Positions 1 to 64,000 of a stretch of 64,000 nucleotides of DNA are shown here, one piece after another. Source of the DNA: Owenia fusiformis. Its lineage: Eukaryota; Annelida; Polychaeta; Sabellida; Oweniidae. The notes below the pieces were generated by a model. The model was not told where the DNA came from, did not search any database, and saw only the letters and a list, made by a program, of their open reading frames with translations. A program made the position numbers and the translations under genes. The first letter of the stretch is position 1. Each line of letters begins with the position of its first letter. The stretch spans positions 18,981,520 to 19,045,519 of the forward strand of contig CAIIXF020000012.1 in the NCBI GenBank assembly GCA_903813345.2. Reading direction: 5' to 3'.

Positions 1-314
1 TTGACTAGTCGCCATATTGGAAAAGATTATTTCATTCGACTTTCAACACTTTCATTCCAATCTTACCGCAGTACAAACTGCAAAATTGATGCAACAACAG
101 AATTAGGTGCTCATTTTCAAATTACATTATATGTTATGTTGAAAACCCACAAACAACTGATCGCTGTTATCTAGGTCAATCGGTCCAGTGTCTGAAAGCT
201 AATCTATAGTACTCATTTCTAAATTTTGTTGTTCATTGTACAAGCTTTTCTTGATTGTACTTGGTATACTGACCATTGAATGCAAGACTTTATCAAAACT
301 TCATTTGATTTCAG
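1..314. other. NLE1 intron, partial
   Basis: This is the 3' part of an NLE1 intron, ending in the acceptor ttcag at 310-314. No further coding exon is visible, so the first roughly 50 residues of NLE1 must lie upstream of the window. Confidence 0.7.
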
Positions 315-3300
315 GATGAAACAACACCATATGCATTCTTTGTAAATGACACTGAAATAGTGGACAGTTTGGAACAATCATTAGACAATAAAGCATTAGA
401 AGACAGTGAGAAAGTGCTAGAGATTGTGTATCAGCCCCAGGCTGTGTTCCGTGTACGCGCAGTTACTAGGTGTACAAGTAGTATAGAAGGGCATGCAGAG
501 GCAGTTATATCCGCACAGTTCAGTCCCGATGGCAGGTGAGACATGGTCCAATATTTAGATTCATGAATATTCATATCAAATGTAGTTAAAAGTTCTTGTA
601 TCTTGTATCAGAGGCAGTTATATCCGCACAGTTTAGTCCTGATGGCAGGTGAGACTTGGGCCAATATTTAGATTCATGAATATTTATATCAAATGTAGTT
701 AAAAGTTCTTGTATCTTGTATCAGAGGCAGTTATATCCGCACAGTTTAGTCCTGATGGCAGGTGAGACTTGGGCCAATATTTAGATTCATGAATATTCAT
801 ATCAAATGTAGTTAAAAGTTCTTGTATCTTGTATCAGAGGCAGTTATACCCGCACAGTTCAGTCCTGATGGCAGGTGAGACATGGGCCAATATTTAGATT
901 CATGAATATTCACATCTGCAAATGTAGTTAAAAGTTCTTGTATCTTGTATCAGAGGCAGTTATATCCGCACAGTTTAGTCCTGATGGCAGGTGAGACTTG
1001 GGCCAATATTTAGATTCATGAATATTCATATCAAATGTAGTTAAAAGTTCTTGTATCTTGTATCAGAGGCAGTTATACCCGCACAGTTCAGTCCTGATGG
1101 CAGGTGAGACATGGGCCAATATTTAGATTCATGAATATTCACATCTGCAAATGTAGTTAAAAGTTCTTGTATCTTGTATCAGAGGCAGTTATGTCCGCAC
1201 AGTTCAGTCCTGATGGCAGGTGAGACATGGGCCAATATTTAGATTCATGAATATTCACATCTGCAAATGTAGTTAAAAGTTCTTGTATCTTGTATCAGAG
1301 GCAGTTATACCCGCACAGTTTAGTCCTGATGGCAGGTGAGACTTGGGCCAATATTTAGATTCATGAATATTCACATCTGCAAATGTAGTTAAAAGTTCTT
1401 GTATCTTGTATCAGAGGCAGTTATGTCCGCACAGTTCAGTCCTGATGGCAGGTGAGACATGGGCCAATATTTAGATTCAGGAATATTCATATCAAATGTA
1501 GTTAAAAGTTCTTGTATCTTGTATCAGAGGCAGTTATATCCGCACAGTTTAGTCCTGATGGCAGGTGAGACTTGGGCCAATATTTAGATTCATGAATATT
1601 CATATCAAATGTAGTTAAAAGTTCTTGTATCTTGTATCAGAGGCAGTTATACCCTCACAGTTCAGTCCTGATGGCAGGTGAGACATGGGCCAATATTTAG
1701 ATTCATGAATATTCATATCAAATGTAGTTAAGAGTTCTTGTATCTTGTATCAGAGGCAGTTATACCCGCACAGTTCAGTCCTGATGGCAGGTGAGACATG
1801 GGCCAATATTTAGATTCATGAATATATTCACATCAAATGTAGTTAAAAGTTCTTGTATGAAGAACATTCAATTTACACAGGTTTTACTGTACACAAATTG
1901 TTATTCTTCAGGTATCTTGCTAGTGGGTCAGGGGACCAGACAGTTAGATTCTGGGATATTAATACAGAAACACCACATCATACATGCAAAGGTAATACTA
2001 TCCTCATCATCTGATCTGAGGGAAGGTGTCCAAATGTTGTCTGATAAGACAAATTTATGTCAATTCTGCTATGATTTAACTGTCTTTCCCCCACTGCCCC
2101 ATGAAATAAATTTGAAATTATTGTTTTGGATCTACTTTAAAAATAATTGTTCTCATCGCCCCTTTACCAGACATGAATTGACATTTTATTGAAAATATTT
2201 TGTATTAGCTGTTCATTTAGCTATGATAACTATTTATTATTTATGTTATCCAATAAACATAGGATTACAACAACCTAATTTATAATTTCAGCCCATAACT
2301 AAAATTCATTATAGTTTGACTGGTGATAGATAGATGGCATTGTAATCTAGAATGAAAGTGAAAGTACAAGTTAAGACTACAATATACATGTATAACATCA
2401 TTTTAGGTCATAAACACTGGGTGCTGTGTATAGCATGGTCACCTAATGGGAGGAAACTAGCATCTGGGTGCAAAAATAGTCAAGTATGTAATTTACAAAG
2501 GACATTGCAATAATAAATAAATCATTATCCCATCGAACGAAGTTCGGAGGGATATAGGGAACGCCTCCGTCCGTCCGTCCGTCCGTCCGTCCGTCCGTCC
2601 GTCCGTACGTCCGTCCGTCCGTCCGTCCGTCCGTACGTACGTCCGTCTGTCCGTCCGTCCGTCCGGGCAATAACTCAAATATCGTTGGTCCGATTTTATT
2701 CATATTTTGTACACATATACCCTATGGGGGTAGAAGTTCTGCTCGAAAGCCGATTTTCAAAATGGCCGCTTATTTAAAAATGGCGGCCATTTTAGTGCCG
2801 ATTTTACAGTAATTTAGGTGCAATATGTAAAACTGTAATAGCAATATGTTTTAAATGTAAAAAAAATTATATAGGACATTAATAAAGCTAGAAATGTAGA
2901 TATTAAAAAAGCACATGGCAGCCATCTTGAAAAATGGCGGTCTTTACTCGTTATTTTACGATTTTTTGCTGTAACTCGAAAAGTAGTGGAGCGATTTTGT
3001 TCATATTTGGTATGTGAATACTATAAGCATGGCACACTGTCTAATGACACTTTTGGTAGAAGGTGGCCATTTTGAAAAATGGCGGACATTTTGAAAAATG
3101 GCCGCCATTTTAACTTATTTTACTTAAACTCGAAAAGTAGTGGAGGGATTTTGTTCATATTTGGTATGTGAATACGTATAAGCATGGCATACTGTCTAAT
3201 GACACTTTTGGTAGAGGGCGGTCATTTTTGAAAATGGCCGCCATTTTAACATATTTTACTATAACTCGAAAAGTAGTGGAGCGATTTTGTTCATATTCAG

Positions 3301-6300
3301 TATGTGAATACTGTAAGCATGGCACACTGTCTAATGACACTTTTGGTAGAAGGTGGCCATTTTGAAAAATGGTGGCCATTTTGAAAAATGGCTGCCATTT
3401 TAACTTATTTTACTATAACTCGAAAAGTAATGGAGCGATTTTGTTCATATTTGATACGTGAATACGTATAAGCATGGCACACTGTCTAATGACACTTTTG
3501 GTCGAAGGTGGCCATTTTTCAAAATGACCGCCATTTTAATGTATTTTACTATAACTCGAAAAGTAGTGGAGCGATTTTGTTCATATTTGGTATGTGAATA
3601 CTATAAGCTGGCACACTGTCTAATGACACTTTTGGTAGAAGGTGCCCCTTTTGAAAAATGTTCGATGGGATTCGCTACGCTTTGGCGTTGCCGTTGTTCT
3701 GGTTATTATTAAAAATACAGTATAACTTTAAAGTGGAACACCTCTGCAAGTGGACCATCTGTAGCAGTATCTGGTCTATATAGAACCACAATCTTGATTT
3801 AACAATTTCAGTTCACTCATATTCTTAGCATTTATTAGATTATCCTGTTGTTGATGACACATTTATTCCATACTTAGTAGTGTTATAGGTATATAAATAA
3901 CATGCAGGAATATAATTAATATCTTATCCTTATCAGATCTACGACGTCACAAATTCAGAGTCGATACTGAGCCAGGGGACTTTAAAAACCCTCATTATCT
4001 ATAGTATAGAATAAATCAATTATTAAATGCTTGATTTTTGATACAGGGTATATCACTCAGTAAATACAATATATCAACCCTCGTTCCCTATGGTCCCTTG
4101 GGGTTGATAGATTGTATTTCCCTCAGATATACTCTGTATCAAAAACCTCTCATTAAATAACCTTTATGTAGCATATGAATCAATCCCCAATAATAATGAA
4201 TATGTATGAATGTGTGTGAATTGATTTGATTTTCAGATCTTTGTTTGGGATCCAGTTACTGGTAAACAAAATGGTAGAACTCTCACAGGACACAAACAAT
4301 GGATCACATGGTTGTCATGGAAACCATTACACTTGTAAGTTACGCTTGATGTTAACATGGTATTAATGTAGTCTTAAATACAAAAGAAAATGTTCCATTA
4401 TACTCATTCAGTCCCCGCAGAATAATAATATTTTGCACACAAAGCTTTAAAGTGATATACAGTATAACTGTCCTCCATTAATAATTTCCTGATGACCTAT
4501 ACTAGTTATTGTTTTATGTTTGTGTGTTACAGAGATGCTGAATGCAGATATCTAGTGAGCTCATCTAAGGTATGTGAAATAGTAAACAGAAAGTGTAAAG
4601 GCAACATTAGGCAATATGCAATCTTCTATCCATAAAATAAAAAAATCCATAAACTATTACACTAAAATGTTTCAAGCAAAAACTCAGATTAATGCACCAA
4701 TTTTGTTGAAATCTCTTCACAGTACACAGAATGACTAATTTTCTGGATGTGGCCATGAAGATATGAGGCCAATAAGGTTCATGTTCAATCTGCTCCATTT
4801 CAAAAACCAAATATGTAGAAATACATGTTTGAACAACCAGTTGTAGATTAAATCTAATGAAACCATCCAATATTCTCTTTATTCGCAGGATGCCACTATA
4901 AAGATCTGGGACACTGTATTAAGCCAGTGTAAAATCACATTATCCAGCCATGTGCAATCTGTGACATGTGTTAAGTGGGGTGGCACCAATCTGCTGTATT
5001 CCGCATCCCAAGACAGAACCATTAAAGTTTGGAGAGCTGAAGATGTAAGTGTCATATCTAAATTGTAATACAGAGTGATGTCAAGAATGCTTTTTTGGGC
5101 TTTCTGTATTTATATTTTCCAAAAATGGGCTTATTAATTAGCGTCAATGTGTAATGTTTATGATTTTCAACTTTGTTTTCCACTAACTGTGTATGTGATG
5201 AATAGAATATTTAGATTATGAGCTGAATTCTAAAATAATAACTATTAACAGTCAGGGGGTAGTATGGTTACTTGATTATTGAGTTCATTTTCTGAAGAAT
5301 TCCAGGAGGGATTAACAAGCTGTTCAAAATGGTGAAAAATTGCATGATTTTAAAATAATTTTGTCTACAGGCCTCACCTGAATATAAGCATTTGTAAAAT
5401 ATGTTTCTATCATTGTACCCATTAACTGTTACAGGGCACCCTTTGTAGAACATTACAAGGACATGGCCACTGGGTGAACACTATGGCTTTAAGTACAGAC
5501 TACGCCATACGCACTGGAGCATTTGATCCATCTAAAGCCACCATCAACCACAGAGAAATCACTGAATCCAGTATGTATATTCTTGTTATAACTACATGTA
5601 TGCACTGGCGGATCCAGATGCTAACACGGGGGACCCAAATTTTAAATCTGAAAAAATATCTGCGCTTGTGTTGAAAATAATTTTGAGCCCCTGAATCCAA
5701 AAAATGGGCCCAAATTTTGAAAATTTATGGCCAATCTATTGATGATTTGGCCTAAAAAGGCCAAGCTTTTATGCCCAAAAAGGCCTACTAATTAAGGTCC
5801 CAAATCCCCCCTGGATCCGCCAGTGTGTATGTATATATCAATTAATGATCTAAAAATTATGAATTAAAGGAGTTGTCTGAATATGTATTTTTCCTAATAA
5901 ATCTTTGCAGCTGTTGCTTAACTTACTGAGCTAAATGCAAATGAAATAGAGGCTGTTGTACTAAATTCCTGATTGCTTTTAGTGCAATGGTACAAGGTTT
6001 TCTCATTAACTAACATTATAACAATTTGGCATTAATCAAAAACAGTGTCAAGCAGTAACAAAATGGATATGTTGTAGGATTTATTGTGGAACTTTAGAAT
6101 GAACTTCAAACATCTTTGAGACCAGATTAGAGATGAAAACAAAATAAACACATGAATGACTTCCTGCTGAAGAATTCTTTATAGTTTACATACAAATAGA
6201 TATTTTTTATAATACTGTAGATTGTAATTATCAAGTTTTACAAGGACTATGCACAATACAAAAAATTACTTCAAAAATAGGTGAGCCCAGGATTCTCAGA

Positions 6301-9300
6301 AGTAGAATCCCAGTGTTATATGTTTATCATAATTGCAATATTAAACATCGTAGATCAAGTCAATTCAAAAAGATAAGCACCCATTAATAAATTCAGGCCT
6401 GTGCCAGGTAATTGTGTGTTTAACTGGGATGCCTTTTATTTTTTGTAGTATTTTTGATTTAGTCATAAGGATTTTAAATAATGATTTTATGTTTTTTTCT
6501 CAAAGCATCAGAGTTGGTTCATTTTAAAAATCAGTGTTTTTTAACAAAATGTAAAAAGTAGTTACATGTAGAACTGTTGAATGTAGACATGCATCATGTC
6601 TCTAGAAACTAACAATTTTTCTTTAGCTAGCACACTATTGGTAAAGTTGCATCCAAGTTTGGATATTTGCTGCCAGACATTGGACACTGCCTAAAGCCAG
6701 TAATCCAAACTTCTTCAATGTTTTGAATATCATTGGGGTATGTATAAAAGTCAAACCCAGTGGTGTCATTTCCCTGAAAATGCCCAGTGTTAGCCGCTGT
6801 TGTCTTGGTTTTGAAGTATACCAACTGGCCTAGTTCATTGTTTAAATACTTTAGTTTGCCATCTGGCGATTGTTGAGTGTCCACGCAGGTTTGATTTGAT
6901 GTTAACTTGGCGTTATATTTGATATCCCCCATTACTAAATATTTAGTTGGTTTATCATATTTGAATGTGAGCTTTATTGTGGTAGACATAATCCCTGATA
7001 AGGAATTGCAACTAGCTGGAACTTGTTTTATGACAGAACAAGTGCCAAAGTCCATGCTAAAGCAACTGGATATATCTGTAGATTCACTGGTTTGATTAAT
7101 TACTCGAAATTGCGCACCAGAATTAGTGAATTCCAACTCAAACCAATTCCTGTTAACTTTCTCCTCTAGTTCGTCATATAAAGATTCGAGTTTCAGCCAT
7201 TTTGTGTCATTGCCTTGGGTACCACAGTTGAAACTTGGAGAATTGTAGAAAATACTAACACCATCAAAATATTTTGCCCTGTTTGGACGCTCCTTAACCC
7301 AAGTCTCAGGTTTACGGAAAATGTATTCATTGCCTTCTTGTGGTGAGACATAGGAAAAAATAAATATAGCCATAGATGCACTGAATAGAACACCAAGTCC
7401 AATCAGAAGCAGGAATCGTGTAAAAGAGTCTCGATATGTCTTTTCCTTTTTCGTCACAAAATGCACTAATGCTAGAAATAATCGTATCGCCACTGATAAC
7501 AGACTAAAGCCTGTTTTGGCCAAAACAAAATAACTTATGGCGATTTCCCTGCAGGCCGCTATGAATGCATTGATGATTGTTAATGGGATATTGTTCAAGT
7601 ATAAAGTAATGACCTGACCCGTGTCTTCCTCGATCCATGGTTCTCCAGTTTTCATTTCAATTCCCAAATTAATCACTTCAAGTAGAAAGGTGAATGAACT
7701 CAATGCAGTAACTGTGATTATCGCATTGGTGATTTCAACCTCTGGAGGACCGAACACCAGACCTTTTGTCATGTTCAATATATCGACAACCACGAGCCAA
7801 TCAAGAACAATCCCAACAATGTTAATCGTTAGAATCACTGTGAAGACAACTCCAACGAACCACCATTTATCAGTCAGTTCTTCGATGAAGCCAAAAACTT
7901 TTGCGAGGCATTTTCCGCAACATCCTAACTCTTCTGAATCTTTCTCTGGATCAACAACTTCCATATTGTCGTTTAAGTCTGTATACGCTTCGTCCTTTTG
8001 TACCATATTGTATGTGGTTTGACTAATCCTTGGTGTTGGCATGTTAGTTATATGTTAAATAATACTGAGAATGACAAATAATGTTAATACAATATGCATA
8101 CAGTACAATTATCTGCAAGTTTGGGGATGGCATCCATATATCAAATATCCAAATATTATGGAAATTTTTATTTTGTTTGGTCTTTATATCCCCACCCACC
8201 GCTTAAATGATATTTTCAAATTGTTTATTTTCTGTTTACATATTTTCACATGTTTCTCCTAAAGTTTGTCCAGTAACACTGCCCCAAACTAAATTGGTTT
8301 CATTTTTTCCCCATTTGTCAAAATGTGAATACATTCCCTTAGTTTTACTGATAAAGTGCATGGACTTCAAATAAAACCTAATGATGCCTTATTTCCCTTT
8401 TATGCCTTTAAATCATGAATACACAGACATGTTTTATGATATTTATAAACAATTGAAATTGTAAACTAACTAACATGTATTTACTTCATTCCTTGTTTCA
8501 TCCTCTCTATTCCACTCTATTTTCCATTTGATAACATGACCATAATATGATTTCACACACAGGTTGGGTTGTATATCAATGAGATGATAAGCTATATTGC
8601 AAATATTAGAATAAAGAGATAGCCAAACATTCCTTTGATTAAAGACACTGGACTGCCTCCTCATAAAATGCCACTATAATTAGCCATATATTTGTATATC
8701 AGTCTGTTATAACTATTGTTTCGGCCTATCATTCTTTCGTGCCATGGAGCTATGCCAGATTTTAAATTTTAATCATCTTTTACTTTTCTTAATTTAACAT
8801 AACTGGATAATGTTTATATGTTTATTTATTTAGTTTATTATATCAAATCACCCCCCTTTTGGTTAAACCAAAATTGCTAAATATAATTTTAGTTCATTCT
8901 GGCTCTGAATAATAGAAAATGTTTGTATCTTTATTTATTTAGTGCCTTGTATAGATATCAAATCACCCCTCATTATAAACCCATATTGCTAAATATAATT
9001 TTAGTTCATTCTGACTCATGATGGTTATAATGAGAAAATTTATGACAAGGAAAAGTATCAACCAAAAATATTCTAACTTTAGAAAGGTTATGTTTAAGTT
9101 AGACCTGGTTGTATCTGCTTGTGCACATAACAATTAGTAAGAAAGCAATTCATCTTCCCAATAAAAATATCACCTCCTATGCTGATAATAATACTATAGT
9201 ATTCTCCCTAAACGTCAAATAAAACACTTAAAATATGTTTATACCTTTTAACTGAAAATGTAACATAACTCATTATAAATATCTGCTATTGTGTTTTACT

Positions 9301-12300
9301 ATTTTACACTCTGTTCTCTTGAAAAACTGATGATATTTTGTGATTTTAATTTTGGGTTTAAAAAGCCAAAGGGGCTGTTTTAATTAGCATATAAAAATGA
9401 TTTAAGTGTTTACTATACATTATACATGTGGGCATGAGTTGGGCTGAAATATGGGACTTAATTTGGTTTTAATGAAATCTTGCACTGAAACTGTTACATT
9501 GAAACCCATGTCCAAATCATAATATTTTGTCATAGATGGCACTTTATATAAATGGTATATCACCTTGCTCAGTTTACATTTTGTTTTACAAAAATGGCAA
9601 GGAACATTTTTGTATTTTGTTAAATTACCAACATGTCTGGAAAAGCAAAATTACAATTCACTCCTCCTGAAATATTGTGGATTTGCCATTCGATATGTTT
9701 CATAAAAGTCAGTATGCTAATGCTTATTACAACCATGGGCTTTCAATTAGATTAGATAGTTGAAAGCCCTTGTCACAACATCTTGCAAATTTAGATCCAA
9801 AAGAAGGGACATAGGACTAATGGACTATATTCATTAAAGGTGCAACAATTAGTGCAGGGGGGCCATTCAACGATCATCGAGCAGTGTCAAAATATATTTA
9901 AGTTTGGATTTTTCAACAAGACTAACATTATATTTTCATTATCTACAAAGAAACCCCCTGGATGAACATTATTTCAGCTGATATTCCTCTTGAAACGTGG
10001 TGGATCTTAAAAATTTATAAGTGGGACTCCCTTTATAGAAGCTTTGAACTGAATTTACACTTCTTAAAGCTGAAATTGATAGTTTATCCATACATTTTAA
10101 GAAAATAGGTATGTCAAAGAAGATGTTAAGCCAAATATTGTCCTGATAGCTCAGAAAAAATAAAAATTTTCAAATTTTCTCTCTACAGTCCTTGTTGCCC
10201 CTTAAATTTGAAATGCAACAGGAAGAAGAGTCCCAACCTGTACAGAAAGTCAAGTTACAATTGAAAAATATAGGACTGTCCGGTAAAAACATAATATATC
10301 CCATATTAAATATATCACTTCAATAATTTTTATAAAACGGGAAATACAATGAAAAAGAGTGAAATGACCAAGGAATGAAATAAAGAGGCATTAGCCAATA
10401 CTTTAATCATTATATAATTGCCAGAAAATCAGGCTTTAAATGATATTTTAGTAAGAAGATATGTAGTTACAGGCAAAGCAACCATCATGATAACTTTCAC
10501 AGGAAACATCAATAAAATAGAAAGTAAAGAACTTTGACCTGTACATGGACAACAACGACAAAAACACCAGCAGCAGCATCATTCAAAGCAATTCATTGAA
10601 AACATTCAAAGTTGTACCAAAAATGAGGAGCAGTGACAAACCATCAGCCTTACGCAGAAATCTGCCCATAATAATAAGCACCATTTTATTGCTTTCATGC
10701 TTTGGGGTGATATATTACACATTTTATCCCTCCATGTCAACATCACTCTTGAAGGACGGATCTGGTGATTTAACGGAAAAAGCTGCAGTAAGTGATCAGA
10801 TTAAGACCATTGATGATAATGATCCACTATTTAGACATAGGGAGACAGATATTATGACAGATGGCGCACCTGTGATGTATGACATAAAACATACCAAGAC
10901 AAAAGATTTAACATTTAGAAATGATTTTAACAACCTTGAACTAGATGCTGGAAGAGTGGAGTATGATTTGCATATTGCTAAAATTTTGAGAAATATTGAA
11001 GACGCTGATAATGTCGGAGGTACATATAACATTGGGACCAATGACAGAGGCGAGCCCATAGGTATCGAAGTTAAAATAAATGGAATAAAAGGTAAAACTT
11101 CAGAAGAGAAAGTACAGATCAGTGATGCACTTAAGAAATCAATGAATAATGATGGCAGCACATTGCATGAAAGTGATAGTATGTCTATAGAAGACCAAAA
11201 GGATGTTGCTGTAACATCACCTGACATAAAGATGACATCAAGATCAGATATGACATCATTATCAGACATGATTGAGACATCACAAGTTCCAAGTTTGACA
11301 TCAGTTGATGCAAGTATGACATCAGAAAGAAGCAGGGCGCCCCATCTTCACATAGTTACGAGTATTCCTATGTTATCAGCAAGTGAAGAGTTGGGCAAAT
11401 TAGGATATGCTTCTTTATCATCGTCACAGCTTTTGCAGCGCCATCTAGAGTTCATGGGGACATTGCAAAATAATCTTAATTTAGACTTTGTTGAGCAAAT
11501 ACACATTTTAACAAACATCATAGATATGAAAATCTATCTTGAAAATGAAAATCTGGACAATTTTGATAAAATATCTGTACATTATATTGATGTTGGTATA
11601 ACCTACAGAGTTATAATGGAATTTATATCTGAAAACTTGGTACATGAATGTGTTGTTTTTATGAATGGAGACATCTATCTGAGTAATGAGTTTACTAGAG
11701 TTAATTCAAGTAAAATGTTGGAGAAACACATTGCGTATGCAATAACACGAATGGGCAATGAAATGAGTGGACTGCCTTTCGTGCAATGTCCAGTGGAGAA
11801 CCTATGCGTGAAGAAATATCATGGTTCCCATGATGCATTTGTATTTGTTTTGGAGGAGCCATTTCCCCAAGATGCATTAGAGAATTTGGATTACCCAATG
11901 AACAAGCTGGGAGCTGAGAATGTCCTTATTTGGCAACTGGAAAAAAAGATGGGCTACACAGTTTTAAATCCTTGTAAAATTTTACGGATTTTCCATAACC
12001 ATTGCTCAAATATCCGTGCCAATTTTACGGTGAATCTCAAAGAAAGGGTAGATACTGGAATGCATGGAAGAGCTCCATATAGTAATTCATTGTATACATA
12101 GGACAAGAGGTTGATTCCCAGAGTTCATTTGATTTTCATACAGTATATTAATGCATGGAAGAGCTCCTTATAGTAATTCATTGTATGCATAGGACAAGAG
12201 GTTGATTCCCAGAGTTCATTCGATTCTCATACATATTAATGCATGGAAGAGCTCCTTATAGTAATTCATTGTATGCATAGGACAAGAGGTTGATTCCCAG

Positions 12301-15300
12301 AGTTCATTTGATTCTCATACATATTAATGCATGGAAGAGCTCCTTATAGTAATTCATTGTATGCATAGGACAAGAGGTCGATTCCCAGAGTTCATTTGAT
12401 TCTCATACATATTAATGCATGGGAGAGCTCCTTATAGTAATTCATTGTATGCATAGGACAAGAGGTTGATTCCTAGAGTTCATTTGTTTCTCATACATAT
12501 TAATGCATGGTTTTGAGATATTTGAACCTTCATTTTGTACTGACATGTAGGAATGGTAAGCATGCTGTAAAATGACAAAAAAATGAAATAAAGTAGAAGC
12601 AGTTAAGAAGAAATTAAACAGGCATGTTATCAACATGTTAACTTGTATATAGAGTATAGTCCGGATGTGAAGTGCCATATTTTAAGTGAAGGTGGAAATG
12701 CTTATTATATGAACTTTTTGGCATTTTCTGTTTAAACATGATATCCATATTCAGAAACTGTCGGATGCCCAACGGGCATCCTTGAGGAATTTTTTTGGTG
12801 GCCATTTTGAATTTTCACACGTTTTATGTATTTTAGCCAGCATATTAGAACAGAAAACTAGCATACACATACACAAATCTTGCTGTTTTTTCTATAATAG
12901 AGTTTTAATTTGATGTATACCAATATGTTAGGTTCCAGAAATGTTTCTTGACAAAAATAAAAATAAATTCAAGATGGCCGCCAACCTTACAATTTATGAA
13001 ATGTCTCATTCTGTGATAATATCAAATGGATATTATTGTTTCCTTCAAAATTATCAATAAATAATACTAAATACATCTGATTATGATCTCTTTCTCACAT
13101 ATAAAATATCTGAAATGAGTAAAAAGTAACCTACATAATAATAATGATGTTCCACAAGGGTCATTTCTTGGTGCAATATATATCTTGAATTTATGAATTA
13201 TCTTCTTTTACTAAGATTTCATCAAGGATTTCCTTCAATAAATCCTCATCAGTTTCTTCCAATTCCTGTTCAGTTACTGTCTTTGTATGTTGGTTATTGC
13301 ATTCATTCCCCTTGCAAACACAGAACAATGTACATGATAAAGATGCCTTGGAGCATGAACATCGCCCAGTTCTACATACATTGCCCTCTGATGCACATGT
13401 GCACTTAATGAGCTGGAGAATTCCTTCAGGGGCACAGGGTGTATCCTTGGGCATTGTTGTTGGGACAAGTGAGCCCGTGCTGTCAATTTCCCAACCATAA
13501 TCAGCATTTTTCCATATAGCTACTTGGAAATGAGCTCGCTTCACATGCTGGGAAAATGCTTCTGTTGTTGGTGGGAGGGATTTAAGCTTTGGTGCATTTG
13601 TAATGTGTTTTGCAGCATTTTTCTTTGCTCATACAGCATATCTCACATCAGACATTTTGTCTGTGACTTTAGGTGTAATTCCATAACATCTAGAAACAAA
13701 TTCTGTTGAAGTTTTCTCAACTTCAGTCATGTCTGCATTGACATCTTCCAAGTTAGTGAGTGAGTATCTATTTAACACCTTCAGGACTGTTAGCTTGCCA
13801 ATTCCATGCATGCAAGATGTTGTATCACTGCCAGAGAGACCATGCGCAGCTAACAAGTTTGGGATTTTTAATTTGTGTTCATTTACGGTTGCATTAATGT
13901 TAATGTTTGCTCGGCCAGATGATGTTCCCTCCATTATGATGTTATTTTCCATTAACTTGTGCTTGAGACAGTGATGAAAAAGTAGAAGGAAAACATCAGT
14001 ATCATCACTGAGTACACTGATATTCTGTTGGCCTTTACTGGCACCACGCAGAACCTGGTGTTGGTGTACAGGTGTTGGATCAGGACCTGTGATAACAAGG
14101 ATGTTGGAGAATGATCCTTCACTAGCTTTTTGAGTGAGATGGTCGATGACACACTTTATCAACTGGACCTTGTTCTCAATCACATTCAGAACAACATTCT
14201 GTGCAGGGAGAGGTGTGTCAGAGCTGAACTTATACATTCTCCTGGCTGATTGAGCTCAAGATGACCTGGTGCTGTTCTTTATGCTATTGTCTTTATATCT
14301 GTCAAAGATAAGGTATACATCTGATTTAGTTAGGAGTCTCTGGATGTACTTAGTGAAAGCAATACAGAAGTTTTCAATTTTGCCAGTCATCGGCCATGTT
14401 ATGATCCAAAGGATGGCACACCCATCAACGACACGTACATTGCAATTGTTTCCTCTAGAGGTCACCTCAATCTGTAACTTTTGTTATGTCCCCACCACAT
14501 AGTGTGTACGTCCGGGAGTTTTCTCCAAAACCGCTACAGATATCACCTTCAAATTTTCAGGGATAACTTATGAGTGCATACAGATGTGGATGAAAAAATT
14601 TTAACTCGATACCTACTTCCTGTCGGCCATTTTGAAGTCAAATGCTAAAATCCTTGTCTGCAAACTTTAAGAAAAACGGCTTCACAGTTGCTTTTAAAAC
14701 TTTAATATCTTGTTCAGCTCACTTCATTCTAGATCTGATTAGGTTTTGGACCTGTTAGCTCAGTCATGTCAGCCATTTTGAATGTCTTAAGAAAAGTTAG
14801 CGCACGATAATACTTTGTATCATATTGAATGGTGTTTTTGAGTTTTCATACTTTAACTATTTAGTAGCTTTATAAATAATTTCAGATCTACTTTGTTGTA
14901 AAAGCCTATGTTATTGTTAAAAGTAGTAATATGTGATAATTTTGTAAGAAGAAATCAGCAAAAACACATAATCACTTTTTTATTGTCGGCCATTTTGGAT
15001 TTTTCCGTCCTAAAATCTTGTCTGTGAAGTCTTGTCTACGTGTTTTCAGGTGAACCGTTCGGTGGATCAATTTCAAATTTTCAGGGATTATTCTTAGTAT
15101 AAAAATCTAGATCTGATTTGTTTTTTGGCATTCTGGGTAAATGTCAAGGCAGCCATTTTGGATTTTCCATCCTAAAATCTTGTCTGTAAAGTCTTGTCTA
15201 TGCGTTTTCAGGTGAACCGTTTGGTAGATCAATTTCAAATTTTCAGAGATGATTCTTAGTATGGAAATGTAGAACTGATTAGTTTTTTGGCATTCTGGGC

Positions 15301-18300
15301 AAATGTCAAGGCAGCCATTTTGGATTTTCTGTCCTAAAATCTTGTCTGTAAAGTCTTGTCTATGCATTTCCAGGTGAACCGTTCTGTAGATCAATTTCAA
15401 ATTTTTAGGGATGATTCTTAGTATGAAAATCTACATCTGATTAGTTTTTTGGCATTCTGGATAAATGTCAAGGCAGCCATTTTGGATTTTCCGTCTTAAA
15501 ATCTTGCCTGTAAAGTCTTGTCTACGCGTTTTTAGGTGAACCGTTTGGTAGATCAATTTCAAATTTTCAGGGATGATTCTTAGTGTGAAAATCTACATCT
15601 GATTAGTTTTTTGGCATTCTGTGTAAATGTCATGGCAGCCATTTTGGGTTTTCTGTCCTAAAATCTTGTCTGTAAAGTCTTGTCTACACGTTTTCAGGTG
15701 AACCATTTGGTAGATCAATGTCATATTTTCAGGGATGATTCTTAGTATGAAAATCTAGGAACAGATTAGTTTTTTGACATTCTGGGTAAATGTCAAGGCA
15801 GCCATTTTGGATTTTCCATCCTAAAATCTTGTCTGTAAAGTCTTGTTTACATGTTTTCTAGTTAACTGTGTGACGGATCAATTAAAATTGTGTTGGTAAA
15901 GTCTTGTCTACTCATTTTCAGGATAACCGTTTGATGGGATCACCCATTGGTGGGGACATTTTGTACACATTTGTGTTCTTGTTTCAGTGTTGATTTTGAA
16001 GTTGTGATATTAATTTCTCCATTTTCATCAAATAGTGATAATGGAGGGAACATCGTCTGGCAGAGCAAACTTGTTAGCTGCGCATGATCTATCTGGCAGT
16101 GATACGACATCTTGCATGCATGGAATTGGCAAGCTAACAGTTCTGAAGGTATTAAATAGATACTCACTCACTAACTTGGGAGATGTCAATGCAGACATGA
16201 CTGAAGTTGAGAAAACTTCAACAGAATTTGTTTCTAGATGTTATGGAATTACACCTAAAGTCACAGACAAAATATCTGATGTGAGATATGCTGTATGGGC
16301 AAAGAAAATGCTGCAAAACACATTACAAATGCACCAAAGCTAAAATCCCTCCCACCAACAACAGAAGCATTTTCCCAGCATGGGAAGCGAGCTTATTTCC
16401 AAGTAGCTATATGGAAAAATGCTAATATGCCTGACCCCCCACTTATCCTTCCAACAGATTATGGTTGGGAAATTAACAGCACGGGCTCCCTTTTCCCAAC
16501 AATGCCCAAGGATACACCCTTGGCCCCTGAAGGAATTCTCCAGCTCATTAAGTGCACATGTGCATCATAGGGCAAGGTATGTAGAACTGGGCGATGTTCA
16601 TGCTCCAAGGCATCTTTATCATGCACATTGTTCTGTGTTTGCAAGGGGAATGAATGCAATAACCAACATACAAAGACAGTAACTGAACAGGAATTGGAAG
16701 AAACTGATGAAGATTTATTGAGGGAAATCCTTGATGAAATCTTAGTAAAAGAAGATAATTCATAAATTCAAGATATATATAGCACCAAGAAATGACCCTT
16801 GTGGAACATCATTATTATTATGTAGGTTACTTTTTACTCATTTCAGATATTTTATATGTGAGAAAGAGATCATAATCAGATGTATTTAGTATTATTTATT
16901 GATAATTTTGTAGGAAACACTAATATCAATTTGATATTATCACAGAATGAGACATTTCATAAATTGTAAGGTTGGCGGCCATCTTGAATTTTTTTTTATT
17001 TTTGTCAAGAAACATTTCTGGAACCTATTATATTGGTATACATCATATTAAAACTCTATAATAGAAAAAACAGCAAGATATGTTTATGTGTATGCTAGTT
17101 TTCTGTTCTAATATGCTGGCAAAAATACATAAAACGTGTGAAAATTCAAAATGGCCACCAAAAAAATTCCTCAAGGATGCCCGTTGGGCATCCGACAGTT
17201 TCTGAATATGGATATCATGTTTAAACAGAAAATGCAAAAAAAGTTCATATAATAAGCATTTCCACCTCTATTGGCTCTACATCCAGACTAGTATTTGACA
17301 AGAATCAGTACACTTTCTTTACAATAAAAAATCCAAATTAAAGTTTTATTTGTACGAAAGTATGGAAAAATGATTTGTCTCAAAAATACACTTTTTTCTA
17401 GAATATTCAGATTTCAGTTGATTCTGACAGAATTATTCCTTGGAAATCAAATGATATTTTTATGCAAAAGTGTATAGTGAATTTTTACTACCCAAACTTT
17501 CAGAAAATATTTATAGAATCTTCATTCATTAAAATATACTAGTAGTACATTGAAATTGAGAAAATCAATGGTAAATAGATAACATTCAAAATTTATGAAC
17601 AAGCTCTTTCTCTATTGGTCAAATATTCAACTGCAGCCAATTTGTTCATTGATGAATACAAATTATAATTATATGTATATTATATTAGTAAATAGATAGA
17701 TAAATAAATGTAATAGTTACAGTAGAATCAAAACATGTCAATTTACTTTGTGATAACCCTGTACATGTATTATAATACTTGTAGTACAGGCGGTGCAAAT
17801 CTGAAGTCAAAGGGAATATAAGTTTTTTACTAACAAGTGACAATGATTTTCACAGTTTCATTCACAAACTATTTTTAGGGAAAACAGTATGCATTTATCG
17901 ATCATGATAAGATTACAGTATGATTTTTATGTCAACTCCAAAAATCGGTGACATATTGTTATGGCCTCCATTTTTTGATTAATCGCAATATGTACATTAA
18001 CAGGGTTAACCCATAGTATAGTATGTCATTTAAGTTTTAGACAGATTCAACCAACACTTTTTGGTAAATCTTGAAATTAAGTGACTATTGCAAGTTTTTA
18101 ACATTGAGGTCTATGGCAGTCTGGTCCAACCAAAACAAAAAAAGTGATGACAACTATGTATTTAGTCTTATTCAGCTTTATATACCAAGTTAGCAACTCC
18201 CTTATCAGGGGCAAAGCCAGCAAATGTGCAGGGTGGAGTGAATTTGTGGGGTTTGCCCCCACAAATTAAAAAAAATTTACATGTACATTGTATATGGTGC

Positions 18301-21300
18301 ATTCTAAGCATTTCAAACCATAATTTGTTAATCACTACTTCTCCCTGGCTGTGCCCATGCTTATTAAAACATTTGACACTAAAAGCATCTTTCAGAAGTT
18401 AATCTTTACTCTTCTGACTGAATTTTGAATCTTTTATCAGACCGCTGGGAGAATCATGTAGTCATCGTGATGTTGGCAGCCTAGTGACATTCCATTGTAA
18501 TTCTGAGAAATCAACCACCAGACTCATTTCAAGTTCATGCTGATGTTAGATGTTACCAACTGCTATTTCATGCGAAGTCTATTCCAGGAAAAACACTCAT
18601 TAGATTTAGTTCAAATTCCTACTACTAATTCCTACAACTGATTAACCTTTCGGCACCAACATCGGAACAGATAGTAGAGTTGTCCTGAAAACATCCCCCC
18701 ACACTATGTATTGAGTTAACTTCCAAGCATTTTTATATCCTTATATACAGAGAGTGGGAGGGGGGTATTTTCTTTTCAGTACAACTCTGTGCTTGGTTTT
18801 TCTTGACATCATTTTGTAACTACTAGTTGCTTTGATCTAGATTCTGCCTGACGCCTTGTTGTAAAATAACTTCACACTGTGACGCATGTCGTTCTTGTCC
18901 TTTTAGATGAAGAGTTACAGAAGATGGCACAAGAACGTTACAACAATTCACGATTAGTGAGTATTATTCTCAAAAAGGTTGTGGTGCATTATATTGCAGT
19001 TTACATCATTATAATAGGTTTCATAATCAGCTGTCCTTCTTTGAATGTACCGAAAGTAAATATATGATAGCTGGTAATGGTAACTCATTTCACCAAATGA
19101 ACCAATCAGAGTCTACTAAAACTCTACTTCTGGTAACTCAAGGCCAAATGAACCAATCAGAGTCTACTAAGACTTCACTTCCTCTCAAGATGAGTTGGAG
19201 CAATCTGCGTGAGGTTCCTTTTTTACTTGGCTCTGTTTTTCACACATGCGCAAAAATGGAAGAACATTATTCTCATGATTCAAATAATTTTTCTGCAATT
19301 GGTTCGGTTTTAGTATGTTCACGAAAGTTTATTGCCAAGGCATTAAGAACATACATTGAAGTTGGGAGTTATTTATTTTTATACTAAATGAGAATATTCT
19401 CGCGCTGTGAAATGATGAACGAATTTGACATCTGTATAAAAATTCATGTAGTTATTATCTTATTAATCATAAATGCCTTTAAATAATTTGAGCTACATGT
19501 AATTAAATTGATGGATTAAACATTTTAAATGCACATGTGCCAAAACTAAATCAAAAAATGGAACCTCATGCAGATTGCCCCTAGTGACCCTATCAGTATC
19601 TAAACCCAAGTACACAATCCTTTATGTAAGGGATAAAGGTTCATGAAAGTGTATGCTTATTGTTACATGATTATTTTCAGGGTGAAGATTCAGAGCGTCT
19701 TGTATCTGGATCAGACGACTTCACCTTATTCCTGTGGCATCCAGAAACTGAGAAAAAACCAATAGCTAGAATGACTGGACACGCTCAATTGATCAATGAA
19801 GTCTTGTTTTCACCTGATACTCGAACTATAGCCAGTGCTTCATTTGATAAATCTATTAAATTATGGGATGGAAAAACAGGAAAGTGAGTATTCTGTGATT
19901 GATCTGTAAAAAACTAGGGCATGCTGGGTAAATTTCTTGATGGTCGTTTTGAATTTATCAATAAAAAATAAGGAGAATATTTGGGAGTGAGGAATTGATT
20001 ATCCCAATGAATGAAGTTTGGTAGGGATATAGTGAAGCCCTCCATCCATCTGTCTGTCCGGAAGATAATCAAATACGAGGGCACAGATTTCCTTCATGCT
20101 AGGTAAAGAAAACTTACAAAATGGCTGCCGCTTTAAAATTATACTCAAATGAAAGGCAGTAGATTGCAAATTGTAAATATTGTATCGTTTTTCTGATTTG
20201 GGCCTAGTAAAATTCAAAATGGCTGCCTAATGTCGGATTTCGCAATAATTTTCTGATCTCTTCAAAGTTGCTTTATTATACTCAACATTCTTAAGTAAAC
20301 TTCAAAATATGATTACATTATACTCAATTAGATCTCAAACATTGCATTGTCTATAATTTGTGCCTCTCAAAATTGGAATATCTACCAATTTACTCAAGGG
20401 TAGAATAGATGGTAAATAATAAATATTACATTGTGACATGATAGATTCATGAATATAGTGTTCGTTTGGATTTGCTACTCCATGGAAATGCCAATTCACA
20501 CTGGAATAGCCTGACAACGGTAAAGTCAGATACCATTGTCACAAATGGCGGACATAACAGTCACTTCAATTAGATTTTCCTGAACTGTATGTTTAGTAGA
20601 GCACCTAGCAAATTCCTTTGGAACAACAATCAATCGAAATGTCTTTATACTCATTGTACAGTTAATGATATTCTACCATCGAAATAAAGTCTTTAATTTA
20701 ACCGATCAAAATGAGACACTGGACAACGGACACTGTATTACCATATGCCGTTGTCTTTGTAAATTATTTCAAATTCAGATTCCGTTGTCATTGATGATAT
20801 CGAAGACTGCTATATTGTGGTGATTCATGACCCAATTTGATTGAAATTGGGATTTCATATGATACATCATCACAAGAGCTTATTACATGCACAGAATTAA
20901 GGACAATAAAATCCCATGAAATTATGACCAAGTGATTAAAGAGTTGAAGCGACGGTTATGTCCACCATTTGTGACAACAGTATCTGACTTTGCCGTTGTC
21001 AGGCTATTCCGGTGTGAATTTGAGATGCCAAGTGACTGAGTACATGTATTCTCATTGTCCTTTCAGATATCTGACTTCACTCAGGGGACATGTTAGCAGA
21101 GTCTACCAAATATCCTGGTCAGCTGATAGTAGATTACTCTGTAGCGGCTCTTCAGATTCCACTTTAAAAGTTTGGGATATGAAAACCAAAAAGCTGCTAA
21201 ATGATTTACCAGGACATGCAGATGAGGTCAGTATGAGTATCCCCATCAGAAATCTGGAATAAACAATTGACAGATTGGATATTATACAAATATTGAATCT

Positions 21301-23821
21301 TATTGAGGTGAATACCTGTGTATCGTTCACATGTGACATTCCACGAAGCCTGAAGGGCAAGTGGAATATCATCTTGTGAATGTGTCACAGGTATTCACCA
21401 AAAATAGAATTAAACATTTATTTTATTATTCACTGTTATTATTCCTCACTCACATTTAATGGAAAAACAAACTATTGATGTCTAATTAATCATGATAACA
21501 ATGTACTCCCAGGGATATATACAATGAAATTACACTGAACTAAGTCGTCACTGGTGAATATCATTTGATATTGACGGAAGTCACGTGACTTCCGTTTGAT
21601 ATTGCTTTTTATTTTTTAGTCACATGTAGGACATGAACCAATCAGAAAGTTAGGAATATGACAGTTATATAATAATTTCAAATATATAATTATTTATTAG
21701 GCCTATATCATGGTGTTAGTTTCAGTTTGATTTCCGATTTATTTTTTGAAAATTCAGGGGACACTTAGGTGTATCTATCAGTGCCATCTATAGATTGTGG
21801 TATCACCAATGGAGTATCCCATGTATGAGAAACAGATTTGAAAAAGGCTTTGTCATTTTGAAAGAACAACTATGCTACCCCTGATTTTTTGCATGTATTT
21901 TTACATATATTCCAGGGTGAAGAATATTAAAGTAAATCGATTGGCTCTCTTTAAGTTAACTGTGTCAAGATATAGGGACAGAAAATATTCTAGCATAGTC
22001 AAGCCTGGTGATCGTACAAAATGGATCGATTTCTTCAAGAAAACACAACAAATTTGGAAAATTTATTTTTTCAAGAGAAAATTTACGACTGAATTGCCAG
22101 ATGAATAGGCGCAGTGCATGGCAAAATATGATAGGTCATCTGGTATTTTTTTTGTCAATGTTTTTGCTATAAACCGGGCAACAATGGTCTACACGACCTG
22201 TAATAAATAGGTATAAGGGACGTTATTATCACAGTGGATGGAGGGGGGATTTATATGTCTTTACAATGGAACAAATTTACAAGAACTCGCATATTTTAAA
22301 AAACTAAACTCTCTACCTCAGTAAGAAACTGGATATCATATCTCTGGAGAATGAAAATGGGAAAATTTGGAGTCATAAGAATAAATTCAAGTAGCAATTG
22401 TCTTATCATGTCTTACATACATTGCAGAAATCGGCTTATCCCCCCTCCATCCATTTTGTACGATCACCGGGCGTGAGTAAGAGCATTCAATATACAGTTA
22501 GCAAGTGTAACACAGGCCTTGAGTTTATTGATTTTCTTCTTAATATCATGACGTATACTTTAAGTGATGTGGTCCTCTTGTATTTTTAGGTTTATGCTGT
22601 TGACTGGAGTCCAGATGGTCAAAGAGTAGTCAGTGGAGGCAAGGATAAAGTTCTTAAGATGTAAGTGTTCAGTCATATCTCACCCTAAGACCCAATGACC
22701 AATAGTAACTGCTACCCTCTTAAGATGACAAATTCATGATTGTACAGTGAATTTGATGTACTAGATAAGCATCCTCCAAATGTAGGGCTCAGACATCAAC
22801 CACTCTTTTCTGGATGATATCTGGTCCCTGCGGTTTGAGGATGGGTTTAAAAACATATTAGGCTATTTGCCACAAAAAGTTCACATAATTCTGAGCCAAC
22901 CACAATTATGGTATTATTTTTCAGATTTGTATCTCAGAAAATTCAAAATGGCTGCTTTGCAGGAATTCGCAATTCTAAAATCTAATGTTTTCAATTTTAA
23001 CCAAAGTAATGAGTATAATTGATTGGAATTTGCTAATTGATATTTGTTCGTTGGGATTTGCTACTCCGCGGAGTTGCCGTTATCTAGTTGTTTTTCATTG
23101 TTTCTTCATTTCAACCTTGCAATTTGTTAAGCCTGTAAGAGATGTGTTCAGTTTTCAGTGGTGCAGTAGCAAAGTTACTTTTGTTAAGGGGAGGGGTGAG
23201 GGGTAAATGATGATTTCATTCTAAAAAATGTCTATTTTTGAGAAATTCAAGTGAAAAGGGAGTCAACATTTTCAAATTACATTATGTTGGGGAGAGGTAG
23301 TAATCTTAAAGAATTGAATACTGAGTGTACTGTACTTCTACTTAATTTGACGCTTCTTGTTTTGGCAGATTTGCTGTTTTGAACATTTGGGAGTTACTTA
23401 ATTTGTCAGACCTGCAATATTACAATGCACTGCTGGTACTCATTTACATGGTAATAAAATTACCAGGAATTACCGGGGCTGTTTTAATTTGGCAGATCTG
23501 CCACATTGTTAAGTCTGCCAAATTAAGTAGCCGCCAAATTAAGTAGAAGTTCAGTATTCATTTGTTACCTGTGGGGTGGATATTGAAAGACAATAGAGAC
23601 TGAGTCCCTTAAAATCATAGAAACTGATTTATCCAATTTAGTTGATTATTGATCTTTCTCATGAGATGTACGTACAAGATAATACCACATTAATAAAGCT
23701 GTGATATAGCAGGAATGTATAACTCAGTAACAAGATAATACCACATTAATAAAGCTGTGATATAGCAGGAATGTAGAACTCAGTAACTGTTTCTTTTTTT
23801 GCTTTTAGATGGAGAAAATGA
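315..23821 (+). CDS. NLE1: Notchless homolog NLE1, WD40 ribosome-biogenesis factor (5' partial, 12 exons)
   Basis: Exons are 315-535, 1912-1991, 2407-2483, 4237-4334, 4533-4569, 4889-5044, 5435-5570, 18907-18956, 19681-19883, 21067-21226, 22590-22660 and 23809-23821. All junctions are GT-AG, the phases agree, and together they give 433 residues and a stop. The first exon encodes the end of the NLE N-terminal domain (YAFFVNDTEIVDSL) and the junction RAVTRCTSSIEGH. The rest is a chain of WD40 repeats with WD-type ends (VRFWD, IFVWD, IKIWD, IKVWR, IKLWD, LKVWD) and the family-specific GSDDFTLFLW. The protein ends IWRK after the last repeat, as the family does. NLE1 is known as a nucleolar factor in 60S subunit maturation that works with the AAA ATPase midasin. 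The missing start lies upstream. A polyadenylation signal aataaa lies at 23948-23953. Intron 7 (5571-18906) hosts two other genes. Confidence 0.96.
495..1850 (+). repeat. Tandem array of an NLE1 exon 3' end plus splice donor
   Basis: A unit of about 113-117 bp follows the exon ending at 535 and occurs 11 more times, so the string ggcaggtgagac appears 12 times. Each unit holds about 37 bp copied from the exon end (aggcagttatatccgcac and onward), the donor gtgaga, and about 76 bp of intron ending ttgtatcttgtatcag, which resembles a splice acceptor. Units come in two lengths because some carry a ctgca insertion. Near-identity of the units indicates recent amplification. The genuine next exon begins at 1912. 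Confidence 0.95.
2520..3690. mobile_element. Non-autonomous transposon with (CCGT)n block and satellite-like interior
   Basis: The ends carry the inverted motif cccatcgaac (2529-2538) and gttcgatggg (3660-3669). After the left end comes a ccgt microsatellite at about 2567-2660. The interior is about five imperfect copies of a unit with aactcgaaaagtagtggagcg and runs of gaaaaatggcggccatttt. The ORFs here are frame noise from the microsatellite and the palindromic interior. It sits in NLE1 intron 3. Decayed relatives are at 20002-20480 and 22940-23085. Confidence 0.7.
4018..4158. repeat. Imperfect hairpin repeat (small MITE-like)
   Basis: The arm attaaatgcttgatttttga through acaatatatcaaccc is matched in inverse by ggggttgatagattgtattt through tatcaaaaacctctcattaa. 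It lies in NLE1 intron 3. A related hairpin with the tttggataca / tgtatccaaa ends is at 41147-41222. Confidence 0.55.
5603..5825. mobile_element. MITE with cactggcggatccag termini and 6-bp TSD
   Basis: The termini are cactggcggatccag and its inverse ctggatccgccagtg. The flanks repeat tgtatg (5597-5602 and 5826-5831), a probable 6-bp target-site duplication. The 223-bp interior has no coding capacity. It is inserted shortly after the donor of NLE1 intron 7. Confidence 0.8.
6627..8042 (-). CDS. Orphan multi-pass membrane protein with cysteine-rich ectodomain
   Basis: A single uninterrupted ORF of 471 aa lies antisense in NLE1 intron 7. I do not recognise the family. The first 55 residues are hydrophilic and probably cytosolic, with a CCGKC cluster at about 41-45. 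Hydrophobic segments follow at about 60-86, 104-127, 147-175 (with an embedded charge), 178-196 and 207-231, so four or five membrane passes are likely. The remaining 240 residues read as an extracellular domain with eight cysteines, ending in PIVC, and several N-glycosylation sequons (NDT, NQT, NQT, NDT). Codon use and the long ORF argue that it is real. The absence of introns inside a large intron is compatible with a retroposed origin. A channel or receptor role is possible but unproven. Confidence 0.75.
   Translation of the reverse strand: MPTPRISQTTYNMVQKDEAYTDLNDNMEVVDPEKDSEELGCCGKCLAKVFGFIEELTDKWWFVGVVFTVILTINIVGIVLDWLVVVDILNMTKGLVFGPPEVEITNAIITVTALSSFTFLLEVINLGIEMKTGEPWIEEDTGQVITLYLNNIPLTIINAFIAACREIAISYFVLAKTGFSLLSVAIRLFLALVHFVTKKEKTYRDSFTRFLLLIGLGVLFSASMAIFIFSYVSPQEGNEYIFRKPETWVKERPNRAKYFDGVSIFYNSPSFNCGTQGNDTKWLKLESLYDELEEKVNRNWFELEFTNSGAQFRVINQTSESTDISSCFSMDFGTCSVIKQVPASCNSLSGIMSTTIKLTFKYDKPTKYLVMGDIKYNAKLTSNQTCVDTQQSPDGKLKYLNNELGQLVYFKTKTTAANTGHFQGNDTTGFDFYTYPNDIQNIEEVWITGFRQCPMSGSKYPNLDATLPIVC
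8043..10544. other. Intronic non-coding stretch
   Basis: This AT-rich DNA separates the two nested genes and shows no supported gene. A partial duplication is visible around 8830-9010, where tttatttatttagt and aaatataattttagttcattctg recur. A short hairpin with catgggctttcaa arms lies at about 9733-9770 and belongs to the same type as the hairpin at 51254-51285. Confidence 0.5.
10545..12101 (+). CDS. Type II membrane protein with glycosyltransferase-like C-terminal domain
   Basis: An intronless ORF of 518 aa lies in NLE1 intron 7. A basic N-terminus is followed by one membrane segment at about residues 43-62 (NLPIIISTILLLSCFGVIYY), the topology of a Golgi enzyme. Residues 65-265 form a low-complexity acidic and serine/threonine-rich stem. 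The C-terminal 240 residues look like a nucleotide-sugar transferase fold. VVFMNGDIYLSNEF (about 370-383) resembles the metal-binding NxD motif of a known family of uncharacterised transferases. GSHDAFVFV (about 427-435), GAENVLIWQLEKKMGYTVLNP and the late IFHNHCSN fit the conserved spacing of that family. Substrate and reaction are unknown. The start codon has a fair context (gtacATGG). The last codons lie inside an 88-bp tandem repeat. Confidence 0.75.
   Translation: MDNNDKNTSSSIIQSNSLKTFKVVPKMRSSDKPSALRRNLPIIISTILLLSCFGVIYYTFYPSMSTSLLKDGSGDLTEKAAVSDQIKTIDDNDPLFRHRETDIMTDGAPVMYDIKHTKTKDLTFRNDFNNLELDAGRVEYDLHIAKILRNIEDADNVGGTYNIGTNDRGEPIGIEVKINGIKGKTSEEKVQISDALKKSMNNDGSTLHESDSMSIEDQKDVAVTSPDIKMTSRSDMTSLSDMIETSQVPSLTSVDASMTSERSRAPHLHIVTSIPMLSASEELGKLGYASLSSSQLLQRHLEFMGTLQNNLNLDFVEQIHILTNIIDMKIYLENENLDNFDKISVHYIDVGITYRVIMEFISENLVHECVVFMNGDIYLSNEFTRVNSSKMLEKHIAYAITRMGNEMSGLPFVQCPVENLCVKKYHGSHDAFVFVLEEPFPQDALENLDYPMNKLGAENVLIWQLEKKMGYTVLNPCKILRIFHNHCSNIRANFTVNLKERVDTGMHGRAPYSNSLYT
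12060..12510 (+). repeat. 88-bp tandem repeat containing the end of the glycosyltransferase-like CDS
   Basis: Units start atgcatggaagagctcc at 12060, 12151, 12239, 12327 and 12415, with a truncated sixth at 12503. The first unit encodes the last residues of the upstream gene (HGRAPYSNSLYT and stop). The others would encode a nearly identical tail ending in the same place. The period is 88 bp except for the first unit. Confidence 0.93.
13191..14237 (-). pseudogene. PIN-like nuclease plus CXC-type zinc domain ORF, left arm, one in-frame stop
   Basis: Two minus-strand ORFs lie in the same frame, separated by one TGA near 13628. The right-arm copy has a tryptophan codon at the matching place. 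The N-terminal part (202 aa) has DDTDVFLLLFHHC and AAHGLSGSDTTSCMHGIGK, which resemble the acidic metal-binding strands of PIN/FEN-type nucleases. The C-terminal part has FQVAIWKNA, DYGW and a cysteine-rich run (CTCASEGNVC through CVCKGNEC) similar to CXC/Tesmin-type zinc domains. This pair of domains is common in uncharacterised transposon-linked proteins of marine invertebrates. The N-terminus of the protein is probably missing. Function is inferred from motifs only. Confidence 0.7.
14985..15890 (+). repeat. 162-bp tandem array inside the fold-back element
   Basis: About six imperfect units share gcagccattttggattttc, cctaaaatcttgtctgtaaa and gattagttttttggcattct with a spacing of about 162 bp. 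A related single fragment is at about 39990-40175. No coding potential is supported, and the small ORF on the reverse strand is a by-product of the repeat. Confidence 0.85.
16030..16765 (+). pseudogene. PIN-like/CXC ORF, right arm, deleted and frameshifted
   Basis: This is an inverted copy of the left-arm ORF. It keeps LSGSDTTSCMHGIGKLTVLK and the CYGITPKVTD region. It lacks the N-terminal part and about 14 residues after SSGRAN, and it loses frame near 16305 by one base in an A run. It retains TGG where the left arm has TGA. The cysteine-rich end is present but broken by a TAG near 16567. The two copies therefore carry different lesions. Confidence 0.7.
17293..18906. other. End of NLE1 intron 7
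   Basis: This is AT-rich DNA without a supported gene. A short palindrome, aatttgtgggg paired with ccccacaaatt, lies near 18240-18268 inside a possible small element bounded by ggggcaaagccag and ctggctgtgccc. The acceptor for the next NLE1 exon ends at 18906. Confidence 0.5.
19074..19180 (+). repeat. 51-bp direct duplication
   Basis: The string ccaaatgaaccaatcagagt followed by ctactaa occurs at 19093 and again at 19144, each preceded by ggtaactca. It lies in the NLE1 intron after the exon at 18907-18956. Confidence 0.7.
20002..20480. mobile_element. Decayed copy of the (CCGT)n transposon family
   Basis: The left end attatcccaatgaatgaagt and a short ccatctgtctgtccg block match the start of the element at 2520. 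The right end tttggatttgctactcc matches its right end. Interior gccgcttt and aaaatggctgcc strings agree. It lies in an NLE1 intron. Confidence 0.6.
20496..21020. mobile_element. MITE with ~50-bp terminal inverted repeats
   Basis: The left end attcacactggaatagcctg is followed by acaacggtaaagtcagata and is repeated in inverse at the right end (tatctgactttgccgttgtc then aggctattccggtgtgaat). The interior is AT-rich and non-coding. The right end stops about 45 bp before an NLE1 exon, which places it close to the branch-point region. Confidence 0.85.
21308..21399. repeat. Imperfect 92-bp hairpin
   Basis: The arm ggtgaatacctgtg through cacatgtgacattccac is matched in inverse by gtggaatatc through cacaggtattcacc. 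It lies in an NLE1 intron and could be a minimal MITE. Confidence 0.6.
21574..21595. other. 22-bp perfect palindrome centred on CACGTG
   Basis: The half-site acggaagtcac is exactly mirrored around the centre, giving a CACGTG core flanked by ggaagt on both sides. The core is an E-box and ggaa is an ETS-type core, so it could be a dimeric factor site. It could also be the stem of a cruciform-prone mobile element end. No further support is visible. Confidence 0.5.
22004..22471. mobile_element. 468-bp MITE with 22-bp inverted ends
   Basis: The ends cctggtgatcgtacaaaatg and cattttgtacgatcaccggg are inverted copies. The interior has no supported ORF. It lies in the NLE1 intron between the exons ending at 21226 and starting at 22590. 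Confidence 0.75.
22940..23085. repeat. Remnant of the (CCGT)n transposon family
   Basis: Strings attcaaaatggctgctttgc and cgttgggatttgctactcc followed by gttgccgtt match the interior and right end of the element at 2520-3690. Confidence 0.5.
23316..23559. mobile_element. Small MITE with gaatactga ends
   Basis: The left side gaatactga, then acttctacttaatttg, is matched in inverse by caaattaagtagaagt then tcagtattc. The interior repeats taatttggcagatctgcc-type palindromes. It lies in the last NLE1 intron. Confidence 0.65.
23673..23786 (+). repeat. 57-bp direct duplication just before the last NLE1 exon
   Basis: The unit beginning acaagataataccacattaa occurs at 23673 and 23730 with a single visible difference (tataactc versus tagaactc). 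It ends about 22 bp before the acceptor of the final exon at 23809. Confidence 0.9.
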
Positions 23822-24049
23822 AAATGGAAATCAAGGAGGTCATGCTACAAATACATCAATATATAACAAAACATTGTTCCAGTGAATTAACTTAGTGGAC
23901 ACTTTGCAGTTGGATTATATGGCACTTGTACCTCAGAATTTTGCAAAAATAAAATATTGGAGTAAATGATCCAATGTATTCAAATAATATTTGATAGTTA
24001 TTATGATGAGCCATGATAAAATGAATGTCAGGGGAGTTTTTTTAAAGCT

Positions 24050-24364
24050 CTTCAATTTTAAGCAGCCCGGACCAGTTCAGTGGATTTGCACCCGAATTCC
24101 ATACAGACTGTGAATCTTGCCATTTGTTAGACACCGAGACACCTCTGAAAACCAACCACCAAACACCGCCTGCAAAAAAGTTGGAGACGATAACAGTATG
24201 ACACCACCAGCTGCTGCACGAAATCTGACGGAAGTTCTATGATTCGATGTTACTGATCCATAATACTGAATATATTTCTTGGTTTTCTGCAGAAGTTCAG
24301 TCATAAATGTGTCAAACTGACAATCCACCCCTTGCGAATTTAGTGTTGTAAAAAAGTGTTGCAC
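24050..24364 (-). pseudogene. Possible alpha-carbonic-anhydrase remnant
   Basis: Minus-strand translation in one frame gives LLQKTKKYIQYYGSVTS, which resembles the family stretch LLP..xxYYxYxGSLT. In another frame, after an acceptor-like ttttttgcag, it gives GGVWWLVFRGVSVSNKWQ, which resembles the W.VF..PVSVS..Q stretch. No histidine zinc ligands or other exons were found nearby. It lies just downstream of NLE1. It could be a single decayed exon pair or a chance match, so confidence is low. Confidence 0.35.
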
Positions 24365-24399
24365 ATCTTGTGGTAAACCAAGAAGTCTATTCAGTATTC

Positions 24400-25560
24400 T
24401 GGATTAGCATCAAATTATACTTCCATCGAATTTCGTGCAGAAGCATAAATGACATAATTCATATTGTACCTGGCAGTTTATTTTGTCTGCGAATAAGCAG
24501 CTTTTGAGTGAAAGAAAATTGTGTGAAAAACTTCAAAAAGCAGTCGTAAATAGTTACCCGCTATTTGCATTGTAAATTGTCGGATACCAAGAATGTCCAT
24601 AGTGTAGACGTCCTTGCCATAACACTAGAAGTAGATAACTGCTGGAATTTGAAAGTTTTTAGGCCTAGAATCTACTCCAAGTAGGCCTACCTTAGTTGTC
24701 CCAATTTGGCATATTCAATGGGATATCAATATAGGACAGAACTGAATATCAAATAAATGTTAAAATGATCCCAGGCCTGTAACCATGATTTGCCGAGGGG
24801 GAGGGCACTTTTTAAAAAAATTCCAGGGGGTTCACTTTTGACAGCTTTTTGATACATTTGATCTAAAGAAAGCAAAATGGAATATATTTACACAGTGTGG
24901 TGATAATGACTAAAAGTTTTTTTGTATATCAGCAGTCTTCAGAATTTCTCAATATTTCACTATTTACAAAGTTAATTTTGGGAGAGAAAATGGAAAAAAT
25001 GATCCATAAATTTTAGCCTTGCATTATATTAAGTCTTTGACCCTCCCATAATCCACTAAGTAGGTGGGGGTCATAATGAGCTAAACAACAAAATGTAGAT
25101 TCTATAATAAAATTTAATTATATTGAACTCTTGGTTTGTCTTGTACATGAACATAATATCTATTTCACAAGCTAGCAAGAAACTTCACATACAGCACAAC
25201 AGAGGTGACACACAACACTAATGGTTTTATAATCGCAACTACTGCCTTGACCAAATACATAAAATGAGATCTTTGGTTTTAGGTACATAATGTTCACATT
25301 AATGTTTTATTTACATTCTATGACAAAACCAGATTTTTTGAAAAAGCTTGAATATCAGTTTGGTTATTGAAAGAAGTTCCACACTTTCAGAAAAATCGCT
25401 TCTGGAAATTTCAACAAACAAAATATTTTAGTTTTTAATTATGTATTCTATTATAATGCATTAATATCAACATACAATTTTGAAAATATTACCCATTTCA
25501 TTAATAACTGATATTGTAATCATGTAAATTGAATTCAAAATACCTGAATATATCATTTTA
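24400..25560. other. Intergenic stretch without a supported gene
   Basis: I see only AT-rich unique-looking DNA between the carbonic-anhydrase-like remnant and the nested repeat block. No splice-supported exons or structured RNA are apparent. Confidence 0.4.
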
Positions 25561-28473
25561 TTATCGCACTTTGAAAAAGTGCTATATTGCCGTCGTCTTG
25601 TGCTGTTGGGTGGGCGGGCGTGCGGGCGGGTGTGCGGGCGTGCGGGACATAAACCAAGTCTTGTCATCAAATTTCCAGGATAACAGCTTACCTGTTCAAC
25701 TTGAAATTTTTACAGATGCAAGAGCAGACTAGTACCAAGATCTGATTAGGTTAAGGGCATGCTGGGTAAACTACGTGGCGGCCATTTTGAATTTTTCAAC
25801 AAATCTTGTCATCAAAATTCCAGGAAAACCACTTATCCGTTCAACTTGAAATTTTTACAGATGCAAGAGCAGACTATTGCCAAGATCTGATTAGGTTTTG
25901 GGTATGCTGGCTGAATTACATGGTGGCCATTTTGAATTTTTCAATTTGGCGGCCATTTTGAATTTTTCAACTTGCTCCAAATTGACCAAAATTTTTTTTT
26001 AAAAACATCTACAAGTTCTCAGAAGTTCAAATCTGACCTTAGATTTCAGATTTGACCTTTCATTCACCTTCAGTGACCTTGAAAAGGTCAAAAAAGTTGA
26101 TTTTCTAAATTGATATTTTGGATTTAAATTTAGGTCAGCTTAATTACAAAACACCTACTGAGGTCTGAAAAAGTTAAATTTTCAAGGTCGAAGGTCAAGG
26201 TCATTAAACTAGGTCACAAATGATGTTATCCAAGTTTCTCAAAGTTTGAGACTACAAATCAATTCTTGTCATCAAAATTCCAAGAAAACCGCTAACCTGT
26301 TCAACTTGAAATTTTTACACATGCAATAGCAGACAAGTGCCAAGATCTGATTAGGTTTAGGGCATGCTGGGTAAACTACGTGGTGGCCATTTTGAATTTT
26401 TCAACAAATCTTGTCATCAAAATTCCAGGAAAACCACTTATCCGTTCAACTTGAAATTTTTACAGATGCAAGAGCAGACTATTGCCAAGATCTGATTAGG
26501 TTTTGGGTATGCTAGCTGAATTACATGGTGGCCATTTTGAATTTTTCAATTTGGTGGCCATTTTGAATTTTTCAACTTGCTCCAAATTGACCAAATTTTT
26601 TTTTAAAAACATCTACAAGTTCTCAGAAGTTCAAATCTGACATTAGATTTCAGATTTGACCTTTCATTCACCTTCAGTGACCTTGAAAAGGTCAAACAAG
26701 ACACACAGTGATAAATATCGCACTTTGAAGAGCAAACTGGCCACCATGCAATTTACCCAGCATGGCCAAAACCTAATCAGACCTTGGCACAAGTCTGCTC
26801 TTGCATCTGTAAACATTTCAAGTTGACAAGGTTAGCGGTTTTCCTGCAATTTTGATGACAAGAATTTATTTGTAGTCTTGAACTTTGGGAAAATTTAGAT
26901 AACATTGTTTGTGACCTAATTTGATGACCTTCGACCTTGAAAATTTCCCTTTTTCAGACCTCAGTAGGTCTTTTGTAATTAGCTGACCTAAATTTAAATC
27001 CAAAATATCAATTTAGAAAATCAAATTTTTGACCTTTTCAACGAAAGGTCAGATCTGAAATCTAAGGTCAGATTTGAACTTCTGAGAACTTGTAGATGTT
27101 TTAAAAAAAAAAATTTGGTCAATTTGGAGCAAGTTGAAAAATTCAAAATGGCCACCAAATTGAAAAATTCAAAATGGCCACCATGTAATTCAGCCAGCAT
27201 ACCCAAAACCTAATCAGATCTTGGCAATAGTCTGTTCTTGCATCTGTAAAAATTTCAAGTTGAACGGATAAGTGGTTTTCCTGGAATTTTGATGACAAGA
27301 TTTGTTGAAAAATTCAAAATGGCCACCACGTAGTTTACCCAGCATGCCCTTAACCTAATCAGATCTTGGCACTAGTCTGCTATTGCATGTGTAAAAATTT
27401 CAAGTTGAACAGGTTAGCGGTTTTCTTGGAATTTTGATGACAAGAATTGATTTGTAGTCTCAAACTTTGAGAAACTTGGATAACATCATTTGTGACCTAG
27501 TTTAATGACCTTGACTTTCGACCTTGAAAATTTCACTTTTTCAGACCTCAGTAGGTGTTTTGTAATTAAGTTGACCTAAATTTAAATCCAAAATATCAAT
27601 TTAGAAAATCAACTTTTTTGACCTTTTCAAGGTCACTGAAGGTAAATGAAAGGTCAAATCTGAAATCTAAGGTCAGATATGAACTTCTGAGAACTTGTAG
27701 ATGTTTTTAAAAAAAAAATTTGGTCGATTTGGAGCAAGTTGAAAAATTCAAAATGGCCGCCAAATTGAAAAATTCAAAATGGCCACCATGTAATTCAGCC
27801 AGCATACCCAAAACCTGATCAGATCTTGGCAATAGTCTGCTCTTGCATCTGTAAAAATTTCAAGTTGAACGGATAAGTGGTTTTCCTGGAATTTTGATGA
27901 CAAGATTTGTTGAAAAATTCAAAATGGCCGCCACATAGTTTACCCAGCATGCCCTTAACCTAATCAGATCTTGGTACTAGTCTGCTCTTGCATCTGTAAA
28001 AATTTCAAGTTGAACAGGTAAGCAGTTATCCTGGAAATTTGATGACAAGATTTGGTTTATGTCCCGCCCGCCCACACGCCCAAACGCCCGCCCAACAGCA
28101 CAAGACGACGACAATATAGCACTTTTTCAAAGTGCGATAAAAAGTTGATTTTCTAAATTGATATTTTGGATTTAAATTTAGGTCAGCTTAATTACAAAAC
28201 AACTACTGAGGTCTGAAAAAGTTAAATTTTCAAGGTCGAAGGTCATCAAATTAGGTCACAAACGATGTTATCTAAATTTTCCCAAAGTTCCAGACTACAT
28301 ATAAATTCTTGTCATCAAAATTGCAGGAAAACCGCTAACCTTGTCAACTTTAAATGTTTACAGATGCAAGAGCAGACTAGTGCCAAGGTCTGATTAGGTT
28401 TTGGCCATGCTGGGTAAATTGCATGGTGGCCAGTTTGCTCTTCAAAGTGCGATATTTATCACTGTGTGTCTTG
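25561..28473. mobile_element. Long repeat element interrupted by a copy of itself
   Basis: The left end is ttatcgcactttgaaaaagt followed by gctatattgccgtcgtcttg and a gggcgggcgtg-rich stretch. The right end is cttcaaagtgcgatatttat followed by cactgtgtgtcttg. The interior has two forward copies of a gccattttgaatttttcaac block and paired aaggtcaaaggtca-type strings. At 26697 the sequence breaks off in an A-rich site (aaaggtcaaa) and resumes at 28141 with aagttgattttctaaattga, exactly what follows in uninterrupted copies. No intact ORF is present. Confidence 0.8.
26697..28140. mobile_element. Same-family element nested in inverse orientation
   Basis: It starts caagacacacagtgataaat and ends ctttttcaaagtgcgataa, the reverse complement of the host element ends. 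Its body is the inverse of the host interior, so the block 25561-28140 forms a large imperfect palindrome. A third copy (28863-29647) has the same orientation. Confidence 0.85.
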
Positions 28474-28578
28474 TTTTATTATATCACTGTCATATTCCTC
28501 AATTTGACTGATCTATGTCATACATGTGACTAAAAATAACAAGCTTGACTTATATTCCCCAGTCATGACTTATGCTTA

Positions 28579-28795
28579 GGTCACATTCACTCCGATTCAT
28601 CGACTGGTGCCTGGCCGATTGCGGTATTTTGTTCAAAACTGATTTCAACTAACTTCAAACTGACCAAACCTTTTTTAAAATCAAGTACACATTCTCGGGA
28701 GTTCACCTCAAACTTTGACCTCAAACTTGAGAATTTACATCCAATTTTAACAAAATACTCAATTGGCCGGGCGCCAGCCTAGAGCGAATGTGACC
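28579..28795. mobile_element. Small MITE with ggtcacattc ends
   Basis: The ends ggtcacattcactc and gagcgaatgtgacc are inverted, and inner strings ggtgcctggccgatt and caattggccgggcgcc also pair. The interior is non-coding. Confidence 0.65.
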
Positions 28796-28862
28796 AATGT
28801 AGGCATCAGTCAAGTTTAATTTTAATTCAAATATATCTCCAAGAGCACATTGTGATTATTAA

Positions 28863-29647
28863 CAAGACACACAGTGATAAATATCGCACTTTGAAGAGCA
28901 AACTGGCCACCATGCAATTTACCCAGCATGGCCAAAACCTAATCAGACCTTGGCACTAGTCTGCTCTTGCATCTGTAAACATTTCAAGTTGACAAGGTTG
29001 GCGGTTTTCCTGCAATTTTGATGACAAGAATTTATTTGTAGTCTTGAACTTTGGGAAAATTTAGATAACATTGTTTGTGACCTAATTTGATGACCTTCGA
29101 CCTTGAAAATTTAATTTTTTCAGACCTCAGTAGGTGTTTTGTAATTAAGCTGACCTAAATTTAAATCCAAAATATCAATTTAGAAAATCAACTTTTTTGA
29201 CCTTTTCAAGGTCACTGAAGGTGAATGAAAGGTCAAATCTGAAATCTAAGGTCAGATTTGAACTTCTGAGAACTTGTAGATGTTTTTAAAAAAAAAATTT
29301 GGTCAATTTGGAGCAAGTGAAAAATTCAAAATGGCCGCCAAATTGAAAAATTCAAAATGGCCACCATGTAATTCAGCCAGCATACCCAAAACCTAATCAG
29401 ATCTTGGCAATAGTCTGCTCTTGCATCTGTAAAAATTTCAAGTTGAACGGATAAGTGGTTTTCCTGGAATTTTGATGACAAGATTTGTTGAAAAATTCAA
29501 AATGGCCGCCACGTAGTTTACCCAGCAAAAAGTTGAACAGGTAAGCAGTTATCCTGGAAATTTGATGACAAGATTTGGTTTATGTCCCGCCAGCCCGCCC
29601 AACAGCACAAGACGACGGCAATATAGCACTTTTTCAAAGTGCGATAA
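28863..29647. mobile_element. Third, internally deleted copy of the cgcactttga family
   Basis: It starts caagacacacagtgataaat and ends caaagtgcgataa like the nested copy but is shorter. Near 29525 cccagcaaaaagttgaac joins two parts that are separated in the longer copies. No ORF is supported. Confidence 0.85.
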
Positions 29648-30892
29648 TAATGTTATTCCATTAATGTGATTGCAGAATATAACAGAGAATAATAAATCAA
29701 AATTTTCAATTCTACTTGGAAAATACCTGTGGCACTTTCATAAGATGATATTCCACTTGTGAAAGATACACTTACTGATATTTACAATGTATCTCAATAG
29801 AAATAAATATTGGAATGCTCTAAAAACCCTTCTACCTATTGGGTGTACAAAAAGAACAGTAAATATGAGCTATTTTTGCCGATCTAGAAGAGCACTAGGA
29901 GCAGTCTGCGCATACTCATGAGTGGAGGTATTTCATTCCCATGATTCAAATTGCTTTTCTGTGATTGGTTGGGCCCAATTGATACCCTATCATGAGACTT
30001 CTGTTGGATATACCTTTTGTTTTTACACCAAGCATAAAATTCCTGCAACATAAGGTCATTTTTGGGAACTGGTGTGAAAATAAACATAAGTGATACCATA
30101 TCAGATTGTGTGCTATTTTTTCAGTTAAAAATGGCGTAATCATTTTATAATTTAACCATATCAAACTTAATGGATTTAAGTGTGCAGTAATACCAAACCA
30201 CAAAACGGAACTGCAAACATTGCCCCACCCCTCTCATTGCCCTTGTGCATTTTTTGTTCTCTTCAATGGCGGAGGTAAGAAACTATAGAAATTATTTGCT
30301 TGAATACAATACCTGTTTTCACCTCTCCTGGGACACATCATTTACTACATACATCACTGTGAGTATGAAAGCTACGAATCTCAACTACTTAAAACTCAAT
30401 TGGTCGTAGGTCAAAGGGTTTTTATAATATAAATAATTTCTGAACACCCAATAAGTCGAAGGTCGAAGGTGCAGCTTGAACAGTGTTTTAACGCATTCCA
30501 TAAATATTTGTATAATATTCGTTAGCAACATTAGCAGTGTAGCAAAAACCTTAATTTCAATCAACAAAGATTTTAATCTTTCCAGTTTATTCAAATTGCT
30601 GGTTTCATGGTTTGATGAACAATATCTTGAATTCAAGGAAAGAGCATCATGTCATCAATTGATGTCATATCATATCAGGGATGTCATATCATTTCTTGTC
30701 ACTGGTATAATATTGATGGAAAACCTGACTTTTCATGGGATCCATTGATTTCAAAATATGGATTTCTTAAAGGCCTTTGTCAGGCAACTCATTGCTACAT
30801 GCAATTCTCAAATCTGAAGAGAGTGCTATTTAGTATTCATTCAGTATTAAGGAATACCCTGATTCTAAAATAATCAAACTCCTGAGGAAAGA
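29648..30892. other. Intergenic stretch between repeats and KMT5A 3' end
   Basis: No conserved exon is recognisable. A stretch around 29890-29970 (tgcgcatactc, cattcccatgattcaaat, tgattggtt) is weakly similar to 19240-19310, so it may be an old dispersed repeat. Confidence 0.4.
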
Positions 30893-33800
30893 TCATAATG
30901 CCAGCCAGGGATGTGCAGCTATGGACTCCTTACTCCTATCTCCATAATCATATAACAGCTCTTCACCAATGTCAATGTCACGCTTAGCAACCAATATGAG
31001 GTAGGGTTTGTTGTCTATAGCGATGACCTTGGTCATACAATTGTCCACTTTACAGCTGTGATTTAACAGTCGCCCAAGATAACCAGATTCAGCAGTGGCA
31101 TCAATACTGGAAAAGATGTTTGTTAAAATATAGTTCGTTTATTTCATGTAAGAATTCAGCATTTTAAAAATAACCACTCAAACATTAAACATTCAGCTAT
31201 TTGTCATCAATCAAATAGAAATCCTATTTTTTGATGAAGACACACAGTGATCGATGCCGCACTTTTAACAGCAAAATGACCACCATGTAATTTACACAGC
31301 GTGCCCAAAACCTAATCAAATCTTGGTTCTAGTCTGCTCTTGCATCTACAAAAAGTTGACGATTTTCCTGAAATTTTGATGACAATATTCATGTGGCAAA
31401 CTCTCCAAGCTACCTGCTAAATAGTACAAGATGAAGACTGTATAGCACTTTTGTGCAATAAACATATGCAACACTACAACAGCATTTATACTTCTCGTAA
31501 TACATTGGAATGGAAAGAGGTTTAAGAGTCTACAGATATGAAGTTATTATAAACTCCCAAAATAAATAAAACTGAATGCAAAATCTAAAAATCTCACCAG
31601 TATTGTTTATTCCTGAAGTTGAAGTAGTACATATAGCAGCCAATGTTTGAGTGTTCTGAGTATTTCTTCTCCAAGCCTTTAGCTGTACTGAGATCTATTA
31701 AGTCACCTTTGTATTCTATCACAAAGTCACCACGTTCAAACTTTTTAGATGAGCACACACCTCGGCCTTTACCAATAATATCTTTTACCTGAAGATATAA
31801 AAATTTATGTTATACATGTATGTGCTTAATTCATATGGTTGTCATATATATAGGAATATCCTATGGTTTTGAAAAAATATCATTTATATCCATGAGTGGA
31901 TCTTCATGAGTGAGCGCAGCGAATGAGTGAAGATATTTGTATTCATGAGTGGATATAATTGATATTTTTGAAAAACAATAGGATTGTCCGTTTATCCCAT
32001 GGGAAATCATTATCAGTGACAAATATAATAGTTGAAAAATATAATTTGAGAAAGAAATTGAAAAAAAAATTTTTGAAAATAATTAAAAAATGTAAAAAAA
32101 AATTTTGAAAAACTTTGAAACCATTAAATATCACTTTTCAAACCATCGAATATCACTTTTCAAACCATCGAATATCACTTTATGAAAAATTCCCCGGAGC
32201 GGGATGGATATATTATATCTGCCCGCATTTGGCCTGGAGCGGGACATATACAATATATCCTGCCCGCTCCTCAGATATGATATATATTCCCGAGTGATAT
32301 CTACCCCAAACCCACTTAAGTATGAGATACACTTGAATATCCATTAAGCATCAACTTTGCAAATTATTTTAAACAAAGAAAACTTTCAGGGGAGGGAGGG
32401 ATGGTCTGAACTTTTTTCCAAAGAGCTTGAAATTAATCTTGGACCCATGTATTTGATAATATCGTGAAGGTAATCATGATATGGTGTATGTAAGCTGCTA
32501 GAGTAGAAGCATATTAAATGGATTTGTATCTAACCTCCAGACCATCCTCACAGTTTTCCAGTACAAGTCTTTCTAGCAACTCCTGCTTCTCTCTCTGTAT
32601 ATCTTTCTTTGTCTGGCGTCCACTACGACGTATTGGGAAATAATCGGTCACAAGCCTGTTGTCTTTCACCACCTCTGTGTCCTTTCTAAAATATGATCGA
32701 TATTGCGAATGAATGGTTTATAAATATCAAGAGTTGTGGAAATACAAAGTTAACTCTCTTTTATGTTTTATGCTATGATGATCAATATTTACACCACATT
32801 GTAAAAAAATTAACTTTGTTCTCCCAATAACTTTCCCAACCAACATGTTTTGCCTCTTAAACATTCAAAATGGTAACAAATCAGTTATGAATTAAATTAA
32901 GTAGATGTATTAATTGAACATATTACAGGGTGCATTTATTATGAAACTATGTTAGATTTTATGTATTTTCCTGTACTGGTGGCAATGTTAAAGCTGGACA
33001 TCGCTCCAAAACGCAATATGTTGACATATATTGTTTTCACATTTTCAAGCTCTAATATAAAGCTTATGTAAATAAAAATTGTTTTTTTCTGCGTTATATC
33101 AAAGAACAATCATTTAGTTAAAAAAAATAAAAAGGCGAATGCAGGATTCGAACCCGGGCCTCCCGCGTGCCAAGCGAGAATTGTACCCCTAGACCACCGT
33201 CTTCTAATGAATGTTGAAAGTAATTAAACGCTACTTATTTTGAATGCTATGATTCGGAAGTGACGTCACGTTCTTCATTTAGAAACTTTTCCAAAATCAT
33301 ATCGTCGGCGCCGATCGAAGCAATTCAATGAATAATCTTTGAAATGACACATTTATCGTAAGTATTTCTACACAAGATTTGCCCCATTTGTTCATCATTC
33401 TATAATCTTTCATTAGGCTCAAAATGATAAAGTTCACCCCGAAACAACCCAAGATTGCGTTTCAGAGCGCAGTCCAGCTTTAAATAGAGCTGTAGTAATC
33501 TTGAATCGTGGAACTAAATCGCCGCACAAGTACTTATTCAAATTAACATACTTTTTGCTACTCTTTGGTTTTGTCTGGTTTTCTGATGGTGCCTCAGTTG
33601 AAATTCCATTAATTTTCAATTTTCTTCTTGCATTTCCATTGCGACCCTTTTTACCACCAGAAGGCTTATCACTAGGAGTTAGGGCCGCCATGAGACGTTT
33701 TTGACTGTTTATGACATCATCTGCTACATTTGATTGTGATTTTGGATCTTTGGTTGGTGTGCTTTCAGGAGTTAGGAAAGGTGTAGCTTCTTTGAGTTCA

Positions 33801-34530
33801 GCTATAACATCACCATGTTGACCTGTAAACATAAGGAATTAACATGAAAAAAGCCTTTGAGTTATTGCTAATTGTTACAAGTATAACACTTGTTATGTAG
33901 AATGCTACAATAGAATGCTCACTGCTGAATGCCAGTCTCAAAAAAGTTTGGTAGTGGTGGCATGAATTTCAAAGAATTTCAAAATTTTTCTATAGGCAGT
34001 GATCTTTGCAGATGTCATATAAAAGTAACACTAACTTGACAATTTTTTTTGCACTAGGCCTATGTACTGTATACTATACTGTATACTATATACTGTAATT
34101 GAATGGAGAAACAGTTAAAAACTGAAAAGTGAATACCTGCAGTAACAATTATCCAAACACTTTGGGTTGGTCCAAGTCAGACAGTGGCGTTCGCCGTTCA
34201 TACATATATGTTACTGTACATGTACACATATTTCCACTTTCTTATCAACTGAGCTACTGAGACATTTTGGAAAAATTAATCACAACTTTACGTACCTGTT
34301 TCTAAAGTTGCATGATTTGTTTCTTCAGTAACATGTTTTGGACTTGCACTGTCATTATTATGTGATGGACTTGGGTTGCCATCAAGATGTGTTACACCAT
34401 TAACACATGCTGGGCTTGTATCAGTATCAGCAACTTGTTTTGGACTTTTCAGTAGCATCGTATTGGTCAGTACAGTCTGACCCTTATTCTTAGCTGACTT
34501 GGTTTTTCTTTTCCTTTGGTTTTGCGGCAT
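30893..34530 (-). CDS. KMT5A: Histone H4-K20 monomethyltransferase KMT5A (PR-Set7/SETD8)
   Basis: Five coding exons on the minus strand are 34530-34296, 33822-33552, 32685-32535, 31788-31598 and 31106-30893. Phases agree and give 353 aa, close to the usual length. The N-terminal half is basic and disordered (RKRKTKSAKNKG, SGGKKGRNGNARRKLK). The conserved linker NRLVTDYFPIRRSGR precedes the SET domain (about residues 225-353). The SET domain shows GKGRGV, the substrate-side GCYMYYF, the cofactor and knot motif GRLLNHSC, and the terminal catalytic ELLYDYGDR followed by HPWL. The enzyme monomethylates H4 lysine 20 in chromatin during S and M phase. The start ATG at 34530 directly follows an acceptor (ttattcag), so a non-coding first exon must lie upstream. 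A tRNA-like sequence and several transposon remnants lie in its introns. SBNO1 diverges from it. Confidence 0.96.
31233..31465. mobile_element. Short decayed copy of the cgcactttga family
   Basis: It starts agacacacagtgatcgatgc, contains gaccaccatgtaatttac and tctgctcttgcatct, and ends tatagcacttttgtgcaata. It matches the ends of the 28863-29647 copy and lies in the last KMT5A intron. Confidence 0.7.
31852..31990. mobile_element. Small MITE with tatcctatggttttgaa ends
   Basis: The arm tcctatggttttgaaaaaat through atatccatgagtg is matched in inverse by attcatgagtggatataatt through caataggat. The centre is gtgagcgcagcgaatgagtg. It lies in a KMT5A intron. Confidence 0.7.
32115..32330. repeat. 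Short tandem repeat plus gcgggcagg-type dispersed repeat
   Basis: Three copies of aaaccat(c/t)gaatatcactt lie at 32120-32182. The following segment (gagcgggatggatatattat through tccgcccgctcctcagatat-like sequence and acccacttaagtatgagata) is the inverse of 40798-40945. The two copies therefore flank the KMT5A/SBNO1 5' ends in opposite orientation. Confidence 0.7.
33134..33203 (-). tRNA. tRNA-like sequence, anticodon GGC, degenerate stems
   Basis: On the minus strand a box A (TGGTCTAGGGG) and a perfect box B (GGTTCGAATCC) stand at tRNA spacing. The anticodon arm CTCGC-TTGGCAC-GCGGG is paired and gives anticodon GGC, nominally alanine. The sequence ends in T runs (ctttttattttttt) suitable as a Pol III terminator. 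The left half resembles tRNA-Pro (GTCTAGGGGTA) and the right half resembles tRNA-Gly (GCGGGAGGCCCGGGTTCGA). The acceptor stem hardly pairs and the D and T stems have mismatches, so this is probably a pseudogene or tRNA-derived element. It lies in a KMT5A intron on the same strand. Confidence 0.45.
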
Positions 34531-35750
34531 CTGAATAAGAATGCATAAAATTTGTGAGATTGTAAGGATGCCACATTGCCACAGCAGATAGTAGCAACAA
34601 AGTGATCTCGCCAGCATTATGTGGGACGGTGCTGTATGTTAGAACCGTGTACCCACTAAAGCCCATTTTCACCTATATTTTGCGATTTTATGGACAAGAT
34701 TTTGAACCTACTGTCAATCATGTGCAAAATCGTGACCTGCATAGGCAAGGGGAAAAGTAATAGTAAGATGTAATAGAAGGCACAGGTGAACAAGTAAGAT
34801 TGAAAAATTTTCAAAAATTTTTCATCTTGGCACTACATGTAGTTCTACTTTAATACTGGTATCAAATTGTATTCCCAAATCTCTCCAAAATCTTCTTCAA
34901 AGGGTTTTTCAAAGCTATATCATTGTTTTTTTCAAATCTTTATCTAAAACTGCATATAATACTGCATATAAAACAACAACTATGGATATCTGCAATTGCC
35001 TGGCAAGATGAAACTTGTAACAAGTGATTTGTTTGGTTAATACAGAGATTGTCACCGGTGGAGGTCAGCAGTGACCAATCAGATCACTAGTAACACATGT
35101 ACATTCTTTCTGGATAATGAACTTGCCAAGCAAGGTGACCTAGTCCAACAGCATTCATTAGACCTAGCCTGGGCCTAGTTTCTTATCTGACATGTCTTAT
35201 GGCCCCGGCTAGGTCTAACCTCTATGATAATTTTGCCTTTGATGCGTTAATTTAATCGTCCGCAGGTTTCAACAAGTGGAACTAATTAAACCCTGAAAAC
35301 ATGGTGATATTACACAAAGAATGTGATTCAAGCATGCATACATACCTTATGAATACATACACACCATCCCGTATCCCCCTTAAAGACTATTGATGCATAA
35401 TTACGAAAATATTGGAGACAGGTTTTGAATATAACGAAAATGTTGGTCAGTTTCGGTTACATCAAAATTGCAAATCGTATCAGAAATTAACCATCATCAC
35501 GGCACTGCACTACAAACAGTAGGTTTGCAATTAATAACTATTTTGCGTGTATACACGTGCTATATAAATCAATCAAAGATACCTGTTATCCTCAAAATTG
35601 ATCTTTTTATCCCAAGTAATCGCGATAATAACTACATATCTATTTGACAACAATTTCATTTCGCTAATAGTTTAATTTTACGATCTGGGACACTCAGACG
35701 AACAGACACAATGACGGACATGCGGAAATGTCATTTTAGAAATTGGTAAG
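34531..35750. promoter_or_regulatory. Probable divergent promoter region of KMT5A and SBNO1
   Basis: The two genes point away from each other, and the KMT5A coding start requires an upstream leader exon. On the minus strand a donor-like gataacag/gtatct near 35582 could end that leader. On the plus strand cattttagaaattg/gtaagtg near 35745 could end an SBNO1 leader containing atgacggacatgcgg. The transcription starts are therefore guessed at about 35600-35700. No TATA box or other core element is convincing. Confidence 0.35.
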
Positions 35751-35921
35751 TGTAGCCTCATTTTACTGGTATAAATGAACATTTAACATAATAATATTGT
35801 GTTAAATTGCTTGATGTTATGTGATTTTATATTATTGTCAAGTATCAGTTGCATGTTATCGCGGAAAAATGGTTTCGGTGGATCCAGAACTTGCATCAAG
35901 GGAAAGAATAGTAAGGAGGTT

Positions 35922-35979
35922 AAACTCAATAACGGCCCCAAGAAAATTCCTAATAGTAAAGAACGCCGTTATTGAGTTT
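35922..35979. repeat. 15-bp perfect-stem hairpin
   Basis: aaactcaataacggc (35922-35936) pairs with gccgttattgagttt (35965-35979) across a 28-base loop. It is within the probable first SBNO1 intron. It could be the remains of a small MITE or a transcribed hairpin. Confidence 0.6.
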
Positions 35980-35999
35980 TCTGATCTTGAATTATTACC

Positions 36000-38510
36000 G
36001 CCTTCATTAGCTTTCAATTAGATCCAATACATCTCCGCTGATATTATGCTGAGATATTCAACGGTTTCGAGATTTCCATAATACCTACGCTATCATAGGT
36101 ATCGTGAAACCTTATTGATTGACAGATATACGCGTGGACACGACGTGTGACTTCAGGCTGATTGACCAATCAAAACGTTATCAGGTTGACCTGGATAAAC
36201 AAAGCAAACTTCCCGTCTCTACGACTTGAAATTCAATGATCTGATTGAGTGTTTCTTAGAGATGCACGAATACCTAGTCCAATGTAGACTATCTAGCGGG
36301 TCATGTAGTCGTCGATCAGTGATTGAATTTCAGCCTACATGTTCGATCATTTGAATTCAGCGATCGCCTCAACGTTTACTGTTGAAATCTTCTCACCTCC
36401 GGTTATCCAATCGATGCTCCGGCATCCACTAAATTCTGATTTATATTTATCTGATAAAATATTTGTATTTTCATGATGAATTCGTGCTGATTTGTTCCTG
36501 GAAAGTCCCGGTGAAAAGTGTACTTGTTTTTGACCGTGCATAATAATGAGCTAACGCTGCAGGGCCGTCGTTGATTGGTCAAATTTTACCGACATAAACA
36601 TCGGGTCGGTAAGGCACGTGGCTTTCTCTTTGGTACAAGGCGGTCATAATAGAAATCAAGATAAGTAAAAGAGACCGACTTGGCTAACTGTAAACATGAA
36701 AACAAAAATAGACGGGCGATAATAAGTGAAAAAATAAACAATCGTGTTCTACACCAATTTTCCCTCACACAAACGTATGGAATATCAAATTTATCATAGG
36801 AAATATGTTGGTATATCTATATTTACCTCAAATCATCGGTTGACCAGTCGCAAAATCTTCGATAATCGACAATATTACACAAATATTATTATCCGAGAAT
36901 TTTTTTGTACTTTTAAATTTTTCAAATGGATTTGATTGGTCGGTAAACTATCACGTGGTATTTTCCTTAATTAATCACTTTATTATTGACAAAATAGCAC
37001 TAAATTATTACTTTATGATAAAAAATAAATTTATTAGGCATAAAAGATTTTCCCATATGATCCTTATATATGATATTGACAAAAAAGGGCACGTGTTATT
37101 ATGGGATATAAGAAAAGATGGCGCAGTATTATTTTCTAAACCAGAAGATCGCTCTGCAAAAACACCTTTAAAACTGCGGATTTACGTGAGTATACCGTTT
37201 ATTTTACAATCCAAAACAAACATGAATATCTAATCTTTCACCGTTTGAAGTAACATTAATGGTATTAAATAAGTTGCCTTCAAAAACTCGATTTAAAAAA
37301 ATTGCTGATTTCACAAAGTTCGATAATTTTCCTTTTCAGTTTCATTCTATATTCTTCTGTCTATTGTCTGTTAGAGAACGTACTTGTTGTCACATGTTTG
37401 GCTGATCAAGATATGTTAGGAGATACTTTTGTTTTATGCTGCATTGGCCAACAGAAAGTCATTTTTTATAATAACCTAGAAGAGAAACTCTGGTGCCTGG
37501 ATTTCATAGATGTCTGAGCTTATAGAATCAAAACACTTATTCTAGTGGCCAGTTCATGTGGTTAAAATAACGAAATAATGAAAAAGTAACCATGTGTCTA
37601 CTTACCAGTTTGTTCTATGTCATCCATCCTGCTAGGTTACATTGTGGAGCGCAGCCAAAACAAAACAAAAAACATCAACTCATATGGCAAAATACATTCA
37701 TATTATGTTAAGACTTACTGCAACTTCTATAACTGTTATTGATTGTGCCTTACGGAGTCGCTTGTCTACTAAATACAACTTTATTAGAAGTCACAGTGAA
37801 ACCTACCAAGTGGAACACCTCTAAGTGGAACACTTCTAAAGTGGAACACTTCTGTTAGAGGAACATTTTAAACAGTCAGAGGTGTTCCATCCCATACAGG
37901 GCTCACAGTACCTTTGTACACCCGTTAGGACATTAGGTGTATATAGTTTGAAGGTTATTACGAACATTACATAATACTTATAAGACTGTCCCCATAGTTG
38001 TAAATAACCTTATTTACCTTATTATTTGAAGTTATGTCATTCCTAGTTTTTGAGTGAGAGGCCTACACTGCCACTACTTTAGGGCCCTGCGACCTAAAGT
38101 GCCGCCACCAAACGCTAGGGATACCACTCAGCACCTAGTATCTTTGTATTGGTAGATTTTTGACACATGTAATAACAAATTGATTTAACTGACAGAAGAT
38201 TTTATTTTTTATTTTCCTTGACTAGTATGCAATAAAACCTTACAGCATATCCATTAAACTCATTCAAGAAATATTGACTTACGTGGCTCTAGTTGACCTT
38301 GAAGCCTCTGCAAGTGACATCCTTATTTATCCAATCTTACTTAAAAAATGTCAAAGAACGTAGCCCTAGTTGACCATGGGGCTTCGCTGGAGACATTTTT
38401 CTACTTAACTCGATCCATTTAAACTTATATTTTACCTGTTTATCTTCAGCGGAAATGTCTGACTCTACCCACCTTACTTACCAATTGCCGAGGGTGATGC
38501 TTACTCTACT
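36000..38510. other. Non-coding stretch upstream of SBNO1 coding exons
   Basis: Several short ORFs occur but none has recognisable homology or splice-supported continuation. Repeated gtggaacacctct strings at 37810-37860 match a string at 3730-3750. At 38270-38410 a degraded direct duplication is visible (ttgactt-acgtggctctagtt and acgtagccctagttgacc). Confidence 0.4.
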
Positions 38511-38517
38511 TTTGTTA

Positions 38518-38766
38518 CCTAATATACTTTAAGAAAGCAGTAGAGGACCATCTGCCCATTTCCATGATCTGAATATCGGAAAAGCCAGACTGGGCTAGAA
38601 ATGTTGCACCCCCGATACGAAAGCTATGCGCCTTAAATAACCCTGTTGAACAACCTAATTTTGTCAACACTGCGTTCATTACATTTCTGAACCGTGTGGT
38701 ATGTACGTAATACCAACTTACAAATTCTCTTGGCAAATTTAAATTATCTTCAAATTGTACAGACAC
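38518..38766 (-). pseudogene. Tyrosine recombinase C-terminal fragment (DIRS/Crypton-type)
   Basis: An ORF of 83 aa on the minus strand ends in the catalytic part of a tyrosine recombinase: HSFRIGGATFLAQSG (H-x-x-R), MGRWSSTAF (the W replacing the second histidine) and the nucleophile region KYIR followed by a stop. The upstream catalytic arginine and DNA-binding parts are not found nearby, so it is a truncated remnant. This type is common in DIRS and Crypton-like elements of invertebrates. Confidence 0.7.
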
Positions 38767-39043
38767 GTGCAGATGATTTTACACACTAAACATTTGTTAT
38801 GTCACCACCAGAAGAGTTTAAGTCTTCAACTTTTTTGTGGACAGTTTTTGGGGTTTCAGAGACTGTCACAAATGGCAGGTGGGACATTTTGCTTATTTGG
38901 CTCATAAAATGTGTGTTCTCTTGTATTGTGATGCTTCATTGTCATGTAGTTTCCATAGTAGTAACAAGGCTAAAACTTCCTAAATTACAAGTGGCACACA
39001 AACTAAGTGAAGTCAAGACTGTGATGTATTGTTGAATCACCTG

Positions 39044-39252
39044 CAGGCCCGTAGCCAGGGGGGGGGGTTCGCAGGGTTCGGGCGAACCCCCCCCCTGGCC
39101 AAAAATTCTTTCAAAATCATGCAGTTTTTCACCATTTTGAGCACTTTTCAAGTGATTTTAGCCATATTTGGGCCAAAATTGTCAAATGTGAATCCCCCCT
39201 GGAAATTTTGGAAAACTGAACCCCCCCTTGGCAAATCCTGGCTACGGGCCTG
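39044..39252. mobile_element. MITE with caggcccgtagccagg termini and 5-bp TSD
   Basis: The ends caggcccgtagccagg and cctggctacgggcctg are inverted copies. The flanks repeat acctg (39039-39043 and 39253-39257). It contains g and c homopolymer runs near the left end, typical for this family. No coding capacity is present. Confidence 0.85.
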
Positions 39253-39989
39253 ACCTGTATCATGGGCTTTCAATTAAACTAATTATAGTATTTTAAAACT
39301 GTATGGGTACTTCTCAAAGTGACATTCAAAAGCTATTAGCCCCTCATGTTTTCTTAAAAATGAGGCAGTGAAGCTCATAGAGGACTCTTTTTGGCCTGAA
39401 ATGAAAAATAAAGGTCCTCATATTTTAAAGTGATCAAGATGATCGAATTAATGTGATAAACACAAAGAAACATAAAACTTTATTACGCAAATGTCAATGA
39501 CTTTGTTTGAAAATGAGATTGGAAAAACTTAACCAAATATTTTGAGCTGCGCGTTTCAACAAAGTGAAAATAAAATATCCAAAAGTGATATTACATATTA
39601 TAAGCTCATACTGTGGGTCATTTTATAAAGTAGAAGGTGTGTAGTTTCCTAGAATCTGTATGAGTCATGCAGATAATGGTAAACTGTTTCTTGAGGCTAT
39701 ACTAGGCTAATTGCAATACAAACCATATATAGCTTTACCATTAATCTTGCAACATTCTTTTTAGATGTACTGGTGTGGTGTTTTAGTGTAAGGGGGGAGG
39801 GGGGGGGGGGTGTATGAGAATAAATTATTCTTTTAGCTCATGATTTATAAGCTTATACAGGTCTCGCATCAAAGGTGTCCAGCGTAAGGGATGTTAAAGT
39901 ATTTGAGATGCAAATTTAAAATGAATTTCCATTTTTAGCACTAAAACAATTGAGTCTACAGGGTGGGCCAATATAAATTGGAACATTTT

Positions 39990-40175
39990 TTTATTTATCC
40001 AGTTTTCTTTATTATTGCAGGTCAATCCACAAAAATTCAGATAATGGTAAAATGATTCTTTGTATGGCATGCAAATGAGTTTTGGGACATTCTGGGTAAA
40101 TGTTATCCATTCCAAAAATCTTGTCTGTAAAGTCTTGTCTAGAGTTGTTTCCAGGTGAACCATTTTAATGGTCCT
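39990..40175. repeat. Single fragment of the 162-bp repeat family
   Basis: gacattctgggtaaatgtta and aaaatcttgtctgtaaagtc followed by caggtgaacca match the units at 14985-15890. The adjacent acatccggact near 40200 matches the outer end of the fold-back element, so this may be a solo remnant. Confidence 0.6.
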
Positions 40176-40664
40176 ATCTGCTTGATCTATTGTGGGTTAC
40201 ACATCCGGACTTGTGATCTTCTTTAAAATCTACCCTTTGTTATCAAACTAGTAAAAACTTGCCTTTATTACTAATATAGCTCAAGGGGCAGCACTATCAA
40301 CTGTGATAATATATTGCTTGGCATTTAACTCTTACCCTGAGGTCTGGTGGCTAGTTGAATTACTACCCTCTGAGGCCAAAGTTTAAGACAGATAATCACA
40401 TACAGTAGTTTTAATACCAATGAGATCGTAATGGCCACAAATGTAGCTGTTTATTGGAGTTTTATTGAAAAGTGTAACTCATAATATGTTCGAGAATATA
40501 AAACTCAGAAATTTGAATTCCCCTTGGCTCGAGATCTACCTTCAACATAACACAGTCAGACCTCCACACACTAATATATTGTAGCATTCCAAATTGTTAA
40601 GCAAAATAAACATAAATTACACATCCCAAATATGAAAATGTCAAGGGTTAAAATAAATTGTATG

Positions 40665-40800
40665 TAAATGTACTTTCAATAAATTGTATGTTACTTTCAA
40701 TGAATTGTATGTAATATATACTTTCTATGAATTGTGTATTACATGTACTTTCTAAGAATTATATATGTTGTATGTACTTTCGATGAATAATTGTGTATCT
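40665..40800 (+). repeat. Old ~28-bp repeats resembling the intronic part of the 95-bp unit
   Basis: About five diverged copies of tactttcaatgaattgtatg with variable spacers lie upstream of the large array. They match the intronic half of the 95-bp unit but have no exon part. They are probably the older substrate from which the array grew. Confidence 0.65.
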
Positions 40801-41125
40801 CATACTTGAGTGGGTTTGGGGTAGATATCACCCGGGATTCAATATATATCGTATCTGAGGAGCGGGCAGGATATATTGTATATGTCCCGCTCCAGGCCAA
40901 ATGCAGGCAGATATAATATATCCATCCCGCTCCCGGGAATTTTTCAAAAGTTTAAAAAAGTTTAAATATCAAAAGTTTTAATTTTTTAATTTTAAAATTT
41001 AATTTTTTTTAAGTTTAAATGTTACAATTTCATTGTATTGAACAAAAAGAATATTACGAAATTGTTAAATATAAATATCTTGTCATTTGAAAAAGGTGGA
41101 AAAGGTTATATCTACCCTAAACCCA
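40798..41125. repeat. Inverse copy of the 32190-32330 repeat, splitting the minisatellite
   Basis: tctcatacttgagtgggttt, gaggagcgggcaggatatat and ggatatattgtatatgtccc are the reverse complement of the copy in the KMT5A intron. A second partial end (acccactcaagtatgagata) occurs at 41115, so the element may have ended there. It interrupts the tactttcaatgaattgtatg repeats. Confidence 0.65.
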
Positions 41126-41146
41126 CTCAAGTATGAGATACACCAG

Positions 41147-41222
41147 TTATGCACGGTCGGTTTGGATACATGGAATATCCCTCGGGATATTCCCTGTATC
41201 CAAAACCTCCCAGTGCATAACC
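41147..41222. repeat. Hairpin with gttatgcac / gtgcataac ends
   Basis: The arm tttggatacatggaatatccc pairs with gggatattccctgtatccaaa, flanked by gttatgcac and gtgcataac. It resembles the hairpin at 4018-4158. Confidence 0.6.
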
Positions 41223-41254
41223 CCTATATATGTACTTGCAAAGAATTGTATATG

Positions 41255-44200
41255 TACTTTCAGTGAATTGTAATGTTATATACTTTCAGTAATGATGACA
41301 GGGTAGGTGACCATGGATGATGTGGACCTGTTTTCTCAGGCTCTTATGTACTTTCAATGAATTGTATGATATATATACTTTCAGTAATGATGACAGGGTA
41401 GGTGACCATGGATGATGTGGACCTGTTTTCTCAGGCTCTTATGTACTTTCAATGAATTGTATGATATATATACTTTCAGTAATGATGACAGGGTAGGTGA
41501 CCATGGATGATGTGGACCTGTTTTCTCAGGCTCTTATGTACTTTCAATGAATTGTATGTTATATGTACTTTCAGTAATGATGACAGGGTAGGTGACCATG
41601 GATGATGTGGACCTGTTTTCTCAGGCTCTTATGTACTTTCAATGAATTGTATGTTATATATACTTTCAGTAATGATGACAGGGTAGGTGACCATGGATGA
41701 TGTGGACCTGTTTTCTCAGGCTCTTATGTACTTTAAATGAATTGTATGTTATATGTACTTTCAGTAATGATGACAGGGTAGGTGACCATGGATGATGTGG
41801 ACCTGTTTTCTCAGGCTCTTTTGTACTTTAAATGAATTGTATGTTATATATACTTTCAGTAATGATGACAGGGTAGGTGACCATGGATGATGTGGACCTG
41901 TTTTCTCAGGCTCTTTTGTACTTTCAATGAATTGTATGTTATATATACTTTCAGTAATGGTGACAGGGTAGGTGACCATGGATGATGTGGACCTGTTTTC
42001 TCAGGCTCTTTTGTACTTTAAATGAATTGTATGTTATATGTACTTTCAGTAATGATGACAGGGTAGGTGACCATGGATGATGTGGACCTGTTTTCTCAGG
42101 CTCTTTTGTACTTTAAATGAATTGTATGTTATATGTACTTTCAGTAATGATGACAGGGTAGGTGACCATGGATGATGTGGACCTGTTTTCTCAGGCTCTT
42201 TTGTACTTTAAATGAATTGTATGTTATATATACTTTCAGTAATGATGACAGGGTAGGTGACCATGGATGATGTGGACCTGTTTTCTCAGGCTCTTTTGTA
42301 CTTTAAATGAATTGTATGTTATATGTACTTTCAGTAATGATGACAGGGTAGGTGACCATGGATGATGTGGACCTGTTTTCTCAGGCTCTTTTGTACTTTA
42401 AATGAATTGTATGTTATATATACTTTCAGTAATGATGACAGGGTAGGTGACCATGGATGATGTGGACCTGTTTTCTCAGGCTCTTATGTACTTTCAATGA
42501 ATTGTATGTTATATATACTTTCAGTAATGATGACAGGGTAGGTGACCATGGATGATGTGGACCTGTTTTCTCAGGCTCTTATGTACTTTCAGTGAATTGT
42601 ATGTTATATATACTTTCAGTAATGATGACAGGGTAGGTGACCATGGATGATGTGGACCTGTTTTCTCAGGCTCTTATGTACTTTCAATGAATTGTATGTT
42701 ATATATACTTTCAGTAATGATGACAGGGTAGGTGACCATGGATGATGTGGACCTGTTTTCTCAGGCTCTTTTGTACTTTAAATGAATTGTATGTTATATA
42801 TACTTTCAGTAATGATGACAGGGTAGGTGACCATGGATGATGTGGACCTGTTTTCTCAGGCTCTTATGTACTTTCAATGAATTGTATGTTATATGTACTT
42901 TCAGTAATGATGACAGGGTAGGTGACCATGGATGATGTGGACCTGTTTTCTCAGGCTCTTTTGTACTTTAAATGAATTGTATGTTATATGTACTTTCAGT
43001 AATGATGACAGGGTAGGTGACCATGGATGATGTGGACCTGTTTTCTCAGGCTCTTTTGTACTTTAAATGAATTGTATGTTATATATACTTTCAGTAATGA
43101 TGACAGGGTAGGTGACCATGGATGATGTGGACCTGTTTTCTCAGGCTCTTTTGTACTTTAAATGAATTGTATGTTATATATACTTTCAGTAATGATGACA
43201 GGGTAGGTGACCATGGATGATGTGGACCTGTTTTCTCAGGCTCTTATGTACTTTCAGTGAATTGTATGTTATATATACTTTCAGTAATGATGACAGGGTA
43301 GGTGACCATGGATGATGTGGACCTGTTTTCTCAGGCTCTTATGTACTTTCAATGAATTGTATGTTATATATACTTTCAGTAATGATGACAGGGTAGGTGA
43401 CCATGGATGATGTGGACCTGTTTTCTCAGGCTCTTTTGTACTTTAAATGAATTGTATGTTATATATACTTTCAGTAATGATGACAGGGTAGGTGACCATG
43501 GATGATGTGGACCTGTTTTCTCAGGCCCTTATGTACTTTAAATGAATTGTATGTTATATGTACTTTCAGTAATGATGACAGGGTAGGTGACCATGGATGA
43601 TGTGGACCTGTTTTCTCAGGCTCTTATGTACTTTCAGTGAATTGTATGTTATATATACTTTCAGTAATGATGACAGGGTAGGTGACCATGGATGATGTGG
43701 ACCTGTTTTCTCAGGCTCTTATGTACTTTCAATGAATTGTATGTTATATATACTTTCAGTAATGATGACAGGGTAGGTGACCATGGATGATGTGGACCTG
43801 TTTTCTCAGGCTCTTTTGTACTTTAAATGAATTGTATGTTATATATACTTTCAGTAATGATGACAGGGTAGGTGACCATGGATGATGTGGACCTGTTTTC
43901 TCAGGCCCTTATGTACTTTAAATGAATTGTATGTTATATGTACTTTCAGTAATGATGACAGGGTAGGTGACCATGGATGATGTGGACCTGTTTTCTCAGG
44001 CTCTTATGTACTTTCAATGAATTGTATGTTATATATACTTTCAGTAATGATGACAGGGTAGGTGACCATGGATGATGTGGACCTGTTTTCTCAGGCTCTT
44101 TTGTACTTTAAATGAATTGTATGTTATATATACTTTCAGTAATGATGACAGGGTAGGTGACCATGGATGATGTGGACCTGTTTTCTCAGGCTCTTATGTA

Positions 44201-47200
44201 CTTTCAATGAATTGTATGTTATATATACTTTCAGTAATGATGACAGGGTAGGTGACCATGGATGATGTGGACCTGTTTTCTCAGGCTCTTATGTACTTTC
44301 AATGAATTGTATGTTATATATACTTTCAGTAATGATGACAGGGTAGGTGACCATGGATGATGTGGACCTGTTTTCTCAGGCTCTTATGTACTTTCAGTGA
44401 ATTGTATGTTATATGTACTTTCAGTAATGATGACAGGGTAGGTGACCATGGATGATGTGGACCTGTTTTCTCAGGCTCTTATGTACTTTCAGTGAATTGT
44501 ATGTTATATGTACTTTCAGTAATGATGACAGGGTAGGTGACCATGGATGATGTGGACCTGTTTTCTCAGGCTCTTATGTACTTTCAATGAATTGTATGTT
44601 ATATATACTTTCAGTAATGATGACAGGGTAGGTGACCATGGATGATGTGGACCTGTTTTCTCAGGCTCTTATGTACTTTCAATGAATTGTATGTTATATA
44701 TACTTTCAGTAATGATGACAGGGTAGGTGACCATGGATGATGTGGACCTGTTTTCTCAGGCTCTTATGTACTTTCAATGAATTGTATGATATATATACTT
44801 TCAGTAATGATGACAGGGTAGGTGACCATGGATGATGTGGACCTGTTTTCTCAGGCTCTTATGTACTTTCAATGAATTGTATGTTATATATACTTTCAGT
44901 AATGATGACAGGGTAGGTGACCATGGATGATGTGGACCTGTTTTCTCAGGCTCTTATGTACTTTAAATGAATTGTATGTTATATGTACTTTCAGTAATGA
45001 TGACAGGGTAGGTGACCATGGATGATGTGGACCTGTTTTCTCAGGCTCTTTTGTACTTTAAATGAATTGTATGTTATATATACTTTCAGTAATGATGACA
45101 GGGTAGGTGACCATGGATGATATGGACCTGTTTTCTCAGGCTCTTTTGTACTTTAAATGAATTGTATGTTATATGTACTTTCAGTAATGATGACAGGGTA
45201 GGTGACCATGGATGATGTGGACCTGTTTTCTCAGGCTCTTATGTACTTTCAATGAATTGTATGTTATATATACTTTCAGTAATGATGACAGGGTAGGTGA
45301 CCATGGATGATGTGGACCTGTTTTCTCAGGCTCTTTTGTACTTTAAATGAATTGTATGTTATATATACTTTCAGTAATGATGACAGGGTAGGTGACCATG
45401 GATGATGTGGACCTGTTTTCTCAGGCTCTTATGTACTTTCAGTGAATTGTATGTTATATATACTTTCAGTAATGATGACAGGGTAGGTGACCATGGATGA
45501 TGTGGACCTGTTTTCTCAGGCTCTTATGTACTTTCAATGAATTGTATGTTATATATACTTTCAGTAATGATGACAGGGTAGGTGACCATGGATGATGTGG
45601 ACCTGTTTTCTCAGGCTCTTTTGTACTTTAAATGAATTGTATGTTATATATACTTTCAGTAATGATGACAGGGTAGGTGACCATGGATGATGTGGACCTG
45701 TTTTCTCAGGCCCTTATGTACTTTAAATGAATTGTATGTTATATGTACTTTCAGTAATGATGACAGGGTAGGTGACCATGGATGATGTGGACCTGTTTTC
45801 TCAGGCTCTTTTGTACTTTCAATGAATTGTATGTTATATATACTTTCAGTAATGACGACAGGGTAGGTGACCATGGATGATGTGGACCTGTTTTCTCAGG
45901 CTCTTATGTACTTTCAGTGAATTGTATGTTATATATACTTTCAGTAATGATGACAGGGTAGGTGACCATGGATGATGTGGACCTGTTTTCTCAGGCTCTT
46001 ATGTACTTTCAGTGAATTGTATGTTATATATACTTTCAGTAATGATGACAGGGTACGGTGACCATGGATGATGTGGACCTGTTTTCTCAGGCTCTTATGT
46101 ACTTTCAATGAATTGTATGTTATATATACTTTCAGTAATGATGACAGGGTAGGTGACCATGGATGATGTGGACCTGTTTTCTCAGGCTCTTATGTACTTT
46201 CAATGAATTGTATGTTATATATACTTTCAGTAATGATGACAGGGTAGGTGACCATGGATGATGTGGACCTGTTTTCTCAGGCTCTTATGTACTTTCAATG
46301 AATTGTATGTTATATATACTTTCAGTAATGATGACAGGGTAGGTGACCATGGATGATGTGGACCTGTTTTCTCAGGCTCTTATGTACTTTCAATGAATTG
46401 TATGTTATATATACTTTCAGTAATGATGACAGGGTAGGTGACCATGGATGATGTGGACCTGTTTTCTCAGGCTCTTATGTACTTTCAATGAATTGTATGT
46501 TATGTACTTTCAGTAATGATGACAGGGTAGGTGACCATGGATGATGTGGACCTGTTTTCTCAGGCTCTTATGTACTTTCAATGGATTGTATGTTATTTAT
46601 ACTTTCAGTAATGGTGACAGGGTAGGTGACCATGGATGATGTGGACCTGTTTTCTCAGGCTCTTATGTACTTTAAATGAATTGTATGTTATATGTACTTT
46701 CAGTAATGATGACAGGGTAGGTGACCATGGATGATGTGGACCTGTTTTCTCAGGCTCTTATGTACTTTCAATGAATTGTATACTATATACTTTCAGTAAT
46801 GATGACAGGGTAGGTGACCATGGATGATGTGGACCTGTTTTCTCAGGCTCTTATGTACTTTCAATGAATTGTATGTTATATATACTTTCAGTAATGATGA
46901 CAGGGTAGGTGACCATGGATGATGTGGACCTGTTTTCTCAGGCTCTTATGTACTTTAAATGAATTGTATGTTATATATACTTTCAGTAATGATGACAGGG
47001 TAGGTGACCATGGATGATGTGGACCTGTTTTCTCAGGCTCTTATGTACTTTAAATGAATTGTATGTTATATGTACTTTCAGTAATGATGACAGGGTAGGT
47101 GACCATGGATGATGTGGACCTGTTTTCTCAGGCTCTTATGTACTTTCAATGAATTGTATGTTATATATACTTTCAGTAATGATGACAGGGTAGGTGACCA

Positions 47201-47612
47201 TGGATGATGTGGACCTGTTTTCTCAGGCTCTTATGTACTTTCAATGAATTGTATGTTATATATACTTTCAGTAATGATGACAGGGTAGGTGACCATGGAT
47301 GATGTGGACCTGTTTTCTCAGGCTCTTATGTACTTTCAATGAATTGTATGTTATATATACTTTCAGTAATGATGACAGGGTAGGTGACCATGGATGATGT
47401 GGACCTGTTTTCTCAGGCTCTTATGTACTTTCAATGAATTGTATGTTATATATACTTTCAGTAATGATGACAGGGTAGGTGACCATGGATGATGTGGACC
47501 TGTTTTCTCAGGCTCTTATGTACTTTCAATGAATTGTATGTTATATATACTTTCAGTAATGATGACAGGGTAGGTGACCATGGATGATGTGGACCTGTTT
47601 TCTCAGGCTCTT
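41255..47612 (+). repeat. About 67-copy array of a 95-bp unit bearing the SBNO1 acceptor and start codon
   Basis: The anchor gacagggtaggtgaccatgg recurs every 95 bp from about 41297 to 47564, about 67 times, with only a few 1-5 bp indels. Each unit has tatactttcag (an acceptor), taatgatgacagggtaggtg, the start codon in the context gaccATGG, twelve codons [12 protein letters not shown], and then tactttcaatgaattgtatg, which closes the frame with TGA. Only the last unit runs on into the SBNO1 coding exon. Units vary at a few positions (cttatg or cttttg, caatga or aaatga or cagtga, atata or atgta). A 380-bp higher-order block bearing ggcccttatg recurs at 43525, 43905 and 45710. Confidence 0.97.
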
Positions 47613-50600
47613 ATGCAACTGACAGAGGTGAACAAGGCGCACGAGGAATACTTGGTAAGATATGAAGAACTAGTGTACATTTATAAGTCACATACATGTA
47701 TTTTGCATTTGTAAGTAGGGTTAATAAACTTGCATTGATTGTTTTGAATCTTTTTTATGTCACCACCAAGGCAACATATTGTAATGGTCTCCAACTGTTT
47801 TTGTGGACGATTGTCAGGGTGTGTAACAAATAATTGTAACAAAATCTTACAACTTCCAATAGTTTAAAAAGCGCTGTTAAGGCTGACTTCAATTTTTTCC
47901 AAAATCATCTACTAGTTTTTGGAAGTTCAAATCTGATTTTAAATATACGCTTTGAGCCTCAATAACCTTCTTAAGGACAAAAAGGTTTCAACTTGCTTCA
48001 CATTGACTAATTTCTTTTTTTCTAAAACTTCTCAGAAGTTCAAATTGGACTTTAGTTTTCAGTGTTTTGGGAGGTTACCTTTGGTTGTCTTTCAGTGACC
48101 TTCGAAAGGTGGTGACGTTTTGTCATATTAATGCCTTGTTTATTATTATTATTTATAGCTGGCTCTCATCACTGAATTTATCATTTGATTTTAGTTATTT
48201 TCCTCTAGTCTAATGGCTTTAAAACAATTGGTCTTTATATCTTTTCTTATATTTATTCAACCACTTTTGGGTCTCAATTAGTAATTTATTAGTTAAACTA
48301 ACTGCAAATGAGCAAGAAACCTCAATGGATCTCTAGTTTTCTGGAGCGTATTGTAAAACGTTGACAAAGAATTTCACAACTGGTTCATCGTTTGAAAAAA
48401 AACCATTTATTTTTATTCCTTTTATTTTCAGAAACATCAACCCGAGCCACAAAATGAGCCAGAACAACCAATCAAAGAAGAGCCAGAAATCAAAGATGAA
48501 CCACAAAAAACATCAGCTCCTGTTGAACCCCCACCCATAAATACATCTAAACCTGTAGTGAGGCATACAACTTTGATAGACCCGCCTCCTTTACGAACAA
48601 ACCCAGAGCAGTTCATAGAGAATGGCTCTCATAAACCAGAAATCAAAAATGAAACGGGTAGTATTAATGTTAAGCCAAAACAAGGCAGTGCTGAAGCTGG
48701 GCCAGGTGGTGGGCATGAAGGAGGAATTCTTCAGCAGGCAATGTCAGAATTGTTTTCACCCAATGACTTCAATGTAGATGCTCCAGTGGCTGCTGCCCCG
48801 GGGCCAAATCTGGTCCCTAACACACTGGTTCAACAGAATCAAGGAATTAAACGTGTGCAATCAGCCCCAAATTTTCAACAACAATATACTAATAGCCTGT
48901 TGAATTCTGGAATGAGAGGGCAACTTAATCAGCCAATTAGAGGACAGTTCAATCAACCAGTCAGAGGCCAGCATAATCAGCTAATTACAGGCCAGCTTAA
49001 TCAGCAAATCAGAGGCCAGCTTAATCAGCCAATCAGAGGCCAGCTTAATCAGCCAATCAGAGGCCAGCTTAAGCAGCCACAGATATTAACTGTTGTGCCT
49101 GGTCCTGATGGGAAAGGCCGAGTAATAAAACGTGAAAACTATAATCCTGCTATGGGTAGGCCGGCTAATAGCTCAATAACTCAGGGAGGTATTAGACTCC
49201 TAGGGCCCCAGGGACAGCACCTCAACAAAGTCATTGTAAATCATAGTCCAACAAACTCCAGATCAAATTCTCCTGTGCCGCAGGTTTATTCTATGAACAA
49301 TAACTCCAATATAAGACTTGCACATGCCACCAGCCATGGGTCTGGTGTGAAAGTATTACAAATGAACCCTCAATCAGCATTGGGAGTAAACAATGGAGTG
49401 AAGACACAGCTTACAAATAAAGACGTCTCTAGGATATGGGCAAATGAAGAAGTTTCAATCAAGGAAATAGCGGTAAGTTTGGAATTTGGAATTTGAGACC
49501 TCATAATGTTATGGTCATGTTTTGAAGTAGGGGTGGGACGGAACAGAAAAATTTAGGAACGGGACGGAACGGTATTTAGACCTTCGGAACGGAACATTTT
49601 CGGAACGGAACAGAATTTACTCATAATACAGTAGAACATTGCATGTTGTTTATAGTTATCATGTCAAAACAAACACTTTATATATTTCAAACTTTAAAAA
49701 CCAGTGTACATGGCTTGGAAAATGTAGATTATATGTTTTGCATGCAGTTTTATTGTTCTGCCTTACCTCATCCAGTCTTGGGAAACCAAAGTGCTCCCAC
49801 ACTGAGCTCTTGAGGTTTTTTGGAGCATTTTCTATCGTAAAAGTTTCACTCAGTGCTGCCATTATAGGGAGCCTACGAAGTCAAACTTGAAATGAAACGA
49901 ATTAAATATTTTGAAACAAAGGTAAAAGATCGCGATGATTGAAATATTATTCATATACACTACACAATTGATATGATAATATAGTTATTCTTCATCGAAC
50001 GGGATTTATCAGATCGTCCACTACCGCTATATTTAATCAATAAATATTGATTGTTTTCATTTGCTAAAGTTATAGTTCTAGGGCATACTGACTCTTCAAA
50101 TTTGGAGGAGAATCGATTGTAAGTTTTAAAATTATTTTTGATTTTAGACAAAATCGGCTTATTTACTATCTAATTGGTGGAAAAATACTGAGTTTGAGGT
50201 GTCTTGTCCCGTTCCGAAAGTGCTTCCTCGTGTTCCGATACCGAACCCAAATACCGCGGAACGGAACAATTTCGGGTAACCGTCCCACCCCTATTTTGAA
50301 GTGAAAGATATTGGGGAGATATTGAAATCTAAAATCTTAAAATTATATAGAAACCCCAGAAAATTGGGCAGTTACTACTTTTTGCAAGGCCTGACTTCGT
50401 CGCTAACATGCTAAATATAAGAGTTAGCTGACGTTTGGGAGTCTGACTTACCTTCTAAAGGTTAGAACCCGAATCTTAGATGAAACCATATCACCTTTGT
50501 TGCGTCGATGATGATGCATAAACATAGCATTTGATAGAAATTAGTGTAAATGCTTTTCCGACTTTTTCATTTTTCATCAATGTTGACTTTCGGGAAGGCG

Positions 50601-53600
50601 TTGTAGTTATCACGAAATAACGCATTGACCCTTCAAGCAATGTTCTACATCCGCCAAGCTAAGTGAAGTAGCCAATATAAAATTACCAATTTCGAGTGAA
50701 GTACGCAACGAACGAAACTGCGTGATCTACAGTCCCACTATTTGTCTGAACGAAATGCTACGTAGAAATATGAGCCGTCTGCTGTATTAGTCGATTAATA
50801 GAGTAAGACCTGTTGGTGATGCTTTATAATTTAGACCAAAACATTGAAGAACATACGAACCTGTAAATCGTGAAAACAACGAACAAATATTCGGTTTTCA
50901 TATATGTTCGGTAATTTTTCGTATTGAAACTTCCGGAACTTACAAGGAAATCATTCATTTTCTCGGTCCATGATTTACCTCTTGGATGTTGTGGCAAATG
51001 CTCCATGGTTGACGGAACAAAGGTGATATGGTTTCATTAAGATTCAGGTTCTAACCTTTAGAAGGTAAGTCCGACTCCCAAACGTCAGCTAACTCTTATA
51101 TTTAGCATGTTAGCGACGAAGTCAGGCCTTGCAAAAAGTAGTAATTCATGTTTGAAAGAAATGCCCTGTAGGTATTGTGTATTGAAAAAATGTGAGTAAA
51201 AATGAGTTGGTTCACAAATCAGTTATTGACCATCAGTTCATGGTTGATATAAGCATGGGCTTTCAATTCTAGTTGAAAGCCCATGATATAAGGAAAGTAG
51301 TATAATCATTGTGGCATTTGTTGAAATAATACAAGCTTTAGATAGAGGTCATGAAATTAGACAGGAATAGTATAAACAGGCGTGTATTCAATTATTCAAT
51401 ACTCTAAATTATGTTGGAATGCTCTTTATATTATTCGACCTCCAGGCAGCTTTATCAGATGTAGTAGAGATACAAAATTAGATTTAATCAAAGGAATATC
51501 AGTAAGCTTCTTAAATGCTGATTATATAATGTGGATTAGTGGAGTATAAAATGAATTAATATTGTGTTTAATGATTTCCCACCTAGAATGGGCCAAGTGC
51601 TATAGAGGAAGAAGTTGCTGATGAGGAAGAAGAACTGGGACATGCTGAGACATACAATGACTACATGCCCACCAAGTGTGAGTTGAGCATTATTAATTAA
51701 TAAAATGAGTCGGTATCCTCACAAGAATAGTCTTTAAGTGTAAAGAACTGTTATAATTGTCATTTTTGTGTAATAATTTAGGATTTTTGAAATTTTATTG
51801 GAATGCATCAAATAAGAGGCAATTCAGAAGATTGGAATGTAATTGACATTTTTTCAAGAAATTTTAATATGGGAAGAGGTCTCTCAGGTCTGATCTCTTC
51901 ATCACTAAGCAATTAGACACAACTCGTGTCATATCAAACAAATAAAGTCTAAGACTACGGGGGTTCCATTTGCAGTTTCCTATGGTTGTTACAACCAAGA
52001 TTGCCTATAGTGTTGACTAGAGCAATTTTGTGATAAACGTGAAACACTCCATTGACTTGTGTTGAATAAACCATCTCTACATTGAAAGCCACTTTATAGT
52101 TTATCATGTCACCACCACAATTTCGACAAGTGGTGACATTTTGTTAAGTCTCCAATTTTTTTTTAATTGTGTTTGGCGTTTGATGTCTGGCGGTTGGAGT
52201 TTGGTGACTTTAACAATTTGCAACAACTTGACATTTCATCATGTTAATGCCTTGTATGGGTTTTACTGTAGCTACAACATGGTTGCTCCAACTATATTTC
52301 AGTGAAACTAGGCAGAAAGCACCCTGATCCTGTAGTGGAGACTAGTTCTCTTGCCAGTGTTGAGCCAGTTGATATCAACTACCAGATTCACATACCAGAA
52401 GAGACTATAGACAATGGAAAACTCTCTGCTCTGCAATTGGAGTCAATTGTATATGCTTCTCAAAGGCACTGTCATTTCCTACCCAATGGGGAAAGATGTG
52501 GGTTCCTAATAGGTATGAACTGTTGTTTAATACTCAAGATTTAACAGTACACAGTTTTAACTTTTGATGCGAGTAGTGATATTGTACTGTACTTAAGAAA
52601 ATGCAAAGATTGAAACTGTAGTAAAGTAGTAGCAGTAGTAGTAAATACATTATAGTCACTTCAATTTGTTTTTGCCCAGGATAGCCAGAATTGAAATAAA
52701 AGCATGGTGTTGCAACCCCATGAGATTATGAAACTAAGCTTGCATCCACTTGAAAACCCATTTGCACCAACTTGAAAGTGAGAACTTAAGCGAGGTCGCA
52801 GTTGTGAGATTTTGCACCCATTTGTGTCGAAAATCAGGACTAGTGATTATTATGGTTAACCAGTTATGATAGAAATCATCATTGGTTACCAATTGTGGCA
52901 GAAATCATTGTCATAGTTACCCACTTATGACAGAAATGATCACTTTGTCTACTTCAGGTGATGGTGCAGGTGTGGGTAAGGGGCGTACAATAGCTGGCAT
53001 CATCTTTGAGAACTATCTACAGGGACGCAGACGCTCATTATGGTAGGCAACTGTCAGCAATATACGTATAATGGTGATTGTTTAAAACGGGAAATAGAGT
53101 GGAAAAGAATGGAATCCGCAAGGAGTAAAGCAAGCAAACACAAGGGAATGTAATAAATATCATAATTCCAGATGCATTTCTTTTTAAAAGATATATAGGG
53201 AGAAGGAGTTGTTTTGCTTATTTTTTCATTCCTAAATCTTGATTTGAAAGAGTGTCTTAGAAGTATATTCAGTATTTTATGTACATTTCATTTGTATTGA
53301 TGAATTGACACTGTTTTCTAGGCTAAGTGTGTCGAATGATCTAAAGATAGATGCAGAGAGAGATTTAAAGGACATCGGTGCTGGAAAAATAGATGTTTAT
53401 TCGCTCAATAAGGTAACTTCACTTTTACAGTATTTGCAATCTAAAGTTTTGCATTAAACTATAAACTTTGGAAAGATCTGTTATATGTTTGCATTTCTTG
53501 GCTTGCATAACAATAATTTACTGGATATCAATTTTAATAGAAATAGTTACATTAAACACTAGGGGTCATTGCAGCTCTGTTTTATTGTTCTGTGCTCCCA

Positions 53601-56600
53601 TACTAAGGTGATGCAAGTTTGCATATATTCAATTATGTATTTCACTCCAATTCATATTCATGTATTTCGGTGTATTTCAATTCATATTTCTGTATTTCAG
53701 TTCAAATACATGAAGATCTCTTCGAAGGAAAATAACAGTGTTAAGAAAGGTGTTATATTCTCAACCTACTCATCCCTTATTGGAGAAAGTTCTTCATCAA
53801 GTAGTAAATACAGGACACGATTCAAGCAGCTGGTGCATTGGCTCGGACATGAGTTTGATGGAACTGTATCCTTAGATTATGTAATATTGATTTAAAAGAT
53901 TCATTTATGAGTTTTCCACCAGATTTCCACCAAATGTGATATATAATATTTAGTAGAAGGGTGAAAAAATGCTGTTTTGTGAACAGTGGGGAAATCATGA
54001 AATTGTGATTTGCTATGTTTTCATTAAGGGTTCCACATTGCTGTGAATCATGTAAGAAAAAGTGCACTTAATATTTCAACCTTAACTTGATCAGATTATA
54101 TTTGATGAATGTCATCGTGCCAAGAACCTCTGTCCAACAGGCTCCTCTAAGCCAACAAAGACTGGCTTAACAGTCCTGGAACTTCAGAAGAAACTGCCCA
54201 AGGCTAGGGTGATCTATGCAAGTGCCACAGGTAGAGGAAATTAACTGTGTATCTTACAAATTTGCTCAGTACACTGCATAAGAAGAAGAAAATTTATTTT
54301 CTCTTAAATTTTTATTTGGCATACCTTAAGGACAAACTCCAGAGTGCCAACCCCAAGAAGATAATTTTAAGCAATTCAAATTGTTTAAAATATGGAACTG
54401 TTGTATTGAGATATATTTCAGTACTTATATTAATGCAAAGGATTCTCAAAGAGATTTCACCAGAAGCTCTACTTACATATGTAACTTCTGGAATTATGGG
54501 CCAAAGAAACTCCTTTCCCAGAGTCCAATGCAACTGAATTCCATGATCATTCTTTACACTTCTAGGTGCCTCAGAACCACGAAATATGGCTTATATGACA
54601 CGGCTGGGGCTATGGGGAAAAGACACACCCTTTCCAGAGTTCAATGATTTTATAATGGCTGTAGAACGACGTGGTGTAGGTGCCATGGAATTGGTTGCTA
54701 TGGAGATGAAGCTTCGAGGCTTATATATCGCTAGGCAGCTCAGTTTTCATGGGGTAACATTCCGTATTGAGGAAGTCCCTATTGAGAAAAGCTATGCGAA
54801 GATCTACAACGAGGCTGTGAGCTTGGTAAGTTATCTCTATGTATTTTCACCTATTTTTTAATATATCCCTGCTTCTATTCCTCTTATTAATAGTACACAA
54901 GAAATTCCTGAAATAAATGATAAAATAGGAATAATCATATTTGAATATTTACATGTATATAGCTGTTGGGACAATTCAGTTAGTGAATTATTATTAAATT
55001 TTCTTGTCACCACCAAGGAGTAATCAGAATGGGAGTGTTGCAATTGCTCCAGTTTTCCGCATTTTATTAATAAATGCCTTGTTATACCAATTTCAGTGGG
55101 TAGATGCAAGAGAGAAATTCCAGATGGCTGCAGATCTGATAGATGCTGAACATAGGATGAGGAAAACTATGTGGGGACAGTTCTGGTCCTCGCATCAACG
55201 ATTCTTCAAGTATCTCTGTATATCGGCCAAAGTCAACTACTGCGTGAAACTGGCTAGAGAGGCTGTAAAGAATGGCAAGGTATGTAGGTTTTGTTTGTTG
55301 AACAAAGTATTTGATTTTTTTGAATATATATATTTAGCCTTTATGCTCATTTCCAGAATAAAGAAGGAATCTGGAGGTGAACTGACAGACTTTGTGTCAC
55401 CCTGTATATTAAATTATTTGTTATTTCAGCGTATTGTGATTGGTCTCCAGTCTACAGGGGAGGCAAGAACTCTGCATGAAACAGCTTGATGAATGTGGGG
55501 TGAACTAACAGATTTTGTCTCACCCTGTATAAAATAAATTATTTGTTATTATTTCAGTGTATTGTGTTTGGTCTCCAGTTTACAGGGGAGGGAAGAACTC
55601 TGCATGAAACAGCTTGATGAATGTGGGGGTGAACTAACAGATTTTGTCTCACCCTGTATAAAATAAACTATTTGTTATTTCAGTGTGTTGTGATTGGTCT
55701 CCAGTCTACAGGGGAGGCAAGAACTCTGGAACAGCTAGAAGAATGTGGGGGTGAACTCACAGACTTTGTGTCAACTGCCAAGTAAGCAAATACCTGTTTT
55801 ATCAGATGGCTATTTTATCAATAGTTCATTTTAGATTATAAAACGAAAGACTACCATTTGAGGGTTTCAATTTATCATATAAGCTCGATCTCTTTTACAA
55901 AAACGGAAGTATATGTATTGAAATAATAAAAGTACTTACATGTTCTCTATTTCAGAGGTGTATTCCAGTCATTAATAGAGAAACATTTCCCTGCTCCTGA
56001 CAGGCGTAAAACCCTCAATGATTTATTTGGCACTGGGGGTTATAGCAGCATGCTGCAGGAGGTCTTGGATGAAACTGAACCTGGACGAAAGAGAAAAGCT
56101 CAAGCTAAAGGTACATACCTATTGGAAAAGAAAAGTAATTGAATTTCTTGGAATTTCTTAAGTATTTTTTCTTCTTGTCGTACTTCCACTGTTTTCTTAG
56201 TAGTTTTTAATTTGTGTGCCAAATCCAAAGAAATGGTCTAGACTGCTGTAAGAGTTCACATATTTTCAATTTCCAGAAATGTCTGCAAAGAGGGCTAAAA
56301 TGCGAGGTGCTTCAAGCGATTCAGGAAGTGACTCTTCAGACAGTGATAATCAGAGCTCTTCAGAAAAGGAGGAAACTGAGGAGTCAGAGAAGTCGTCTGC
56401 TTCAGAGAGTGAGGATGATGACTTCAACCCATTTGGAAATGGCTCTGATAGTGATGAAGGTATGCTATACATGTAACATTGATGTGAAATTATTATTTTT
56501 ATAGCACTTCACGCGTGATTAAATAAATATTTGTTAAAATATGAAAAAGGTAGCAAAGCCTGCCCACGTGTATGCACATCTTTGGAGCAATCGAGTAAGA

Positions 56601-59600
56601 TTTGTTTGAATTTGAAATTTTCACAGTACCATGTTATGTTCCAGATCCCTGGCTGAAGAGACAGAAGGTGAAAGTGAAGAAGGAGAAAAAGAAGAAACTG
56701 AAGGAGAAGAAGCCAAAGAAGCAGAAGAAGAAAAGGCACAAGGAGAAGAAAGCCCCAGATACAGATGATGAATATGAAACTGCTATGTTAGCAGCTGCAA
56801 AACCAAGCAGAGATTCATCTTCTACTAACTTGCCAAGCTCAGGTAGGTAGTAAACAAAGACTTGAATCTAAGACAGCATGGAATCAAGTGAATTGAAAGT
56901 GAAATATATGAAATTTCTTTTACCATGAATTGACCAACTTTGGTAAAACTGATAAGGATAAAAACTTAGCTTTCAAAATCCTTTATATTAGATCAACTTT
57001 TGTCAAAATATGGTGAAACTTTTAAAGTTGAGAATTTTGGGCCTTATACTTACGTCAGATTAATCAGTATTGTATGCAGTCATTTGTCCATCGAATTATG
57101 GATTGGCCTTTGTATAATCCTAGGGTTTGTGTTTATTGTAGGTACATCTAGTCAATTTGCTCCTGGCATGGATGCTGTGGACAAAGCAGTTGCCATGAAG
57201 AAACATTTGCTCAATAGAATGGAATCACTTGGAGATAAACTCCCACCAAACACGCTCGATGAATTAATTGACCAATTAGGCGGCACAGAAAATGTGGCTG
57301 AGATGACGGGACGTAAGGGGCGCGTCGTCAGTGATGAGGCTGGCGAAGTGATGTACGAGTCCCGCAGTGAATCTGATGTCCCATTGGAGGTGTTAAACTT
57401 AAAAGAGAAACAGAGGTTCATGGATGGGGAAAAAGTAAAATCATTATTTAACAAATTCTTACAAGCACGTTTATGACCAATATTGATTTAAACTTGATTT
57501 TAGAAATAAAAATACATAGTCTTGCAGTAAATGTTTTTGGTTAATTTAATACAGGACATTTTGTTGTAAATCTGATCAAGATGGGGAACCAAATCAAACA
57601 AAAATATTGAATAATTTATGAAAATAATATTTGATCATTGTTGCATTTATATCCATTATAGGGTTCTAAAGAGTTGTAGCCTGATATTTGTTTGCAACTT
57701 GTTTTTGCAGAATATTGCAATAATTTCTGAGGCTGCAAGTTCTGGCATATCTCTGCAGTCTGATCGTCGCGCTCAGAACCAGCGAAGACGTGTACATATC
57801 ACCCTGGAGCTGCCCTGGAGTGCAGATCGTGCAATACAACAGTTTGGTAAGTGCTCGAGATAGTATTCCATGAGGTTATAGGTCTAAACAAGTTTAAGAT
57901 AAATTGTCTATCTAGAATGCTGGATGTATTCCAGGTCCCTCTCTTCCATTTTAGAATGCTATATTCAACTATCATTTATTTCAGGTCGAACTCACAGGTC
58001 TAACCAAGTGAATGCCCCTGAATATGTTTTTCTGATCTCAGACTTAGCAGGAGAAAGACGATTTGCTTCAACTGTCGCCAAGCGACTGGAAAGTTTAGTG
58101 AGTACAGTTTTGAAATGTTGCAAACTTAGGCAGTGCAGCTGGTTAGTGATTAATGAGATTCCATTTAAAGCATAACTTTACTATTTTGGGGCAATTTAGA
58201 CAACTTACCAAACAAGATCCTAAATACAGTGACATTTAATTCACTGTGAATTTTTCTTTAAATCATGCTTGATGAATTATATGACCTATTTGTTCTGTGA
58301 TTTTTTGTTTGGGTGGCACATTGTTATAGTCTCCAACTTTTTTGGGATGGCATTTGGCAGTAGTTGTTTGGTATTCAGTGTCTGTTACAAATGTCAGGTG
58401 GTGACATTTTGCATGTTAATGCCTTGCTCTAATGAATTACAAACATTAAATCTACAAGTAATGTCTCATTTTATAAGCAACTTGACAGCTTCCAGAAATT
58501 GAATATGGCAACTGGTTGCAGCAGTGCCTATTGACAATTTTAAAAAGCAGTAAATTACTTTCCAGAAGAACAAATCGATCAAAGAAAATTAATATGAAAA
58601 TCTATTGATGGTGTAAGTTACACATCATGAATTCAGAATGTTTTGTTTTAACTTATGAACTTTTTATTTTAACTATTCTTGTTTGTCTCATTAGGGTGCC
58701 TTAACACATGGAGATCGCAGAGCCACTGAATCTCGTGACTTGAGCCAATTCAACATTGACAATAAGGTATGTTAAACAGTGGAAATTTGTTAGATTTAGT
58801 ATTTTTCATTGATGAATCTTCTGGATGGATAGTTGTACTCGTGTAGAAACTCACAGTGACCTTTGCTTTTTTAGCTTTGCAGCACTATGAGTTCTTTACA
58901 TTCTACACTCGGGGGAAATGTAACTTGTCATTCGTTATTATTTGTGACTGAAATTAACAACAAAATTTCCTTGCTTATCACCTAATTTCCTGATCTTGAG
59001 AGAATATGTTTTGGGAAACAATTAAAGGTCAGTAAGGCAAACTTCAAGGTGGTGTCAAATTACTACAGAAGTTGATTTTGAACTTTGAAGTGCAAAGACC
59101 AAAAAGTCGAGTGACATTCTACATTTTCTTCAAGCTTAGCGTAATTCATATTAATTTTGTCATATAAAATTATTTGTTTCAATGTTACCAAAATTGTCCT
59201 AGCTAATGTTTTAAAAATATAACATTCAATTTATTCAAAATGTTCATTCAAATTTTAGAAAAAAAATATCTAATATGATTTAATCGTTTGTGTGTTATAA
59301 TGTTTATAGTATGGCAAGTCAGCACTTGAGGTTGTGATGAAGTCAGTGTTGGATATAGAAGCCCCACTGGTGGCCCCTCCTGCTGCATACAGTGGAAAAT
59401 TTATGAAAGGTAAGTAAACACTAGGGGTCACACGGTTAACCGTGGCTTGCAGTTACCGTGGTTCATACCTCCACGACGGTTAGCTCGCACACAATCTTGA
59501 AAACCGTGGTTCTTGAAGAACCGTGACATTTTCAGTTTCACTTCAGAAAAATAAAAATGTAAACTCGGAATTAAACTCCATTTCAAGCTTTCGTGTAATA

Positions 59601-62600
59601 CCAATTAACTAAACATCGTCTGGAATCGTTAATCATCATGCAATAATGCGAACCATACCTGATATTTACGACGATCTTCTGATATAGACGGCAGATAACA
59701 AAAACAAAAGGAAAATGTTGATAAATTTCACCGGCATATTGACCCGGAAGTGACCTACGCTAAACATTTCGCGCAATCGTATTGGTTGATAGAACAGTAT
59801 ACTGTAAAAAGCCGAACGCCGAATGCATTGAATTTGCGAACGAGTCACGTTCTGTGTATTACGTTCGCCTTTGATCCATGTTGAGTCCTGACAAAGTGTT
59901 GAACTTAAGTTATATTTCTAAAGAAAACATTTATTCAGTTTAGTGAAGTACTGTGCTAATTTTGCCAACAGTTGACAAGTTATTTTATGTGTTGAAAAAA
60001 CTTGAACATCAAACAAGAAGATCAACACAGTGAACACACAGATATTTTGGGAGGGAGGGAGTGAAAAAAGACTGAACAAACAAACAAACATTGTGTGAAA
60101 CTGGATACTTACAATACTGAATACAATAAAACACTGTGACACACTTAGTATGTTTTCTGATTTTCGGATCAATTTCATATATTTTTGCTCATTTCACGAG
60201 GCCCGTGAGAACCGCAATCAGAACCGAACCGAACTGTGAAATACAATCACCGAACCGAACCGTGAAATCTCAAACCGTGTGACCCCTAGTAAACACCATT
60301 TATTGTTTTATTGTCATCAGAAGATTTTCCAAACTTTTAGCTGAATTATCCAAGAATGAAGTCATCAGGAATATGTTGACATTTTGGCATGCTGATGCCT
60401 ATTTTTATCATATTTTCCAGATTTAAATGATTGAAATCTGAAGCCTCAAATCACATAATCAAAATCTTTATCTAAAAATACAATGCTTTGGACCATAAAA
60501 GTTTAAGGGTAGATTGAGTTTTCAGTTGCATTGAAATAATTCCATTTTGTTTGTATTTCAGATTGTAAAAATGCTTTAGCTGGTGTAGGAATTCTAGTGC
60601 ACTCCCCCCAGTATGACTTCTACTCATTTGACAAGGGTATGTATTTGTTTAATTTGTTTTATAATATGTTTAATCATCCTACGAAGAAAGCCAAATGGTA
60701 ATTTCAGTGTTGATGGGAAGATAACATGAAAAAACAATGAAAATTGGAACTTCTGAGTAAAAAAATGAGGAATTTCACATTAATCAGTATTGTATGAATT
60801 GTATTGTTCTTCCAATGGAAGGTCAGTCGAGATAACTTCTTGATTTGCAATATTCAAATAATTAACTGTTCTTTTTTTCCTGGACATATATTGATTGTAT
60901 GAAATTCAATCCACCTGATCCCTGCATTTCTTTCCTTCATCCTCAAACCAGAACACATTGACAATATTGTAACCTTGAAATAAATTTTGAAATCTGTTCC
61001 TTTTCAATTCACTTTTGTTCAGTGCCAGCATACCATAGTAATGCTAAACAGTTTCATTCCATTATAGATTACAACAACATTAGTAAGTTCCTGAACAGAA
61101 TCCTAGGCACCCCTGTAGAACTACAGAATGCAATCTTCAAGTATTTCACTGATACTCTGAATGCTGTTATACTACAAGCCAAGGCAAATGGGCGCTGGGA
61201 TCTTGGAATATTAGGTACAGAATTACTTAATTCCAGTTAATTACAGATCAGAATCAATTTAGAACAATCTAATTATCCAATAGTGTATAAAGAAGCTTTT
61301 TTTCAACCATATGGATGATAACTCAACTAGCAGTTGTCAAGTTGTAAAGTATTTAAAGGTATCGTTATTTAGGACATCTGATTGATTTTTATCTCTGTTG
61401 TTTATACCAGCACCATACCACTGTCACATATTGTTTCCTACCTAGTAGACCATAGTACTGTATAGTACATGGGTATCAACTCACTCTTTCGTCCTACAAT
61501 TTTCACAAGTGCATTATCCCAGCTTGTGTTTTCATTGTAATTTGAAAAACATGTTTTCCATCGTTTTTTTCCATAATGGCACTACGATCAAAGGGCTGGT
61601 TATATATAGAGAGATTTAGTATGGAATATATGACTCTGTGTGTGAACATTTAATGCTTAAAGTCAAGCATTTCTTCTTGTTTCTAGATCTGGGGTCTGGC
61701 AGTGAATCAGTAAAAGTGCTTCAAACAAGGACATTTGTGGGGACTTACCTTGCCACTAGTGCAAAGACAGAGATACATACACTAAGTGTAGAGAGGGGTC
61801 TGTCCTGGAATGCAGCCTCAGACATCTGGAGGGACCACACTGGAAAGGAGGATGGTTTCTATGTGTCCATACAGGTGAGTTTAGTATAATATTATTATAG
61901 CATATTTAAGGAACAAGAAGGGATAAGAGAGAGGAAATGTTGCCAATCAAATCATGCCAGTGATTTTGTTCCAATCCTAATTTCCTAAGTTAAGTTAATG
62001 AAAAAAGGATCAAGATATTTGGAATTTTTACAAAATAGACATGACATGAAATAATAAGGGCAAAGTATTTTGTAAAATTGTGACAATTTTTATATAAAAT
62101 AATATTAAATATAATTAGAAATGGAACAGCTTAGTCTTTATACTCTATGTGAAATAATTACATCCTTATTACTCAAGATTGTGTATCTTCTATCACATCC
62201 ATGTTTGGTTCCAGACAAGGTTCGGGAGCAAAAAGACGGCAATCCTGGCTGTGGCTCTACAGGGTGGCCGAAAGAAAGAGAAACTCTACTCTGTTTACAG
62301 ACCGAGTACAGGGCTCCAATTGAGGACGGAATCTCTGAGTGAGATCAAGAAAAAGTACCGCAAAGTGTACATTGACGAGGCACAGCCATATTGGAATGAT
62401 CAATATCAGGCCTCCGCCACTACTTGTAATCATGCATACTGGTAAGAAAATCATAAAATATGCATACTGGTAAGAAAATCATAAAATATGTGAAAAATGT
62501 TACATACATATTAGTATTCTTGATGGACCATTTCAGAGAAAGACCAATTTTGAAAGTATACTTGACAGCATTCAATAAAATCAAGTTGATACATATTAAT

Positions 62601-63520
62601 TTACAATTTTTATTATATGCAGTTTCTGTTATAATTGTCTGTTTTTTTCATAAAGAATAATAGAAAAGTTCTGTCCAAAATAGTCAATCTTATTTTTCTA
62701 AAGTTTTAGTTTATGAGAACTTTTGTAATGCAAGATTAATAAGTGTGAAGCATGTGTTTTTCTAAGAAGAATAATACTATCAAAATCCTGTTTTTCCAGG
62801 AAGGGTAACTGTAAAAGACGTCAGGCTGGTCTGCAATGTGAGGTTGGTCTCCGATCAAGGACTTACCATGTTCTCAGTGGGTCTGTTTTGAGCATATGGA
62901 GTAAGGTTGAGTCAGTCCTAGCAGCCAATCCAGGTGGGAATGTCTCACGCATGCAGGTCATACGACTACGTACAGAAGATGGCAAGAGGATTGTGGGTGA
63001 GAAGAACCTTCTTTTTTTAATGCAACAATCCCACTTCAAGTGGTGACATTATTGTTTAAGTCTCAAACTTTTTGGTTGCTGGTGTTTGGCTGTCAGTGTC
63101 ATTAACAAATGGTCAGTTGGTGACATTTTGCATGCATTGTTCCTCTTATTAAATACATTGATTTTAGATTATCCTTTGTATTATAAAGAACTCTACATCT
63201 ACAGTCTTCAAATCAGGAAAATGGCTTGAATCAATCAAAACCATGTTAAACACTACATTTAGCCATTCATTTATTCCTTATTTCCAGGTACAATTATACC
63301 AACCCCCGCTTTACAGCCTCTGTGTAATGTCCTCTCCCAAGAGTCAAAGCGAACATACAAAAGTGAGTTTGCTGATCCTGTCAGTACAATTCTCCCTACT
63401 CAAAGCCGACCAATGAACAATGCTGCTGTACCTCTATCAATGCCGGATATTATTGAAGAACCAGTCGTTCAACACCAAAATAAACTCCAGGAAAATTACT
63501 ATGCCAAGTTTTTCCTATGA
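47580..63520 (+). CDS. SBNO1: Strawberry notch homolog SBNO1, nuclear DECH-box helicase-like regulator (25 coding exons)
   Basis: Exons are 47580-47654, 48432-49472, 51587-51677, 52303-52512, 52958-53042, 53322-53412, 53701-53865, 54095-54230, 54566-54825, 55097-55279, 55684-55781, 55956-56110, 56277-56459, 56645-56842, 57142-57434, 57711-57846, 57985-58097, 58695-58766, 59310-59409, 60562-60636, 61068-61214, 61687-61874, 62215-62441, 62800-62996 and 63288-63520. All phases agree, giving 1583 aa. The N-terminal 370 residues are low complexity, with an RGQLNQPI repeat. Then come [10 protein letters not shown], the Walker A stretch [11 protein letters not shown] (about 472), DECH (about 590), the SAT motif (about 628), the acidic/lysine-rich insert (about 865-990) and the helicase C motif [11 protein letters not shown] (about 1130). 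Human SBNO1 is about 1390 aa. The family modulates transcription, including Notch-linked targets. The start at 47580 has context gaccATGG. An in-frame ATG at 47613 is the alternative. Confidence 0.97.
47757..48145. repeat. Dispersed element with gtcaccacc / ggtggtgac ends
   Basis: It starts tgtcaccaccaaggcaacat and ends ggtggtgacgttttgtcata followed by ttaatgccttg. Shorter relatives lie at about 38800-38890, 52107-52250, 55008-55085, 58313-58435 and 63034-63150. They share tctccaactttttt, ggtgacattttgcatgttaa and atgccttg. Five of the six lie in SBNO1 introns. No ORF is present. Confidence 0.65.
48915..49082 (+). repeat. 24-bp coding repeat, RGQLNQPI
   Basis: Seven in-frame units of 24 bp encode variants of RGQLNQPI ([32 protein letters not shown]) in SBNO1 exon 2. 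The last units are almost identical at DNA level, so copy number may vary between individuals. It sits in the disordered N-terminal region. Confidence 0.95.
49528..50293. mobile_element. hAT-type MITE with TAGGGGTG ends and 8-bp TSD
   Basis: The ends taggggtgggacgg and ccgtcccacccccta-like ccgtcccacccct a are inverted. The flanks repeat ttttgaag (49520-49527 and 50294-50301). Interior gaacggaac strings are repeated near both ends. The 8-bp duplication and taggg terminus fit the hAT superfamily. It lies in SBNO1 intron 2 and codes for nothing evident. Confidence 0.85.
50372..51144. mobile_element. Long-TIR element, ~125-bp inverted ends
   Basis: The left end ttactactttttgcaaggcc through accatatcacctttgttg is repeated in inverse at 51020-51144 almost without change. 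Outer TA dinucleotides could be a TA target duplication as in Tc1/mariner, but that is a guess. The 520-bp centre has no supported ORF. It lies in SBNO1 intron 2, close behind the hAT MITE. Confidence 0.85.
51254..51285. repeat. 32-bp near-perfect hairpin
   Basis: catgggctttcaa pairs with ttgaaagcccatg around a short centre. The same hairpin type is at about 9733-9770, and a single arm is at about 39263-39275, so it is a dispersed miniature palindrome. Confidence 0.6.
53866..54094 (+). other. U12-type (minor spliceosome) intron of SBNO1
   Basis: The donor after GGAACT is gtatcctta, the full U12-type 5' consensus GTATCCTT. The intron ends accttaacttgatcag, with the U12 branch motif CCTTAAC and its branch A about 9-10 bases before the AG, the spacing required for minor introns. 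There is no long polypyrimidine tract. Splicing here joins FDGT to IIFDECH in frame. All other introns I placed have U2-type donors. Confidence 0.88.
54465..54540 (+). pseudogene. Possible decayed duplicate of SBNO1 exon 9
   Basis: A frame here reads [15 protein letters not shown], which aligns with [16 protein letters not shown] of the real exon starting at 54566. DNA similarity (tatgggccaaagaaactcct versus tatggggaaaagacacaccc, then ttcccagagtccaatg) supports a local duplication. It has no acceptor or donor in the expected places and stops soon after. Confidence 0.45.
55364..55655 (+). pseudogene. Decoy copies of SBNO1 exon 11
   Basis: Two near-full copies begin after good acceptors (ttatttcag) at 55430 and 55558. 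They read [14 protein letters not shown] and [14 protein letters not shown] and then shift frame at catgaaacagct and stop. The tail of an earlier copy lies at 55364-55405. In the copies the donor end (gccaagtaag) is replaced by caccctgtataaaataaa, so an acceptor is kept but the donor is lost. The period is about 127 bp and the functional exon follows at 55684. Confidence 0.9.
59422..60288. mobile_element. hAT-type MITE with TAGGGGTCACACGG ends and 8-bp TSD
   Basis: The ends taggggtcacacggttaacc and aaaccgtgtgacccc ta are inverted copies. The flanks repeat gtaaacac (59414-59421 and 60289-60296). Interior gaaccg strings cluster at the ends. It starts only 12 bases after the end of an SBNO1 exon (59409), leaving the donor gtaagt intact. 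No ORF of its own is supported. Confidence 0.87.
62432..62487 (+). repeat. 28-bp duplication of an SBNO1 splice donor
   Basis: The unit atgcatactggtaagaaaat plus cataaaat occurs twice in a row. The first copy spans the end of exon 23 (62441) and its donor. The second provides an identical donor at 62470. Use of the second donor would read TGG TAA and stop at once. Confidence 0.93.
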
Positions 63521-64000
63521 AATATAAGGAATTGCTAGTTTTTCCAGAGAAATGATAGGAATTTCTTTACTTAATTTTCAACAGGATTTTCAGTTTTTCC
63601 TATTAAGTGGCAGGAGTTGTTGTTCCTATGAAACAAAAGGAATAGCTGTGTTAAGTCTTTCCCCCTGAAGTGACAACACATGCTATGCTAAGTTTTCTCC
63701 TTGTAACAACCGGTCACAAGCTGAGTGTATATTTGAGATTGATGTTTGTTGAAGTATGTATAGTTGAGATTACATCATATACGTGTCATGGATGACATAT
63801 GTTGCCAGGTGTTGGTTTTAGAAAATGATATGACATTGGCAATGATATATCATATTGATGGCATATCAGAATATCTTATGTTTATAGAAGATACAATTTC
63901 ACATTATTTTGATATGGATGTCAGTTTTGAATATGGTCACACCAAATGATGTCATAGCAAATTTCTGTGGCAGCAGTGTGATGTGATGTCACAAATTGTA
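63521..64000. other. SBNO1 3' untranslated region and flank
   Basis: After the stop the text repeats variants of gtttttcctatgaaat and aaggaattgctag four or so times over 63505-63660, an imperfect repeat. No AATAAA is visible before the end, so the transcript end may be outside the window. No further gene is supported. Confidence 0.5.

Follow-up and report, generated by a model that had tools for sequence, protein, structure and literature searches.

A 95-bp tandem array across the intron-exon boundary of SBNO1 in the annelid Owenia fusiformis, with arrays of like anatomy at other exons of the genome

In the open-access literature, descriptions of boundary-spanning arrays were found for lancelets (PMC3087553, PMC3902484), and further papers there mention mirages. 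The units of the lancelet mirages (Adh3, the globins BflGb6 and BflGb9, troponin C and PGBD5) span an exon-intron boundary together with its splice signals, either boundary may be hit, and the authentic copy is the one next to the exon. The arrays of the O. fusiformis genome are built likewise. The unit lengths overlap, with 10-72 bp in lancelet Adh3 and 150-160 bp in the globins (PMC3087553), 60 and 108 bp in PGBD5, and 67-128 bp over the arrays of this genome. The copies reported number 6 and 3 in BflGb6 and 2-7 in PGBD5 (two assemblies), against 67, 57, 23 and 12 here. The phylum differs, an annelid in place of lancelets, and one of the present arrays includes a start codon. Regular splicing (PMC3087553, PMC3902484; by RT-PCR for the globins) and length instability are reported for lancelet mirages, whereas the present account is drawn from sequence alone.

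The window, that is, the whole stretch of 64,000 nucleotides that was analysed, contains the following features at the start of SBNO1.

41251..47615, plus strand: 95-bp tandem array of 67 units (Tandem Repeats Finder, unit list)
47557..47654, plus strand: true first coding exon of SBNO1, 98 nt, contiguous with the last unit (sequence, phase-0 join)
48432..49496, plus strand: second coding exon of SBNO1 (open frame; TTTTCAG acceptor before 48432)

The gene downstream of the array is strawberry notch (SBNO1), as a preliminary description of this DNA had named it. Four downstream open frames gave Pfam matches to AAA_34 (E-values of 4.4e-23 and 1.2e-35) and to Helicase_C_4, 'C-terminal domain on Strawberry notch homologue' (9e-23 and 3.5e-16). 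NCBIfam returned only matches far below its cut-off. The first coding exon has its acceptor AG at 47555-47556, its ATG at 47580 and its donor GTAAGA at 47655. The open reading frame of the last unit continues into this exon, which joins exon 2 at 48432 in phase 0 and in frame; the donor of exon 2 lies upstream of 49496, where the open frame ends. Because the frame runs into exon 2, the start context is ACCATGG and an in-frame TAG lies just upstream, we infer that the first 12 residues of the last-unit frame are the natural N-terminus of SBNO1.

When Tandem Repeats Finder was applied to the 64-kb window, the array was reported with a period of 95, 67.0 copies and 98 % matches, and the search by exon core gave 67 units as well, which bears out the earlier count of about 67 repeats before the real exon. 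The units run head-to-tail and comprise 18 distinct sequences. Nearly all are 95 bp long: in the exon-core search 64 have this length (including the first, which was trimmed to 95 bp by the script), two have 93 bp and one has 96 bp. Each unit consists of the last 36 bp or so of the intron, with the acceptor TTTCAG, followed by a 23-bp leader and the first SBNO1 codons. An acceptor and an ATG had been described for every unit, and both the TTTCAG ahead of the exon start and the ACCATGG start with its ATG are intact in 67/67. The further statement that every unit carries the first 12 codons is true of 47 decoys (the decoys being the 66 units before the last); codon 12 is ATG in 47/66 and TTG in 19/66, and Met replaces Val4 in one decoy. 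Closure of the decoy frames after 15 codons was likewise too general by a single unit, as it occurs in 65/66 and unit 56 (ATG at 46537) closes after 24 codons. A four-codon ORF lies directly upstream of the start in 66/67 units. Each unit also carries a donor-like AGG/GTAGGT, with 3.58 bits versus 3.39 bits for the true exon donor TTG/GTAAGA in a rough score that uses human-type weights. Through this GTAGGT, pseudo-exons of 13 or 108 nt may be possible between the decoys.

We consider the SBNO1 array to be a boundary-spanning minisatellite ('mirage') that is probably near-neutral and whose splicing would be resolved by exon definition with the last copy (probability about 80 %). As in a mirage, the units span the boundary with a splice signal (67/67), the true exon is contiguous with the last unit, the edge copy keeps an intact frame in the three arrays of the window (the three in which the frame was followed), and donor and acceptor boundaries are both affected in one genome. 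The repeated segment covers the end of the intron and the start of the first coding exon, and 4 bp (TATG) at the unit junction are common to exon and intron. The first duplication may have arisen at this TATG microhomology, and the array would then have grown via replication slippage and unequal exchange. Exon definition would select the acceptor that is fused to the true exon. The 66 decoys would be treated as intron and the array would be close to neutral, because the last acceptor is the only one with a complete exon and that exon's donor nearby (98 nt). In large introns, the reported preference is for those splice sites that are nearest to each other across the exon (PMC9225289). We infer that the last SBNO1 acceptor is the one used.

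Two explanations had been offered in the preliminary description: tuning of SBNO1 translation, or a tolerated structure in which only the last acceptor is used. The second appears better supported, because the last acceptor alone leads into a complete exon with the donor at 47655, and because the decoys appear to be without measurable coding constraint and the lancelet cases reportedly splice regularly. In the SBNO1 array alone, 5/59 exon-derived and 6/36 intron-derived columns are variable (p 0.32; the exon side is somewhat less variable), and in four pooled arrays 19/196 versus 16/192 (Fisher p 0.72), in a test with little power as the units are 98 % alike. CHK1 (10/65 exon versus 0/4 intron), the NLE1 116-bp class (3/37 versus 1/79), the units off the modal length and the second SBNO1 array were kept outside the pool. 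Neither of these low-power comparisons supports selection on the exon-derived half of the SBNO1 units.

Within the array, a five-unit block is present twice (units 21-25 and 44-48), a length reached in 10/300 shuffles, and the resemblance between adjacent units exceeds that in shuffled arrays only slightly (lag 1, z -1.93). With regard to the concerted evolution expected within a mirage, from which its edge units would be exempt, the first unit is a singleton type but the last five units are identical to the commonest type. When the unit was compared with its own genome, the best-scoring candidates held 68 matches, all on one sequence of the assembly (C12); 67 of them are the array itself and the 68th is a partial match of 39 bases at window positions 40687-40725. 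No second copy or allele of the array was found in this search (best-scoring candidates; one haplotype in the assembly). Polymorphism of the array length is plausible; 6 and 3 units are given for two haplotypes of a lancelet globin (PMC3087553).

As judged by anatomy, a boundary array is not peculiar to SBNO1. Six such arrays were found: two at SBNO1 and one at an NLE1-like gene within the window, and one each at an AGC-type kinase, AKT and CHK1 elsewhere, the last three being named from protein or domain matches. The additional arrays of the window are as follows.

55367..55773, plus strand: second SBNO1 array, 128-bp unit, 3.3 copies, three acceptors (Tandem Repeats Finder, translations)
496..1858, plus strand: Notchless-like (NLE1) array, 113/116-bp unit, 12 copies, donor side (Tandem Repeats Finder, donor count)

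The second SBNO1 array has decoy exon starts at 55430 and 55558, both of which run into stops in translation, and the true start at 55684 with a donor at 55782. In the NLE1-like array the true donor GT at 536 is followed by 11 decoy donors, and the next exon starts at 1912, in frame. No further copy of this array was found in the own-genome search. The name is based on an NLE domain match on 309-539 below the curated cut-off (19.8 of 23.4 bits) and in part on exon 19630-19887, which matches WD40 proteins, Notchless protein homolog 1 among them, and is assumed to belong to this gene. The arrays elsewhere have 23 copies (AGC-type kinase), 4 copies (AKT) and 57 donors (CHK1). Over long stretches, the CHK1 units are in frame with one another.

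Donors are affected in the NLE1-like and CHK1 arrays, and acceptors in both SBNO1 arrays, AKT and the AGC-type kinase. In 6/6 arrays the copy that continues into the remainder of the exon is at the exon edge, which is partly by construction since the units contain part-exons; the true copy would be the first in donor arrays and the last in acceptor arrays. Junction matches were computed in three of the six arrays with breakpoints placed by eye, and shared bases numbered 4 (SBNO1), 4 (AGC-type kinase) and 9 (AKT). The junctions seen by eye have little or no match and an extra CTTGTAT in NLE1, and a match of about two bases in CHK1. A process like that proposed for SBNO1 may have acted at these other exons, on donors and on acceptors.

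The 17 loci outside the window were hand-picked from shorter matches further down the kinase match list. The 28 kinase loci with the highest scores, most of them long open frames, were free of arrays across the kinase match. When arrays with a period of at least 40 and at least 3 copies were counted in the window and the 17 loci, after removal of five rows that belong to a dispersed 162-bp tandem family, 6 of the 10 unique arrays spanned a recognised coding boundary (5/9 without the SBNO1 starting array). If one boundary per 300 bp to one per 1000 bp is assumed, P for a 95-bp unit ranges from 0.12 to 0.0007, exons being recognised only where a known protein matched. The 17 loci alone gave 3/6 (P 0.29 to 0.014 under the assumed densities). 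These counts are suggestive of an enrichment of arrays at exon boundaries. The wider proposal, that boundaries are preferred birthplaces of minisatellites genome-wide and that very many arrays with tens of near-identical splice sites exist, including the 57 donors of CHK1, we regard as rather doubtful. If it were true, a mutation process would be aimed at boundaries, the spliceosome would reliably pick one of dozens of near-identical sites by position alone, and some arrays would leak and yield length-dependent isoforms.

A regulatory role was considered for the SBNO1 array, in which some transcripts would use upstream acceptors or 108-nt unit exons, the short ORFs would lower SBNO1 translation or trigger decay, and the array length would act as a dose. 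The intact acceptors and starts (67/67), the upstream four-codon ORF kept in 66/67 units and the donor-like GTAGGT, as strong as the true donor by the rough score, would all fit such a role. However, intactness is expected at 98 % homogeneity, and the exon part of the units carries no sign of selection in the low-power test. A like structure is also found on other exons, including internal ones, where a role in the 5' leader is inapplicable. Because it occurs at unrelated exons and on donors as well as acceptors, the array is probably no SBNO1 device, and the sole support here for a possible tuning of SBNO1 translation is the presence of the start codons. We therefore regard a regulatory array as an unlikely explanation.

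It is highly improbable that the assembler expanded the repeat at a locus that in truth has only one or a few units. Array length is uncertain in any assembly, and in one draft genome a lancelet mirage was misassembled (PMC3087553), but the 18 unit types, the recurring block and the distinct first unit argue against such an expansion, as do the five other arrays, each with different units. The 6.4 kb of the array are also within the span of long reads (read N50 of 25.75-30.75 kb for Owenia in PMC9977687, if the same assembly is meant). That the main SBNO1 message starts from another first exon, with the array in a minor 5' end, has a very slim chance of being correct: an upstream exon and promoter were not found and an in-frame ATG lies inside exon 2, but the frame of exon 1 is open, its start context is strong and its donor matches the phase of exon 2, features that would not have to persist in a dead exon.

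Under the preferred reading as a near-neutral minisatellite, the array can also be set beside other systems with repeated splice-competent sequence. Mutually exclusive exons of the Dscam type likewise place many similar splice sites in a row, and each of their units is a complete, diverged coding exon. Unlike these, the units described here are near-identical partial exons, with stops in both SBNO1 arrays. The unit of the intronic VNTR of ABCA7 reportedly contains no exon boundary itself, unlike the SBNO1 unit. This VNTR resembles the SBNO1 array as a tandem repeat in an intron that possibly affects splicing (PMC5954066). Intron gain by tandem duplication of exon pieces, as presented in PMC2891723 and PMC4974935, shares the local copying of splice-competent sequence; it creates a new intron, whereas here an existing intron would have grown. 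No new intron is evident at SBNO1: the repeats sit to the intron side of a single boundary, and the reading frame continues from exon 1 into exon 2.

Such arrays, with as many as 67 acceptors or 57 donors that are nearly identical, can serve as natural experiments in which the sequence is near constant and position alone varies. Exclusive use of the edge copy would mean that the choice is made by position across the exon; otherwise, array length would be a genetic dial. The arrays also illustrate one way for introns to grow and the extent to which decoy splice sites are tolerated in a genome, and they can mislead gene prediction and read mapping. Their occurrence in an annelid would extend mirages beyond lancelets, as more than a lancelet peculiarity. 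Among marker proteins searched for in the genome, the annelid erythrocruorin linker domain gave 3 matches on C6 (best E-value 5e-7, one of them with an internal stop) and none in 14 prokaryote control genomes. COX1 gave no match, and neither did mollusc haemocyanin, in a search that matched none of its controls either. Hemerythrin was not found, which is slightly at odds with an annelid, as many annelids have this protein, although the gene may be missed when exons are searched singly.

Two features were observed in the intron upstream of the array.

40652..41276, plus strand: degenerate 21-27 bp repeats, TACTTTCAATGAATTGTATGT-like (repeat search, partial unit match, Tandem Repeats Finder)
40793..41143, no strand assigned: MITE-like element with 40-nt terminal inverted repeats, 95 % complementary (repeat search)

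The intron half of the SBNO1 unit appears to derive from these 21-27 bp repeats. The stretch is split by the inverted-repeat element, which belongs to a dispersed family (own-genome matches, 40 scored out of 767 candidates).

When the sequence in front of the first coding exon of SBNO1 was analyzed by tandem-repeat detection, the preliminary description of about 67 units of 95 bp was confirmed: 67 units lie head to tail and the last of them runs unbroken into the true exon. Each unit begins with the AT-rich end of the intron (about 36 bp, acceptor included), continues with a 23-bp leader and then reaches ACCATGG, which opens the coding frame. Counted by the exon core, 64 units are 95 bp long (the first of them as trimmed by the counting script), two are 93 bp and one is 96 bp. 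There are 18 distinct unit sequences, the commonest with 23 copies. When the unit was compared with the own genome, 68 matches were scored, namely the 67 array units and one partial match to old intron repeats just upstream.

Arrays and related features in the window
41251-47615, plus strand: SBNO1 array, 67 units, period 95 (tandem-repeat detection)
47580-47654, plus strand: SBNO1 first coding exon from its ATG, 25 codons (frame and donor sequence)
40793-41143: element with 40-nt inverted ends, within the SBNO1 intron repeat tract
55367-55773, plus strand: second SBNO1 array, acceptor side, 128-bp unit, 3.3 copies (tandem-repeat detection)
496-1858, plus strand: Notchless-like (NLE1) array, exon end and donor, 12 copies (12 donors counted)

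As had been stated, the acceptor (TTTCAG) and an intact ATG are present in all 67 units. The claim that every decoy, or unit other than the last, closes after 15 codons holds for 65 of the 66 and fails for unit 56 (24 codons). Likewise, the first 12 codons are not repeated in every unit, as codon 12 is ATG in 47 decoys but TTG in 19. A four-codon ORF directly 5' of the start is retained in 66/67 units. The assignment to SBNO1 was borne out by four downstream open frames matching AAA_34 or Helicase_C_4, the strawberry notch domains of Pfam. The first coding exon ends at the donor GTAAGA (47655) and connects in phase 0 with the next exon (48432). The N-terminus is assigned provisionally from the frame, the start context and an in-frame stop just upstream; an upstream exon and promoter of SBNO1 were not found. 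The exon 2 open frame also contains a coding minisatellite (48911-49079; seven 24-bp GQLNQPIR-like repeats).

Two other arrays in the window have the same arrangement. In the second SBNO1 array, acceptors end at 55429, 55557 and 55683; the true exon opens at the third, and the first two run into stops. In the case of the NLE1-like array, the frame continues from the first donor (536) into the exon at 1912 as ...SPDGR-YLASGSGDQTVRFWD, and read-through beyond this donor hits a stop immediately. The name NLE1 is tentative, as it rests on a sub-threshold NLE domain match and on a WD40 exon (19630-19887) that is assumed to be part of this gene and whose matches include Notchless protein homolog 1 as well as other WD40 proteins. 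Between the NLE1-like exons lies a 475-codon open frame on the minus strand (6627-8054) without Pfam match, P2X-receptor-like by eye. An 88-bp unit in five copies (12059-12510) begins within the final codons of an open frame of 526 codons (10521-12101; no Pfam match). This may be another such array, located where a coding region ends.

In each of the three window arrays, the reading frame is preserved through the copy at the exon edge. When four arrays were pooled, variable columns numbered 19/196 in exon-derived and 16/192 in intron-derived sequence (p 0.72), and the decoys are thus under no measurable coding constraint. The spliceosome would pick whichever copy lies closest to the splice site at the opposite end of the exon: the last one in an acceptor array, the first one in a donor array. 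In large introns, a preference of this kind is reported for alternative sites (PMC9225289). Speaking against this reading, each SBNO1 unit also carries a donor-like AGG/GTAGGT, which a rough score with human-type weights rates at about the strength of the true donor, and pseudo-exons built from the units are therefore possible. Most likely, the array is close to neutral for SBNO1.

The observation at SBNO1 is correct and not trivial, but the array belongs to a type that has already been described, the mirage. Lancelet mirages are tandem repeats over exon-intron boundaries, known from Adh3 and the globins BflGb6 (two haplotypes, 6 vs 3 units) and BflGb9, for which regular splicing and unstable cluster length are reported (PMC3087553). 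Others are found in troponin C and in PGBD5, where two assemblies differ (60-bp unit, 2 or 7 copies; 108-bp unit, 3 or 6), and the same paper states that Adh and troponin C mirages produce no aberrant mRNAs (PMC3902484). The Owenia fusiformis arrays share this anatomy at the sequence level; the host species, the number of copies and the start codon inside the unit are new. In its domain content the genome looks annelid, with three matches to the annelid erythrocruorin linker domain; hemerythrin gave no match, which counts slightly the other way. The openly accessible literature searched yielded no report of mirages beyond lancelets.

Generality was tested on 17 stretches of 9.5 kb and one of 2.2 kb around shorter kinase matches elsewhere in the genome. 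Three of the 17 contain a boundary-spanning array (1.9 per 100 kb; Poisson 95% interval 0.4-5.4); no array lies across the kinase match in the 28 best-scoring loci. An AGC-type kinase exon (best PDB matches CBK1 and ROCK; presumably MAST-like) has a 67-bp unit with 23 acceptors, and an AKT exon (RAC-beta kinase in PDB, E 7.2e-63) a 113-bp unit with four. The third is CHK1 (PDB match, E 8.4e-25):

G000:C10:729482-733409 (stretches L045 7083-9501 and L049), minus strand: CHK1 donor array, 69-bp (23-codon) unit, 57 matches, one partial

Its unit comprises 65 nt of exon plus GTAA, and the exon's authentic end is the 5'-most copy. The units are mutually in frame, with a 253-codon open stretch from the L045 edge to a shortened unit, and use of later donors would insert multiples of 23 residues. 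The interest of the SBNO1 array lies in its copy number and in the hint of a genome-wide habit; a preference of arrays for exon boundaries is suggested. Separately, one kinase exon, GSK3-like by eye, occurs in two diverged adjacent versions (L048 897-1206, within G000:C10:2256000-2258200), both flanked by splice-like borders; the pair looks like mutually exclusive exons.

As for origin, exon and intron share four bases at the unit junction in SBNO1 (TATG), four in the AGC-type kinase and nine in AKT by computation on these three arrays. Inspection by eye suggests about two shared bases for CHK1, and for NLE1 little homology together with an additional CTTGTAT. The computed matches are consistent with a start of the SBNO1, AGC-type and AKT arrays by duplication at microhomology. 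Growth would have proceeded by slippage or unequal exchange, since variants common to several SBNO1 units are scattered along the array, a five-unit block (units 21-25) reappears at 44-48 (such length was reached in 10/300 shuffles) and five identical units stand at the exon end. Adjacent units resemble each other only slightly more than expected by chance (z -1.93). The SBNO1 intron also contains degenerate repeats of 21-27 bp that resemble the intron half of the unit; they are split by the inverted-end element, which belongs to a dispersed family (40 matches scored of 767 candidates). An almost perfect inverted repeat of 21 nt, with 2 nt in the loop, lies just 5' of the array (41161-41204). 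Another tandem repeat, dispersed and with a unit of 162 bp (GCCATTTTGGATTTTCCGTCC...), was also observed at several unlinked places, in the window and in three kinase stretches:

window 14989-15858; L035 6826-8156; L042 8868-9500; L046 1200-3607: 162-bp tandem family
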